A stretch of 64,000 nucleotides of DNA from assembly GCF_018069875.1 (NCBI RefSeq), contig NZ_JAGQDF010000005.1, forward strand, positions 124,001-188,000, in the 5' to 3' direction. The notes under the pieces are model-generated. The model did not search any database. It was given only the letters and a program-made list of their open reading frames with translations, and was not told where the DNA came from. A program made the translations under genes and the position numbers. This document shows, in pieces, positions 1 through 64,000 of the stretch (its first letter is position 1; each line of letters opens with the position of its first letter). The DNA is from Ideonella alba (lineage in GTDB: Bacteria > Pseudomonadota > Gammaproteobacteria > Burkholderiales > Burkholderiaceae_C).

Positions 1-39
1 CTGTAGCGCGACTCTGAGCCAGGTCAAATGGGCGCGCGT

Positions 40-771
40 TCAGGCCAGGGTGTCGTGGAAGTCGGCAGCGCCGCGCTTCCAGTAGGCGGCCACGCGCATC
101 GCGGCCACCGGCAGGCCTGCGGCCTGCAAGCTGTCACGGGCGCGGGCCATCAGCGCGGCTTCGCCGGCGCACCACACGAAGCCCTCGTCGGCGGCGGGCA
201 GGGCCCGGGGCAGGGCGGCCAGCCAGTCCTCGGCCTGGCGGCAGTGATGAACCTCGACGGGTGCTGCGGTCGCCGGCAGGGCCAGCTCGGCGGCATCGTC
301 GACCAGCGCGATCACCCGCACCGATGCGCCCGCTGGGGCCTCGGCCAGTGCGCGGCGGATGGCCGGCAGCGCGCAGGCGTCGCCGGCCAGCACCAGCGCC
401 AGGTCCGGATCGATCACCATCGAGCCGCGCGGCCCGCCCACCTTCAGCCACTGACCCGGCTGGGCCTGCCGCGCCCAGGTGGTGGCGGGGCCATGGCCGT
501 GCAGCGCGAACTCGATCGTCAGCTCGCGGCGGGCCGCATCAAAGGCCTGGGGCGTGTAGTCGCGGCGGGCCTCGCCGCCCGCGCCGTCGGGCACGAACAG
601 CTTGACGTGGTCGTCAAAGGACAGGGACAGGAAGTCGGCGAGGTCCTCGCCGCCCAGCACCACCCGCGCCAAGGCCGGGTGGGGGTGTTCCACGCGCAGC
701 ACCTGCAGCGTGCGCAGCTTCAGTTCATGGCGGACACGCCGCACGCGGCGTTCCTGGAGGCTGTGTTCCAT
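40..771 (-). CDS. Siderophore-interacting FAD-dependent reductase (SIP/ViuB family)
   Basis: The 243-residue protein fits the cytoplasmic siderophore-interacting family, which reduces ferric siderophores with a flavin and NAD(P)H so that iron is released. The N-terminal flavin-binding barrel contains RDYT at residues 70-73, matching the family R-x-Y-T flavin motif, and the C-terminal half ends in the typical AYWKRG segment. Length is normal or slightly short for the family. It is divergent from a MarR-type gene with only about 20-35 bp between start codons, so the two almost certainly share regulation. No siderophore synthesis or receptor gene is adjacent. The family call is firm; the substrate is unknown. 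Confidence 0.88.
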   Translation of the reverse strand: MEHSLQERRVRRVRHELKLRTLQVLRVEHPHPALARVVLGGEDLADFLSLSFDDHVKLFVPDGAGGEARRDYTPQAFDAARRELTIEFALHGHGPATTWARQAQPGQWLKVGGPRGSMVIDPDLALVLAGDACALPAIRRALAEAPAGASVRVIALVDDAAELALPATAAPVEVHHCRQAEDWLAALPRALPAADEGFVWCAGEAALMARARDSLQAAGLPVAAMRVAAYWKRGAADFHDTLA

Positions 772-785
772 TCGGGGTCTTGTTG

Positions 786-831
786 GTTGATAATGTCATC
801 CATCATGCCGAACAAAGTTGATAGTGTCAAC
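786..831. promoter_or_regulatory. Paired MarR-type operators over the divergent SIP/MarR promoter
   Basis: GTTGA-TAGTG-TCAAC at 817-831 is a perfect 5-5-5 inverted repeat, and a related copy, GTTGA-TAATG-TCATC, lies at 786-800. Reading towards the SIP gene, TTGACA (complement of 825-830) and CATGAT (complement of 802-807) are 17 bp apart, so a plausible sigma-70 promoter sits inside this pair. The second site overlaps the first codons of the MarR gene. Autoregulation by the MarR protein is inferred from position and symmetry. Confidence 0.6.
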
Positions 832-1272
832 CAAAAGCCCGAGGACCCGGTGGCGGGCGTCGTCGAGGCTCTGCACGCGGTGGTGCACCGCCTGCGCGCC
901 GCCGCCGCGGCGGAGCCGCTGGACGACGGCCTGGCACCGATGGAAGGCCGGGCCTTGGGCTTCTTCCTGCGTCACCCCGGCGCCACCGCCTCGCAGCTGG
1001 TCGAGCACAGTGGCCGCGACAAGGCCCAGGTGGCGCGACTGGTGGCGGCGCTGCGCGAGCGCGGGTTGCTGGAGGCGCGCACCGACGAGCATGATCGCCG
1101 CGTTTCCCGGCTTCACCCCACCGCTGCAGCGGCGCGTCTGCATCAGCGGGTGATGCAGGTGCGCGGCCGCAGCGCGGCGCAGGCCTTTTCGGTGTTGGAC
1201 GCGGCCGAACTGCAGCAGTTGCGCAGTTTGCTGGAGCGCATCGCGGCGGGTATGCGGGCCGGCGCTGGCTGA
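805..1272 (+). CDS. MarR-family transcriptional regulator
   Basis: A 155-residue winged-helix regulator. The central segment (about residues 47-105) has the MarR recognition helix pattern followed by the wing DEHDRRVSRLHPT, and flanking helices form the dimerisation region. An ATG at 793 is an equally possible start and would add four residues; 805 was chosen because 793 lies inside the upstream operator copy. It is divergent from the siderophore-interacting reductase and two inverted repeats cover the intervening DNA, so it most likely represses that gene and itself. The ligand cannot be told from sequence. Confidence 0.85.
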   Translation: MPNKVDSVNQKPEDPVAGVVEALHAVVHRLRAAAAAEPLDDGLAPMEGRALGFFLRHPGATASQLVEHSGRDKAQVARLVAALRERGLLEARTDEHDRRVSRLHPTAAAARLHQRVMQVRGRSAAQAFSVLDAAELQQLRSLLERIAAGMRAGAG

Positions 1273-1292
1273 GTGCCCGGCGGGGTAGACCG

Positions 1293-2078
1293 TCAGCGAT
1301 CCAACAGTTCGACGACGCGGGTGTGATTGCCTTCGCGGGCCAGATCCAATGCGGTCTTGCCGTTCTTTGCCTTCAGCGACGGCGTGGCCTGGGCATCCAG
1401 CAGCACTGCCACTACCTCGACATGACCTCGCGCTGCTGCCGCCATCAGCGCGGTCATGCCCACGCCATCGCCGGGCACCAGGTCGACGTTGGCGCCGGCC
1501 GCCACCAGTTGCCGCACGATGTCCAGCTCCCCATAGCTGCTGGCAAACATCAGCGCTGTGCGGCCGAGGTGGTTCTGGCGATTGGGGTCGGCGCCTGCGG
1601 CAATGAGCATGGCCACGATCTCGCCGTGACGTTCTGCGGCTGCGATCATCAGCGGCGTCCAACCGGCCACGTTGGTCCAGTTCCGGTCGGCGCCGTCCTT
1701 CAACAGGGTGGCCACGCGGTCCGAATGACCGACATAGGCCGCATCAAACAGGGATCGACCGCCGGGAGACACCATCGCGCCGCTGCCCAAGCCGTACCTG
1801 GACAAGGCCAGTTGGCAGGCATCCGCCGTCGGGGCCTCGGTGCAACTGCGTGCCGCGTGCTCGCACAGGTAGCGAGCCGCGGTGTCCACCGCAGTGCGGT
1901 CCGGCAGTCGTGGATCGACACCCAGGCGCGGCAGCAGTGCGCTGCGCTCGACGTCCAGGCATCGCGACAGCAGCACCTCGGAAGCCGGCATGCCTGCCGA
2001 GTCGGCGACCGCGCTGAACGTCGCCGAAGCCATGAGCGGCACCACAAGGGCGCTGGACAGGCGGGCTCGGTAGCTCAT
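1293..2078 (-). CDS. Secreted ankyrin-repeat protein
   Basis: A 261-residue protein with an N-terminal signal peptide (MSYRARLSSALVVPLMAS followed by a hydrophobic stretch) and about four ankyrin repeats in the C-terminal half, recognisable by GWTPLMIAAA, GRTALMFASS, GMTALMAAAA and GKTALDLARE. The region between has several cysteines and no domain I recognise. The start at 2078 was chosen because AGGA lies six bases upstream; an ATG at 2084 has no correct spacing. Ankyrin repeats bind proteins, so a periplasmic binding or inhibitor role is possible. It is divergent from a secreted Sel1-repeat gene 152 bp away, another repeat-type binding protein. Confidence 0.75.
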   Translation of the reverse strand: MSYRARLSSALVVPLMASATFSAVADSAGMPASEVLLSRCLDVERSALLPRLGVDPRLPDRTAVDTAARYLCEHAARSCTEAPTADACQLALSRYGLGSGAMVSPGGRSLFDAAYVGHSDRVATLLKDGADRNWTNVAGWTPLMIAAAERHGEIVAMLIAAGADPNRQNHLGRTALMFASSYGELDIVRQLVAAGANVDLVPGDGVGMTALMAAAARGHVEVVAVLLDAQATPSLKAKNGKTALDLAREGNHTRVVELLDR

Positions 2079-2230
2079 GAACATTCCTGGGCCGCGACCG
2101 GTGACCATTGATCTGGGCAGATTGCATCGCGCGGCGAGCCGGCCAGTCTTGCGTTGCCTCAATGGTCGGTGTCCTCGATGGCGCAGCATGGAATCAGCCG
2201 GCGACGCCAACACCGGAAAGCGAGGTGACG

Positions 2231-3286
2231 ATGGGTTCTCTCCGAAGGAGCGCAGTCTGGCTGCGCGCGCTGCTGCTGGCACCCTGGCTGCTGGTGGCTA
2301 CGGCATCACAGGGTGGTGTCGTCGAGGACGCGTCGGCCCTGCAACTGGCCGGCAATCCCGGCGCCGCGATGGCCCTGCTGCGCCCCGCCGCAGAGGCGGG
2401 TGACGCCGCGGCCCAGGTGCTGCTGGGCAGTGCCTATGCCTACGCCTGGGCGGGTCAGCGCGACCCGGCCGAGGCCTATCGCTGGTATCGGCGCGCCGCT
2501 GAATCCGGTGATGTGGAGGGCGCCTACAACACGGCCGTGCTGCTGGCCGCGGGCGACGGCGTTTCGGCGGACGCCGCGGCCGCGGTGGACTGGTACCGCC
2601 GTGCCGCGGAGCAGGGTCACCGCAGCGCGGCGTACAACCTGGGCCTGCTGTACGAGGAGGGTCGCGGTACGGCCGTCGATCTGGCTCAGGCCTTGCAATG
2701 GATCCGGCGAGCGGCGGAGGCAGGACATGCGGCGGCGATGGACCGCATCGGTCTGTCCTACCTGCGGGGCGAGGCCCGACAGCCAAGAGATGCAGTGCAA
2801 GGCCGGGCCTGGGTTCAGCGCGCTGCGGCGGCGGGTCATGCCCAGGCGCAGTTTCGCCTGGCCCTCATGCTGATCCAGGGTGTGGGGGGCTCCGTTGACG
2901 AACATGAGGCCATGCTGTGGCTGCAGCGAGCGGCGGAGGGCGGCCTGCCCGCGGCGATGGGTGAACTGGGTGGTCGATACCTGGGTGGGAAGGGCCTCCC
3001 ACAGGACCTGACCGCGGCGGCGCGTTGGCTGACCGCAGGGGCAGAGCGCGACCATCCCCGCGCGCAGGCCATGCTGGGCCTGATGGCGGCAGACGGCGTG
3101 GGTGTGCCGAAGGATCCGGTGCAGAGCGCTGTCTGGCTGTCGCTGGCCAGCCGGCATGACGATGATCTGGCGCCGATGCGTGACCGCCAACTCGGGCAGC
3201 TCGATGCGACCCAGCGTGCCGAAGTCCAGCGTCGCCTGCAGGCCTGGCAACCGGTGCCATTGTCGAAGCCCATCGGCCAGCGGTGA
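2231..3286 (+). CDS. Sel1-repeat (SLR/TPR-like) secreted protein
   Basis: A 351-residue protein with a signal peptide (MGSLRRSAVWLRALLLAPWLL) followed by about eight Sel1-like repeats of roughly 36 residues. They show the family pattern AGHAAA..IG..YLRG and AAAARW...AERDHPRAQ. GAGGTG lies just upstream of the chosen ATG; longer upstream reading lacks a ribosome site. Sel1 repeats form an alpha-solenoid that scaffolds protein complexes, often in the envelope or in signalling. The gene is divergent from a secreted ankyrin protein and convergent with the alpha-CTD-like gene downstream. No specific partner can be named. Confidence 0.82.
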   Translation: MGSLRRSAVWLRALLLAPWLLVATASQGGVVEDASALQLAGNPGAAMALLRPAAEAGDAAAQVLLGSAYAYAWAGQRDPAEAYRWYRRAAESGDVEGAYNTAVLLAAGDGVSADAAAAVDWYRRAAEQGHRSAAYNLGLLYEEGRGTAVDLAQALQWIRRAAEAGHAAAMDRIGLSYLRGEARQPRDAVQGRAWVQRAAAAGHAQAQFRLALMLIQGVGGSVDEHEAMLWLQRAAEGGLPAAMGELGGRYLGGKGLPQDLTAAARWLTAGAERDHPRAQAMLGLMAADGVGVPKDPVQSAVWLSLASRHDDDLAPMRDRQLGQLDATQRAEVQRRLQAWQPVPLSKPIGQR

Positions 3287-3320
3287 GCGAGGGCCGGGCA
3301 GGCACCCGCCCGCTCCCGCC

Positions 3321-3865
3321 TCAGCCAGGCAAGGGGGTGCCGGGCTGCAAGCCGTGAGCGGCCAGCATGTCCACCACCTCGGCCACCTGCCGCCTGCCCA
3401 GGTGCGGCAGGGCCAGCAGCTGTCGCTCGTCCAGCGCGGCCAGGGCGCCCAGCTGTTCGATGCCTGCCCGGCGCAGCGCCAGCTCGCAGCGCAGCGACAG
3501 CCCCAGGGCGTCCAGCGGCCAAGCCAGTGAGCCGCGCAGGCGCGGGCGCTCCGGCGGCGGTGGCGGCGGCGCGGCGGCCTCGGGCGCGAAGGACACGCAG
3601 ACTGCACGCAGCTGGCGGGCCACACGGGCCAAGGTGGCGCGCGGATCGGTGCCGGCGTCAGCGTCCACCTGCAGCGTCAGCCGCTCGCCCTGGCCGGACC
3701 GCCCCGCAGGCGCCGGGCGTACCCGCGGCAGCACCGCCCGCACCCCGGGCTGCTGACGCAGATGCGCGGCCATCCAGCCGCCCAGCGTCAGGCCCAGCCC
3801 GCTGGCCACGACAGCCTCGGTGGTCACCGAACCGCGCTGGGCTTCGAGTCTCCCGAGCGGCCCGT

Positions 3866-3869
<4 letters not shown>
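3321..3869 (-). CDS. Protein with C-terminal RNA polymerase alpha-CTD-like domain
   Basis: A 182-residue protein. The last 65 or so residues align end to end with the C-terminal domain of RNA polymerase alpha: PLDALGLSLRCELALRRAGI matches [20 protein letters not shown], and LPHLGRRQVAEVVDMLAAHGL matches [21 protein letters not shown]. The arginine equivalent to alpha R265 is kept but the N268 position is leucine, so DNA binding of the alpha type is uncertain. The first 110 residues, with a proline-rich linker, match nothing I recognise. The ATG overlaps the upstream stop as ATGA, showing translational coupling with the 215-residue protein. Function unknown. Confidence 0.62.
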
Positions 3870-8744
<4,875 letters not shown>

Positions 8745-8825
8745 CGTGGGAATTGTCGGCTGCCCGATAGTCGCCGGGCCGCCTCAGGCCGAATACTGCG
8801 CCCCCAGCGTCCCCGAGGTGCCACC

Positions 8826-9353
8826 ATGAAAACCCTGAACGAACAGCTGATCCAGTACGCCCGCTACCACCGCGACCCGCGCAACATCGCCACCCACTTC
8901 GTGGGCATCCCGATGATCACGTTCGCGATCGCGGTGCTGCTGTCGCGTCCCGCCTGGGGCGCGCTGTCGCCTGCGCTGGCGCTGGCGGCGGCCTTTTCGG
9001 TGTACTACCTGCGCCTGGACGGGCGCTACGGCGTGGCGATGACGGCGTTGCTGGCACTGGCGCTCTGGGGCGCCCAGGGGCTGGCCGCGGGCAGCACCGC
9101 CAGCTGGCTGGCCTGGGGCATCGGCCTGTTCATCGTCGGCTGGGTCTTCCAGTTCGTCGGCCACTGGTGGGAAGGCCGCAAGCCGGCCTTCGTGGATGAT
9201 CTGGTCGGCCTGGTGATCGGGCCGCTGTTCGTGGCGGCCGAGGCGGGATTCCGGCTGGGCTGGCGCCGCGAGGTGGCGCAGGCGATCGATGCCGCGGCCG
9301 GCCCGGTGGCCCGTCGGGATCCGCAGGCCCTGGCGCCGCAGGCCCGCGGATGA
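8826..9353 (+). CDS. Mpo1/DUF962-family membrane protein (2-hydroxy fatty acid dioxygenase-like)
   Basis: A 175-residue protein with four predicted membrane segments. It has the family signature YHRDPRNIATHFVGIP near residue 14 and VGHWWEGRKPA near residue 112; the conserved histidines are the likely Fe(II) ligands. The yeast member Mpo1 oxidises 2-hydroxy fatty acids in phytosphingosine breakdown. The bacterial substrate is not established and is inferred to be a 2-hydroxy acid. The stop codon overlaps the following start by ATGA, so the DUF1569 protein is translationally coupled. Confidence 0.82.
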   Translation: MKTLNEQLIQYARYHRDPRNIATHFVGIPMITFAIAVLLSRPAWGALSPALALAAAFSVYYLRLDGRYGVAMTALLALALWGAQGLAAGSTASWLAWGIGLFIVGWVFQFVGHWWEGRKPAFVDDLVGLVIGPLFVAAEAGFRLGWRREVAQAIDAAAGPVARRDPQALAPQARG

Positions 9354-9802
9354 GCCGCCTGCGCTGGCACGACTTCGACGCGGCCCTGACCGGGCTGGCA
9401 GCGCTGCCGCGCTCGTCGCTTCCGGCCGTGGTCGAAGGCCGTACCCTGGCCCAGGCGCTGCTGCACTGCGCGCAGGGCATCGAGTACTCGATGCAGGGCT
9501 TCCCGCAGCCCAAGCCGCGCTGGTTCCAGCTCAGCGTAGGTGCGCTGGCCTTCGCGGTGTTCCGGCGGCGTGGCTGGATGTCGCACGACCGCCGTGCGCC
9601 GGTGCCCGGCGAGCCCCCGCCGCCCGACCATGCCGACGAGGCCCAGGCCCTGGCCCGGCTGCACTCGGCGATCGCGGCCTTCCGCGCCTGGCCCGGGCCC
9701 TGGTCACCGCATTTCGCCTACGGCGCACTCGACCGCGCCGGTCACGAGCAGGCCCACGCGATGCACCTGGCCGACCACCTGCAGGCCTTCCTGGCCGAGT
9801 GA
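9350..9802 (+). CDS. DUF1569 (DinB-like) protein
   Basis: A 150-residue protein matching the DUF1569 family, a DinB-like four-helix bundle. Histidines suited to metal binding are spread as in the family: LLHCAQGIEYSM near residue 40, SPHFAYGALDRAGHEQAHAMHLADHLQAF at the C-terminus. It starts inside the stop codon of the Mpo1-like gene (ATGA). DinB-like proteins often bind a divalent metal with three histidines and some act as thiol-dependent transferases, but no activity is known for this branch. Confidence 0.7.
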   Translation: MSRLRWHDFDAALTGLAALPRSSLPAVVEGRTLAQALLHCAQGIEYSMQGFPQPKPRWFQLSVGALAFAVFRRRGWMSHDRRAPVPGEPPPPDHADEAQALARLHSAIAAFRAWPGPWSPHFAYGALDRAGHEQAHAMHLADHLQAFLAE

Positions 9803-9829
9803 CTTTGGTCTGGGTGCGATGATCGGGTG

Positions 9830-10837
9830 ATGAACCCGATGCAGCCCGTTCCCCTGTCGATGCTGGATCTGGTCGCGGTGCGCGATGGGCGCAGCGTGGC
9901 TGATGCGCTGGCCGTGGCCCGGCAGACCGCCCTGCATGCCGAGCGGCTGGGCTTCACCCGCTACTGGCTGGCCGAACACCACAACATGGCGGGCATCGCC
10001 AGCTCCGCCACCGCGGTGCTGGTGGGCCACATCGCCGGCGCCACGCGGCGCATCCGCGTCGGCTCGGGCGGGGTGATGCTGCCCAACCACGCGCCGCTGG
10101 TGGTGGCCGAGGCGTTTGGCACGCTGGCCGAGCTCTACCCCGGGCGGATCGACCTGGGCCTGGGCCGCGCGCCCGGCACCGACCGCGAGACCATGCGCGC
10201 GCTGCGCCGCGACCGGGTTGAATCAGAGCAGGACTTCCCGCGCGACGTGGCCGCGCTGCAGCAACTGCTGGACGACCCCGCCCCAGGCCAGCGCGTGTTG
10301 GCCATGCCCGGCGCCGGCACGCGCGTGCCAATCTGGCTGCTCGGCTCCAGCCTGTTCTCGGCCCAGCTGGCGGCCGAGCGCGGTCTGCCCTATGCCTTTG
10401 CCTCGCACTTCGCGCCGCGGCTGCTGCTGCAGGCGCTGGACCTGTACCGCCGGCTGTTCCGCCCCAGCGCCGAACTGGCCCAGCCGAAGGTGATCATCGG
10501 CGTGCCACTGGTGGCGGCCCCCACCGACGACGAGGCGCAGTTCCTGGCCAGCAGCGTCTACCAGCGGGTGCTGGGCATCCTGCGCAACGACCGCCAGCGC
10601 CTGCAGCCGCCGCAGGCCGGGTTCGTCGAGTCACTGTCGCCCGCGGAGCGCGCCGGCATCGCCGACTTCCTGGGCTGCGCCGTGGTGGGCGGGCCCGACA
10701 CCGTGCGCCAGGGCTTCGCCGCCCTGCTCGAGGCCACCCGCGCCGACGAGCTGATGCTGGTCTGCGACGTCTACGAGCCCGAGTTGCGCTGGCGTTCGCT
10801 GGACATCGCGGCTCAGGCGATGGCGACGCTGGGCTGA
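9830..10837 (+). CDS. Luciferase-like (LLM class) flavin-dependent monooxygenase
   Basis: A 335-residue TIM-barrel protein of the bacterial luciferase superfamily, in the MsnO8-like subgroup. Characteristic parts are [19 protein letters not shown] near residue 45, the [18 protein letters not shown] segment and [10 protein letters not shown] near residue 115. These proteins use reduced FMN supplied by a separate reductase to oxygenate an organic substrate, here unknown. A GTG three bases upstream is an alternative start. The last 25 bases overlap the convergent EIIC-EAL gene. Confidence 0.88.
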
Positions 10838-12900
10838 CGACCGCCCGCCGTCTGCAGCAGCGCGGCGCAGTCCTCGGCCGACAGCGGCCGGCTGTGCAGG
10901 TAGCCCTGGAACAGACCGCAGCCCAGTTCGGCCAGGCACTGGCGCTGCTCGGTGGTTTCAACGAACTCGGCCAGCACCCGCACGCCCAGCGCGCGCCCCA
11001 GCTGGGCGATGCTGCGCACGATGTCGGCGTCGCTGCGGCTGCTGACGATGTCGCGGGTGATCGAGCCGTCGATCTTGATCGTGTGCACCGGGATGCGGCG
11101 CAGTTGCAGCAGCGACGAATAGCCCATGCCGAAGTCATCCATCGACAGGCGCACGCCGGTCTGCGCCAGCGCCTGCAGCGTCTCGTCGACCTCGCGCAGC
11201 GCAGGCACCGCGTGTGTTTCGGTCAGCTCCAGCTCCAGCTCCTCGGCGCGCAGGCCGTGGCGCTGCAGCGCCGCACCGATGCGCTGGGCGAGGCGGCGGT
11301 CGCGCAACTGGGTGGGCGAGAGGTTCACCGCCATCACCACCGGCGGCAGTCCCTGGCGGTTCCAGCGGGCCTTGCAGGCCAGCGCGGTGTCCAGCGCCCA
11401 GTCGCCCAGGGCGTCGATCAGCCCACCCTGCTCAGCCAGAGCGACCACTGCGCCTGGGGCGATCGGGCCATGGCGCGGGTGATGCCAGCGCAGCAGGGCC
11501 TCGACGCCGACGCAGTGGCCTGCGGTATCGACCTGCGGCTGGTAGTGCTGCACCAGCGCGCCGCGCTCCAGGGCCTGGCGCAGGTCGGCCAGCAGTTCGC
11601 GTGCGCTGCCGCCCACGTTGTCCTGCCGGCGCAGCGGCGGCACGGTGCCGGCGGTCGTGTCCAGCAGCGCGGCCACCGTGGCGTCCAGGGTCTGCCTGTC
11701 CAGGGCTTCGCGGCGGCGTTCCCAGCGGCTGACCAGTGGCCAGTACAGCGCGGTCGACAGCGCCAGCAGCAGCGCCTGGAAGGCCGCGCCCCGCCAGGAA
11801 CCGGTGATCAGCCAGCCGGAAATCAACGGCGGCGTGGTCCAGGGTACCGAACGGGCATCGCTGATCGCCAGCGCCAGCCAGCCGTGGTCAAAGGCGACCA
11901 GGGTCAGCACCGCCATCAGCACCGGCACGCCGATGAAGGCGGGCAGGAAGTGGCGGTTCAGGGCCAGGGGCAGGCCGAAGATCAGGGTCTCGTTGATGTT
12001 GAAGCTGCCCGGCAGCAGCGACAGCCAGGCCAGTCGCCGGGTGGCCCCGGGGCGGCTGTTGAACAGCATCGCCAGCATCAGGCCGAAGGTGGCGCCGCTG
12101 CCGCCCATCAGCACGAAGCTGTCGAACACCGGCCGCCACATCCGGCCCGGCAGTGGCGGGCCGCCGGTGGGTGCGAACAGCGTGGCGGTGTCCATGTCCA
12201 GCAGATGCCCCCCGGGAATGCCGACGCTCCAGGCGAGTTGATTGAGCAGCACCGCGGTCAGTGTCAGCCACTGCTGGGGGTTGCTGCGCGCGTGGAGCCA
12301 GGCGAGTGCCGGGTCGACCCACTGGCCGTCCGGGCGCAGCAGCGGTGCCAGCAGCCAGGCGGCGCCCATCAGCACCAGGCTGCTCAACACCGCCGCCGGC
12401 GTGATGCGCAGCGCATGGAAGAACTGGCCATCGCTGCCGAAGGGCAGCCCGCGGGGCCACAGCCAGTGCCAGGCGCCGCAGCGCTGCAGCAGCTCCGCCG
12501 TGGCCACGCCCACCAGCATGCCCTGCACCAGGTTGTCCAGCACCGGCGGCTGGCCTGGGTGGAGCATGCGGCCGCACAGCAGGTAGTTCGCCATCGACAG
12601 GGTGCCCACGGCCAGCGCCGGCAGGTGCTGGTCCAGCGCGCGCGGCGGCGGCAGCAGACGCGTCAGCCGCACCGCCACCAGGGCCGACAGGGCCAGACCG
12701 AAGACGCCCAGGGTCGAGCGCTCGACCGCCTTCAGCGCATGCGCCCAGTCCGGCCCGAACCAGGACTGGGTCAGGTCCCGGTAGGGCGCCCAGGGAAAGT
12801 GGTACAGCAGCACCGCGCCGATGCCCAGCGCCGTCAGCGGCAACAGCATCACGAAGCTGTCGCGCACGGCGAGCAGCCACAGGCGTGCGCGGTCGATCAT
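10813..12900 (-). CDS. PTS EIIC-like membrane domain fused to EAL c-di-GMP phosphodiesterase
   Basis: A 695-residue fusion. Residues 1 to about 410 form about ten membrane segments resembling the lactose/cellobiose-type PTS EIIC permease, including [14 protein letters not shown] and [17 protein letters not shown]. Residues 435-690 are an EAL domain with [37 protein letters not shown] and FQGYLHSRP, so all metal and catalytic residues look present and hydrolysis of c-di-GMP is likely. EIIC probably acts as a sugar-binding membrane sensor because no EIIA or EIIB is fused or adjacent. Convergent overlap with the luciferase-like gene. Confidence 0.85.
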
Positions 12901-12911
12901 GGCCGCCGATG

Positions 12912-13835
12912 CTACGCCGCCGCGCGACGCACCTGCAGCACCTTGAGCGCGCGCTGCGGATCGACGTCGGCGAAGGCCGCGGGGTTGGGCAGGCGCGCAA
13001 CCACTTCCATCGTCGGCGCGGCTTCAGCCAGGGTCTGGCGCAGGACCTCCTCACCCAGTTTGGGCGAGTTCAGGCACAGCAGGGCCTCGCCGCCGGGCGC
13101 CAGCAGCTCAGGCAGGCGGCGCAGCAGGCGCGCCCAGTCCTTGTCGGCGACGAAGCTGCCCTTCTGGTGGCTGGGCGGGTCCATCACCACCAGGTCATAC
13201 GGGCCGTGGCGGGTGATGCGGCCCCAGGAGTTGAAGATGTCGTGCGGCAGGAAGGCCGCGCCCTGGTCCAGGCCGTTGAGCAGGTGGTTGCGCTTGGCGA
13301 TGGCCAGCGCGCCGCGGGCCATGTCGTAGTTGTCCACCCGGGCGGCGCCGCCGCGCAGGGCCGCCACCGAGAAGGCGCCGGTGTAGGCGAACAGGTTCAG
13401 CACCCGCGCGCCGGGATGCGCCGCCGCCCATTCGCGCACCCAGCGGTGGCCCTCGGCCATGTCCAGGAACAGGCCGTGGTTCTGGCCGCGCAGCAGGTGC
13501 ACGCCGAAGCGGGCGCCGTTCAGCATGACGACATGCGGCTCGGGGATCTGGCCGGCCATCAGACGGTTGTCGGCGCGCATCTCGTCGCGCTGCTGGAACA
13601 CCCAGTTCAGCGGCTGGCCGGGCGCCAGCTCGGCCCAGCGCGCGGCCAGTGCGGCGCCGATCGCCGCCAGGTCGGCCTCGCTGGCGGGCGCAAAGCTGGT
13701 GAGCAGCCAGACCGGGTCATACCAGTCCAGCGTCCAGGCCTCGCAGCCCGGGTGCAGGCCGCCGCGGCCGTGGAAGACCCGCGCCGCCTCGGTGGGCAGG
13801 GTCATCTGGCGCAGGGTGGTCAGCAGGGCGTGCAT
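12912..13835 (-). CDS. Class I SAM-dependent rRNA methyltransferase (RlmI-like)
   Basis: A 307-residue Rossmann-fold methyltransferase. SAM motif I is LNLFAYTGAFSVAAL near residue 145, and motif IV is VVMDPPSHQKGSF near residue 218, the DPPS form typical of nucleic-acid N or C5 methyltransferases such as RlmI/RlmK. The N-terminus lacks a full PUA domain, so it is shorter than E. coli RlmI and the exact target base cannot be set. It ends 11 bp before the EIIC-EAL start and may share a transcript with it. It lies just downstream of radC on the same strand. Confidence 0.8.
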   Translation of the reverse strand: MHALLTTLRQMTLPTEAARVFHGRGGLHPGCEAWTLDWYDPVWLLTSFAPASEADLAAIGAALAARWAELAPGQPLNWVFQQRDEMRADNRLMAGQIPEPHVVMLNGARFGVHLLRGQNHGLFLDMAEGHRWVREWAAAHPGARVLNLFAYTGAFSVAALRGGAARVDNYDMARGALAIAKRNHLLNGLDQGAAFLPHDIFNSWGRITRHGPYDLVVMDPPSHQKGSFVADKDWARLLRRLPELLAPGGEALLCLNSPKLGEEVLRQTLAEAAPTMEVVARLPNPAAFADVDPQRALKVLQVRRAAA

Positions 13836-13877
13836 GGGCAGGTCAGCGTGTGGGTGTGGCCGCGACCATACCCCGGC

Positions 13878-14552
13878 TCAGAGCAGTCCCCGCTCGGCGA
13901 AGCTCACCACCTGGCCGGTGCCCACCACCAGGTGGTCCAGCACCCGCACGTCCACCAGGGCCAGCGCGCTCTTGAGCGCCTGGGTCAGGTACTCGTCGGC
14001 GCGTGAGGGCTCGGCCAGGCCGCTGGGGTGGTTGTGGGCCAGGATCACCGCGCCGGCATTCAGCGCCAGCGCCTCCTTGACCACCTCGCGCGGGTAGACG
14101 CTGGTCTGCGTGAGGGTGCCCTGGAACAGCTCGCGCCACTCGATCAGCCGGTGCTGGCCATCCAGGAACAGCACGCCGAAGACCTCGCGCCGCTGGCCGC
14201 CCAGCTTCAGCGCGACGAAGTCCTTGACCTTGGTCGGGGCGTCGAACACCGGTTCCGCGCGGATCTGCTGCGCCAGCGCGCGCCGCGCCATCTCCATCAC
14301 CGCGGCCAGTTCGGCCCGCTTGGCCGGCCCCAGGCCCTTGACCTGGCCGAAATCCGCCGGCGTGCCGTGCAGCAGGCCGCCAAAGCCGCCAAAGCGTTCC
14401 AGCAGGCTGCCCGCCAGCGCCAGCACACCCTGGCCCGGCAGGCCGGTGCGCAGCAGCAGGGCCAGCAGTTCGGCGTCGGCCAGCGCGGCCGGCCCGCGGG
14501 CCAGCAGCTTCTCGCGCGGCCGCAACTCGGCCGGCAGATCCTTGATCGTCAT
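13878..14552 (-). CDS. radC: RadC-family JAMM/MPN protein
   Basis: A 224-residue protein with an N-terminal helix-hairpin-helix pair ([20 protein letters not shown] and [18 protein letters not shown]) and a C-terminal JAMM metalloprotease-like domain with AHNHPSG and a downstream D. It was once linked to DNA repair, but the biochemical role is unresolved. The chosen ATG has AGGGAG six bases upstream; longer reading would run through the divergent fkpB gene. Divergence from fkpB-ispH with a gap of about 80 bp is the usual Burkholderiales arrangement. Confidence 0.93.
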
Positions 14553-14630
14553 GCCCGTCTCCCTGAGATTCAGGCGCCCATGCGTGGGGCGACCCGTAAA
14601 ATCAGCGCCCAGACTACCAGTTTTCCCACC

Positions 14631-15074
14631 GTGAACACCATCCAGCAAGGGTCCTTCCTGACCCTGCACTACCGCCTTGCGGGCCCCGACGGCGCCGACG
14701 TGGTCACCACGTTCCACGACAAGCCGGCCACGCTGACGCTGGGCGCCGGCCAGCTGTCGCCGGCCTTTGAGGCGCGCCTGATCGGGCTGCAGGAGGGCGC
14801 ACGCCAGGCCTTCACGCTGGCGGCGGGCGAGGCCTTCGGCCCGCGCAACCCCGATATGGTGCAGCGTCTGAAGCGCCAGGTCCTGAACGAGATGGGCGAC
14901 CCCGAGGCCGAGTACCACGTGGGTGATGTGGTCGAGTTCCCCACCCCCGACAACACCGGCCGCTTCGCCGGTGTGGTGCGGGCCGTGGGCGAGGGCTGGG
15001 TCGAGTTCGATTTCAACCACCCGCTGGCCGGCCAGGCCGTGACCTTCGAGGTCCAGGTGATCGGGGTGCTGTGA
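14631..15074 (+). CDS. fkpB: FKBP-type peptidyl-prolyl cis-trans isomerase FkpB (SlpA)
   Basis: A 147-residue FKBP of the SlpA/SlyD group. It has the FKBP strand pattern ([32 protein letters not shown]) with an inserted flap ([13 protein letters not shown]) and no His-rich metal tail, which separates it from SlyD. GTG at 14631 was chosen because it gives the family N-terminus M-N-T-I-Q; an upstream ATG would overlap the radC leader. The stop codon shares one base with the ispH start (TGATG), the usual fkpB-ispH coupling. Confidence 0.9.
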
Positions 15075-16048
15075 TGGGCGAGATCCTGCTGGCTGAACCG
15101 CGTGGCTTCTGTGCCGGGGTGGACCGGGCGATCGAGATCGTCGAGCGCGCGCTCACGCTGTACGGCGCGCCGATCTATGTGCGCCACGAGATCGTCCACA
15201 ACACCTACGTGGTCAACGACCTGAAGGCCAAGGGCGCGATCTTCATCGAGGAGCTCTCGGAGGTGCCGGCCGGTGCCACGCTGATCTTCTCGGCGCATGG
15301 CGTCAGCAAGGCGGTGCAGGCCGAGGCCGAGGCCCGGGGCTTTCGCATCTTCGACGCCACCTGCCCGCTGGTCACCAAGGTCCACGTGGAAGTGGCCAAG
15401 CTCTCGAAGGAGGGCTACGAGTTCATCATGGTCGGCCACAAGGGCCACCCCGAGGTGGAAGGCACGATGGGCCAGCTGCATGAGGGCATCTACCTGGTCG
15501 AGGACGAGGCCGATGTGGCCACCGTGCCGGTGAAGAACCCCGACCGCCTGGCGGTGGTCACCCAGACCACGCTGAGCGTGGACGATGCCGCGGCCATCCA
15601 CGCCGCGGTGAAGGCGCGCTTCCCGAACGTGCGCGAACCCAAGAAGCAGGACATCTGCTACGCCACCCAGAACCGCCAGGACGCGATCAAGGTGCTGGCC
15701 CCGGCGGTGGATGTGGTGATCGTGGTGGGCAGCCCCACCAGCTCGAACAGCAACCGCCTGCGCGAACTGGCCGAGCGCCTGGGCACGCCGGCCTACATGG
15801 TCGACGCCGCCGACGACCTGCAGCCGGCCTGGCTGGACGGCCGCCCGCGCGTGGGCCTGACGGCTGGCGCCAGCGCGCCCGACGTGCTGGTGCAGCAGGT
15901 GATCGCCCGCCTGAAGGCGCTGGGCGCCACCGGTGTGCGCAAGATGACGGGCGTTGAGGAGACGATCCAGTTTCCGCTGCCCAAGGGCCTGGGCGACAAG
16001 TCGATGGCGGCCTTCGCGGCCGAGCGATCCGGGCGCTCCGAGGCCTGA
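15074..16048 (+). CDS. ispH: 4-hydroxy-3-methylbut-2-enyl diphosphate reductase
   Basis: A 324-residue iron-sulfur enzyme catalysing the last step of the MEP isoprenoid pathway, HMBPP to IPP and DMAPP. The three cluster cysteines are visible: C13 in GFCAGV, C97 in DATCPLV and C195 in [11 protein letters not shown]. The catalytic glutamate lies in the conserved middle segment and SSNSNRL binds the diphosphate. Length is normal. It overlaps fkpB by one base. A GTG one codon earlier is possible, but the ATG fits the family better. Confidence 0.97.
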
Positions 16049-17428
<1,380 letters not shown>

Positions 17429-17431
17429 ACG

Positions 17432-18040
17432 ATGCAATACCCGCAATTCAACCGGGCTTCACCCAACACCCCGCTGACCGAGGCCGAGCTGGAACAGCTC
17501 GACCAGTGGCTGCTGCAACTGGCCCAGTCCGGCCGCGACGGCGTGATGAGCCTGGACGGTCTGGACGGCTACCTCACCGCGCTGGCGGTGGGCCCGGCCA
17601 GCGTGCTCGACACCCTGCCCACCGCCGACTGGCTGCCCGCCGTCTGGGGGGGCGATGGTGACGACGGCGCCCCGTTCACCAGCAACCAGCAGCGCAAGCG
17701 CACGGTGGTGCTGGTGCTGCGGCATCTGCAGGCCATCCTCAGCACGCTGCGCGAACACCCTACGCTGTGGGAGCCGGTGTTCAGCCTGGCCGAGCACGAA
17801 GGCCACGAGTGGGCCGATGCCGGCGACTGGTGCACCGGCTTCCTGCAGGCCACCGACCTGGACCCGGCGGCCTGGGCGCCGCTGTTCGACGACCCGCAGC
17901 TCGGGCCTTTGCTGGTGCCGATCGCGCTGCTGGGCGGTGACGGCGAGGCGGACAACGAGGACCTCGACGATCCCGCGGTGCGCGAGTCGCTGAGCCGCGC
18001 CGCGGCCGAAGCGGCGCTGGCGCTGGCCGAGCGCGCCTGA
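17432..18040 (+). CDS. UPF0149/YecA-family protein
   Basis: A 202-residue acidic, helical protein matching the UPF0149 (YecA/YgfB) family, with LTEAELEQLDQWLLQL at the start and SLDGLDGYLTALAVGP, the family signature, near residue 35. The C-terminal SEC-C zinc motif of long YecA proteins is absent. No enzymatic activity is known. It starts three bases after serS and ends two bases before the DUF3667 gene. Confidence 0.8.
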   Translation: MQYPQFNRASPNTPLTEAELEQLDQWLLQLAQSGRDGVMSLDGLDGYLTALAVGPASVLDTLPTADWLPAVWGGDGDDGAPFTSNQQRKRTVVLVLRHLQAILSTLREHPTLWEPVFSLAEHEGHEWADAGDWCTGFLQATDLDPAAWAPLFDDPQLGPLLVPIALLGGDGEADNEDLDDPAVRESLSRAAAEAALALAERA

Positions 18041-18042
18041 GC

Positions 18043-18957
18043 ATGGACCATCCGGCCGCCTGCCCCAACTGTGGCCAGGATCTGTCGGTGTGGCCGCAGG
18101 CGCGCCACTGCCCGAACTGCGGCCAGGAGACCCACCTGCACGCGCCCACGCTGTGGGAGTTCGTGCACGAGTTCATCACCCACTACGTGGCGCTGGAAGG
18201 CGCGCTGTGGCGCACGCTGCGTGGTCTGGCGGTGCCGGGCCGGCTGACGCTGGAGTACCTGGCCGGTCGACGCCGTCTGTACCTGCTGCCGCTGCGCCTG
18301 TACCTGAGCTGCAGCTTCGTGTTCTTCCTGGCGCTCAAGCTCAATGCCACCCCGCCCGAGATCGAGGTGCAGCGCTCCGGGGCCGAGTCCGCCGCGGTGG
18401 CGGTCGATGAGTTGCAGACCGAGGCCGATGAGCTGCTGGCGGCCTGCCAGGGGCCTGCGCCGGCGTCGGCCGTGGCCTCGGCGGCCAGCCGTCCCACCGA
18501 GGCGCAGTGCCGCGACGCCCAGCGCCTGCAGGCGGTGGCCCAGGGCATCGCCAGTGCCGCCTCCGGTGCGGCCAGTGGAGGCAACCTGGCCAACAGTGCC
18601 CGGGTGCTGGCCTGGGCACCCTACGCCATGTTCCTGATGCAGCCGGTGTTCGCCGCCCTGCTGAAGCTGCTCTACCTGGACCGGCGGCGCAGCTATGGCG
18701 AGCACTTCGTGTTCTCTTTGCACCTGCACAGCGCCTGGTACCTGCTGCTGCTGGCAGCCATGGCCCTGCCGGGCCCGGTGGACATGCTGCCGCTGCTGGG
18801 CCTGCCGGTGTATGCGGTGCTGGCGATGCGGCGCGTGCACGGGTCACCCGGAGCGGGCCGCCTGGCCGGCATGGTGGTGACCAGCCTGGTCTACTGCACG
18901 CTGCTGGTGGCCGCCGCGGTGGGCATGGCTTGGCTGGCGATGGGGTCGGGTCACTGA
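18043..18957 (+). CDS. DUF3667 zinc-ribbon membrane protein
   Basis: A 304-residue protein that opens with two CxxC pairs (CPNCGQDL and CPNCGQET), a zinc ribbon. A conserved amphipathic stretch (LWEFVHEFITHYVALEGALWRTLRGL) and several membrane segments follow, at about residues 85-103, 187-207, 227-250 and 275-300. The zinc ribbon plus this segment is the DUF3667 signature. A loop between the first and second membrane segments is unusually alanine-rich and long. Function is unknown in the family. Confidence 0.78.
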   Translation: MDHPAACPNCGQDLSVWPQARHCPNCGQETHLHAPTLWEFVHEFITHYVALEGALWRTLRGLAVPGRLTLEYLAGRRRLYLLPLRLYLSCSFVFFLALKLNATPPEIEVQRSGAESAAVAVDELQTEADELLAACQGPAPASAVASAASRPTEAQCRDAQRLQAVAQGIASAASGAASGGNLANSARVLAWAPYAMFLMQPVFAALLKLLYLDRRRSYGEHFVFSLHLHSAWYLLLLAAMALPGPVDMLPLLGLPVYAVLAMRRVHGSPGAGRLAGMVVTSLVYCTLLVAAAVGMAWLAMGSGH

Positions 18958-19001
18958 GCCGGCCCTCAACCGCCCGGCGTTTCAGCCGATAACGGTGAAG
19001 G

Positions 19002-19487
19002 ATGAATCCCCTGGAGTCCCGATCCGTGAACTGGCTCGCCCTGGCCTACAGCAGTGTGCCGACCCGCCCGATGAGCGCGACCGACCTGGGCAACCTGTTG
19101 CTCCAGGCCCGGATGTTCAACGCCAGCCAGGGCGTCAGTGGCGTGCTGCTGTACGACAGCGAACGCTTCCTGCAGTACCTGGAAGGCCCGCCCGACGGCG
19201 TCCAGCGCGTCTGGGACCGGGTGTCGGCCTCACCCCGCCACCGCGAGCTGCACGTGCTGTGGCGCGAGCCGATCGATACTCGCCTGTTCGCCGACTGGCA
19301 GATGGGGTGCCTGGAGGCGCCGGCCTCGCTGCTGCAGCGCCTGGCCAATGAGCAATGGCGCATCGCCCAGGCCGTGGCCGAGCGCCGGCAACCGCTGTCG
19401 CCGGCGCTGGCGCTGCTGCGCCAGTTCGCGAGCGGTGATCAGCGCGAGGCGTTGGGGAAGAACAGCGGCTCGCCGTTGATCTTGTAG
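19002..19487 (+). CDS. Single-domain BLUF blue-light photoreceptor
   Basis: A 161-residue protein with one BLUF domain that binds FAD. The key residues are present: tyrosine in LALAYSSVP, asparagine in ARMFNASQGVSGVLLY, glutamine in FLQYLEGP, the SPRHREL segment and FADWQMG with the Trp/Met pair. No output domain is fused, so it would act through a partner. The ATG at 19002 has no spaced ribosome site; GTG at 19026 with GGAG nine bases upstream is a good alternative and gives N-terminus V-N-W-L-A. The 3' end overlaps convergent tupA by 49 bp. Confidence 0.87.
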   Translation: MNPLESRSVNWLALAYSSVPTRPMSATDLGNLLLQARMFNASQGVSGVLLYDSERFLQYLEGPPDGVQRVWDRVSASPRHRELHVLWREPIDTRLFADWQMGCLEAPASLLQRLANEQWRIAQAVAERRQPLSPALALLRQFASGDQREALGKNSGSPLIL

Positions 19488-20272
19488 GCGCTGATGCTGG
19501 CCTGGCCGGCCGGTGACACCACCCAGTCGGCGAACTGCTGGGCCAGCGCGCTCTTCACGTGCGCAAACCTGGCCGGGTTCACCACCATCACGCCGTACTG
19601 GTTGAACAGCTTCTTGTCGCCCTCGACCAGCACGCTGAGGTCCTGGCGGTTCTTGAAGTTCAGCCAGGTGCCGCGGTCGGTCAGCACGTAGGCGCCGGTG
19701 GAGGCCCCCATGTTCAGCGCCGGGCCCATGCCGCAGCCGCATTCCTTGTAGCCGGCCGGCTTGGCCGCGGCCAGGTCGACCCCGGCGCCCTTCCACAGGC
19801 GCAGCTCGGCGGCGTGGGTGCCGCTCTTGTCGCCGCGCGAGATGAAGCTGGCGCCCGCCGCGGCCAGCTTGCCGAAGGCGGCCCCGATGTCGCCGCCCTT
19901 GACCTTGGCCGGATCCGCCGCCGGGCCGACCAGCACGAAGTCGTTGTACATGACGTTGCGGCGCTGGGTGGAGAAGCCGTCGGCGACGAACTTCTCCTCG
20001 GCGGCGGTGTCGTGCACGAAGAGCACATCGGCATCGCCGCGGCGGCCCATGTCCAGCGCCTGGCCAGTGCCCACAGCCACCACGCGCACCTCGATGCCGG
20101 TGGCCTGCTTGAAGGCCGGCAGCAGGTGGCCGAACAGGCCCGACTGCTCGGTGGAGGTGGTGCTGGCCATCACGATGAACTTGTCGTCCGCCCAGCTGGG
20201 CAGGCTGAGGCTGGCGACGGCGGCGGCCAGCGCCAGGCCCAGCTGGCGGCGGGTGAAGGGACTCAGGTCCAT
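19439..20272 (-). CDS. tupA: Tungstate ABC transporter substrate-binding protein
   Basis: A 277-residue periplasmic binding protein with an N-terminal signal (RRQLGLALAAAVASLSLPSWA). The segment ASTTSTEQSGLFGHLLPAF is the TupA oxyanion-binding signature, followed by VGTGQALDMGRRGDADV and RGDKSGTHAAEL. TupA binds tungstate very selectively for use in tungsten enzymes, or to exclude it. It is the last gene of a tupB-tupC-tupA operon and overlaps tupC by 10 bp. The signature and operon separate it from molybdate ModA. Confidence 0.93.
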   Translation of the reverse strand: MDLSPFTRRQLGLALAAAVASLSLPSWADDKFIVMASTTSTEQSGLFGHLLPAFKQATGIEVRVVAVGTGQALDMGRRGDADVLFVHDTAAEEKFVADGFSTQRRNVMYNDFVLVGPAADPAKVKGGDIGAAFGKLAAAGASFISRGDKSGTHAAELRLWKGAGVDLAAAKPAGYKECGCGMGPALNMGASTGAYVLTDRGTWLNFKNRQDLSVLVEGDKKLFNQYGVMVVNPARFAHVKSALAQQFADWVVSPAGQASISAYKINGEPLFFPNASR

Positions 20273-20985
20273 GGGAGTTCTCCTTTGAGGAACAGGCTGA
20301 CCTCGGGGTCGAGGTCGGTGCGATGGAAGAGCTCGTCGGTGGGCAGGTCGGCCAGCACGCGGCCGTGGTCCAGGCAGACAACCCGCGTGCTCAGGCGCTT
20401 GACCTGACCGAGGTTGTGGCTGGTCAGCACCAGGGTCATGCCGTCGCGGGCGAATTCATCGATCAGCGTCTCGACCTCGCGCTTGGCGCTGGGGTCCAGG
20501 CTCGCCGTGGGCTCATCCAGGAACAGGATGTCGGGCTGCAGCGCCCAGGCGCGGGCCAGGGCCAGGCGCTGCTGCTGGCCGCCCGACAGCGCCCGCGCCG
20601 GGCGCCGGGCCATCTCTGCCAGGCCCACGCGCTCCAGCGCCAGCCGGGCGCGCTCGGCGCGCTGCTCGCCCGGCACGCCGCGCAGCCACAGCGCCAACGT
20701 CAGGTTGTGCCAGGCCGACAGGCGCAGCAGGAAGGGGTGCTGGAACAGCATGGCCGCCACCAGCGGCCGGTGCAGCGTGCGCTGGCCCTGGTGCGCCTGC
20801 AGACCGTGGAGCAGGCGCAGCAGCGTGGTCTTGCCCGAGCCGTTGGGGCCGATCAGCGCCAGGCGTTCGCCGCGCGACAGCGTCAGGTGCAGCGGCTGCA
20901 GCGCGCAGACGCTGCCGAAGTGCACGCTGGCACCTGCCAGGCTCAGCAGCGGTTCGGCCAGCAGGGTGGCGGCGTCGGACCTCAT
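20263..20985 (-). CDS. tupC: Tungstate ABC transporter ATP-binding protein
   Basis: A 240-residue ABC ATPase with Walker A GPNGSGKT, Q-loop LFQHPF, signature LSGGQQQR, Walker B ILFLDEP and the H-loop histidine in LTSHNLGQ. It lacks the C-terminal MOP/TOBE domain of ModC, which fits TupC. It starts within the stop of tupB (ATGA) and overlaps tupA by 10 bp, so the three subunits are translationally coupled. The partner permease is a single TupB that would form a homodimer. Confidence 0.93.
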   Translation of the reverse strand: MRSDAATLLAEPLLSLAGASVHFGSVCALQPLHLTLSRGERLALIGPNGSGKTTLLRLLHGLQAHQGQRTLHRPLVAAMLFQHPFLLRLSAWHNLTLALWLRGVPGEQRAERARLALERVGLAEMARRPARALSGGQQQRLALARAWALQPDILFLDEPTASLDPSAKREVETLIDEFARDGMTLVLTSHNLGQVKRLSTRVVCLDHGRVLADLPTDELFHRTDLDPEVSLFLKGELPWT

Positions 20986-21701
20986 GCCAGCGCCCGGGCC
21001 TCGGTGACCGAGGATTCGCTGCCCGGCAGCAGCGCCGCCAGGCCGTTGAGCAGGCCCACCACCGCCAGCAGCAGCAGGCCCAGCGCCAGCGCCAGCGGCA
21101 GGTCGCCCTTGCTGGTCTCCAGCGCGATCGAGGTGGTCATCACCCGCGTCACGCCATTGATGTTGCCGCCGACGATCATCACCGCCCCCACCTCGGCGAT
21201 CGCCCGGCCGAAGGCGGTGAGCAGGATGGTCAGCACCGCCAGGCGCTCGTGCATCAGCATCAGGCCGGCTGACAGCATCGGCCCGGCACCCAGCGAGCGC
21301 AGCTGGTCACCCCCCTCGGCCAGCGCGCCCAGCACCACGCGGCGGGTCAGCGCGGCGATCAGGGGCACCACCAGGATGCTCTGCGCGATCACCATGGCCG
21401 TGGGCGTGAACAGCAGGCCCCAGTCGCCCAGCGGCCCGGAGCGCGACAGCAGCAGGTAGACCAGCAGACCCACCACCACCGAGGGCAGGGCCAGCAGCGT
21501 GTTCAGTGCCCAGACCAGCGTGCCCTGGCCGGGGAAGCGGGCCACGGCCAGCCAGGCGCCCAGCGTCAGCCCGATCAGCGCGCCGAGCAGGCAGGCGGTG
21601 GCGCTGACGCGCAGCGACAAGGCGACGATCCGCCAGAGCTCGGGGTCGGCGGCCAGGATCAGTTGCAGTGCGCGCTGCAGGCTCTCGGACAGGGTGTTCA
21701 T
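20982..21701 (-). CDS. tupB: Tungstate ABC transporter permease
   Basis: A 239-residue inner-membrane permease with about five membrane segments and the EAA-loop motif GRAIAEVGAVMIVGGNINGVTRVMTT, typical of the TupB/ModB type. The ATG at 21701 (M-N-T-L-S-E-S-L-Q) was chosen; longer reading runs into the promoter palindrome. It is the first gene of tupBCA, divergent from moeA, with a ModE-like inverted repeat 42-63 bp upstream of its start. No strong ribosome site is visible. Confidence 0.92.
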   Translation of the reverse strand: MNTLSESLQRALQLILAADPELWRIVALSLRVSATACLLGALIGLTLGAWLAVARFPGQGTLVWALNTLLALPSVVVGLLVYLLLSRSGPLGDWGLLFTPTAMVIAQSILVVPLIAALTRRVVLGALAEGGDQLRSLGAGPMLSAGLMLMHERLAVLTILLTAFGRAIAEVGAVMIVGGNINGVTRVMTTSIALETSKGDLPLALALGLLLLAVVGLLNGLAALLPGSESSVTEARALA

Positions 21702-21742
21702 GCGGGGGCGGCGCGATTCTGGCGGGCGCCCTGGCGCAAGGC

Positions 21743-21764
21743 GATATGCATGGCATTGCATATC
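21743..21764. promoter_or_regulatory. ModE/TunR-like palindromic operator between tupB and moeA
   Basis: Perfect 8-bp arms GATATGCA (21743-21750) and TGCATATC (21757-21764) are separated by six bases. The 8-6-8 layout with TAT-rich arms resembles the molybdate/tungstate repressor ModE box of E. coli (arms near CGNTATAT). It sits between the divergent tupBCA and moeA genes, where an oxyanion-sensing repressor would act. No modE-like gene is in the window. Function inferred from symmetry and place. Confidence 0.65.
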
Positions 21765-21826
21765 ATGGCGAACGTCGCCTGGCGCCGACAATCGCCACCC
21801 TTCCCACCGCTGCCGTGCCCGTCCCC

Positions 21827-23098
21827 ATGCCCGAACTCGGACCTTCCCCCCTGGCCGCTGGCCATGAACTGCCGGTTGACGAGGCGCGCCGCCGCGTGCT
21901 GGCCACGCTGCGGCCGATCACCGACCAGCAGACGGTGCCGCTGACCCAGGCGCTGGGCCGGGTGCTGGCCGAGCCGGTGGTCTCGCCGATCGACGTGCCG
22001 GCGCATGACAACTCGGCGATGGACGGCTACGCCTTCCGCGGTGCCGACCTGGCCGCCAGCGGCGAGACCCGGCTGACGGCCTTGGCCGAGACCGTGTTTG
22101 CCGGCGCGCCGACCTCACCGGCGGTGCCGCCCGGCCACGCGGTGCGCATCATGACCGGCGCGGTGATGCCCGAAGGCCTGGACACCGTGGTGCCGATCGA
22201 GCTGTGCCGCGTCGATGCGGACGGCGTGCACATCGCCCCCGGCGTGCTGCGTCCGGGCGAGAACCGGCGTCCGCAGGGCGAGGACCTGGCCCAGGGCAAG
22301 CCGGCGCTGGCCGCCGGCACGGTGCTGGGCCCGGCCGAACTGGGCCTGGTGGCCTCGCTGGGCATCGAGACCGTTCCGCTGCGTCGCCGCCTGCGCGTGG
22401 CCCTGTTCTCCACCGGCAACGAGTTGCGCACGCTGGGCCAGCCGCTGGATCCGGGCTGCATCTACGACAGCAACCGCTACAGCCTGATGGCCGCGCTGCA
22501 GCGCCTGGGCGTGGAGGTGCTGGACCTGGGCCTGGTGCCCGACGACCCGGCCGCGCTGAACGCCACGCTGGACCGCGCGATCGCCGAGGCCGACGTGGTG
22601 CTGACCAGCGGCGGCGTCAGCATGGGCGACGCCGACTACACCCGCGACCTGCTGGCGGCGCGCGGCCAGGTCGATTTCTGGAAGGTGGCGATGCGCCCCG
22701 GCCGGCCCTTCGCCTTCGGCCCGCTCGACGGGCCCGGCGGGCGGCGTGCCTGGCTGTTCGCGCTGCCGGGCAATCCGGTGGCGGCGCTGGTCACCTACTA
22801 CGTCTTCGCCCGCGAGGCACTGCTGGTGCTGGCGGGCGCCACTGCACGAGCGCTGCCGGCGCTGCGCGCGCGCAGCGTGGCGGCGATCCGCAAGCGCCCC
22901 GGGCGCAGCGAGTTCCAGCGCGGCATCGTCGAGCCCGCCGAGGGCGGTGGCTGGCAGGTCCGCCTGACCGGCGCCCAGGGCGCCGGCATCCTGCGCAGCA
23001 TGGCCGAGGCCAATGCGCTGGTCTGCCTGCGCCACGACCAGGGCAGCGTGGCGGCGGGCGACGAGGTCGAGGTCTGGCTGTTCGACGGCCTGCGCTGA
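21827..23098 (+). CDS. moeA: Molybdopterin molybdenumtransferase
   Basis: A 423-residue MoeA, which inserts the metal oxyanion into adenylated molybdopterin. Visible motifs are PAHDNSAMDGYAF, GHAVRIMTGAVMPEG and STGNELR, and SGGVSMGDADYTRD with MRPGRPFAFG and LPGNPVAALVTY in the MPT-binding domain. The ATG at 21827 was chosen as the first good Met before the conserved start; longer reading crosses the operator. It is divergent from tupBCA, joining tungstate or molybdate uptake with cofactor assembly. Confidence 0.93.
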   Translation: MPELGPSPLAAGHELPVDEARRRVLATLRPITDQQTVPLTQALGRVLAEPVVSPIDVPAHDNSAMDGYAFRGADLAASGETRLTALAETVFAGAPTSPAVPPGHAVRIMTGAVMPEGLDTVVPIELCRVDADGVHIAPGVLRPGENRRPQGEDLAQGKPALAAGTVLGPAELGLVASLGIETVPLRRRLRVALFSTGNELRTLGQPLDPGCIYDSNRYSLMAALQRLGVEVLDLGLVPDDPAALNATLDRAIAEADVVLTSGGVSMGDADYTRDLLAARGQVDFWKVAMRPGRPFAFGPLDGPGGRRAWLFALPGNPVAALVTYYVFAREALLVLAGATARALPALRARSVAAIRKRPGRSEFQRGIVEPAEGGGWQVRLTGAQGAGILRSMAEANALVCLRHDQGSVAAGDEVEVWLFDGLR

Positions 23099-23101
23099 GC
23101 G

Positions 23102-23139
23102 GCGTCACACGCGCTAGCACGGGCCCGCACCGGTGTGCG
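23102..23139. promoter_or_regulatory. Candidate upstream activator sites for the PQQ dehydrogenase promoter
   Basis: GCGT-CAC-ACGC (23102-23112) and CGCAC-CGGT-GTGCG (23126-23139) are short inverted repeats about 90-120 bp upstream of the -24 element, the distance expected for an enhancer-binding activator. The reverse complement of the first shares GTGTGAC with the large palindrome upstream of pedF. They are short, so chance in GC-rich DNA is possible. Confidence 0.35.
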
Positions 23140-23224
23140 AGGCTGGAGCAATTGCCCCGTGTTTTCCCGGGGATTTGAGCGCCGCGCGTCCGGTCCAACC
23201 CTGAGTTTTCGGCCCTGCAGCGAC

Positions 23225-23240
23225 TGGCACGCCACTTGCC
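23225..23240 (+). promoter_or_regulatory. Sigma-54 (-24/-12) promoter of the PQQ dehydrogenase gene
   Basis: TGGCAC (23225-23230), five bases, then TTGC (23236-23239) matches the sigma-54 consensus TGGCAC-N5-TTGC without mismatch, 74 bp before the dehydrogenase start and in its direction. A sigma-54-dependent AcoR-like activator gene lies in the same cluster, and pedF has an equally perfect element. Confidence 0.85.
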
Positions 23241-23313
23241 GGGAAGAACTCCCGGAACGCCCCGGAAGTGCCAGGGCGTGACAACGCGAAGCCCCCGCTA
23301 CAGGAGACAACCC

Positions 23314-25050
23314 ATGCGCATGAAACTGCTTGCCCTGCTGATCACGCTCGGCACGGCCCAGATGGCCCAGGCCGTCGTCACCGACCAGATGATCGAGAAC
23401 GACGCCAAGTCCCCCGGCGACGTGCTGTCGTGGGGCATCGGTACCCAGGGCCAGCGCTTCTCGCCGCTGGCCAAGATCAACACCGGCAACATCGGCAAGC
23501 TGGTGCCGGCCTGGTCCTTCTCGTTCGGTGGCGAGAAGCAGCGCGGCCAGGAGTCGCAGCCGGTCATCCAGAACGGCAAGATGTTCGTCACGGCCTCGTA
23601 CTCGCGCATCTACGCGCTGGACGCCGCCACCGGCCAGAAGCTGTGGAAGTACGAGCACCGCCTGCCCGAAGGCATCATGCCCTGCTGCGACGTGATCAAC
23701 CGCGGCGCCGCGCTGTATGACAACCTGGTCATCTTCGCCACGCTGGACGCCCAGTTGGTGGCCCTGAACCAGGACACCGGTGACGTCGTCTGGAAGGAGA
23801 AGATCGACAACTACGCCGACGGCTACTCCGCCTCGGCCGCGCCGATCATCGCTGGCGGCCTGCTGCTGACCGGCGTGTCCGGCGGCGAATTCGGCGTGGT
23901 GGGCCGCGTCGAGGCGCGCAACCCCAAGACCGGCGCGCTGGTCTGGGTGCGCCCGACCGTCGAAGGCCACATGGGCTACAAGTTCGACGCCAACGGCAAC
24001 AAGACCGAGAACGGCATCTCCGGCACCCAGGGCAAGAGCTGGCCGGGTGACCTGTGGAAGACCGGCGGCGCGGCCACCTGGCTGGGCGGCACCTACAACG
24101 CCAAGACCGGTCTGGCCTACTTCGGCACCGGCAACCCGGCGCCGTGGAACAGCCACCTGCGCAAGGGTGACAACCTCTTCAGCTGCTCGACCGTCGCCAT
24201 CGACGTGAAGACCGGCCAGATCGTCTGGCACTACCAGAACACGCCCAACGACGGCTGGGACTTCGACGGCGTCAACGAGTTCGTCACCTACGACGACGGC
24301 AACCAGGTGCTGGGCGGCAAGGCCGACCGCAACGGTTTCTTCTACGTCAACGACGCCAAGACCGGCAAGCTGGTCAACGCCTTCCCCTTCGTCAAGAAGG
24401 TCACCTGGGCCACTGGCATCGACCTGAAGACCGGCCGCCCGAACTTCGTGCCTGAGAACCGCCCGGGCGACCCCACCGCCGGCGCCGACGGCAAGAAGGG
24501 CCAGAGCGTCTTCGCCGCCCCGTCCTTCCTGGGCGGCAAGAACCAGATGCCGATGGCCTACAGCCCGCAGACCGGCCTGTTCTACGTGCCCGCCAACGAG
24601 TGGGGCATGGAGATCTGGAACGAGCCGATCACCTACAAGAAGGGCGCGGCCTACCTGGGCGCCGGCTTCACCATCAAGACGCTGAACGACGGCCCGATCG
24701 GCGCGCTGCGCGCGATCGATCCCAAGTCCGGCAAGATCGTCTGGGAAGCGCCGAACAACGCCCCGCTGTGGGGTGGTGTGCTGACCACCGGCGGCAACCT
24801 GGTGTTCTGGGGCACGCCGGAAGGCTACCTGCAGGCGGCTGATGCCAAGACCGGCAAGATCGTCTGGAAGTTCCAGACCGGCTCCGGCGTGGTCGCGCCC
24901 CCGGTCACCTGGGAAGACAAGGGCGAGCAGTACGTGGCCGTGGTCTCCGGCTGGGGCGGCGCTGTCCCGCTGTGGGGCGGCGACGTGGCCAAGAAGGTCA
25001 GCTTCCTGGAGCAGGGCGGCTCGGTCTGGGTCTTCAAGATGACCAAGTGA
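23314..25050 (+). CDS. PQQ-dependent alcohol dehydrogenase with lanthanide-type Asp-x-Asp motif
   Basis: A 578-residue periplasmic quinoprotein with a signal peptide ([20 protein letters not shown]) and an eight-bladed beta-propeller. C124-C125 in MPCCDV form the vicinal disulfide over PQQ. The catalytic base is D316 in [10 protein letters not shown]318 two residues later is the extra ligand found in lanthanide-dependent enzymes, where calcium enzymes such as ExaA have alanine (WDFAGVN). No cytochrome domain is fused, so electrons go to a soluble cytochrome, probably PedF. AGGAGA precedes the ATG. A perfect sigma-54 promoter and a strong terminator bracket it as a single-gene unit. Confidence 0.93.
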
Positions 25051-25076
25051 CCGCTGGCTGACCCGCCAACGCACCC

Positions 25077-25100
25077 AGGGCCCCGCAAGGGGCCCTTTTT
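25077..25100 (+). terminator. Rho-independent terminator of the PQQ dehydrogenase gene
   Basis: AGGGCCCC (25077-25084), loop GCAA and GGGGCCCT (25089-25096) form a perfect 8-bp stem followed by more T residues to 25100, 27 bp after the stop codon. It implies the dehydrogenase is transcribed alone. Confidence 0.9.
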
Positions 25101-25254
25101 CGTGGGTGGTCGGCGGCGGCCTGATGTGCCGCAGATGCATCCTGAACACAGCGCATGGCGCTTGTTGCACAGCTGGATGGTCTCGCGGCACGATCGGCTG
25201 TTGCCGGATCATGAGCCCAAGACAAGACCCGCAGGCGGATCCGCTGCTCCCTGC

Positions 25255-25330
25255 GTTTGGCTCAAGGCCCAGGACCCCGACAACGACGGCACGGTGGACC
25301 TCGAGGCGCCCAAAAAGCCCGGCTGGCCGC
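25255..25330 (+). pseudogene. Remnant of an EF-hand (lanmodulin-like) coding segment
   Basis: The 366-bp gap between the dehydrogenase and the TonB receptor holds the terminator and one coding relic. From 25261 the frame reads LKAQDPDNDGTVDLEAP, an EF-hand loop (D at 25273) with Pro at position 2 and Asn at 4, as in lanmodulin loops. The loop is one residue short before its final Glu. After it the EF-hand-like helix continues only in another frame (AQKARLAA), consistent with a frameshift. No signal peptide, second EF-hand or ribosome site is visible. It could have arisen from a lanthanide- or calcium-binding periplasmic protein; a single motif in a decayed frame is modest evidence. The rest of the gap (25101-25254, 25331-25416) shows nothing. 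Confidence 0.45.
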
Positions 25331-25416
25331 GCGCTGCTCAAGCTGGTCCGCTGAGTCCCGGGCAAGTCAGCAGCCTCGGTCCCTGAACGCACGGCGTCCA
25401 GGGCCCTTGTTCCGCC

Positions 25417-27744
25417 TCAGTACTGCCAGCGCAGACCCACCTGGATGGCGCGTGGCGCACCGGGCGCCACGAACAGCGCCGCGGTGTCGTCGCCGGTGAA
25501 CTGGCCCTGCGCATCGAACTGCGTGGCGGCCAGCGCGCCAAAGCTGGCGTAGCGCCGGTTGAAGGCGTTGGTGATCCGACCGAACAGTTCCAGCCCCTTG
25601 ACCTGCGCAGGCTTCCAGGTGGCGCGCAGGTTGACCAGCGCATAGCCTGGCAGCGACAGATCGACGCGTTGGCCCGCGCCGTCCTCCAGCAGACCGTCCT
25701 CATTGCCCGACACGCCGCGGCCCGACAAGGCCTGCAGGTCGGCGCCCAGGCTCCAGCCGCCGCCCACGCGCCAGTCGGCGCTGAGCTTGAACTGGTGGCG
25801 CGGCAGGCCGGCGATACGTGTGCCGGGGGTGATCGTGACGTTGCGCTCGCCCATGCGCAGCACGCCGCTGGCCTGGTAGGTGGCCTCGAGGTGGCTGTAG
25901 CCGGCGCCCAGCTCCCACTCGCCCAGCGTCCATTGCGCGTCGAGGTCCAGGCCTTGGTGGCGGGTGCGCGGGAAGTTGGCGAAGTAGCCCAACTGGCCGG
26001 TGATGCTGGTGCTGCGGAACAGGATGTCGTTGCGGTTGTCGGTGCGGTAGGCGGTGATGCTGCCCTTGACGCCGCCGGGCAGCGCGAAGCGGGCGCCGCC
26101 CTCGACACTGGTGGCGATCACCTGCTTCAGGTAGGGATCGGATTGCAGGCCGGCGGGCAGGCGGCAGGGCTCCTCGGGGTCGGCGCAGCCCAGCTCGATC
26201 ACCGTGGGCACCCGGTTGTTGCGGGCCACGTTGGCGAACAGCGTCAGCGCCGGGCTCAGCCTGTGCGCCACGCCCAGGGCCGGGTTGACGCTGGTGTAGC
26301 GGAAGCGCTCGTGGGGATGGGCCTCGAACAGGCCGGTGTCATCGTTGATCGAGGACAGGGTGTTGCCCACCTGGGCCCAGTTGATGCGCACGGCGCCGGT
26401 GAGGTGGGTCTCGGGCGCGACCTGCCAGGTGTCGCTGGCATAGACGCCAGCACTGGTGGACGTGCCGCTGACCGTGGCGCTCAGCTCGGGGTCTTCGCCG
26501 GCGATCGGCTGCACGCCGCGCGTCGCGTCAAACATGCCGGCCTGTTCGGTTTGCTCGTAGTGCACCGTGGCGCGGTCCAGCGCCGCACCCAGCTGCCACT
26601 GGTGCGCGCCATGGCGGCCCGACAGCGCCAGCGCCACGCCGGCCGACTTCTGCTGCGTGGCGGTGCGGTTGAAGGTGGCGTTGGGCTCGTCCTCGTCGGC
26701 CAGGGGCTGGCGCTGGGCGGCGGCCTCGGCCTCGTCGTCCGCGCCGTCGCCATTGATCGTGGTGCGGCGCGAGTCGCGCACGTAGACCAGTGACTCCAGC
26801 GTGGTGCGCCCATCCAGCTGACGGCGCCACTGGGCGCTGAGCTGAAGCAGCTGGTTGCGGGTCAGGTCGGGGTGGGTGAAGACGGCGGCGCGGTCCAGCG
26901 CGCCCAGGTCGGGCGTGCGCTCGCCGTTCTCGTCCAGCGTCACCAGCGGCACCAGGCCGTTGCCGACCAGGCGGCTGCGGCCGGCCTGCAGGCTGACGAC
27001 AATGTCGTCATCGCCCACCTGACGGCCGATCTTGAACAGCCCATTGGCCAGCCGGCCGGCGGAGTGATCGCGCCAGCCGGTCTCATCGAACAGGCCCACG
27101 CCCGCGTAGTGGTGCCAGCCCTCGTCGTGGCTGCCGCCGTGCGAGAGCTCGAACTTCTTGCGGCCAAAACTGCCCAGCGAGGCCTCGCCACGAAGGCCTG
27201 GCGCCGTCAAGCCGGTGGCGGTGGTCAGCGACAGTGCGCCACCCAGCGTGTTCAGGCCAAAGGCCGGGTTGGCACCGGGCACCAGAGACAGGCTGTGCAG
27301 CGCGAACTCGGGCACCATGTCCCAGTTGACGACGTCACCGAAGGGCTCGTTGAAGCGCACACCATCGACATAGACCGACACACCTTGCGCCGCGCCCAGG
27401 ATGCCCGAGGCCCGGTAGCCGCGAAAGGTCAGGTCGCCCTGGAAGGGGCTGCCCTGGATGTCATTGACCTGGGCGCCGGGTACGCGCCGGCCCAGGAAGT
27501 CGGTGGTGTTGTCGGCCTGCGCCTCGTCCAGCGCGGCGCGGCGCACGACCTGGGTGCCGTAGGGCAGGGCATTGCGGTCCACGCCCTGGCCGGGCAGCGG
27601 CGAGGTGCCAACCACCTCGACCTGCTGCGGCGCTGTCTGCGCTGCCAGCGGACCACTCATGCCCAGCAGGGCGGCACTGCACAGTGCCAGGCGCACGGAC
27701 AATGCGCAGCGGGTTTCAGGGTGAACCCGGTGGGGAGCGGGCAT
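25417..27744 (-). CDS. TonB-dependent outer-membrane receptor of the PQQ cluster
   Basis: A 775-residue receptor with signal peptide, a plug domain (about residues 55-175, with DFLGRRVPGAQVNDIQGSPFQ and VYVDGVRFNEPFGDVVNWD) and a beta-barrel ending in the aromatic QY. The early segment VEVVGTSPLPGQGVD is the likely TonB box and plug entry. Such receptors import scarce ligands. Position beside a lanthanide-type dehydrogenase suggests a lanthanophore (LutH-like) or PQQ itself (PqqU-like), but nothing in the sequence decides. AGGAGA precedes the ATG, and a weak sigma-54 element lies upstream inside the divergent kinase gene. Confidence 0.88.
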   Translation of the reverse strand: MPAPHRVHPETRCALSVRLALCSAALLGMSGPLAAQTAPQQVEVVGTSPLPGQGVDRNALPYGTQVVRRAALDEAQADNTTDFLGRRVPGAQVNDIQGSPFQGDLTFRGYRASGILGAAQGVSVYVDGVRFNEPFGDVVNWDMVPEFALHSLSLVPGANPAFGLNTLGGALSLTTATGLTAPGLRGEASLGSFGRKKFELSHGGSHDEGWHHYAGVGLFDETGWRDHSAGRLANGLFKIGRQVGDDDIVVSLQAGRSRLVGNGLVPLVTLDENGERTPDLGALDRAAVFTHPDLTRNQLLQLSAQWRRQLDGRTTLESLVYVRDSRRTTINGDGADDEAEAAAQRQPLADEDEPNATFNRTATQQKSAGVALALSGRHGAHQWQLGAALDRATVHYEQTEQAGMFDATRGVQPIAGEDPELSATVSGTSTSAGVYASDTWQVAPETHLTGAVRINWAQVGNTLSSINDDTGLFEAHPHERFRYTSVNPALGVAHRLSPALTLFANVARNNRVPTVIELGCADPEEPCRLPAGLQSDPYLKQVIATSVEGGARFALPGGVKGSITAYRTDNRNDILFRSTSITGQLGYFANFPRTRHQGLDLDAQWTLGEWELGAGYSHLEATYQASGVLRMGERNVTITPGTRIAGLPRHQFKLSADWRVGGGWSLGADLQALSGRGVSGNEDGLLEDGAGQRVDLSLPGYALVNLRATWKPAQVKGLELFGRITNAFNRRYASFGALAATQFDAQGQFTGDDTAALFVAPGAPRAIQVGLRWQY

Positions 27745-27784
27745 GGAACTTGTCTCCTCGAATCATTGTTGGGAATACATCGTC

Positions 27785-29269
27785 ATGGAAGCAAGCCAGG
27801 TTCCTGAACCCGCGGGAAGACTTCCCGAACCGCCGCTCACCCTGCCGCGCCTGGTGATGCGCCGTGCCGCCTGGGTGGCTGTGGCCGGGGTGCTGCTGTG
27901 GGCGGTGATCGGGCTGGCGCGCATGGCCGCCGACGTCGACGAGGAACTGGATGGCGCGCGCGCCCTGGCCAGCCTGTTCGAGCGTCTGGCCAGCGCCAGC
28001 GCCATGCCCGACCCCGACCGTGCCCGCCGCCTGCTGGCGCCCGGCCCCGGCGACGGCCCGACCCGGCACCTGCAGCTGCGCGTCACCGACGCCAGCGGCG
28101 GCACGCTGCTGGTGGCCGAGCCCGAGGGCCAGTTGCCGGCGCCGGTACAGGCTGTCCTGGCGGCGGTCGAGTCCGTGTTCGGCGACACACCGTCGTTCAC
28201 CGTGGCCTGGATGCAGCCGCGGCCTCAGGGCGAGGCCTGGCAGGTGGCGCTGACCGCGCGGCCGCAGAGCGAGCGCGCGGAGGCCTTGATCGGCCTGGGC
28301 GTGGACACGCTGCTGCTGGCGCTGGTGGTGCTGGGCATGCTGGTGGCGATCGGCTGGAACACGGGTCGCGCGCTGGCCCCGCTGGCGCGCCTGGTGGCGG
28401 CGATCGGCGAGATGGGTGACGGCGAGGGCCGGCACCCCGGCGTGCGGCGCCTGCCCGCGATGCCGGTGGCCGAGCTGGAGACCATCGCCGGTGCCTTGCG
28501 CCACCTGGATGGCGAGCTGGCCACCGCGCAGGCCCAGCGCCGCCAGCTGGCGCGCCAGCTGCAGGTGCTGCAGGAGGAGGAGCGCCAGCGCCTGGCCCAG
28601 GAGCTGCACGACGAATTCGGCCAGCACCTGACCGCGCTGCGGGCCAACGCGGCCTGGCTGCAGCGCCGTCTGGCCGGCCAGGACGAACTGGCCGGCGTGG
28701 CGCGCGAGATGGCGCAGCAGTGCGAAGCCATCCAGCAGGACGTGCGCGGTGTGCTGGCGCGCTTGCGGCCACCCGGCACCGACGAGGCGCCGACCCTGCT
28801 CAGCGTGGGTCACATGCTCGACGCGCTGCAGCGCGCCTGGCCGCGCGGCGCGGCCGATGCCACCCGCCTGGTGCTGGACCTGCAACTGCAGGACGCCCAG
28901 GGCCAGCCCCTGGACTGGGCGCTCGCCGCGCAGCGGCCCCTGTCGGCCGAGACGGCAATGGTGCTCTACCGCATCAGCCAGGAGGCCCTGAGCAACGTGG
29001 CCCGCCATGCGCAGGCCAGCACGGCCCGGCTGACCATCCAGGCGCGGCTGCGGGCCGAGGGCCGCGGCCTGGGCCTGGACTGGTCGGTGCAGGACGACGG
29101 CCGGGGCATTGCCGACCCGGCGGCCGCGCTGCAGCAGGGCAGCGGACTGGCCGGCATCAAGCAGCGCCTGTGGTCGCTGGGCGCCGAGCTGACGGTGCAC
29201 CCCGCCCGCCCGGGCACGCTGCTGGCCGCCCACATCGAGGTCGACCTGCCGGAGACTGTCCATGGTTGA
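27785..29269 (+). CDS. NarL-type sensor histidine kinase of the PQQ cluster
   Basis: A 494-residue membrane kinase. A membrane segment at about residues 27-47, a periplasmic domain of about 130 residues and a second segment near 178-200 are followed by HAMP. The HisKA_3 box is EERQRLAQELHDEFGQHL with phospho-accepting H275. The ATPase domain has SQEALSNVARHA, DDGRGI and GLAGIKQRL. It overlaps its response regulator by 8 bp. The start is 40 bp from the divergent TonB receptor start. Homologous pairs in Pseudomonas (PedS2/PedR2) control calcium/lanthanide dehydrogenase switching; that role here is inference. Confidence 0.88.
   Translation: MEASQVPEPAGRLPEPPLTLPRLVMRRAAWVAVAGVLLWAVIGLARMAADVDEELDGARALASLFERLASASAMPDPDRARRLLAPGPGDGPTRHLQLRVTDASGGTLLVAEPEGQLPAPVQAVLAAVESVFGDTPSFTVAWMQPRPQGEAWQVALTARPQSERAEALIGLGVDTLLLALVVLGMLVAIGWNTGRALAPLARLVAAIGEMGDGEGRHPGVRRLPAMPVAELETIAGALRHLDGELATAQAQRRQLARQLQVLQEEERQRLAQELHDEFGQHLTALRANAAWLQRRLAGQDELAGVAREMAQQCEAIQQDVRGVLARLRPPGTDEAPTLLSVGHMLDALQRAWPRGAADATRLVLDLQLQDAQGQPLDWALAAQRPLSAETAMVLYRISQEALSNVARHAQASTARLTIQARLRAEGRGLGLDWSVQDDGRGIADPAAALQQGSGLAGIKQRLWSLGAELTVHPARPGTLLAAHIEVDLPETVHG
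27791..27805 (-). promoter_or_regulatory. Weak sigma-54-like element upstream of the TonB receptor gene
   Basis: On the minus strand AGGAAC-CTGGC-TTGC has the obligatory GG and GC ten bases apart and a perfect TTGC, but two mismatches in the -24 box. It points at the TonB receptor, with the -12 box 47 bp before its start codon, and lies in the 5' end of the divergent kinase gene. It fits a shared regulon with the two strong elements; it could be chance. Confidence 0.3.
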
Positions 29270-29915
29270 GTTGTCCGCCCCACTGGTGCCGATCCGCGTG
29301 GCCCTGGCCGACGACCACGCGGTGGTGCGCGAGGGCTACCGCCGGCTGCTGTCGCTGGAGTCCGATCTGGTGGTCTGCGGCGAATTCGCCGACGCCGACG
29401 CGGTGTTCGACGCCCTGCAGCGCGGCAGCCTGGCCGCCGATGTGCTGGTGCTGGACCTGAGCATGCCCGGACGCAGCGCGCTGGACCTGCTGCGCCGCAT
29501 CCAGGCGCACTGGCCGGCGCTGCGGGTGCTGGTGTTCTCGATGCACGAGGACCCGGCACGGGTGCAGCAGGCGCTGCGCGCTGGCGCGCTGGGCTACATC
29601 ACCAAGAGCAGCCCACCCGAGGACCTGGTGGCCGCGGTGCGCCATGTGGCGCGTGGCCAGGCGGTGCTGTCGTCCGACATTGCCGCGCATGCCCAGGCGC
29701 CGGCCGGTCCGCTGCCGCACCTGTCGCTGAGCCCGCGCGAATTCGAGGTGCTGCGTGGCCTGCTGCAGGGCCAGGCGCTGGAGCAGATCGCCGAGCAGCT
29801 GCACATCAGCCCGAAAACGGTGTCGAACCTGCAGACCCAGTTGCGGCAGAAGCTGGGCGTGGCCAATGCGGTGGAGCTGTTGCGCTATGCACAGCAGCAC
29901 GGCCTGATGCCCTGA
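29262..29915 (+). CDS. LuxR/NarL-family response regulator
   Basis: A 217-residue regulator with a receiver domain (ALADDHAVVREGYRRLL, phospho-acceptor D65 in VLVLDLSMPG, Ser in VFSMHED, Lys in YITKSS) and a C-terminal LuxR HTH (LSPREFEVLRGLLQG and ISPKTVSNLQTQLRQKLGV). It pairs with the overlapping kinase. Likely targets are the dehydrogenase cluster genes, by analogy with PedR2 and ExaE-type regulators. Confidence 0.9.
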   Translation: MVELSAPLVPIRVALADDHAVVREGYRRLLSLESDLVVCGEFADADAVFDALQRGSLAADVLVLDLSMPGRSALDLLRRIQAHWPALRVLVFSMHEDPARVQQALRAGALGYITKSSPPEDLVAAVRHVARGQAVLSSDIAAHAQAPAGPLPHLSLSPREFEVLRGLLQGQALEQIAEQLHISPKTVSNLQTQLRQKLGVANAVELLRYAQQHGLMP

Positions 29916-29930
29916 TGCCCTGAGGCGGGC

Positions 29931-30920
29931 TCAGCCCTTGTTGGCCGCCAGCCCCAGGCGCTCGACGGTGCGCTTCTCGGCAGCAAAGGCCTCGCGCATG
30001 GCGGCACCGTACTCCTCGGGGCCCAGGTACATCGGCTCCTGGTCGTACTTGGCCAGCTCGGCCAGGTGCGCGGGGTCGAACAGCGCGGCCTTGAAGGCGT
30101 CGTGCAGCACCTTGACCACGGCCGGGCTCATGCCGCGCGGGCCGGCCAGGCCATAGGGCGAGCTGGCGACGATGCCGTGTCCCAGCTCCTTGAGCGTGGG
30201 CACGGTGTTCCAGCGCTTGTGGCGGTGTTCGCCGAAGGTCACCAGCAGGCGCAGCTTGCCGCTCTCCACAAACGGCGCAAAGCCATTGCTGTTGATGCCC
30301 ACCTGCACCTGACCCGAGGCCACCGCCAGCATTTGCTCGGCCGTGCCCTTGTAGGGCACGTGGTTGTAGCTCAGGCCCTTGCGCGCCATCAGTTCGTCCA
30401 TCACCACGTGCGGTGTGGTGCCGACGCCATTGGTCGAGATGGTCAGTTCGCCGGGCTTGGCCTTGGCAGCGGCGAACAGGTCGTCCAGGGTCTTGAAAGG
30501 GCTGCCCGCCGCGACCACGATGCCGAAGGTCACGCCGGTGAGCTGGATGATGGGCGTGGTGTCGCGGATCGGGTCCCACTGCACCTTCTGCGTCCAGGGC
30601 ATGCGGAACACCGGCTGCGGCATCTGGGCCACGGTATAGCCATCGGGCGCGGCCTGCTGCAGCACCGGCATGGCCAGCGTTCCGCCAGCGCCCGAGCGGT
30701 TCTCGGTGATCACCTTCTGGCCCAGGTGGCGGCTGGTCAGCTCGGCCAGCAGGCGCATCGTCAGGTCGGTGGCGCCGCCGGCCGGCCAGGGCACCCACAG
30801 CGTCACGGGGCGGCTGGGAAAGCCGTCGGGCGCCTGGGCCTGCGCGGCGGGCCACGCGGCCCCCAGGCCCAGCGCGGCCAGGGCCTGCAGCGCGGCACGG
30901 CGATCGGGGTTCATTGCCAT
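29931..30920 (-). CDS. TctC/Bug-family periplasmic binding protein
   Basis: A 329-residue extracytoplasmic binding protein of the Bug/TctC family, very common in Burkholderiales. It has a signal region with RR (NPDRRAALQALAALGLGAAWPAAQAQA), PSRPVTLWVPWPAGGATDL, and TENRSGAGGTLAM in the carboxylate-binding part. No TctA/TctB partner is near, so it is an orphan. It is the last gene of the PQQ-ABC operon. ATG at 30914 (ATGA overlap with the lipoprotein stop) or at 30920 (GGAA eight bases upstream) can start it. Ligand unknown; an organic acid from alcohol oxidation is an inference. Confidence 0.85.
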   Translation of the reverse strand: MAMNPDRRAALQALAALGLGAAWPAAQAQAPDGFPSRPVTLWVPWPAGGATDLTMRLLAELTSRHLGQKVITENRSGAGGTLAMPVLQQAAPDGYTVAQMPQPVFRMPWTQKVQWDPIRDTTPIIQLTGVTFGIVVAAGSPFKTLDDLFAAAKAKPGELTISTNGVGTTPHVVMDELMARKGLSYNHVPYKGTAEQMLAVASGQVQVGINSNGFAPFVESGKLRLLVTFGEHRHKRWNTVPTLKELGHGIVASSPYGLAGPRGMSPAVVKVLHDAFKAALFDPAHLAELAKYDQEPMYLGPEEYGAAMREAFAAEKRTVERLGLAANKG

Positions 30921-31612
30921 TCGGTCAGTTCCATCGTCAGGGTGCCACCGGTCAGGAAGGTCGAGTTGGCGGGCTCTTCGCGCACCAGCTTGACCAGGCC
31001 GACTCCGGGGCAGTACCACTCGCGCGTGGTCAGCGGCATGTCCTTCCAGCCCACCACCGGGTCGGCGAACAGGCGCAGCGTGGCGATGCCGCGCACGCGC
31101 AGGCAGCCGCTGAAGTCGCCAGCCGCGGTCTTGACCGCCTCGCCCAGCGCCTCGATCGTGTAGTTCATCGGGATGCTGGGGTGGCTGTGGCGGATCTCGG
31201 GCGGGAACTCCTGGCGCCGCCGCAGCAGGTAGGCGGTGGTGGTGGCCTGCCAGCCGGTGCCCACGGCCAGCGGCGCCTTGAGCACGTAGCGGGGCAGGGC
31301 GTCCTTCTTCGGCTCGTCGTCCAGATCGGACTTGGTGGCCACGCGGAAGATGCCGGTGTCGTCGCTGCGCAGCCAGTAGTCGATACCGTCATCGCTGCGG
31401 CGGTGCCAGGCGCTGCCGTCGGCCAGGCTGTCGCGGCCCAGGCTGCGCATCACACGGGTCTCGGTCTCGGTGGTGTTGTTCTCGTACTCGCTGCGGACCT
31501 GGTAGGTCCAGCGGTGGCCGTCGTCGAGCGGGAACAGCTCGGTGCCAGGCGGCTTGGAGCAGCCCGCCAGCAGTGCACAGGCCATCAGGGGCGGAACCAG
31601 GCGCAGCATCAT
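30911..31612 (-). CDS. Lipoprotein of the ExbB/ExbD-like module
   Basis: A 233-residue protein with a lipoprotein signal (MMLRLVPPLMACALLAGCSK; lipobox LLAGC, Cys at 18), so it is anchored to a membrane facing the periplasm. The mature domain is beta-rich with FPLDDGHRWTYQV, a phrase common in uncharacterised secreted beta-sandwich proteins, and two further cysteines. It starts by ATGA overlap with the 164-residue membrane protein upstream. The context with proton-channel-like subunits suggests an outer-membrane or peptidoglycan-side partner of that complex. Function unknown. Confidence 0.72.
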   Translation of the reverse strand: MMLRLVPPLMACALLAGCSKPPGTELFPLDDGHRWTYQVRSEYENNTTETETRVMRSLGRDSLADGSAWHRRSDDGIDYWLRSDDTGIFRVATKSDLDDEPKKDALPRYVLKAPLAVGTGWQATTTAYLLRRRQEFPPEIRHSHPSIPMNYTIEALGEAVKTAAGDFSGCLRVRGIATLRLFADPVVGWKDMPLTTREWYCPGVGLVKLVREEPANSTFLTGGTLTMELTEWQ

Positions 31613-32103
31613 TTCTCGGGCAGCTGGGGCACGGGCATGTCGCGGATCTTGACTTCCTGCTCGTCGCTGCCGGGCCGCAGCCAGGCCAGGCCGCGCTTGC
31701 CGGCCTTGGGCGTGGCCGTGCCCATCTGGCTGACGCCCTGGCGGGCCTTCTTCATGCCCTCGTTGAGCAGGCTGTGCAGGTCCTTGGTGTAGGGCAGCTT
31801 GTAGGCCCGCGGCTGGGCGCTGGGCTTGCCGTTCTCGATCGCGTTGACCCACACGTACAGCGCCCCGGCGCTCTTGTTGCTGGGCTCCTCGATCACCGCG
31901 GCCAGCAGCGCGAAGCGCTCGGGCAGGGCATCCGGGGTGGGCCAGCCGCTGAGCTGGTGCACGGCCTCGTCGGCGTAGAAGTAGAAGACCGCCACGCCGG
32001 TGACCAGCAGGGCCTTCAGCCAGGCCGGCCAGCGCGACTGCAGCAGGGCCAGGGCGCACAGCAGCAGCAGCACGCTGAAGGAGAGCACGACGGCGAGCGT
32101 CAT
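31609..32103 (-). CDS. Small membrane protein of the ExbB/ExbD-like module
   Basis: A 164-residue protein with two N-terminal membrane segments (about residues 3-21 and 28-44, the latter LLVTGVAVFYFYADEAV) and a basic C-terminal domain of about 115 residues containing LPYTKDLHSLLNEGMKKARQG. I do not recognise the family. It follows the ExbD-like gene by four bases and overlaps the lipoprotein gene by ATGA, so it is made with the channel subunits and is probably part of the same complex. Confidence 0.65.
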   Translation of the reverse strand: MTLAVVLSFSVLLLLCALALLQSRWPAWLKALLVTGVAVFYFYADEAVHQLSGWPTPDALPERFALLAAVIEEPSNKSAGALYVWVNAIENGKPSAQPRAYKLPYTKDLHSLLNEGMKKARQGVSQMGTATPKAGKRGLAWLRPGSDEQEVKIRDMPVPQLPEK

Positions 32104-32107
32104 CGGT

Positions 32108-32713
32108 TCAGATCCTCTCGACCAGGGTCTTGGGCAGGGTGTTGATGTTGGTGACGCTGCCGTCGGGCAGCAGCGTGAAGCGCACGGCCGTGGCTTCGTC
32201 GCCCTTGCGGGCGACGCTGACCTGACCGTAGTAGACGACCTCGGCGCGCGGGTTGACCTTGATGACCGAGACCGTCACCTCGACCGGCTGCCCGTCCTTG
32301 GAGTCGTAGTAGTGCACGTTGACCGTGTACTCGCCGGCGGCGATGCCGCGCAGCGTGACGACTTCCTGGTTCAGCGGGTTGCTGATCTGCTTGCCGTTGA
32401 TGACGATGGTGTCGTTGGCCAGCCCGCGGTCATCGCGGTCCAGGTGCATCATGCCGGCCTCGCGGGCGCGGAACCACACCAGGTTGCCACCCGGGTCCTG
32501 GACCCAGGTGTCGATGTCGTTGGGGTTCATGTCCGGCCAGGACACGTTGATGATGTACTCGGCCTTGGCCGGGATGTCCCCGGCCTTGAGCGCCTTGGGG
32601 TTCATCGCCAGCAGCGCCACGATGAAGCAGAACACGAAGGCGATCAACATATTGAACAACATGTCGTAGAACGGATCGACCTCGGGCTCGCGGGCGTGGC
32701 GGCGGCTGGGCAT
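32108..32713 (-). CDS. ExbD/MotB-like protein with large periplasmic beta domain
   Basis: A 201-residue protein with one N-terminal membrane helix. The segment VDPFYDMLFNMLIAFVF aligns with ExbD TPFIDVMLVLLIIFM, placing D17 at the proton-channel aspartate. The rest is not the usual short ExbD periplasmic domain: NDIDTWVQDPGGNLVWF, LDRDDRGLANDTIVING and GEYTVNVHYYD look like the YfaP/DUF2135-type beta-sandwich. It lies between the ExbB-like gene and a small membrane protein in the PQQ-ABC operon. A motor-like complex using the proton gradient is inferred. Confidence 0.7.
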   Translation of the reverse strand: MPSRRHAREPEVDPFYDMLFNMLIAFVFCFIVALLAMNPKALKAGDIPAKAEYIINVSWPDMNPNDIDTWVQDPGGNLVWFRAREAGMMHLDRDDRGLANDTIVINGKQISNPLNQEVVTLRGIAAGEYTVNVHYYDSKDGQPVEVTVSVIKVNPRAEVVYYGQVSVARKGDEATAVRFTLLPDGSVTNINTLPKTLVERI

Positions 32714-32716
32714 GGC

Positions 32717-33421
32717 TCAGCTCCGTGCGGTGGCGAAGCGGCGCAGCCCTTCGCGCTGGCAGTCGGCCACCAGGGTGTCGGCAAAGCGGTCCAGCCGGGT
32801 GAGCTGCAGGCCCAGCAGGATGTTGCCTACCAGGCCCACCATCGTGGTCAGCAGCGCGATGCCCAGACCGGCGGTCAGGCTCTTGAGCAGGTCCTGCGAT
32901 TGCGAGGCGTCAAAGCTCTGCAGCTGGCCGATGTGCAGTGCCAGCACCGAGAAACCGATCACCTTGCCCAGCAGGCCCAGCTTGAGCTGGATGCCGTTGA
33001 CCCACCAGGCGGTCTGGTGCGGGCCGTGGCTGTCTTCCAGCAGCAGGTCCAGCGGCGCCGCGCTGTCGCGGGGCGTACTGTCCAGGGCGCGCAGGTACTC
33101 GCCGGCCCAGCCCTGCAGTTGCGTCAGCGGCGTGCCGGCACGGGCGGCCTCCAGATGGCGGCGCTGGCGCTCGAGTTCACGGCTGCGGGCGCCGGCCCAC
33201 AGCGTGGACGTGGCAAAGACGACGATGATCACCAGCGTCAGGCCGGTGGGATCGGAGGTCAGCAGCAGCGCCCAGACGCCGCGCACGCCCAGCAGCCAGG
33301 TGCCGAACAGCATCAGTCCGCCCAGCGCCAGCCATTCGAAGAGCAGCGGCTCGCTCTCGCGCTGCGCAGCGACCGGCGCTGCGCTGGCGGGGCGGCGCAG
33401 CGCACCCAGCAGTTTCATCAT
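32717..33421 (-). CDS. MotA/TolQ/ExbB-like proton-channel protein
   Basis: A 234-residue membrane protein. Membrane segments lie near residues 28-50, 58-78, 150-170 and 190-213. The latter pair (GLLGKVIGFSVLALHIGQLQ and GLGIALLTTMVGLVGNILLGLQLTRLDRF) has the MotA/ExbB domain pattern, and a cytoplasmic domain lies between the pairs. It begins at the last base of the ABC permease stop codon and precedes an ExbD-like partner by three bases. No TonB, Tol or flagellar genes are near, so this is a separate channel dedicated to the PQQ cluster. Confidence 0.75.
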   Translation of the reverse strand: MMKLLGALRRPASAAPVAAQRESEPLLFEWLALGGLMLFGTWLLGVRGVWALLLTSDPTGLTLVIIVVFATSTLWAGARSRELERQRRHLEAARAGTPLTQLQGWAGEYLRALDSTPRDSAAPLDLLLEDSHGPHQTAWWVNGIQLKLGLLGKVIGFSVLALHIGQLQSFDASQSQDLLKSLTAGLGIALLTTMVGLVGNILLGLQLTRLDRFADTLVADCQREGLRRFATARS

Positions 33422-34248
33422 CAGGCTGGTCCTCCGGGACCCCGTTTGGTGAGTGCACCGAAGCCGCGCTGCGGGTCGTAGCCCCAGGCCGCCAGCGCAA
33501 AGCACAGCGCCAGCGTGCCCAGCACCACCAGCGGGGCGATGCCGGGGTCCTTGCCGTACAGTGCAAAGCGCAGCCATTCGACCGCATGCGTGAAGGGGTT
33601 GAAGCGGGCGATCCACCACACCCACTCGGCGCCCGATTCCTCGAGCTTCCACAGCGGGTAGAGCGCGGTGGACATGAAGTACATCGGGAAGATGACGAAG
33701 TTCATCGTGCCGGCGAAGTTCTCGAGCTGCTTGATGTGCACGCTCAGCAGCAGGCCCAGCGCGCCCAGCATCAGCGCCGCGCCCACCGCAGCGGCCAGCA
33801 CCATCGGTGTCTGCGGACCGAGCAGCGGCAGCTCGGTGCCCAGCGCCCAGGCCACCAGCACGAAAGCCAGCGCCTGCAGCAGCGACAGCGCGGCCGTGGC
33901 GCACAGCTTGGCCAGCAGGATCCACCACCTCGGCAGCGGCGCGGTCAGCAGCAGGCGCATCAGGCCCATCTCGCGGTCGTAGACCATGGCCAGGCTGGAC
34001 TGCATGCCGTTGAACAGCAGCACCATGCCCACCAGGCCGGGCGCGATGTAGACGTCGTAGGGGATGTAGGTGTCGTAGGGTTCGTTGACGGCGATGCCAA
34101 ACACATTGCGAAAGCCCGCGGCGAACACCGCCAGCCACAGCAGCGGCCGCACCAGGGCCGAGGCCAGGCGGCCGTACTGGCGCAGGAACTTCAGCACCTC
34201 GCGGCGGACGATGGCCCACAGGGCCTGCAGCGCATGTCGCAGGTTCAT
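33421..34248 (-). CDS. ABC-2-type permease of the PQQ-linked ABC system
   Basis: A 275-residue ABC-2 permease with six membrane segments. The typical parts are RPLLWLAVFAAGFRNVFG, the PGLVGMVLLFNGMQSSLAMVYDREMGLMRLLLTAPLPRWW amphipathic region and NFVIFPMYFMSTALYPLW. Permeases of this type are usually exporters. It matches the permease found beside PQQ-dependent alcohol dehydrogenases in Pseudomonas ped/exa clusters, whose substrate is not settled. It overlaps the binding-protein gene upstream by ATGA. Confidence 0.88.
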   Translation of the reverse strand: MNLRHALQALWAIVRREVLKFLRQYGRLASALVRPLLWLAVFAAGFRNVFGIAVNEPYDTYIPYDVYIAPGLVGMVLLFNGMQSSLAMVYDREMGLMRLLLTAPLPRWWILLAKLCATAALSLLQALAFVLVAWALGTELPLLGPQTPMVLAAAVGAALMLGALGLLLSVHIKQLENFAGTMNFVIFPMYFMSTALYPLWKLEESGAEWVWWIARFNPFTHAVEWLRFALYGKDPGIAPLVVLGTLALCFALAAWGYDPQRGFGALTKRGPGGPA

Positions 34249-35396
34249 CCGCCCCTCGCCTTGCACAGCTTCTCGCCCTGGTCCGCGCCCAGGGTGTCGA
34301 GCACGTTCTTCGGATGCAGCACGCCGTCCACCGGCGCCAGCGACACCACGCCCTGGCCGTCGGTCATCAGCAGGCGCTGGCGCAGCTGGCCGTCCCAGGC
34401 GCGGAAGCTCATCGACACGCCCTTGGAGCCGTCCAGCTCGACCTGGGCCAGCGCCGCCTGCATCTCGGCGGGCTTGCCCTTGGGCACGGCCAGCACCGCA
34501 GCGGCCAGCGCCTTGCCGGCCATCCAGGCGGCCCAGTCGGCCTGCTGCATGGCCCGCCCGCTGGCGTTGCGCGCAAAGCGGCGCGAGACCTGCGGCGCGC
34601 CGAAGCGGTCGAACTGGGCGTGCCAGCCCAGCGCGGTGAGGCCGGCGTCGCCCACCACCGGACGCGGCAGCACGGTGCGGTAGGGCAGGCTGCGGGCGAA
34701 CTCGCCGTCGCTGTCGACCACCCAGACCGCGTCGTAGCTGCCGGTGGTCAGCAGGCGCGGGTTGGCCAGGTCGCGCTCGCGCGGGTCGGCCGACAGCTTG
34801 AACGGCTTGCTGCCGGCCAGCTTCAGGCCATAGCGCTTGATCGCCGCCTGCACCACGGCGGCGCGGCGCTGGTCGTCGGCCGAGGGGCCGGTCAGCAGCA
34901 GCACCTGCTGCCAGCGCTGGCTGGCCAGGGTCTGGCCGATGGCATCGGCGCGCATGCGCTCGGAGGGGATCAGGTGGTACAGGCGCGGCCGGCAGTCGGC
35001 CTCGCGCAGGCGGTCTTCCGGGTTGCCCACATTGAGCACCGGCAGCTTGGCGCCATCGGCCGCAGCCAGCGTCCAGGCGGCAGGCAGGTCGGTCACCAGG
35101 GCCAGTGCGCCGGCCTTCTCGGCCTTCTGGGCGGCGGCCTTGGCGGCGTCGGGCGAGGCCACCGACACCACGTCCAGCGCCAGGCCGTGGCCGGCCGCGT
35201 CGAGCTCGAGCTGGCTGTCCTTCAGCGCCATCTGCAGGCCGTCCTGGGCCGGCCCCGTGGGGTGGCCGAAGTAGGCGCGCTCGACGCGGTTGCGCTCCAG
35301 CCGCGGGTCGTCGTCGGGCAGCAGCAGTGTCACGCGCAGCGGCGCAGCCGAGGCGCTGGCGGCGGCCAGCGCAAGCAGGCAGGCCAGCGGCTTCAT
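34245..35396 (-). CDS. PQQ-alcohol-dehydrogenase-associated ABC substrate-binding protein
   Basis: A 383-residue periplasmic type I binding-protein fold with signal peptide MKPLACLLALAAASASA. It has LLLPDDDPRLERNRVERAYFGHPTGPAQDGLQMAL at the start, LYHLIPSERMRADAIGQTLA and GWHAQFDRFGAPQVSRRFA, matching the family found only beside quinoprotein alcohol dehydrogenases (TIGR03863-type, from memory). A binding protein with an ABC-2 type exporter is unusual and suggests it senses or hands over a periplasmic compound. ATGA overlaps on both sides. Confidence 0.85.
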   Translation of the reverse strand: MKPLACLLALAAASASAAPLRVTLLLPDDDPRLERNRVERAYFGHPTGPAQDGLQMALKDSQLELDAAGHGLALDVVSVASPDAAKAAAQKAEKAGALALVTDLPAAWTLAAADGAKLPVLNVGNPEDRLREADCRPRLYHLIPSERMRADAIGQTLASQRWQQVLLLTGPSADDQRRAAVVQAAIKRYGLKLAGSKPFKLSADPRERDLANPRLLTTGSYDAVWVVDSDGEFARSLPYRTVLPRPVVGDAGLTALGWHAQFDRFGAPQVSRRFARNASGRAMQQADWAAWMAGKALAAAVLAVPKGKPAEMQAALAQVELDGSKGVSMSFRAWDGQLRQRLLMTDGQGVVSLAPVDGVLHPKNVLDTLGADQGEKLCKARGG

Positions 35397-36355
35397 TCGG
35401 CGAGCAGCGCGGCGTAGGGCACGCGTCCGACCGGGATGCTCTTGAGGGCTTTGGCGCTGGCGATGTCGACCACGGTGACGTCGTCCGACAGGCCGTTGAC
35501 CACCCACAGCTTCTGGCCGGCCTTGTCCAGCGAGACATTCCAGGCCCGCTTGCCCACCAGCACGGTGTCGGTCACCTGGCGGCTGGCCACGTCGACAAAG
35601 GCCACGCGGTTGGCCTGGCCGAGCGCCACGAAGGCCCGCCGCCCGTCCTTGCTCATCACGATGCCCACCGGGGTGATGTCGCTGGCGCGCAGGCCCTTGA
35701 CCTCGAACTTCAGCGTGGCCACCACGCTGAGGTCCCTGGTGCTGACGATGCTGACGCTGGCGCCCAGCTCGTTGGTGACCCACAGCTGGCTGCCGTCCGG
35801 GGTGAGCACCATGCGGCGCGGGCGCTTGCCCACGGCGATGTTCTTGACCACCTTGCCGGCCGCCGGATCGACCACGTGGACCAGGCTGGCGACCTCGGAG
35901 GTGACGTAGACGTGCTTGCCATCGGGCGCAGTCAGCACGCCCTCGGGCTCCTCGCCCACCTTGACGGCCTTGAGCTGCTTGCCGCTGGCGGCGTCCAGCA
36001 CCAGCAGCTCGCCTTCCTCCTCGGCGCTGACGTACATCAGCTTGCCGTCGGGTGAGAGGTCGAAGGCCTCGGGGTCGTCGCCCATCGGGATGCGGGCCAC
36101 CGACTTGCGGCTGGCCAGGTCGATGATGTCGGCCTGCGAGGAATCGCCGCAGGCGACCATCATCCGCTTGCCGTCGGGCAGCACGCGCAGGTGGCGCGGG
36201 CGTTTGCAAGTGGGCACGGTGCCGGTGACGCCCATCGTGGCCATGTCGATCAGCGTCAGCGCATGGTCCTTCTCGCTGCTGACCCAGGCGGTGCCCTGGG
36301 CCTGGGCGGCGGCGGCCAGCAGCAGGCCGAGCAGGGGAATCAGGGTGGGCTTCAT
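35393..36355 (-). CDS. PQQ-catabolism-associated YVTN beta-propeller protein
   Basis: A 320-residue secreted beta-propeller (signal MKPTLIPLLGLLLAAAAQAQG) with about seven repeats of the YVTN type: DGKLMYVSAEEEGELLVLDAASG, DGKHVYVTSEVASLVHVVDPAAG and so on. It matches the family always found in PQQ-linked ABC operons (TIGR03866-type, from memory). It may bind PQQ or protein partners in the periplasm. It overlaps both the ATPase gene upstream and the binding-protein gene downstream by ATGA. Confidence 0.88.
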   Translation of the reverse strand: MKPTLIPLLGLLLAAAAQAQGTAWVSSEKDHALTLIDMATMGVTGTVPTCKRPRHLRVLPDGKRMMVACGDSSQADIIDLASRKSVARIPMGDDPEAFDLSPDGKLMYVSAEEEGELLVLDAASGKQLKAVKVGEEPEGVLTAPDGKHVYVTSEVASLVHVVDPAAGKVVKNIAVGKRPRRMVLTPDGSQLWVTNELGASVSIVSTRDLSVVATLKFEVKGLRASDITPVGIVMSKDGRRAFVALGQANRVAFVDVASRQVTDTVLVGKRAWNVSLDKAGQKLWVVNGLSDDVTVVDIASAKALKSIPVGRVPYAALLAE

Positions 36356-37065
36356 GTGGTGGCCTTGATGAAAGCTTCTTCGAGCTGGGCGGCTCCCAGT
36401 TGTTCCGCGACCTGGGCCGGTGGCCCATCGGCCAGCAGCCGGCCCTTGTGCAGCACCAGCACGCGGTCGGCGGCCTCGGCTTCCTCCACCAGGTGCGTGG
36501 CCCACAGCACCGAGGTGCCACGCGCGGCCACGTCGGCGCGCACCGCGGCCAGCAGGTCGCGCCGCGACTTCGGGTCCAGGCCCACCGTGGGCTCGTCCAT
36601 CAGCAGCAGCTTCGGGTGGTGCAGCAGCGCGCGCACCAGCTCGACCTTGCGCCGGTTGCCGCCCGAGAGCTCGCGCACCGGACGGTCCAGGTCGGCCGTG
36701 GTGCCCAGCGCCTGGCAGCCGGCGTCGATGCGTTCGCGCGCCAGCGCGCCCGGCAGGCCGTGCAGGTCGGCGTGGAACTGCAGGTTGCGCCGCACCGACA
36801 GGTCCAGGTCCAGCGACATCTGCTGGAACACCACGCCGATGTGGGCCAGAGCCTTCACGGCCGAGCGACTCAGCGACAGGCCGGCCACCTGCACCTCGCC
36901 ACCATCGGCGACGAACAGGCCGGTGAGCACCTGGAACAGCGTGGACTTGCCGGCGCCATTGGGGCCGAGCAGCGCCACGAATTGACCGGCCGGGATGGCG
37001 ACGCTGAGGCCGGCCAGGGCGGTGCGTTCTCCGTATCGCTTGGTCAGGGACTGGATCTCGAGCAT
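36352..37065 (-). CDS. ATP-binding protein of the PQQ-linked ABC system
   Basis: A 237-residue ABC ATPase with Walker A GPNGAGKS, Q-loop VVFQQMSLDLDLS, signature LSGGNRRKVEL, Walker B LLLMDEPTVGLDP and H-loop ATHLVEEAE. The LSGGNRRKVEL form and the DrrA-like layout match exporters with ABC-2 permeases. It follows the PqqB-like gene by 14 bp and overlaps the beta-propeller gene by ATGA. Confidence 0.92.
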   Translation of the reverse strand: MLEIQSLTKRYGERTALAGLSVAIPAGQFVALLGPNGAGKSTLFQVLTGLFVADGGEVQVAGLSLSRSAVKALAHIGVVFQQMSLDLDLSVRRNLQFHADLHGLPGALARERIDAGCQALGTTADLDRPVRELSGGNRRKVELVRALLHHPKLLLMDEPTVGLDPKSRRDLLAAVRADVAARGTSVLWATHLVEEAEAADRVLVLHKGRLLADGPPAQVAEQLGAAQLEEAFIKATT

Positions 37066-37079
37066 GAAACGGGGTGAGG

Positions 37080-37862
37080 TCAGAGTTCGATCACCATACC
37101 GTCATAGGCGGGCTCGAAACCATCCCGACCGACCCCACTGGCGCTGCGCGCCAACAGCACCTTGCGCTGCGCCCGCCAGTCGGGCACGGGAAGGTGTCCC
37201 GACTCGGGCCAGGTGGTGCGGTCATCGAGCAGCACGCAGTCGGCGCTGCTGAGCCAGTCGAGCTGCGGTTCACCCAGCGCCTGGCCCCCTGCGGCACAGA
37301 ACAGTCGCTGGCCGGTGCGGTGGTCCAGCACCGCCAGCGCGATGCTGTGGCCCACGGCCACCGGCGCCTCGTGCGGCTCCAGCACGCGCGGGGCCAGCGC
37401 ATCGGTGGCCAGCGCGGTGAACTCCAGGTCGGGCAGGCCCTCGACGCGGAAGCTGGCCGACAGGGTCTCGCCGGCCACCGGGATCACATGCCAGTGCACA
37501 CCGCAGTAGCGCTGCAGCACCTGCAGCACCGGCATGTCCTGGCTGAGCACCTCGAACACCGCCGGCGTGGCGTACAGCGCGATGGGTGCGCCATCGCGCA
37601 GGCTCAGCAGGCCGCTGACGTGGTCGACCTGGGCGTCGGTCAGCACGACCGTGCGCACCTCGGCATCGGCCAGGCCGGCGTGGTGGCGCAGCGTGGGGTC
37701 GGCCACCAGCTGGTCGGCCACATTGGGCGCCACATTGAGCAGCGCCCACTGCTCACCGCGGTCGGACAGCGCGATCGCGCCATGCCGGCTGGTGGGCGCG
37801 GGCTCCAGGCCGGCCCGCTGCGCATCGGCCGCGCCACCGCCTCGCAGCACGACGAGCTTCAT
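37080..37862 (-). CDS. PqqB-like metallo-beta-lactamase-fold protein, degenerate
   Basis: A 260-residue protein that follows PqqB closely in the core: VRTVVLTDAQVDHVSGLLSL, ALYATPAVFEVLSQDM and the exact end AYDGMVIEL. It differs where PqqB has metal or cofactor-linked residues: the N-terminal CxCxxC segment is absent and HINNTNP near the C-terminus is replaced by LLARSAS in a region about 40 residues shorter. It therefore looks like a paralogue that has lost enzyme function and may bind or carry PQQ. It heads the ten-gene operon. No pqqA, C, D or E is in the window. Confidence 0.8.
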   Translation of the reverse strand: MKLVVLRGGGAADAQRAGLEPAPTSRHGAIALSDRGEQWALLNVAPNVADQLVADPTLRHHAGLADAEVRTVVLTDAQVDHVSGLLSLRDGAPIALYATPAVFEVLSQDMPVLQVLQRYCGVHWHVIPVAGETLSASFRVEGLPDLEFTALATDALAPRVLEPHEAPVAVGHSIALAVLDHRTGQRLFCAAGGQALGEPQLDWLSSADCVLLDDRTTWPESGHLPVPDWRAQRKVLLARSASGVGRDGFEPAYDGMVIEL

Positions 37863-37909
37863 CGGGGCCTCCCGGGACACCCGTGCGGTCTTGCGGCAAG
37901 ATCCATGGA

Positions 37910-38980
37910 ATGAAGCACATGTCTCCCTGTCATCGGAGCCCTCCGGTGCAAGACACATGCCCGCTGTCGGGGCGACAGTCTGTCGCCCCGACGGCCCGAT
38001 TCCGCGGGCTTGCCCGGGGGCTGGTGCGCCGTGGTTGTCACGCGCTGCGGGCGCTTTGTCCGGCCTTGGCACAGGGTTTGTACGGGGCCGCGTTGGGGCT
38101 CGGCCTGCTGCTGACCCCGCCGGCCCAGGCCGCCTGTGCCGGTCCGGCGGGGCAGCTGCGGGCGATCGGGCCCGGCGCCTGGTGGCTGCCAGCGGCCAGC
38201 GGTGACAGCGACGCGATCAACCGCGGCGCCACCGCCAACCTGTGGGCCCTGCGCCAGGGCCGGTCCCTGTGGCTGGTCGGCGGCGCCGGCACCCCGGTGC
38301 TGGCGCGGCAGGTGGCCTGCCTGCTGCGCGAGGCCGGCGCCGGCCGGGTCACCGACGTGATCCTGCCCTGGCCGCATGCCGAGCTGACGCTGGGGGCCCG
38401 GGCCTTCGAGGGGGCACGCCTGTGGGTGCATGCCGACACCGCCGAGGCCATGCGCCAACGCTGCCCGCGCTGCGTCGAGCGCATGGCCCAGCGCCTGGGG
38501 GCGGCGGCAGCCGACCTGGGGGACGACCCGATCCCGCGCCCCACCCACGTGTTGCACGGCGCACAGGGCCGCGTCGGGCCGTTCGACTGGTGGCGCCTGC
38601 AGCGGTCCGATGACACCGCGGTGCTGGCGCTGCGCTGGCACGGCCGGGCCCTGTGGAGCGCCCACGGCCTGGCCTGGGGCGACGGCCCGCCGGACCTGCG
38701 CGATGGCGAGGCGCTGCAGCTGGCGCGCTCCATCGACCAGTTGCTGGCCCGGATGTCGGCCTCGGCGCGCGTGCTGCCTGAGCAGGGCCCGTGGATGACG
38801 CCGGTGCAACTGCGCCGCCAGCGCGATGAGCTGCATCAGCTGGTGGATGCGGTGGACGCCGCGCTTCGGCGGGGCGACCTGGTCACCGACGCGCCCCCCG
38901 CCGCGCTGTCTGGGCGCCACCCGCGCCAGGCCCTGAACTGGCAGCGCACCTGGTCGCAGCGCGAGGCCGCGCTGTTCTGA
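37910..38980 (+). CDS. Degenerate metallo-beta-lactamase-like quinoprotein-relay protein
   Basis: A 356-residue protein with a secretion signal unusually far from the start (RALCPALAQGLYGAALGLGLLLTPPAQA about residues 45-72). The mature part follows the quinoprotein relay zinc metallohydrolase plan: GPGAWWLP, LVGGAGTPVLARQVACLL and VILPWPHAELTLGARAFEG, where active homologues have THxHPDH. The HxHxDH zinc site is largely gone. ATGs at 37910 and 37919 lack a ribosome site; an internal GTG just before the signal may be the true start. It is divergent from the PqqB-like operon with 47 bp between. Confidence 0.68.
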   Translation: MKHMSPCHRSPPVQDTCPLSGRQSVAPTARFRGLARGLVRRGCHALRALCPALAQGLYGAALGLGLLLTPPAQAACAGPAGQLRAIGPGAWWLPAASGDSDAINRGATANLWALRQGRSLWLVGGAGTPVLARQVACLLREAGAGRVTDVILPWPHAELTLGARAFEGARLWVHADTAEAMRQRCPRCVERMAQRLGAAAADLGDDPIPRPTHVLHGAQGRVGPFDWWRLQRSDDTAVLALRWHGRALWSAHGLAWGDGPPDLRDGEALQLARSIDQLLARMSASARVLPEQGPWMTPVQLRRQRDELHQLVDAVDAALRRGDLVTDAPPAALSGRHPRQALNWQRTWSQREAALF

Positions 38981-39055
38981 GCGCTGCCAAGCCTGGCCCT
39001 GCGGGGACAGGGAGGCCCGGGGCGCCGCGGCGTTGCCGGGTGCGGCGGCGGCCGC

Positions 39056-41167
<2,112 letters not shown>

Positions 41168-41181
41168 GGGCCTTGTCTCCA

Positions 41182-41202
41182 CCAGCGTGTGTGACACGCT
41201 GG
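41182..41202. promoter_or_regulatory. 21-bp palindrome, candidate activator site upstream of pedF
   Basis: CCAGCGTGT (41182-41190), GTG, ACACGCTGG (41194-41202) is a perfect 9-3-9 inverted repeat lying 158 bp upstream of the pedF -24 box and just before the AcoR-like gene start. Position and symmetry fit an enhancer site that could also give autoregulation. Confidence 0.6.
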
Positions 41203-41262
41203 ACATTCTTGGTGTGCTCTGAAATCTAACAGTTTTGCCTGTCACCGTGGGTCCGATTCCGG

Positions 41263-41286
41263 TCTGATGCGTCATATCGCGTCAGA
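41263..41286. promoter_or_regulatory. Second inverted repeat upstream of pedF
   Basis: TCTGATGCG (41263-41271) and CGCGTCAGA (41278-41286) form 9-bp arms with one mismatch, six bases apart, about 74 bp before the -24 box. It is unlike the 41182 palindrome in sequence, so it may be a site for another protein or a simple hairpin. Confidence 0.35.
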
Positions 41287-41359
41287 TTGCAGCATCTTCC
41301 TGGGGATCACCCCGATGACCGGGCCCCTGAAGGGGGTCTGGCGGGCGGTGACGGGCTGG

Positions 41360-41375
41360 TGGCACACGCTTTGCA
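41360..41375 (+). promoter_or_regulatory. Sigma-54 (-24/-12) promoter of pedF
   Basis: TGGCAC (41360-41365), five bases, then TTGCA (41371-41375) matches the sigma-54 consensus perfectly, 71 bp before the pedF start. The same element with the same distance precedes the dehydrogenase gene. Confidence 0.87.
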
Positions 41376-41445
41376 GATTTGATGCCTGACCCCCGCCCCC
41401 TCAGGGCTATTCCGCAGCCCCATGCCAATCCAGGAGACAGGCCCC

Positions 41446-41931
41446 ATGTTCCGCCCCACCTTCCGCCCCCGCACCCCCTCACGCACGCTGCTGGCCTGTG
41501 TCCTCTCGCTGGCTGCGGCCGGCGCCTGGGCCCATGGCGACGTCACGCCGCAGGCCGTCGACACGCATGAACTGCCGCAGCTGGGCAGCGAGTGGCGCAG
41601 CGAGAACCCCTTCCGGGGCAACGACATCGCGATCCGCATCGGCACCTCGGCCTACAACCAGAACTGCGCCCGCTGCCATGGCCTGGAGGCCATCTCCGGC
41701 GGCATCGCGCCGGACCTGCGCAAGCTGGACAACGAGTGCGCCACGCTGGCGGTGCCGGCCAAGAAGGCGGCCTGCGTGAAGGACGTCGACGAGTACATGA
41801 CCACCACCGTGCGCCGCGGCCGCACGCGCAACGGCGCGGTCTACATGCCCCCGTTCGAGGGCGTGCTGAACCAGGAAGCCATCTGGGCGATCAAGTCCTA
41901 CCTGGAAAGCCGCCGCGAGAAGCCGCTCTGA
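41446..41931 (+). CDS. pedF: Cytochrome c-550 PedF
   Basis: A 161-residue periplasmic mono-haem cytochrome, the electron acceptor for PQQ alcohol dehydrogenases. A signal peptide ends near AAAGAWA. The mature start HGDVTPQAVDTHELPQLGSEWR and IGTSAYNQNCARCHGLEAIS match PedF closely; haem is attached at C74-x-x-C77-H78 and MYMPPF-type (VYMPPF) supplies the methionine ligand. Two extra cysteines (DNECATL, KAACVKD) could form a disulfide. CAGGAGACAG precedes the ATG; an earlier ATG at 41422 lacks one. Sigma-54 promoter upstream; one-base overlap with the next gene. Confidence 0.94.
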   Translation: MFRPTFRPRTPSRTLLACVLSLAAAGAWAHGDVTPQAVDTHELPQLGSEWRSENPFRGNDIAIRIGTSAYNQNCARCHGLEAISGGIAPDLRKLDNECATLAVPAKKAACVKDVDEYMTTTVRRGRTRNGAVYMPPFEGVLNQEAIWAIKSYLESRREKPL

Positions 41932-42785
41932 TGAGCCGCCATCTTCCGACCCGCCTGACCCGGCGCGACTGGCTGGCGGCTTCGGCCGCCGCCACGCTGT
42001 CGGCCGCCGCGCCCCTGCGCGCCCAGGAAGCCCCGGCGCTGGAGCGCCTGCGTGCCCGCGGCAGCCTGATCGTCGGCGTCTACCAGGACCTGCCGCCGTT
42101 CCACGTGGCCGGCCGCGGCATCGAGGTCGACCTGGCCGGTGCGCTGGCCGCGGCGCTGGGCCTGAAGCTCTCGCTGCTGCCCTTCCAGGCCGGCGAGGAC
42201 ATGGGCGATGACCTGCGCAACATGGTCTGGAAAGGCCATTACCTGGGCTTCGGCCCGGCCGACGTGATGCTGCACGTGCCGGTGGATCGGCCGTTGATGG
42301 ACAAGAGCCCGCAGGTCAAGATCCTGGCGCCGTACTGGCGCGAGCGGGTGATGGTGGCGCGCGACCTGAAGGCGCTGCCCAACCTGGACTCGCTCGACCC
42401 GCTGCTGGGCAAGGCGGTGGCCGTGCCGGGCCAGTCGCTGGCCGGCTGGCTGCTGATCGGAGCCGAGGGCGGCCGCTACCGCGACAGCCTGCGCACCAAG
42501 TACGCCGACGGCGTAGAGGCGGCGCAGGCGCTGGCGCGTGGCGAGGTGGTGGCCGCCGCCGGTCACCTGAGCGAGCTGGAATCGACGCTGGGTGGCGACG
42601 AGCGCTTCGCGATCGAGCCGCTGCCGCTGCCGCGCATGAAGGACGGCTGGGCGGTGGGCATGGCGGTCAAGGCCGCGTCCACCGATCTGGCGCAGGCGCT
42701 GCAGGCCGCGGTGAACACGCTGGCCGACAACGGCGAGCTCAGCCGCATCTTTGCCGCGGGCAAGCTGCGCTGGCGCCGGCCCTGA
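41931..42785 (+). CDS. Quinoprotein-associated periplasmic binding protein
   Basis: A 284-residue family 3-like solute-binding protein with an RR-type signal (TRRDWLAASAAATLSAAAPLRAQ). It has GSLIVGVYQDLPPFHVAGRGIEVDLAGALAAALGL and WKGHYLGFGPADVMLHVPVD, matching the quinoprotein-dehydrogenase-associated group (TIGR03871-type, from memory; XoxJ is a relative). XoxJ-type proteins may help activate the dehydrogenase rather than transport a solute. It starts in the stop of pedF (TGATG), so both share the sigma-54 promoter. Confidence 0.88.
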   Translation: MSRHLPTRLTRRDWLAASAAATLSAAAPLRAQEAPALERLRARGSLIVGVYQDLPPFHVAGRGIEVDLAGALAAALGLKLSLLPFQAGEDMGDDLRNMVWKGHYLGFGPADVMLHVPVDRPLMDKSPQVKILAPYWRERVMVARDLKALPNLDSLDPLLGKAVAVPGQSLAGWLLIGAEGGRYRDSLRTKYADGVEAAQALARGEVVAAAGHLSELESTLGGDERFAIEPLPLPRMKDGWAVGMAVKAASTDLAQALQAAVNTLADNGELSRIFAAGKLRWRRP

Positions 42786-42819
42786 CCCCCTGAGGCCGAG
42801 CCATCGGCAAGCCAATGAC

Positions 42820-42842
42820 AAGGCCCGGCATGGCCGGGCCTT
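42820..42842. terminator. Bidirectional hairpin terminator
   Basis: AAGGCCCGGC (42820-42829), loop ATG and GCCGGGCCTT (42833-42842) form a perfect 10-bp stem between the convergent binding-protein and acyl-CoA ligase genes. With A at one end and T at the other it can serve both strands, though the U-tract is short. Confidence 0.8.
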
Positions 42843-42861
42843 GTTCATGGTGCGGACCGCT

Positions 42862-44511
42862 TCAGACGCCCGGCAACTTGTAGTCCTTGAACTGCTCGCG
42901 CAGCTTGAGCTTCTGCATCTTGCCGGTGGCGGTGTGCGGGATCTCGTCGACGAAGGCCACGTCGTCCGGGATCTGCCACTTGGCGATGCGGCCATCGAAG
43001 AAGGCCAGCATCTCCTCGCGCGTGAGCGTGGCGCCGGGCTTGCGCACCACCACCAGCAGCGGGCGCTCGTCCCACTTCGGGTGCTTGGCGGCGATCGCGG
43101 CGGCCTCGTGCACGGCCGGATGGGCCATGGCGATGTTCTCCAGGTCGATCGAGCTGATCCACTCGCCGCCCGACTTGATCACGTCCTTGCTGCGGTCGGT
43201 GATCTGCATGAAGCCGTCGGCGTCGATCGTCGCCACGTCGCCGGTGGGGAACCAGCCGGGCTCGCCATCGACCTCGACCAGCGGCGAGACGCGCAGGTTG
43301 AAGTAGCTGTTGATGACCCACTGGCCCTTGACCACCAGGTTGCCCGAGGCCTGGCCGTCCCAGGGCAGGGCGTGGCCGGCCTCGTCGATGATGGCCATGT
43401 CGATGCCATAGATGGCGCGGCCCTGCTTCTCCAGCAGGCGCTGCTGCGCCTCGCGGTCCAGGCCGTCGTGCTTGCTCTTGAGCTTGGACAGCGTGCCCAG
43501 CGGGCTCAGCTCGGTCATGCCCCAGGCATGCACCACCTCGACGCCGAAGTCCTCCTGCAGCGTCTTCATCATCGCCGGCGGGCAGGCCGAGCCGCCGATC
43601 ACGGTGCGCTTGAAGCTGCTGAACTTCAGGCCGTTGGCCTTCATGAAGGTGATCAGGCCCAGCCACACCGTGGGCACGCCGGCCGAGAAGCTGACCTTCT
43701 CGGCCTCGAACAGCTCGTAGAGCGACTTGCCGTCGAGGTGCGGTCCGGGCATCACCAGCTTGGCGCCGACCAGCGCCGCGGTGTAGGGGATGCCCCAGGC
43801 GTTGACGTGGAACATCGGCACCACCGGCAGGATCACCTCGCGGCTGGAGCAGTCCATCGCGTCGGGCAACGCCGCGCCATAGGCGTGCAGCACGGTGGAG
43901 CGGTGGCTGTAGACCGCGCCCTTGGGGTTGCCGGTGGTGCCCGAGGTGTAGCAGATCGTGCAGGCGGTGTTCTCATCGAACACGGGCCAGCGGTAGTCGC
44001 CGTCTTCGGCCTCGACCAGTTCCTCGTAGCACAGCAGGTTCGGCACGGTGGTGGCCGCCGGCATGTGGGCGCGGTCGGTCATCAGCACGAAATGGCGCAC
44101 GGTCTTGAGTTCACCGGCCAGCTTCTCGATCAGCGGCAGGAAGCTGAGGTCGAAGCACAGCACGCCGTCGGCCGCGTCGTTGGCGATCCAGGCGATCTGC
44201 TCGGGGAACAGGCGCGGGTTGATGGTGTGCGTGACCAGCTGCGAGCCGGCGCTGGCGTAGTAGATCTCCAGGTGGCGGTAGCCATTCCAGGCCAGCGTGG
44301 CGATGCGCTCGCCGGGCTGGCAGCCCAGGCGGGCGAAGGCCTGGGCCAGTTGGCGGGCCCGCTGTTCCAGCGCCGACCAGGTGGTGCGGTGGATGTCGCC
44401 CTCCACGCGCTTGGAGACGATCTCGGTGTCGGCCGCGTGCCGCGCCGCATGCTTCAGCAGCGACGAGATCATCAGCGGCATGCTCATCATCTGGCCCATC
44501 AAGGCGCTCAT
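42862..44511 (-). CDS. Long- or medium-chain acyl-CoA synthetase
   Basis: A 549-residue adenylate-forming CoA ligase. Motifs are [16 protein letters not shown] (P-loop), [44 protein letters not shown] and the catalytic lysine in [14 protein letters not shown]. It resembles the DmdB/fadD3-type medium-chain or 3-methylthiopropionate CoA ligases; the exact acid is not clear. The ATG with AGGAGA upstream gives M-S-A-L-M-G-Q-M-M. It could activate acids from alcohol oxidation, but it has its own terminator side and no shared promoter. Confidence 0.9.
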
Positions 44512-44661
44512 GGCGGTCTCCTGTCCTGTCTCGGGGAAATACTCCAAGGCGCATCATAGGCAGCCGGATGGGCGCTGCCGGTCCGGACAGGCCCCAATGT
44601 CCTGACGTCGCGCAAGAGACTGCGCCGCTGCCTACACTGTGCTTTTTGCCACGCCCGCGCC

Positions 44662-45090
44662 ATGACCAAGCCGCACGACGATCCTGCGTACCCGGTGCGC
44701 CAGTCCGACGAGGAATGGCGTCGCCAGCTCGACCCCACCCAGTACGCGGTGGCGCGCCATGCCGCCACCGAGCGGGCCTTCACCGGCCTGTACTGGAACC
44801 ACTGGGAGCCCGGCGTGTACCGCTGCGTCGGCTGCCAGGAGCCGCTGTTCGCCTCCGACACCAAGTTCGACGCCGGCTGCGGCTGGCCCAGCTACTGGCA
44901 GCCGATCGACCCGGCGCGCGTCGAGCGCCTGGTGGACCGCTCGCACGGCATGGTGCGGGTGGAGGTGCGCTGCGCCCGCTGCGGCAGCCACCTGGGCCAC
45001 GTGTTCGACGACGGCCCGGCGCCCACCGGCGAGCGCTTCTGCATCAACTCGGCGGCGATACACTTCGGCACCGATCCCGACCCCGCCTGA
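44662..45090 (+). CDS. msrB: Peptide-methionine (R)-S-oxide reductase
   Basis: A 142-residue MsrB that repairs methionine-R-sulfoxide in proteins. Structural zinc is held by CVGC and [14 protein letters not shown] and the catalytic Cys in [11 protein letters not shown] are present, with [12 protein letters not shown] between. No signal peptide, so cytoplasmic. The stop shares one base with the yciB start. Confidence 0.96.
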
Positions 45091-45740
45091 TGAAGCTGCT
45101 GCTCGACTTCCTGCCGCTGATCCTGTTCTTCACCACCTTCAAGTTCGCTGAAGGGCACAAGGACGCGGCCGCGGAGTTCGCCACCGGCCACGTGGGCATG
45201 CTCACCTCGGGCGGTGTGGTCACGCCCGACCAGGCGCCCATGCTGCTGGCCACGCTGGTGGCGATTGCCGCCACGCTGCTGACCGTCGCCTGGTTGCGCC
45301 TGCGGGGCCGGCCCGTCGAGCCGATGACCTGGATCACGCTGGCCATGGTCACGGTGCTGGGCGGGCTGACCGTGTGGTTCCACGACGAGACCTTCATCAA
45401 GTGGAAACCCACCGGCGTGTACTGGGCACTGGCGGCCGTCTACTGGGGCAGCGCGGCCCTGGGCAAGAACCTGCTGGCGCTGGCACTGGGCGGCCAGCTG
45501 CGGCTGCCGGCCCCGGCCTGGGCGGCGCTGAACCGGGCCTGGATCCTGTTCTTCGTGGCCATGGGCCTGCTCAACATCGCCGTGGCCTACACCGTGTCCA
45601 CCCCCACCTGGGTCAACTTCAAGGTCTTTGGCGCCACCGGGCTGATGGTGGCCTTCATCGTCGGCCAGACGGTGTGGATCAGCAAGGCCTGGCCCGATGC
45701 CGCGGCCGAGGAGTCCACCGGCGATGGCCCCACTGCCTGA
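45090..45740 (+). CDS. yciB: Septation protein A / inner-membrane protein YciB
   Basis: A 216-residue membrane protein of the YciB/IspA family with about five or six membrane segments; [14 protein letters not shown] at the start and FHDETFIKWKPTGVYW are family signatures. It affects envelope synthesis and division in enterobacteria. It carries a loop insert (EGHKDAAAEFATGHVGMLTSGGVVTPDQAP) longer than in E. coli. It overlaps msrB by one base and the BolA gene by 17 bp. Confidence 0.93.
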   Translation: MKLLLDFLPLILFFTTFKFAEGHKDAAAEFATGHVGMLTSGGVVTPDQAPMLLATLVAIAATLLTVAWLRLRGRPVEPMTWITLAMVTVLGGLTVWFHDETFIKWKPTGVYWALAAVYWGSAALGKNLLALALGGQLRLPAPAWAALNRAWILFFVAMGLLNIAVAYTVSTPTWVNFKVFGATGLMVAFIVGQTVWISKAWPDAAAEESTGDGPTA

Positions 45741-46020
45741 GCATGTCCGCGCCGACGAGGTCGACGCCGCGCTGACCCGGCAACTGGCGCCCACCGCGCT
45801 GGTCGTGCGTGACGACAGCGCCGCCCACGCCGGCCATGCCGGCGCCCGTGAGGGCAGCCACCTGCACGTGACGATCGTCAGCGCGCGCTTTGACGGCCTG
45901 GGCCGGCTGGCCCGCCACCGCCTTGTGTATGATGCCCTGCGCGAGCTGATCCCGCGGGGTATCCACGCCCTGGCCATCGACGCCCGCACCCCCGCCGAGG
46001 CCGGCCCCGGCTCTTCCTGA
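45724..46020 (+). CDS. BolA-family protein
   Basis: A 98-residue BolA-like protein with SHLHVTIVSARFDGLGRLARHRLVYDALRELI, the class signature, and the invariant histidine in RHRLVY. BolA proteins partner with monothiol glutaredoxins in iron-sulfur handling. It overlaps the end of yciB; a start nine codons upstream is possible. A parvulin gene follows by 21 bp. Confidence 0.88.
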   Translation: MAPLPEHVRADEVDAALTRQLAPTALVVRDDSAAHAGHAGAREGSHLHVTIVSARFDGLGRLARHRLVYDALRELIPRGIHALAIDARTPAEAGPGSS

Positions 46021-46041
46021 TCCCCCCTTCTCTCCAGCTAC

Positions 46042-46839
46042 ATGAAACTCAAGTCCTCCGTCGTGCTGGCCGCTGCGGCCATGATCCTGCCGCTGGCCGC
46101 CATGGCGCAGAACGTGGCCATCGTCAATGGCAAGGCCGTGCCCAAGGCCCGCCTGACCACGCTGCTGCAACAGGCCGCCCGTGCCGGCCAGCCGGTGCCG
46201 CCCGAGATGGAATCGCGCGCCCGCGACGAGGTGGTGCTGCGCGAGATCTACGCCCAGGAAGCCGAGAAGCGCGGCGTCGCCGCCAGCGCCGAGTTCAAGG
46301 CACAGATGGAACTGGCCCGCCAGAGCGTGCTGATCCGCGAGCTGTTCGCCGACTTCCAGAAGAAGAACCCGCCCAGCGAGGCCGATGCCAAGGCCGAATA
46401 CGACCGCGTCAAGGCCCAGCAGTCGGGCACCGAGTACCGCGCCCGCCACATCCTGGTCGAGAAGGAAGACGACGCCAAGCGCCTGATCGCCGAGATCAAG
46501 GGCGGCGCGAAGTTCGAGGACGTGGCCAAGAAGAACTCCAAGGACCCGGGCTCGGCCGAGAACGGCGGCGACCTGGACTTCGCCAAGCCCGACACCTACG
46601 TGCCCGAGTTCGGCAAGGCCATGATGGCGCTGAAGAAGGGCGAGATGACCGCCGAGCCGGTGAAGTCGCAGTTCGGCTGGCACATCATCCGCCTGGAAGA
46701 CACCCGCGAAGCCCAGTTCCCGGCCTTCGAGGACGTCAAGGCCCAGCTGATGCAACGCGCCTCGCAGGTCAAGCTGCAGGCCTACCAGGACCAGCTGCGC
46801 AAGGCCGCGAAGACCGACTACAAGTTCTCGCAGGAATAA
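46042..46839 (+). CDS. Periplasmic parvulin-type peptidyl-prolyl isomerase
   Basis: A 265-residue secreted isomerase (signal MKLKSSVVLAAAAMILPLAAMAQ). The N-terminal SurA/PrsA-like helical region spans about residues 24-130, and the rotamase domain spans about 132-228 with YRARHILVEKED, AKKNSKDPGSAENGGDL and QFGWHIIRLEDTR. It helps outer-membrane or secreted proteins fold. It lies downstream of bolA and ends before a tandem hairpin terminator. Confidence 0.92.
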   Translation: MKLKSSVVLAAAAMILPLAAMAQNVAIVNGKAVPKARLTTLLQQAARAGQPVPPEMESRARDEVVLREIYAQEAEKRGVAASAEFKAQMELARQSVLIRELFADFQKKNPPSEADAKAEYDRVKAQQSGTEYRARHILVEKEDDAKRLIAEIKGGAKFEDVAKKNSKDPGSAENGGDLDFAKPDTYVPEFGKAMMALKKGEMTAEPVKSQFGWHIIRLEDTREAQFPAFEDVKAQLMQRASQVKLQAYQDQLRKAAKTDYKFSQE

Positions 46840-46875
46840 GCCACGCCGGCGCCCGCTGGCGCCGCGTGACAGCAC

Positions 46876-46927
46876 AGGCCGCCCACCGGGCGGCCTATGT
46901 CATTGTGGGCCGCCCACCGGGCGGCCC
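46876..46927. terminator. Tandem duplicated hairpin between convergent genes
   Basis: Two nearly identical hairpins, AGGCCGCCC-ACC-GGGCGGCCT (46876-46896) and GGGCCGCCC-ACC-GGGCGGCCC (46907-46927), repeat with a 31-bp period including the ATGTCAT / GTGTCAC tail. They lie between the parvulin gene and the aminopeptidase gene, which point towards each other. Likely a bidirectional terminator that has duplicated. Confidence 0.78.
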
Positions 46928-46945
46928 GTGTCACTCAGGGGGGCC

Positions 46946-48754
46946 TCAGGCCGCCAGCGGCTCGGTGCGGGCGAGCAGCCAGGCCAGCGCGTCACCACTG
47001 ACGCGCGGCGCCAGGCGCTCGCGCACGGTGGCGTGGTAGGCGTTGAGCCAGGCGATCTCATCGGCGCGCATCAGGGCCGGCTCGACCAGGCGGGTGTCGA
47101 TCGGGCACAGCGTCAGGGTCTCGAACTGCAGGAACTCGCCGAACTCGCTGGCCGGTGCGGGCACCGTCAGCAGCAGATTCTCGATGCGCACGCCCCAGCG
47201 CCCCGGGCGGTAGATGCCGGGCTCGTTGGAGGTGATCATGCCGGCGCGCATCGCCATCTGGGGCGCGACCACGGCCTTGCTGATGGTCTGCGGGCCCTCG
47301 TGCACATTGAGGAAGTAGCCCACGCCGTGGCCGGTGCCGTGGAAGTACTCGCAGCTCTCAGCCCACAGCGGCGCCCGGGCCAGGGTGTCGAGCATCGGGC
47401 CTGGCGTGCCGGCCGGGAAGCGGGCCCGCGACAGGTTCATCATGCCCTGCAGCACGCGGGTGAAGTCGCGGCGATGGTCGGCTGTCACCGTGCCAATCGG
47501 CCAGACGCGGGTGATGTCGGTGGTGCCGCCCAGGTACTGGCCACCGGAGTCGATCAGCAGCAGGCCGTGGCCCTCGATCACCGCATGCGATTCGGGCAGC
47601 GCACGGTAGTGCGGCATCGCGCCGTTGGCATTGAAGCCGGCGATCGTGGAGAAACTCAGTCCGACGAAATTCGCACGCTTGGCGCGCTCGGCACTGAGCT
47701 TCTCGTCCACCGTCAGCTCGGTGATGCGCTCGCCCCGTGCCATCGCCGCCTCGAACCAGGCGTAGAAGGCGCACATCGCGGCGCCGTCCTCGGCCATGGC
47801 CTCACGGACCTGGGCGATCTCGGCCTCGGTCTTGCGGCCCTTGGCCAGGGTGCTGGGATTGATCGCCTCGATGACCCGCACGGGGGCCGGCACCGCCTCG
47901 CGCAGGCCCAGCGTGACGCGCTTGGGGTCGACCAGCAGCACGGCCTCGGGCGGCAGCGCGGCGATCTGGGCGGCGGCCTGGCCATAGTCGGCCAGCAGCA
48001 CGCCGTCGGCCGCCAGCTGGTCGGCCAGCTCCGGCGCCACCTTGCCGGCACCGACAAACAGCGTGGCGCGGGCCGGCGCGATCAGCAGGTGGGCCAGCAG
48101 GATCGGGTTGTACTCGACGTCCGAGCCGCGCAGGTTGGTGATCCAGGCGATGTCGTCAACGGTGGACACCAGGTGGTGGCTGGCGCCCAGCGTGCCCATG
48201 TCGGCGCGCACCCGGGCCAGCTTGTCAGCACGCGACACCGGCGCGAACGATGCCGGGTGCTCATACACCGGCGCCGAGGGCAGGCCCGGCCGCTCGGGCC
48301 AGGCGCCGGCCAGCGGGTCGGTGTCGGTGCGCAGCGTGATGCCGGCCTCGTCGCAGACCTCGCGCAGCGCCTTGGCGTCGGCCAGGCCCAGCACCTGGGC
48401 ATCGACGCCCAGGGCCTCGCCGCGCTGCAGGTGCGTGCGGATCCATTCAAGATGATTCGCCGAGGTGCCGGTGGGGATCTTCTCGAGCACGATGCCGCTG
48501 CCGGCCAGCTCGGTCTCGGCCTGTTCCCAGTAGCGCGCATCGGCGAACAGCGCGGCCTCGCGCAGCGTCACCACCAGCGTGCCCATCGAGCCGGTGAAGC
48601 CCGAGAACCAGGCCCGCCCCTGCCAGTGCTCCGGCAGGTATTCGCTGAGGTGCGGGTCGCTGGAGGGGACCAGCGCGGCTTGCAGGCCCAGGCGGGCGAG
48701 GTGTTCGCGCAGGCGGTCGATGCGCAGGCGAGCGGGCGAGGTTCGGGTGTCCAT
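46946..48754 (-). CDS. Aminopeptidase P family (Xaa-Pro aminopeptidase)
   Basis: A 602-residue three-domain aminopeptidase P that removes the residue before proline. The pita-bread metal ligands are visible: DSGGQYLGGTTDITR (two Asp), HGTGHGVGY (His), TSNEPGIYRPG (Glu) and WGVRIENLL (Glu). The first two domains (residues 1-320) resemble creatinase N-domains. Length matches the long cytoplasmic APP1-like group. Confidence 0.94.
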   Translation of the reverse strand: MDTRTSPARLRIDRLREHLARLGLQAALVPSSDPHLSEYLPEHWQGRAWFSGFTGSMGTLVVTLREAALFADARYWEQAETELAGSGIVLEKIPTGTSANHLEWIRTHLQRGEALGVDAQVLGLADAKALREVCDEAGITLRTDTDPLAGAWPERPGLPSAPVYEHPASFAPVSRADKLARVRADMGTLGASHHLVSTVDDIAWITNLRGSDVEYNPILLAHLLIAPARATLFVGAGKVAPELADQLAADGVLLADYGQAAAQIAALPPEAVLLVDPKRVTLGLREAVPAPVRVIEAINPSTLAKGRKTEAEIAQVREAMAEDGAAMCAFYAWFEAAMARGERITELTVDEKLSAERAKRANFVGLSFSTIAGFNANGAMPHYRALPESHAVIEGHGLLLIDSGGQYLGGTTDITRVWPIGTVTADHRRDFTRVLQGMMNLSRARFPAGTPGPMLDTLARAPLWAESCEYFHGTGHGVGYFLNVHEGPQTISKAVVAPQMAMRAGMITSNEPGIYRPGRWGVRIENLLLTVPAPASEFGEFLQFETLTLCPIDTRLVEPALMRADEIAWLNAYHATVRERLAPRVSGDALAWLLARTEPLAA

Positions 48755-48834
48755 GGTGAGGCTCCGCGGTCGGGGAGGTCGGGCCCGGGTGGGGCCGCCT
48801 CCGGGGGCAAAACGGCGATTCTAGGAGGGCGCGC

Positions 48835-50889
48835 TCAAGCCGGCGCCAGCAGGGTCTCGAAGCGGTCGGCCGGCACCGCCGGACTGCTCAGGAAGCCCTG
48901 GTAGTGGTGGCAGCCCTGGGCACGCAGCCAGTCGAGCTGGCCGGTGGTCTCGACGCCCTCGGCCACGATCTGCAGCTCCAGCACCTTGCACATCGAGATG
49001 ATCAACTCGGCGATCGCGGGGCGGGTTTCCAGCTGGTTGACGAAGCTGCGGTCGATCTTCAGGCAGTCCAGCGGGAACCGCTCGAGGTAGGCGAGGTTGG
49101 AGTAGCCGGTCCCGAAGTCGTCGATCGCGATGCGCAGGCCGCGGCGGTTCAGCGCGTCGAGCTGGCCCAGCATCGCCGCGTCCTCGCCCAGCAGCAGCGA
49201 CTCGGTGATCTCCATCTCCAGCGCCTGCGGCGGGCAGCCGGAATCCAGCAGCACCTGGTCCATGGTCTCGACCAGGGCCTGGGACTGGATCTGCCGGGCC
49301 GAGAAGTTGACCGACACCGTCAGCGCGTGGCCACGCTGGTGCCACAGCGCCGCCTGGCGCGCGGCCTGCTCGAGCACCCAGCGGCCCAGCGGCAGGATCA
49401 GCCCGGTGTCCTCGCAGATCGGGATGAACTCGCCAGGCAGCACCAACCCGCGGGTGGGGTGGCGCCAGCGCACCAAGGCTTCGGCGCCGACCACCTGGCG
49501 CGTGCCCGCGTCCAGCCGCGGTTGGTAGTGGACGACGAACTCACCGCGGTCAAAGGCCTGCAGCAGCTCGCTCTCCAGCGTCAGGCGCCGGCCGGCCTCG
49601 ACCGCCAGGTCGGCGGAGTAGAAGGCCATCTGGTCACCGCCCAGCCGCTTGGCGCGGTACATCGCCATGTCGGCGTTGCGCATCAGGGTGGCCACGTCGT
49701 CGCCATCGGCCGGGAACAGGCTGACGCCCAGGCTGGGCGTGACCCGCACCGAGGTGCTGCCCAGGCGGATCACCTGCGACACCGCCTCGCGCAGGCGCAG
49801 GCCCAGGCGGCGCACATGGGTGACCACATCGTCGTCACTGACCAGGATCAGGAACTCGTCGCCGCTCAGGCGCACCACCTGGTCGCCCGCGCGCAGGGTG
49901 TGGCGCAGGCGGCGCGCGACCTCGATCAGCAGGCGGTCACCGGCCTCGTGGCCCAGCGAGTCGTTGACGTGCTTGAAACGGTCCAGGTCCAGAAAGATCA
50001 TCGCCGCCTGGCGGCCGATGCTGCGGATCTCTTCCAGCAGCGCCGGAAACTGCAGGTTGACGTGGTTGCGGTTGGGCAGGTTGGTCAGGGGGTCGCGCTC
50101 GGCCAGTCGCTGCGCCTGGCGCTGCGCGGCCTTGACCGCGCTGACATCGGTCTCGCTGACCAGCCAGGCCTCGCGGCCGGTCACCGCGTCCAGGCAGCGG
50201 CGGGCCGTCAGGTCGTGCCAGCGCCGGCCATGGATGGTCTGCACCTGGGCCACCATCTGGTGCTCGCCGCGGCTGCTCAGGGCCTCGCGCAGGGTCAGCT
50301 GGTCGGCTGCCGACACCAGGTGCTGGTCCATGGTCTGGTGCGGTGCCGCGGTGGTGGCACGTGCTGCCGGGTTGCGGTAGAGCGCGGCCCCCGAGCTGTC
50401 GTACAGGGTGATCTGCACCGAGGTGTGCATCAGGGCGTCGGCGCTGCGCAGGGTGTCCACATCCAGCGTGGGCATGGGCAAGGATTCGCACAGGCAGGCC
50501 AGTTGCCCGTCCTCCAGGCGCATGCCGCTGAAGCGGATCTGCACCGTCACGGGCACGCCCCGCGGGTGCAGGGTCCAGATCTCCTGGAACTCCCGGGTGG
50601 GTTCGGCCTCGATGTCGCGCTGGTACTGGCGCAGGCGCTTGTCGACCGCGGGCGACATGTCGGCGCCCAGGGCGCGTGAGCACAGTTCCTGCAGCGACTC
50701 GGCGCGCCAGAGCGTCAGGCCGGCCGCATTGGCCCAGGCCACACGCTGGCGATCGAAGTCGTAGAGCCAGATGGGGTGACCCAGGCGCTCGAAGGCGTCC
50801 AGCGCGGAGCTGTGCACGCTCAGCGGCGCCTGAACGGTGTCGATGCCGCAGGCGCTCGCTCGATCCTGGTGGGGGCCTGGTGTGTCCAT
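48835..50889 (-). CDS. PAS-like/GGDEF/EAL c-di-GMP protein
   Basis: A 684-residue soluble protein. Residues about 30-240 hold two PAS-like segments (PIWLYDFDRQRVAWANAAGL; QITLYDSSGAALYRNPAA). GGDEF follows with the variant RLSGDEF at the active loop and an I-site RAGD five residues upstream. The EAL domain has EALVRW, NFSARQ, EITES, DDFGTGYSN, KIDRSF and AEGVET, so it is probably an active phosphodiesterase. The start with M-D-T-P-G was chosen. It follows kynA on the same strand after 115 bp without a clear terminator. Confidence 0.88.
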   Translation of the reverse strand: MDTPGPHQDRASACGIDTVQAPLSVHSSALDAFERLGHPIWLYDFDRQRVAWANAAGLTLWRAESLQELCSRALGADMSPAVDKRLRQYQRDIEAEPTREFQEIWTLHPRGVPVTVQIRFSGMRLEDGQLACLCESLPMPTLDVDTLRSADALMHTSVQITLYDSSGAALYRNPAARATTAAPHQTMDQHLVSAADQLTLREALSSRGEHQMVAQVQTIHGRRWHDLTARRCLDAVTGREAWLVSETDVSAVKAAQRQAQRLAERDPLTNLPNRNHVNLQFPALLEEIRSIGRQAAMIFLDLDRFKHVNDSLGHEAGDRLLIEVARRLRHTLRAGDQVVRLSGDEFLILVSDDDVVTHVRRLGLRLREAVSQVIRLGSTSVRVTPSLGVSLFPADGDDVATLMRNADMAMYRAKRLGGDQMAFYSADLAVEAGRRLTLESELLQAFDRGEFVVHYQPRLDAGTRQVVGAEALVRWRHPTRGLVLPGEFIPICEDTGLILPLGRWVLEQAARQAALWHQRGHALTVSVNFSARQIQSQALVETMDQVLLDSGCPPQALEMEITESLLLGEDAAMLGQLDALNRRGLRIAIDDFGTGYSNLAYLERFPLDCLKIDRSFVNQLETRPAIAELIISMCKVLELQIVAEGVETTGQLDWLRAQGCHHYQGFLSSPAVPADRFETLLAPA

Positions 50890-51004
50890 GCAGTGTGGAC
50901 GGCCGCACAACTGCTTCGGCCGTCCTCTGCGGAAAGCATAGCCCAGTCTGGGCGACCGTACGCCCGGATCAGCGGCTGAATTCAGCCACAGTCCGGGGAC
51001 GCGG

Positions 51005-51874
51005 TCACAGTTCGGTGCGCAAGCGCCAGATTTCCGGGAACAGCACGGTGTCCAGCATCTGGCGCAGGTAGCTGATGCCGCCGGTGCCACCGGTGCCGCG
51101 CTTGAAGCCGATCACCCGCTCGACGGTGGTCAGGTGGCGGAAGCGCCACAGGCGGAAGGCGTCCTCCAGGTCGGTCAGCTCCTCGCCCAGCTGGTACAGA
51201 TCCCAGTGGGCGGACGGGTCGCGGTAGACCGTCAGCCAGGCCTGCTCCACCGCGTCCGACGGGCTGTAGGGCAGGGTCCAGTCGCGCTCCAGGTGGCTGG
51301 CGGGAACCGGGAGGCCGCGCCGGGCCAGCAGCCGCAGCGCCTCGTCGTACAGGCCCGGGGCGCGCCAGGCGGTTTCGACGATGGCCAGCAGGTCCGGCCG
51401 GTGGGCGTGCGGCTTGAGCATGGCCGCGTTCTTGTTGCCCAGCGAGAACTCGATGCAGCGGTACTGCCAGCTCTGGAAGCCGCTGGAGTGGCCCAGATAC
51501 GGGCGGATCGCCGAGTACTCCGGGGGCGTCATCGTTGCCAGCACGTCCCAGGCGTGCACCAGCTGCTCCATGATCTTCGAGACCCGCGCCAGCATCTTGA
51601 AGGCGGGGGGCAGCTCGTCACGGGCGATCGCGCCGACGGCCGCACGCAGCTCGTGCAGCATCAGCTTCATCCACAGCTCCGAGGTCTGGTGCTGGACGAT
51701 GAAGAGCATCTCGTTGTGGTCGGGCGACAGCGGCTTCTGCGCGTTCAGCACGGCGTCGAGCTGCAGGTAGTCGCCATAGCTCATGTCGCCGGCGAAATCG
51801 AGCTGCGCGCCCTCGGTGGCGACGATGGCTTCGCCGCGCGGCGCGGCCGGTTCGCTGTGGTACGGGCAGGTCAT
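51005..51874 (-). CDS. kynA: Tryptophan 2,3-dioxygenase
   Basis: A 289-residue haem dioxygenase opening the indole ring of L-tryptophan to N-formylkynurenine. Signature parts: [46 protein letters not shown] (substrate loop), [27 protein letters not shown] with the haem His. Length normal. It is the last gene of kynB-kynU-kynA and its ATG overlaps the kynU stop by ATGA. Confidence 0.97.
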
Positions 51875-53169
51875 GTCACGGCTCCCTTGTGCATGAAGCG
51901 GGCCTCGCGCCAGCTGGCGCGGGCCAGGATGTCGGCCAGCGCGTCGATGGCGTCGTAGACGTCGACGAAACGGGTGTACAGCGGCGTGAAGCCGAAGCGC
52001 AGCAGGTGGGGCTCGGCGGCCGTGCCGTCGCCGGCGCGGTAGTCGCCGATCACGCCGCGGTCGATCAGGGCCTGCATCACCGCGTAGCCGTCGATCGAGC
52101 CGTCCGGGGACACGCCCAGCGAGACCTGGCTGCCGCGCTGCGCGGCGTCCAGCGGCGTGTGGATCGTCAGGCCGCTGCCGCCCAGGCGCTGGCGCACCAG
52201 CGCGATGAACAGCTCGGACAGCGCCACCGACTTGGCGCGCAGCGCCGCCATGCCGCCCAGCGGCTCGGCCGCCAGCAGGGTGTCGACGCCGCACTCCAGC
52301 GCGCTCATGCCGATGATCGGCGGCGTGCCGCAGAGGAAGCGGCCGATGCCCGGCGCCGGCCGGTAGCCGGGCTCGAAGACGAAGGGCGCGGCGTGGCCCA
52401 TCCAGCCCGACAGCGGCTGCCAGAAGCGCTCGGCGTGGCGCGGGTGCACCCAGCAGAACGCGGGGGCGCCGGGGCCGCCGTTGAGGTACTTGTAGCCGCA
52501 GCCCACGGCGAAGTCGGCGTTGGCGCCGTTGAGGTCCACCGGCACCGCGCCGGCCGAGTGCGCCAGGTCCCACAGCATCAGCGCGCCGGCGGCGTGCGCC
52601 TGGGCGGTGACGGCGGCCATGTCGGCCATGCGGCCGCTGCGGTAGTTGACCTGGGTGAGCATCAGCACCGCCACGTCGGGGCCCAGGCGCGCCGGGATGG
52701 CGTCGATGTCCAGCAGCTCCAGCGTCATGCCGTGCTGCGCCGCCACCGACTCGGCGATGTAGAGGTCGGTGGGGAAGTTGCTGCGCTCGGAGACGATCAC
52801 CGTGCGCGCCGGGTCGTCGGTACGGGCGATCTGCGCGGCGGCGCTGAGCACCTTGAACAGGTTGACCGAGGTGGAATCGGCCACCACCAGCTCGCCGGAC
52901 TTCGCCCCCACCAGGCGGCCGATCTTGTCGCCCACGCGCTGCGGCAGGGTGATCCAGCCGGCGGTGTTCCAGCTGCGGATCAGGCCGCTGCCCCATTCTT
53001 CGGTCACCACCTGCTGCACGCGTGCAGCGGTGGCCGCCGGCAGCACGCCCAGCGAGTTGCCGTCCAGGTAGTTGACGCCCTCGGGCAGCGCGAACTGGGC
53101 GCGCAGCGGGGCCAGCGGGTCGGCCGCATCGTGCGCGGCGCAGGTGGCGCGGGTGATCGGTTCGGTCAT
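51871..53169 (-). CDS. kynU: Kynureninase
   Basis: A 432-residue PLP enzyme that splits kynurenine to anthranilate and alanine. [11 protein letters not shown] at the start, [39 protein letters not shown] with the PLP lysine, and [15 protein letters not shown] are characteristic. GGAG precedes the ATG by eight bases. It follows kynB by 16 bp and overlaps kynA, so the three are co-transcribed. Confidence 0.96.
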
Positions 53170-53185
53170 CGGCAGGTCTCCAGGG

Positions 53186-53806
53186 TCACAGGGGCCGCAG
53201 CACGGCACGCACCGGCGAGGCGCAGGCGCCGGCCAGCTTCAGCGGCAGAGCGATCAGTTCGTAGTCGCCCGCGGGCACGGCGTCGAGCACCAGGTTCTCC
53301 AGCACCCGCAGGTCATGGCGGCGCAGCACCTGGTGGGCGTCCAGGGTCTTGCTGTCGGCCGGGTCCACCGAGGGCGTGTCGATGCCCACCAGCCGCACGC
53401 CGCGTTCGGCCAGCCAGGCCAGCGCCTCGGGGGCATAGGCACTGAAGTCGGGGTTCCAGACCGTGTCGGCGCGCTCGCAGGTGCGCACCAGCACACGCGG
53501 CGGCAGGCCGGATTCGGCGTGGCGCATGTGTTCGATGGTGACGAGCGGTCCGCAGCCGATGGCGTGGATCACCCGGCAGGGGCCGAGGTACGCGTCCAGC
53601 GGCACCTGGTCGATCGCAGGCGCATCGTGGGCGTAGTGCAGCGGCGCGTCGGCGTGCGCGCCGATGTGCGGCGACAGCGTCAGCGCGCTCAGGTTGACCG
53701 GGCAGCCGGAGCCCAGGCGGGCGGTCCAGCGCAGGGCATAGGGCTCGTCGCCGGGGAAGATCGGGGCGGCGGCATGGACGGTGGGCGAGATGTCGATCAG
53801 GCTCAT
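53186..53806 (-). CDS. kynB: Kynurenine formamidase
   Basis: A 206-residue cyclase-family formamidase hydrolysing N-formylkynurenine. The metal motif is [14 protein letters not shown] (HxGxHxDAP), followed by [14 protein letters not shown] and [18 protein letters not shown], typical of KynB. It is the first catalytic gene of kynBUA and lies 59 bp after the MarR gene on the same strand, so the regulator may be in the same transcript. Confidence 0.95.
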
Positions 53807-53865
53807 GGGGGCGGCACGCTAAGGCGATTCGGGGCGGCGTGGTGTCGGTTATTTCCAACGGCGGC

Positions 53866-54360
53866 TCAGGCCGGGCGCGCCAGGTGGTGGCGCAACTGGC
53901 CCAGCAACTCGTAGAGGCGCTGCTGGTCGCGCACCGGCACGCCGTCGAACAGCGCGCGCACCCATTGCTCATGCTCCACCGCCATCGCGGCGAAGTCGCG
54001 TCGGCCCTGCTCGCTCAGCCGCACGCGCCAGGACCGGCCGTCCTCGGGGTCGGGCTGGCGCTCCACCAGGCCCTCGCCCTCCAGCTGCGTGGTCAGGCCG
54101 GTGACGTTGCCACCGGTCACCATCAGGTAGCGCGACAGCGCGCTCATGCGCAGGCCGTCGGGGTGGCGTTCCAGCTGGGCCAGGTAGTCGAAGCGCGCCA
54201 GCGTGGTGCCGAAGCGCTCGCGCAGCCGGGTGCGGATCTCCTGCTCCACCTGGGTGGTCAGCGACAGCAGGCGCAGCCAGGTGCGCACGGCCAGGTGGTC
54301 GTCGGCGTCGGCACGGGCTTCCAGGCCGATCTGGTGCTCGTCGAGGGCAGGGTTCTTCAT
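53866..54360 (-). CDS. MarR-family regulator of the kyn/2-aminobenzoyl-CoA region
   Basis: A 164-residue MarR protein with wHTH (RMSALSRYLMVTGGNVTGLTTQLEGEGLVERQPDPEDGRSWRV). It sits between kynBUA (same strand) and the 2-aminobenzoyl-CoA genes (divergent), with a 20-bp palindrome in the gap, so it is the likely repressor of both. By analogy with other CoA-hybrid aromatic pathways the ligand may be a CoA thioester such as 2-aminobenzoyl-CoA; that is inferred. Confidence 0.86.
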   Translation of the reverse strand: MKNPALDEHQIGLEARADADDHLAVRTWLRLLSLTTQVEQEIRTRLRERFGTTLARFDYLAQLERHPDGLRMSALSRYLMVTGGNVTGLTTQLEGEGLVERQPDPEDGRSWRVRLSEQGRRDFAAMAVEHEQWVRALFDGVPVRDQQRLYELLGQLRHHLARPA

Positions 54361-54394
54361 GGGTGGCAGACCTCTCAGGGTTTTAATTTACTTC

Positions 54395-54414
54395 AGTTCT
54401 AAAGCTTTAGGACT
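54395..54414. promoter_or_regulatory. MarR operator palindrome in the kyn/abm divergent region
   Basis: AGTTCTAAAG (54395-54404) and CTTTAGGACT (54405-54414) are adjoining 10-bp arms with one mismatch, flanked by further AT-rich symmetric TTTA and TAAA blocks. In a 70 percent GC neighbourhood this AT-rich 44-bp island between the MarR start (54360) and the next start (54447) stands out and should carry the promoters. Confidence 0.75.
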
Positions 54415-54446
54415 AAACTAAAACCCGCATTCGGAGGAACGAGCGC

Positions 54447-56804
54447 ATGAAGATCGTCTGCATCGGCGGCGGCCCCGCCGGCCTGTACTTCGCACTGCTG
54501 ATGAAGCAGCTCAACCCGGCGCACCAGATCCAGGTGGTCGAGCGCAACCGGCCCTACGACACCTTCGGCTGGGGCGTGGTCTTCTCCGATGCCACGATGG
54601 ACAACATGCGCCAGTGGGACGCGGTGACCGCCGACGAGATCCAGCAGGCCTTCAACCACTGGGACGACATCGAGCTGCTGTTCAAGGGCCGCACGATCCG
54701 CTCCGGCGGCCATGGCTTCGTGGGCATCGGCCGCAAGAAGCTGCTCAACATCCTGCAGGCGCGCTGCGAGGCGCTGGGGGTGGAGCTGGTGTTCGAGACC
54801 GAGGCCGAGTCCGACCTCGACTACCCCGACGCCGACCTGGTCATCGCCAGCGACGGCATCAATTCCCGGGTGCGCAGCCAGTACGCCGAGGTCTTCCGCC
54901 CCGACATCGTGGTGCGCCCCAACCGCTACATCTGGCTGGGCACCCAGCGCCTCTACGACGCCTTCACCTTTGATTTCCAGCGCACCGAGCACGGCTGGTT
55001 CCAGGCCCACATCTACAAGTTCGACGACACGACCAGCACCTTCATCGTCGAGTGCCCCGAACACGTCTGGCTGGCGCACGGCCTGGACAAGGCCGACCCG
55101 GCCGACTCGATCGCCTTCTGCGAGCGCCTGTTCGCCGACAACCTGCAGGGCGAGAAGCTGCTGAGCAACGCGCGCCACCTGCGCGGCTCGGCGTGGCTGA
55201 ACTTCCAGCGCGTGGTCTGCGAGCAGTGGTGGCTGAAGAACCGCCACGGCAGCCACGTCGTGCTGATGGGCGACGCCGTGCACACCGCGCATTTCGCGAT
55301 CGGCTCGGGCACCAAGCTGGCGCTGGAGGATGCGATCGAGCTGGTGCGGCAGTTCAAGCTGCTGGGCGACGACCCCGCGCAGATCGGCGCGGTGCTGGCC
55401 AGCTACCAGGCGGCGCGCAGCATCGAGACCCTGCGCATCCAGAACGCCGCCTGGAACGCGATGGAATGGTTCGAGGTCTGCGGTGCGCGCTACTGCGACC
55501 AGCTCGAGCCCGAGCAGTTCATGTACTCGATGCTGACGCGCAGCCAGCGCATCAGCCACGAGAACCTGCGCCTGCGCGATGCCGGCTGGCTGGAAGGCTA
55601 CGAGCGCTGGTTCGCCGAGCGCGCCCAGGCGGCACTGGCGGGCGGCGCCGCGCAGCCGGCAACGCTGCAGCCAGCGGCGCTGAAGCCCGTGCCGCCGATG
55701 TTCACGCCGTGGCGCGTGCGCGACCTGCGGCTGAAGAACCGCGTGGTGGTCTCGCCGATGGCCCAGTACAGCGCGGTGGACGGCGTGGTGGGCGACTACC
55801 ACCTGGTCCACCTGGGCGCCCGCGCCCTGGGCGGCGCCGCGCTGGTGATGGCCGAGATGACCTGCACCAGCCCCGAGGCGCGCATCACCCCCGGCTGCCC
55901 GGGCCTGTGGAACGACGCCCAGGCGCAGGCCTGGGGTCGCATCGTGCAGTGGGTGCATGCGAACAGCGACGCTGCGATCGGCGTGCAGATCGGCCACGCC
56001 GGCCCCAAGGGCTCGACCTGCGTGCCCTGGCAGGGCGCTGGCATGGACCGGTCGCTGCCCGACGGGAACTGGGGCCTGCTGGCCGCCAGCGCCCGGCCCT
56101 ACCTGCCCGATGGCCAGGTGCCGCGCGCGATGAGCCGCGCCGACATGGACCGCGTGAAGACCGACTTCATCGCCGCCGCCGGCCGCGCCGCCGAGGCCGG
56201 CTTCGACTGGCTGGAACTGCACTGCGCGCACGGTTACCTGCTGTCCAGCTTCATCTCACCGCTGACCAACCACCGCGACGACGAGTACGGCGGCTCGCTG
56301 GCCAACCGGCTGCGCTATCCGCTGGAGGTGTGTGCGGCGGTGCGCGGCGCCTGGCCGGCGGACCGGCCGATGTCGGTGCGCATCTCGGCCCACGACTGGG
56401 TGGATGGCGGCCTCACGCCGGCCGATGCGGTGGAGGTGGCGCGCGCCTTCAAGGCGGCGGGGGCCGACCTGATCGACGTGTCCTCCGGCCAGGTCTCGCC
56501 CGACCAGAAGCCCACCTACGGCCGCATGTACCAGACGCCGTTCGCCGACCGCATCCGCCAGGAGGCGGGCATCGCCACGATGGCGGTGGGCGCGATCAGC
56601 GAAGCCGACCACGTCAATTCGATCATCGCCGCCGGCCGCGCCGACCTGTGCGCCGTGGGCCGCCCGCACCTGGCCAACCCGGCGTGGACGCTGGCCGAGG
56701 CGGCGCGCATCGGCCACACGCCGATCGCCTGGCCAAAGCAGCTGGTGTCGGGCAAGTCGCAGATGGAAGCGCTGGCGCTGCGCGCGGCGCAGGCGCAGAA
56801 GTGA
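54447..56804 (+). CDS. 2-aminobenzoyl-CoA monooxygenase/reductase (two-domain flavoprotein)
   Basis: A 785-residue fusion. The N-terminal FAD monooxygenase (about residues 1-400; [48 protein letters not shown]) is joined to an old-yellow-enzyme FMN reductase (about 410-785; [48 protein letters not shown]). This layout fits 2-aminobenzoyl-CoA monooxygenase/reductase of Azoarcus and relatives, which hydroxylates and reduces the ring. GGAGGA precedes the ATG. The SDR gene starts in its stop codon. A salicylyl-CoA 5-hydroxylase homologue is the main alternative. Confidence 0.9.
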
Positions 56805-57559
56805 TGAGCCAGCACATCGTCATCACCGGCGCGGCGCGCGGCATCGGCGCGGCGATCGCGCGGACGCTGGCTGCCGACGGCCACCGGCTCACGCTGCTCG
56901 GCCGCCGGCTGGACAGCCTGCAGGCGCTGGCCGCCACGCTGCCCGGCCGCCATCACTGCGCCGCGGCCGACGTGGCCGACGAGGCCCAGGTGCAGGCGGC
57001 GTTCGACGGCGCCCGCGCGGCACTGGGCCCGGTCTGGGGCCTGGTCAACAACGCCGGCCAGGCCGAGAGTGCGCCGCTGCACCGCACCTCCACCGAGCTG
57101 TGGCAGCGCATGCTGGCGGTCAACCTGACCGGCAGCTTCCTGTGCAGCCGTGCTGCGCTGGCCGACCTGCGCCTTGCCGGCCAGGGGCGCATCGTCAACA
57201 TCGCCAGCACCGCCGGCCAGCGTGGCTATGCCTATGTCGCCGCCTACACCGCCGCCAAGCACGGCGTGGTGGGCCTGACGCGCTCGATGGCGCTGGAGCT
57301 GGCGCCCACCGGCATCACCGTCAACGCGGTGTGCCCCGGCTACACCGAGACCGACATCCTGCTGGAGAGCGTGGCCAACGTGGTGGCCAAGACCGGCCGC
57401 ACGCCCGAGCAGGCGCGCGCCGAGTTCGCCGCCAGCAACCCGCAGCGCCGCCTGGTGCAGCCCGCCGAAGTGGCCGACGCGGTGCGCTGGCTGCTGGGAG
57501 ACGGCGCCAGCGCGATCACCGGCCAATGCATCTCCGTCAGCGGCGGCGAAGTCATGTGA
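56804..57559 (+). CDS. Short-chain dehydrogenase of the 2-aminobenzoyl-CoA cluster
   Basis: A 251-residue SDR with TGAARGIG cofactor motif, NNAGQ, the active-site Ser in NIASTAG and YxxxK in YTAAKHG. The end [11 protein letters not shown] is typical of 3-hydroxyacyl-CoA dehydrogenases. It probably oxidises a hydroxyl in the ring-opened CoA intermediate. The start overlaps the previous stop (TGATG). Confidence 0.88.
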
Positions 57560-57569
57560 AAGACCGACC

Positions 57570-58433
57570 ATGAGCAACACGACCTCCACCGACATCGACC
57601 CCGGCCTGCTCGCCGGCAACCGCCGCGCACTGGCCGGTTACGCCGCCACCCACTTCCGCTGGGACGTGCAGGGCGCCGTGGCCACCATCACGCTCAACCG
57701 CCCCGAGCGCAAGAACCCGCTGACCTTCGAGAGCTATGCCGAGCTGCGCGACCTGTTCCGGGCGCTGAAGTACGCCAGTGACATCCACGCGGTGGTGCTG
57801 GCGGGTGCGGGCGACAACTTCTGTTCGGGCGGCGATGTGCACGAGATCATCGGTCCGCTGGTGCGCCTGGCCGCGCCCGAGCTGCTGATGTTCACGCGCA
57901 TGACCGGCGACCTGGTGGCGGCGATGCGCGCCTGCCCGCAGCCCATCGTCGCGGCGCTCGACGGCGTCTGCGCGGGCGCCGGCGCGATCATGGCGATGGC
58001 CTCGGACCTGCGCCTGGGCACCGCGCGCAGCAAGACCGCCTTCCTGTTCAACCGGGTGGGCCTGGCGGGCTGCGACATGGGGGCCTGCGCCATCCTGCCG
58101 CGCATCGTCGGCCAGGGCCGCGCCAGCGAGCTGCTCTACAGCGGCCGCGCACTGGGCGGCGAGGAAGGCGAACGCTGGGGCTGGCTGAACCGCCTGGTGG
58201 CGCCCGAGGCGCTGCTGGCCGACGCCCAGGCGCTGGCCGCCAGCCTGTGCGAGGGCCCCACCTTCGCCAATGGCATCACCAAGACCATGCTCCACCAGGA
58301 GTGGGCGATGACCGTGGACCAGGCGATCGAGGCCGAGGCCCAGGCCCAGGCGCTGTGCATGCTGACCAACGACTTCCGGCGCGCCTACGAGGCCTTTGCC
58401 GCGAAGCAGAAGCCGGTTTTCCAGGGGAACTGA
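57570..58433 (+). CDS. Enoyl-CoA hydratase/isomerase family protein
   Basis: A 287-residue crotonase with oxyanion-hole segments [15 protein letters not shown] and [19 protein letters not shown]-terminal extension of about 30 residues before the crotonase core. In this cluster it should hydrate or hydrolytically open a cyclic CoA intermediate of 2-aminobenzoyl-CoA breakdown. It lies 10 bp after the SDR and 3 bp before the acyl-CoA dehydrogenase gene. Confidence 0.9.
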
Positions 58434-58436
58434 ACC

Positions 58437-59603
58437 ATGGCCGACACCGCCTACCTAGACTGGCCGTTCCTGGAGGACCGCCACCGCCAGCTGGCGCGCG
58501 AGCTGGACCGCTGGGCGCAGGTGAACCTCGCGCACGCGCATGGCCCGGATGTCGACGCCGAATGCCGCGCGCTGGTGCGATCGCTGGGCGCCGCGGGCTG
58601 GCTGCGCCATGCCGTGGGCGGCACCTCGCATGGCGGGGCCGCCGAGGTGATCGACACCCGCAGCATCTGCCTGATCCGGGAGACGCTGGCGCGCCACGCC
58701 GGGCTGGCCGACTTCGCCTTCGCGATGCAGGGCCTGGGCTCCGGCGCGATCAGCCTGGCCGGCTCGGCCGAGCAGCGCGCCGCCTGGCTGCCGAAGGTGG
58801 CCGCCGGCGAGGCGATCAGCGCCTTCGCGCTGTCCGAGTCCGAGGCCGGCTCCGATGTGGCGGCGCTGGCCTGCGCTGCCCGTGCGGATGGCGACCACTA
58901 TGTGATCGACGGCGAGAAGACCTGGATCAGCAATGGCGGCATCGCCGATGTCTATGTGGTCTTCGCCCGCACCGGCGAGGCGCCCGGCGCGCGAGGCATC
59001 AGTGCCTTCATCGTGCCGGCCGGCACGCCCGGCTTCGAGATCGCCGAGCGCATCGACGTCATCGCGCCGCACCCGCTGGCGCGGCTGCGCTTCACGGCCT
59101 GCCGCGTGCCGGCCAGTGCCCGCATCGGCGCCCCGGACGAGGGCTTCAAGGTGGCGATGCGCACGCTGGACGTGTTCCGCACTTCGGTGGCGGCGGCGGC
59201 GCTGGGCTTTGCCCGTCGGGCGCTGGACGAAGGCCTGCAGCGGGCCACCACGCGTCGGATGTTCGGCGGCGTGCTGGCCGACTTCCAGCTGACCCAGGCC
59301 AGGCTGGCCCAGATGGCCACCACCATCGACTCGGCCGCGCTGCTGACCTACCGCGCCGCCTGGCAGCGCGATCAGGGCCGCAACGTCACCCGCGAGGCCG
59401 CGATGGCCAAGATGGTGGCCACCGAAGGCGCGCAGCAGGTGATCGACGCCGCGGTGCAGCTGTGGGGCGGGCTGGGCGTGGTCAGCGAGCAGCCGGTGGA
59501 ACGCCTGTACCGCGAGATCCGCTCGCTGCGCATCTACGAAGGGGCGACCGAGGTGCAGCAACTCATCATCGCCCGCGAACTGCTGAAGGAGGTGAGTGCA
59601 TGA
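58437..59603 (+). CDS. Acyl-CoA dehydrogenase of the 2-aminobenzoyl-CoA cluster
   Basis: A 388-residue FAD acyl-CoA dehydrogenase. [36 protein letters not shown], and [35 protein letters not shown] with the catalytic-region Glu are typical. It introduces an alpha-beta double bond in an intermediate of the pathway. It overlaps the CoA ligase gene by ATGA. Confidence 0.93.
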
Positions 59604-61216
59604 TCCGCAGCGGCCATGTCGACACGTTTGCGCGCGACCACCTGCCCGCGCCCGAGGCGCAGCCCGCCTTCCTGTTCGAGCTGCCCGAGCTGCAGTTTCC
59701 CGAGCGCCTGAACTGCGCCACCGAGCTGCTCGACCGTCACGTGGCCGAAGGCCGCGGAGACCGGGTGGTGATCCGTGCCCCGGGGGGCCTGGTCTGGACC
59801 TACGCCGACCTGCAGGACAAGTCCAACCGCATTGCCCAGGTGCTGGTCCAGGACATGGGCCTGGTGCCGGGCAACCGTGTGCTGCTGCGTGCGCCGAACA
59901 ACCCGATGCTGGCGGCCTGCTGGTTCGGCGTCATCAAGGCCGGCGGCATCGCGGTGGCGACGATGCCCCTGCTTCGCGCCAAGGAGCTCAAGGCCATCAT
60001 CGACAAGGGCCAGGTCACGCATGCGCTGTGCGACGCCCAACTGGCCGAGGAGCTGGCGCTGGCCCGGCCCGAGGTGCCGGTGCTGCGCGCGGTGCGCCAC
60101 TTCAACGCGGACAGCCCCGATGGGCTGGAAGCGGCCATGGCGCGCCACAGCGGCCACTTCGACAACGTGGACACCGCGGCCGACGATTGCTGCATCTTCG
60201 CCTTCACCTCGGGCACCACCGGCGTGCCCAAGGCGACGATGCATTTCCACCGCGACGTGATGGCCGCCTGCGCCTGCTTCCCGCGCCACATCCTGCGTCC
60301 GCAGCCCGACGACGTCTTCATCGGCAGCCCGCCGCTGGCTTTCACCTTCGGCCTGGGCGGCCTGCTGCTGTTCCCGATGACGGTGGGTGCCAGCACGGTG
60401 CTGCTGGAGAAGGCCGGGCCGCCGCAGCTGCTGGAGGCCATCCAGGCCTTTGGCGCCAGCACGCTGTTCACCGCGCCCACCTCCTACCGCACGCTGGCGG
60501 CCCGCGGCCACGAGCTGCGCAAGACGCCGCTGCGCCAGTGCGTGTCGGCCGGCGAGGCGCTGCCCGCGGCCACCCGCGCGCAGTGGAAGGAGGCCACCGG
60601 CATCGAGCTGATCGACGGCATCGGCGCCACCGAGATGCTGCACATCTTCATCTCGGCCGATGAGGCCCACAGCCGCCCCGGCGCCACCGGCCGCGCGATC
60701 CCCGGCTACCGCGCCAAGGTGATCGACGAGGCCGGCCGCACCTGCCCGCCCGGCGTGGTGGGCAAGCTGGCGGTGCAGGGCCCCACCGGTTGCCGCTACC
60801 TGGATGACGAGCGTCAGGCCGGCTATGTCAAGGACGGCTGGAACCTCACCGGCGACGCCTACCTGATGGACGCCGACGGCTACTTCTTCTACCAGGCGCG
60901 CACCGACGACATGATCATCTCGGCCGGCTACAACATCGCCAGCCCCGAGGTGGAAGAGGCGCTGATGCTGCACCCGGCGGTGGCCGAATGCGCGGTGATC
61001 GGCGTGCCCGACGACGAGCGCGGCCAGATCGTCAAGGCCTATGTGGTGCTGCGGCCTGGCCAGGTCGAGAGTGCCGAGATGGCCCAGGCGCTGCAGGACC
61101 ACGTCAAGCAGTCGATCGCCCCCTACAAGTACCCGCGGGCCGTGGAGTTCCGCGCCAGCCTGCCGCGCACCCAGACCGGCAAGCTGCAACGCTTCAAGCT
61201 GAAGGATCCGCAATGA
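59600..61216 (+). CDS. Benzoate/2-aminobenzoate-CoA ligase family protein
   Basis: A 538-residue adenylate-forming CoA ligase. P-loop [32 protein letters not shown] (benzoate-CoA ligase type), [17 protein letters not shown], and [16 protein letters not shown] with catalytic Lys in [14 protein letters not shown]. The context, next to the 2-aminobenzoyl-CoA oxygenase and kynureninase, makes anthranilate the probable substrate. Overlaps on both sides (ATGA) show tight coupling. Confidence 0.9.
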
Positions 61217-61611
61217 GCAAGACCGTGCTGCAACCCGTGGGCTGGGCGGCGCCCAAGGGCTATGCGAACGGCGTGGCCGCCAGCGGCCGCACCATCTTCG
61301 TGGCCGGCCAGATCGGCTGGAACGCCGACAGCGTCTTCGAGAGCGATGACCTGGTCGACCAGGTGCGCCAGGCGCTGCTGAACGTGCGTGCGCTGCTGGC
61401 CGAGGCCGGCGCCGGCCCCGAACACATCTGCCGCATGACCTGGTACCTGACCGACAAGCGCGACTACCTGGCCCGCGCCGTCGACATCGGCCGCGCCTAC
61501 CGCGAGGTGCTGGGCCGCGAGTTCGGCATCGCGATGACCGCGGTGCAGGTGGCCGCCCTGATCGAGAACCGGGCCAAGGTGGAGATCGAGGTGACTGCCG
61601 TCATCGGCTAG
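61213..61611 (+). CDS. RidA/YjgF-family deaminase of the 2-aminobenzoyl-CoA cluster
   Basis: A 132-residue RidA-family trimeric protein with VAGQIGW, EHICRMTWYLTDKRDY and MTAVQVAALIENRAKVEIEVTAVI. The arginine seen in canonical RidA at the imine site is in the EN-R-AKVEIE region. RidA proteins hydrolyse enamines or imines to ketones; here the ring product of 2-aminobenzoyl-CoA oxygenation is itself an enamine, so a dedicated deaminase role is likely but inferred. It starts in the ligase stop (ATGA) and overlaps the convergent GGDEF-EAL gene by 11 bp. Confidence 0.88.
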   Translation: MSKTVLQPVGWAAPKGYANGVAASGRTIFVAGQIGWNADSVFESDDLVDQVRQALLNVRALLAEAGAGPEHICRMTWYLTDKRDYLARAVDIGRAYREVLGREFGIAMTAVQVAALIENRAKVEIEVTAVIG

Positions 61612-63616
61612 CCCGGCGGTGCTGCTCGACCGCCGCGACGAAGTCCTCCGGCGGTACCGCCTTCGACCACAGCCAGCCCTGTTGCAGGTGGCCGCCGCGC
61701 ATCGCCAGCCAGTCGCGCTGGGCCGCGGTTTCCACGCCCTCGGCGATGACCTCGATCTCCAGCGCTCGGGCCATGCCGAACATTGCCTCGATCAGCGCCG
61801 CGTCGTCGGCCGCTGCCGGCAGGTCACGCACGAAGCCGCGGTCGATCTTCAAGCGGTCGGGTCGCACCAGCTTCAGCGCAGCCAGTGAGGAGTAGCCGGT
61901 GCCGAAGTCGTCCACCGCCAGCATCACCCCGCTGTGGCGCAGTGCGGCGACCGCCCGCAGCGCGCCCTCGCTGTCGTCGAGCAGCGTGCTCTCGGTCAGT
62001 TCCAGCGTCAGGCTGCCCGGGCGAAGACCGTAGCGATCGATCTCGGTGCGCACCGACTCGACGAACTCCGCCTCGCGCAACTGCAGTGCCGAGACGTTGA
62101 TCGAGATCTGCAGCCCGCCCAGGCCCATGGCATGCCAGCGTGCCAGCTGCGCCGCCGCGGCACGCAGCACCCAGGCCCCCAGCGGGCGCACCAGGCCCGA
62201 GCTCTCGGCCACGCCGATGAAGGCATCGGGCATCAGCAGCCCGCGCTCAGGGTGCTGCCAGCGCACCAGCGCTTCGCCGCCGACCACCTGGCCGGTGCGC
62301 GCATCGACCACCGGCTGGTAGTGCAGGCGCAGCTGCTGCTGGTCGATGGCGGTGCGCAGCGCGCGCTCCAGGTCCATCCGCTGGCGCAGCAGCGCGTCCA
62401 TGTCGGCGTGGTAGGCGGTGCCGCGGCCGCGGCCCTGCTCCTTGCTGCGGTACATCGCCACATCGGCGGCACGGCACAGCGCCTCGAAGTCCTCGCCGTC
62501 GTGCGGGAACAGCGCGTAGCCGATGCTGGCGCCCACACGCACCGGCTCGTCGGCCGCAGGCAGGTGCAGCGGCTGCGCCAGTGCCGCCACCACGCGCTGC
62601 GCGGCCAGCGTGGCGGTCTGGCTGTCGCGCTGGGTGTCGAACAGCGCCATGAACTCGTCGCCGCTGACGCGGCAGACCAGGTCCGATTCGCGCAGGGCCG
62701 AGCGGATGCGGGCAGCGGCGTGCACCAGCAACTCGTCGCCGGCGGCATGCCCCCAGCGGTCGTTGACCTGCTTGAAGTGGTCCAGGTCGATGAACATCAG
62801 ACCCAGCTGGCCGCCCACCCGGCGCGCCCGGGCCGCCTCGCGGGCGAACAGCTCGCGCATCAGCGTGCGGTTGGGCAGGCCCGTCAGGTGGTCGAACATG
62901 GCCATGCGGTGCAGCTGCTCGTTCTTGCCCTCCAGCTCCTCGATCAGGCTGCGGATCTGTGCATGCACGGTGTTGAGGTGCTGCCCGAGCTGGCCGAGCT
63001 CATCGTTGGTCGACCATTCCTGCGGCGGCAAGGGTTCCCGCGCGGCGAGTTGCCCGGCCTGCGCCTTCAGACGGCCGATCGGCCGCAGCAGCCGCGCCGA
63101 CAGCACGGCCGCCAGCACCGCCATGCCCACCAGCACCTGGATCGCCACCAGCGTGGCCAGCGAGGCGCGGCGCTGGGCCAGCTGCCGTTCGATCTCGCTG
63201 TCGTCGAAGCCCACGCGCAGGCGACCCACGTGCTGGCCCTCGTAGGTCAGCTCGGTGTCCAGCCAGGCGGCGACGGTGTCGGCCTGGCAACCCTGCTCGC
63301 GAACCAGCGGCGGCACGCCATGGCCTTCGGTGCCCGGGGGTTGCAGCTCGGAGACCTCGACCACACACACCGCCGGCAGCCGCAGCAGCTCACCCTGGAT
63401 GGCGTGCAGCGCCGACACGTCCAGCGACCAGGCCGGCAGCGTCAGGCGGGTGGCGGCCAGCGTCAGCGTCGCCGAGCGGTCACGCTGCGCCTGCTGGCGC
63501 AGCGCATCGCGCGACTGCCACTGGTCCAGCGCCAGCAGCAGCAAGGCCGGCAGCAGCACGCCCGCCACGATGCCCAGCAGCACCGTGCCCCGGATCGACT
63601 GGATCGGCCACTTCAT
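61601..63616 (-). CDS. Membrane HAMP-GGDEF-EAL protein
   Basis: A 671-residue protein: a membrane segment near residues 10-31, a periplasmic sensor of about 125 residues with two cysteines, a second segment near 160-180, HAMP, a coiled linker, GGDEF with the variant CRVSGDEF and I-site RESD five residues upstream, and EAL with EALVRW, NVSAL, LTEST, DDFGTGYSSL, KIDRGF and AEGVET. Both domains could be active. ATG at 63616 was chosen over a TTG one codon before. Confidence 0.9.
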   Translation of the reverse strand: MKWPIQSIRGTVLLGIVAGVLLPALLLLALDQWQSRDALRQQAQRDRSATLTLAATRLTLPAWSLDVSALHAIQGELLRLPAVCVVEVSELQPPGTEGHGVPPLVREQGCQADTVAAWLDTELTYEGQHVGRLRVGFDDSEIERQLAQRRASLATLVAIQVLVGMAVLAAVLSARLLRPIGRLKAQAGQLAAREPLPPQEWSTNDELGQLGQHLNTVHAQIRSLIEELEGKNEQLHRMAMFDHLTGLPNRTLMRELFAREAARARRVGGQLGLMFIDLDHFKQVNDRWGHAAGDELLVHAAARIRSALRESDLVCRVSGDEFMALFDTQRDSQTATLAAQRVVAALAQPLHLPAADEPVRVGASIGYALFPHDGEDFEALCRAADVAMYRSKEQGRGRGTAYHADMDALLRQRMDLERALRTAIDQQQLRLHYQPVVDARTGQVVGGEALVRWQHPERGLLMPDAFIGVAESSGLVRPLGAWVLRAAAAQLARWHAMGLGGLQISINVSALQLREAEFVESVRTEIDRYGLRPGSLTLELTESTLLDDSEGALRAVAALRHSGVMLAVDDFGTGYSSLAALKLVRPDRLKIDRGFVRDLPAAADDAALIEAMFGMARALEIEVIAEGVETAAQRDWLAMRGGHLQQGWLWSKAVPPEDFVAAVEQHRRASR

Positions 63617-63673
63617 CAAGCGAGTATCGGTTGTGCGGACCGGGGCTGTAGGGCGCGCACCCGGCGTCGAGAG

Positions 63674-64000
63674 GTGTTCGTTGGCGTTGTGACGCCCCTG
63701 GCGAGGCGTCGAAACGCCGGTTCACGGCGGAGGGTCCCATCACTGGGTGTCCGTTGGCGTTGTGACGCCCCCGGCGGGGCGTCGAAACGCCGGTTCACGG
63801 CGGAGGGTCACATCACTGGGTGTTCGCTGGCGTTGTGACGCCCCTGGCGGGGCGTCGAAACGCCGGTTCACGGTGGAGGGTCACATCACTGGGTGTCCGT
63901 TGGCGTTGTGACGCCCCTGGCGGGGCGTCGAAACGCCGGTTCACGGTGGAGGGTCACATCACTGGGTGTCCGTTGGCGTTGTGACGCCCCTGGCGGGGCG
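63674..64000. repeat. 73-bp tandem repeat with an internal hairpin, cut by the window end
   Basis: The sequence TTGGCGTTGTGACGCC recurs at 63681, 63754, 63827, 63900 and 63973, a constant 73-bp spacing, with at least 4.4 copies of more than 90 percent identity. Each unit contains GGCGTT-GT-GACGCCCC-TGGC-GGGGCGTC-GA-AACGCC, a long stem with one internal bulge, then a unique-looking TTCACGG.GGAGGGTCACATCACTGGGTGT.CG part. No coding or spacer variety is seen, and small frames through it have no ribosome site. The 57 bases before (63617-63673) hold nothing recognisable beyond the promoter side of the GGDEF-EAL gene. Confidence 0.85.

Follow-up and report, generated by a model that had tools for sequence, protein, structure and literature searches.

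In a stretch of Ideonella alba DNA of 64,000 nucleotides (the window), four adjoining genes encoding an ExbB-like protein, an ExbD-like protein, a 164-aa membrane protein and a lipoprotein were found to form a conserved cassette that accompanies PQQ genes (Table 1). The gene set, its conservation, the ExbB homology of the first product, the Asp of the second and the association with PQQ genes were established directly. Since the cassette recurs in PQQ clusters and its core in viruses, an energised envelope device may serve PQQ metabolism, and it is tentatively proposed, with a confidence that stays somewhat under an even chance, that the products of the four genes make up a proton-driven energiser in the inner membrane, dedicated to the PQQ/lanthanide alcohol-oxidation system.

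Table 1. Genes of the cassette and its surroundings, with positions in the window
Feature	Position	Strand	Basis
PQQ alcohol dehydrogenase (ADH) with WDFDGVN	23314..25050	+	TIGR03075, 739 bits
TonB-dependent receptor, same cluster	25417..27744		
TctC/Bug-type binding protein, final gene of the run	29931..30920	-	family match
Lipoprotein, lipobox LAGC, Ser at +2, conserved Cys170 and Cys201	30911..31612	-	sequence motifs
164-aa membrane protein with a hydrophobic N-terminus; C-terminal domain putatively periplasmic	31609..32103	-	adjoins exbD in cellular and viral loci
ExbD-like protein, 201 aa, single helix with D17, then DUF2135-like beta domain	32108..32713	-	conservation of D17 and acidic residues
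ExbB/MotA-like membrane protein, 234 aa	32717..33421 (start possibly 33418)	-	PF01618, 21.0 bits, and family profile
ABC permease, PedC/LutF type	33421..34248	-	TIGR03861, 357 bits, cut-off 241
ABC substrate-binding protein, PQQ_ABC_bind type	34245..35396	-	TIGR03863, 349 bits, under cut-off 413.6
PQQ-associated beta-propeller	35393..36355	-	TIGR03866, over cut-off
ABC ATPase	36352..37065	-	TIGR03864, over cut-off
PqqB-like metallo-hydrolase	37080..37862	-	TIGR02108, 142 bits, under cut-off 245

In the ORF list the cassette follows the permease gene in the order exbB-like, exbD-like, 164-aa gene, lipoprotein gene, with only tiny overlaps or gaps. The permease stop and the exbB-like start share 1 base (TGATG at 33423-33419; a second candidate ATG lies at 33418), the exbB-like and exbD-like genes are spaced by 3 bp, the exbD-like and 164-aa genes by 4 bp, and the latter joins the lipoprotein gene (ATG at 31612) through an ATGA overlap. 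If the first ATG of the TctC-type gene is assumed, it overlaps the lipoprotein gene by 10 bp. The minus-strand ORF positions and tight joins given in an earlier note on this DNA were thus reproduced. Promoter and Rfam scans gave no match, and a terminator scan gave 2 terminator-like sites (2.2 expected). The cassette lies beside the genes for one lanthanide-type alcohol-oxidising enzyme, and a PedF-type cytochrome gene is present in the window. The ADH carries an extra Asp two residues past its catalytic Asp (WDFDGVN, residue 315), in the letters of the lanthanide-type motif. The extra Asp is a signature of lanthanide-type dehydrogenases, according to the accessible text of the source (PMC11845868).

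The conservation of the cassette was followed in 80 fetched relative loci, mostly from Burkholderiales. All four genes were present on one strand and in order in 76/80 of them, so the arrangement is more than chance; the other 4 (L054, L055, L061, L075) miss one gene at a sequence end. A strict-score PQQ marker (permease, binding protein, propeller, PqqE or ADH-like) accompanied the cassette in 61/80 loci and in 43/49 loci of at least 14 kb, and with weaker PqqB-like and ADH matches admitted these counts rose to 73/80 and 48/49; in 19/80 loci there was no strict marker. Directly upstream of the exbB-like gene, the 73 testable loci contained a permease (32, including L019 and L052 with overlapping genes), a PqqB-like gene (12), PqqE (8, three of them confirmed as TIGR02109), ADH (1) or none of these (20). 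The permease lay elsewhere in 4/73 loci and was missing from 37/73. Two loci (L038, L068) contain pqqE, the ABC genes and the cassette in a single run, and in 28 of the 32 permease-upstream loci a TctC-type gene follows the lipoprotein gene.

At the genome level, 42 cassette genomes hand-picked from the 80 loci, with isolates and long loci favoured, were set against an order sample of 200 genomes (G802 of the former is G141 of the latter). A PedC-type permease over the cut-off was found in 36/42 cassette genomes vs 3/200 order-sample genomes, and an ADH at least 80% identical in 39/42 vs 3/200; the three order-sample genomes are G000, G049 and G141 in both cases, and all carry the cassette. 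These counts are not independent, given the relatedness among cassette genomes. Close ADH was missing from 3/42 cassette genomes and over-cut-off permease from 6/42. ADH can occur without the cassette, since an ADH of 73% identity or more is present in 16 order-sample genomes, 12 of which were not among the cassette matches. The earlier note had placed the cassette in a PQQ ABC operon; the tie that proved stable is to PQQ genes at large. It does not extend to the PQQ-ABC genes specifically, because 37/73 loci have no such permease and 6/42 genomes none over the cut-off; this half bears out the survey outcome that the note had named as refuting its idea (the four genes usually apart from PQQ-ABC genes).

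The ExbB-like protein is, by its profile, a member of the MotA/TolQ/ExbB family. Alone it scores just below the cut-off of PF01618 (21.0 against 22.9 bits, E 3e-4), relatives L218, L193 and L123 exceed it (36.3, 37.8 and 34.6 bits), and in hhalign the family profile matched three canonical ExbB proteins that this genome also encodes with 94.7% probability (E 6e-8), which agrees with the ExbB/MotA-type identity first suggested. A profile search against sequences of solved structures gave for this protein a single weak ExbB match (5sv0, E 0.27); the lipoprotein and the ExbD-like protein drew chance-level rows only, and the 164-aa protein nothing. Judged by sequence, the ExbD-like protein does not belong to ExbD, despite its channel-type Asp: it has no PF02472 match, is absent from the 12 ExbD matches of its genome, and its profile reached 0.9% in hhalign against an ExbD template of 10 sequences, several of them alike. 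Of its description as an ExbD-like protein with D17 and a DUF2135-like domain, the Asp and the DUF2135-like domain are supported, as is a single helix, and no similarity to ExbD was detected. By hydropathy, D17 sits just before the sole hydrophobic helix (residues 18-36). The 164-aa protein, previously called two-helix, has one strong helix by hydropathy (3-21), a possible second (about 28-46) being judged by eye. Neither this protein nor the lipoprotein matched TonB, and no TonB- or TolA-like protein was found among the four cassette genes.

For the proposed energiser, what we infer is proton flow, a ring-and-axle assembly, outer-membrane contact and a cargo. The ExbB-like protein would form a ring around the helix with which the ExbD-like protein presents its Asp, and proton entry would move or twist this axle, whose periplasmic domain, DUF2135-like, would stand where an ExbD has its own. 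From there the work would be handed on to the envelope by the 164-aa partner and the lipoprotein, probably an outer-membrane one; lanthanide or PQQ may in this way be delivered to the periplasmic dehydrogenase, or the holoenzyme assembled. To our knowledge, the route of PQQ to the periplasm is still open. Lanthanide passage across the P. putida outer membrane is described as unresolved in the accessible text of PMC12997753. A conserved cassette behind pqqE, PqqB-like, ABC and dehydrogenase genes offers a direct genetic handle by deletion.

Unexpectedly, viral contigs carry the exbB-exbD-164-like core as well, in 78/80 kept loci (the third gene is weak in six). It was also seen in rhizobial phages (by reading, p038, p040 and p042 of Rhizobium phage 16-3), in the prophage-like region L117, in Bradyrhizobium-like genomes and behind a SorAB-like pair. 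It is conceivable, at a confidence lower than that given to the energiser, that PQQ/lanthanide bacteria and phages have in common a further lineage of proton-driven ExbB-class machines, marked by a DUF2135-like head on the axle and a partner of the 164-aa type, powering a quinoprotein transport or assembly step in the former and serving as a virus-encoded proton motor in the latter. Among the phage literature matches listed, an ExbB-class trio on phage genomes is not reported, and such a trio would add a further surprise. The same viral occurrences, together with the Rz-like spanins and endolysins among the upstream neighbours, favour a different explanation, namely that bacteria domesticated an envelope module of phage type (or phages a bacterial one) and that the trio's task is to protect or remodel the envelope or to tune the proton gradient, in PQQ bacteria shielding the periplasmic oxidation machinery and moving no cargo. 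This is unlikely: the genes beside the viral trio are a mixture (Hsp20, ClpS, epimerase, head and tail genes), the cellular PQQ forms and the viral forms fall into separate clades of the tree, and a general envelope role would hardly explain so tight a PQQ linkage. A lysis cassette in phages was also considered and gained no support from the neighbour tallies (17/126 upstream and 14/137 downstream viral neighbours left out); the viral neighbours being mixed, no lysis role could be fixed. In a PHROGs scan of ten trio proteins only phrog_1735, of unknown function, was matched, by two ExbD-like proteins.

The residues that a proton channel would use speak to both the energiser and a scaffold without energisation, in which a membrane complex derived from ExbB/ExbD would dock the ABC transporter or the dehydrogenase. 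D17 is kept in 66/70 diverse relatives and in 52/52 non-redundant viral rows (cut from 80 by a crude identity filter, for residue counts and tree), and W59, D66, D68, D94, D95, G97, E117, R122 and G127 are invariant (70/70 diverse relatives; the large DUF2135 protein L124 and fragments under 100 aa were excluded from the alignments). In the ExbB-like protein the pore Thr positions of TM2 (153) and TM3 (T193) are those of E. coli ExbB; T193 is kept in 71/72 diverse rows, and residue 153 is Thr in 62/72 and Lys in 8/72, the window protein included. The scaffold gains from the change of D17 to Val in 8/8 Bradyrhizobium-like pairs examined (10 such genomes found) and from Lys153 replacing the usual TM2 Thr in 75/92 ExbB/ExbD-like pairs, the window included (L003 and L062, one genome, are counted twice; L050 and L054 have identical ExbD-like proteins; L118-L122, at the same places as L002-L006, and L123 are excluded). 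With D17 and T193 as widely kept as they are, we regard the scaffold as rather improbable. A D17-Lys153 contact was considered and rejected: Lys153 was never seen without D17 (75/75 pairs), yet 8 D17 pairs have Thr153, and the states track lineage, thus giving no evidence for a contact. The idea that the acidic motif of the ExbD-like domain binds lanthanide was given up, since viral relatives keep these acids without exception. Counted against the energiser itself are the Val in Bradyrhizobium-like pairs, Lys153, the lack of TonB/TolA, the cassette genomes with no over-cut-off permease (6/42) or close ADH (3/42), the ADH found without the cassette, the 19/80 loci with no strict PQQ marker, the kinship of the cassette genomes, and the occurrence of the core behind a SorAB-like pair and in phages.

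The window shares with the PedA1A2BC/Lut transporter and ped cluster the ABC gene types (ATPase, propeller and permease pass their cut-offs; the binding protein fails its own), the PedF-type cytochrome and a lanthanide-type ADH. PedA1A2BC, of the same ABC type, is required for growth at low La3+ (PMC6839425, accessible text). The cassette's place right after the permease gene, seen here and in 32/73 loci, would suit added subunits of this transporter, but with 41/73 loci arranged otherwise, 6/42 genomes without over-cut-off permease and the P. putida transporter described in that text as a four-gene set with no ExbB/ExbD-like subunits (PMC6839425), the idea is very unlikely. ExbB, ExbD and MotA occur 0 times in the accessible text of a gene-by-gene review of the ped cluster (PMC12997753), and in the accessible lanthanide/ped literature ExbB/ExbD are either absent or the Ton energiser, in line with the claim that described clusters hold no such subunits. 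That the cassette is an ordinary ExbB/ExbD energiser of the TonB-dependent receptor is just as improbable, since, although the receptor gene lies in the window cluster and a related one (at least 100 bits) in 16/49 loci of at least 14 kb, there is none in the other 33/49, the cassette has no TonB gene, the ExbD domain is replaced, and elsewhere in the genome 7 MotA/ExbB and 12 ExbD matches pass the cut-off.

The preferred energiser resembles Ton ExbB/ExbD and TolQ/TolR in combining, in adjoining genes, an ExbB-family multi-helix protein with a single-helix partner bearing an Asp near the helix start; it differs from them in that it has a DUF2135-like domain and neither a PF02472 match nor a detected similarity to the ExbD profile, in the lack of TonB/TolA, and in its extra 164-aa partner and lipoprotein. 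The periplasmic part of GldM has an Ig-like fold. In GldL/GldM, the gliding and type IX secretion motor, the periplasmic part of the axle is likewise of a non-ExbD type, according to the accessible text of PMC9389320; the cassette, likened to it by description and not by sequence, has one small domain, other genes and other hosts. Among DUF2135 (PF09906) proteins, family profile A5 matches a VIT-DUF2135 protein over an overlapping stretch (36.9 bits, E 1.9e-6), whereas the ExbD-like protein, whose head the domain forms here, stays alone below the cut-off of 22 (13.1 bits, E 0.11).

On re-checking against the sequence, the coordinates and gene junctions first proposed for the cassette in the window were found to be correct (see table). 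The earlier note was also right that this is a real and conserved set: among the best 80 of 161 relatives of the ExbD-like protein in the species-genome collection, exbB, exbD, tm164 (encoding a 164-residue membrane protein) and the lipoprotein gene lie on the same strand in the same order in 76 loci, and one gene is missing, at the sequence end, in L054, L055, L061 and L075. The top match, 99% identical, is from Ideonella aquatica (L008), the window's own records being possibly excluded from the collection. By name, most of these 80 relatives belong to Burkholderiales genera; the remainder are bins entered as Pseudomonadota, beta proteobacteria, Vitreoscilla or simply bacterium. Since only 7 of 300 genomes evenly sampled from the order match, including one divergent type (L123), the cassette is rare.

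Gene run of the window, in gene order, with other features named in the text
Feature	Position	Strand	Part of run
Whole gene run	37862-29931	minus	
PqqB-like hydrolase		minus	first half
ABC ATPase		minus	first half
Beta-propeller		minus	first half
Binding protein		minus	first half
Permease (PedC/LutF type)	33421-34248	minus	first half
ExbB-like	32717-33421	minus	second half
ExbD-like	32108-32713	minus	second half
164-aa protein (tm164)	31609-32103	minus	second half
Lipoprotein	30911-31612	minus	second half
TctC-type protein		minus	second half
Histidine kinase/response regulator pair	27743-29915		
TonB-dependent receptor	25417-27744		
PQQ alcohol dehydrogenase (ADH)	23314-25050	plus	

The Ideonella alba genome holds seven other MotA/ExbB and 12 ExbD matches over the Pfam cut-offs; the cassette exbB is its eighth and weakest MotA/ExbB match, and the ExbD-like protein was missed by the ExbD model (PF02472) in the Pfam scan of this genome. 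The ExbB-like family profile matched three canonical ExbB-type proteins encoded elsewhere in this genome with 94.7% probability over TM2-TM3, and relatives on viral contigs and in L123 score above the Pfam cut-off. T183 and T192/T193 are conserved. At position 153, where ExbB proteins usually have a Thr in TM2, 75 of 92 pairs have Lys; Thr is kept, alongside the ExbD-like Asp, in eight beta-proteobacterial pairs. Profile comparison of the ExbD-like protein with ten canonical ExbD sequences from this genome gave no relation (0.9%, with a thin template). It has one helix (18-36), and 66 of 70 diverse relatives, as well as all 52 non-redundant viral rows, have an Asp ahead of it; D17 is conserved together with an acidic motif of the beta domain (W59, D61, D66, D68, D94, D95, E117, E128), and in a profile search this domain reaches a VIT-DUF2135 protein (E 1.9e-6; DUF2135 by Pfam). 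The lipoproteins conserve C170 and C201, and 72 of 83 carry a lipobox pattern. Position +2 holds Ser, Gly or Gln in 57 cases and Asp in four, which by the usual rule would place the protein in the outer membrane.

The cassette belongs to the PQQ system, and its core, the trio exbB-exbD-tm164, is a broader module of the ExbB class. One or more PQQ-linked genes occur in 73/80 loci and in 48/49 of those of at least 14 kb if weak matches, at 75 bits for PqqB-like and 60 bits for ADH, are counted; at strict scores, with the PqqB-like gene excluded, the figures are 61/80 and 43/49. The earlier note had tied the cassette to PQQ-ABC genes, which holds in part: among the 73 loci whose sequence extends 1.5 kb or more upstream of exbB, the permease lies directly upstream in 32 and elsewhere in four, but is absent from the locus in 37. 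Otherwise the upstream neighbour is a PqqB-like hydrolase (12), PqqE (eight, called by sequence pattern, three confirmed as TIGR02109), ADH (one) or none of these (20). A single run of pqqE, ABC genes and cassette occurs in L038, with only the ATPase and permease of the four ABC genes, and in L068. The cassette of L027 has no adjacent ABC genes, and a tungsten-type aldehyde oxidoreductase and a ferredoxin-like gene were seen there by eye (660-3033).

For genome-level tests, 42 of the 80 loci were used. The PedC-type permease scored over cut-off in 36/42 cassette genomes (not in G781, G782, G784, which has two adjacent partial matches, G786, G793 and G803) against 3/200 order-sample genomes, with three more under cut-off, a contrast inflated by kinship among the genomes; the three (G000, G049, G141) all carry the cassette. 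An ADH at least 80% identical to that of the window was found in 39/42 (exceptions G803, G804, G805) against 3/200, a contrast inflated likewise. At 73% identity or more, 16/200 have one, two of them partial, and since 12 of these 16 gave no cassette match, the ADH often exists without the cassette.

A phylum sample of 398 genomes (20 and 21 matches in two scans, several weak) added 10 genomes of one family (f88), apparently Bradyrhizobium-like. All eight loci examined (L108-L115) have the trio, no recognisable lipoprotein, and Val in place of D17. In seven, the trio adjoins a histidine kinase/response regulator pair resembling that of the window; the remaining locus, L113, has in its vicinity a quinoprotein-relay hydrolase (TIGR04559), a MoxJ-type protein (TIGR03871) and a PedC permease. 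In the Burkholderiales locus L123 (6293-10544), a SorA/SorB-like sulfite dehydrogenase pair, with both matches under their cut-offs, immediately precedes the trio. Seven Azospirillum plasmid records, including one of Azospirillum brasilense (L262), each have two places holding an ExbD-like relative; by eye, no PQQ gene was seen at the one place inspected.

The best 80 of 136 relatives on viral contigs (L180-L259) have exbB in 79 and exbD in all 80; tm164 was found in 73 at E up to 1e-3, a further six have it at E 0.011-0.068, and none was found in L240, which, like L211 (without exbB), breaks off at a contig end. Upstream neighbours include T4-type Gp23, gp15, UvsY, neck proteins, spanins and endolysins, so at least some of these contigs come from genuine phages. 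The ExbD-like protein also has matches in nine annotated phage records (two are one phage, three are at 26% identity). A trypsin-like protease gene adjoins the trio in Rhizobium phages (L260, 6232-9120; L261, 4577-7502), and by eye locus L117 has the same arrangement. In the unrooted ExbD-like tree (74 rows), the chosen beta-proteobacterial (12) and Bradyrhizobium-like (four) rows group together (99/92) beside a viral clade of 52 rows (93/85), and the SorAB, Azospirillum, L116 and rhizobial-phage forms stand apart.

The leading reading, that the cassette is a dedicated proton-driven inner-membrane energiser of PQQ/lanthanide alcohol oxidation, is tentative and judged slightly less likely than not; it was brought down from an even chance, since the cassette is missing from most of the sampled genomes that have a related ADH. 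In the parts of the open-access literature covered, no description of the cassette was found, and lanthanide papers naming ExbB and ExbD, where examined, mean the Ton energiser. The same literature gave no report of DUF2135 together with ExbB and ExbD, and none pairing PQQ with MotA TolQ ExbB among the matches listed. The earlier note was sound in pointing to a conserved cassette for which we found no description, but it bound this too closely to the ABC genes. The window ADH carries WDFDGVN, and the second Asp, described as a signature of lanthanide enzymes in PMC11845868, is present in 23 of 24 motif-pattern matches (87 loci). According to PMC6839425, growth at low La3+ requires PedA1A2BC, of the same ABC type as that of the window. 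The TonB-dependent receptor of the window gave weak matches, far under cut-offs, to siderophore receptor and PqqU models.
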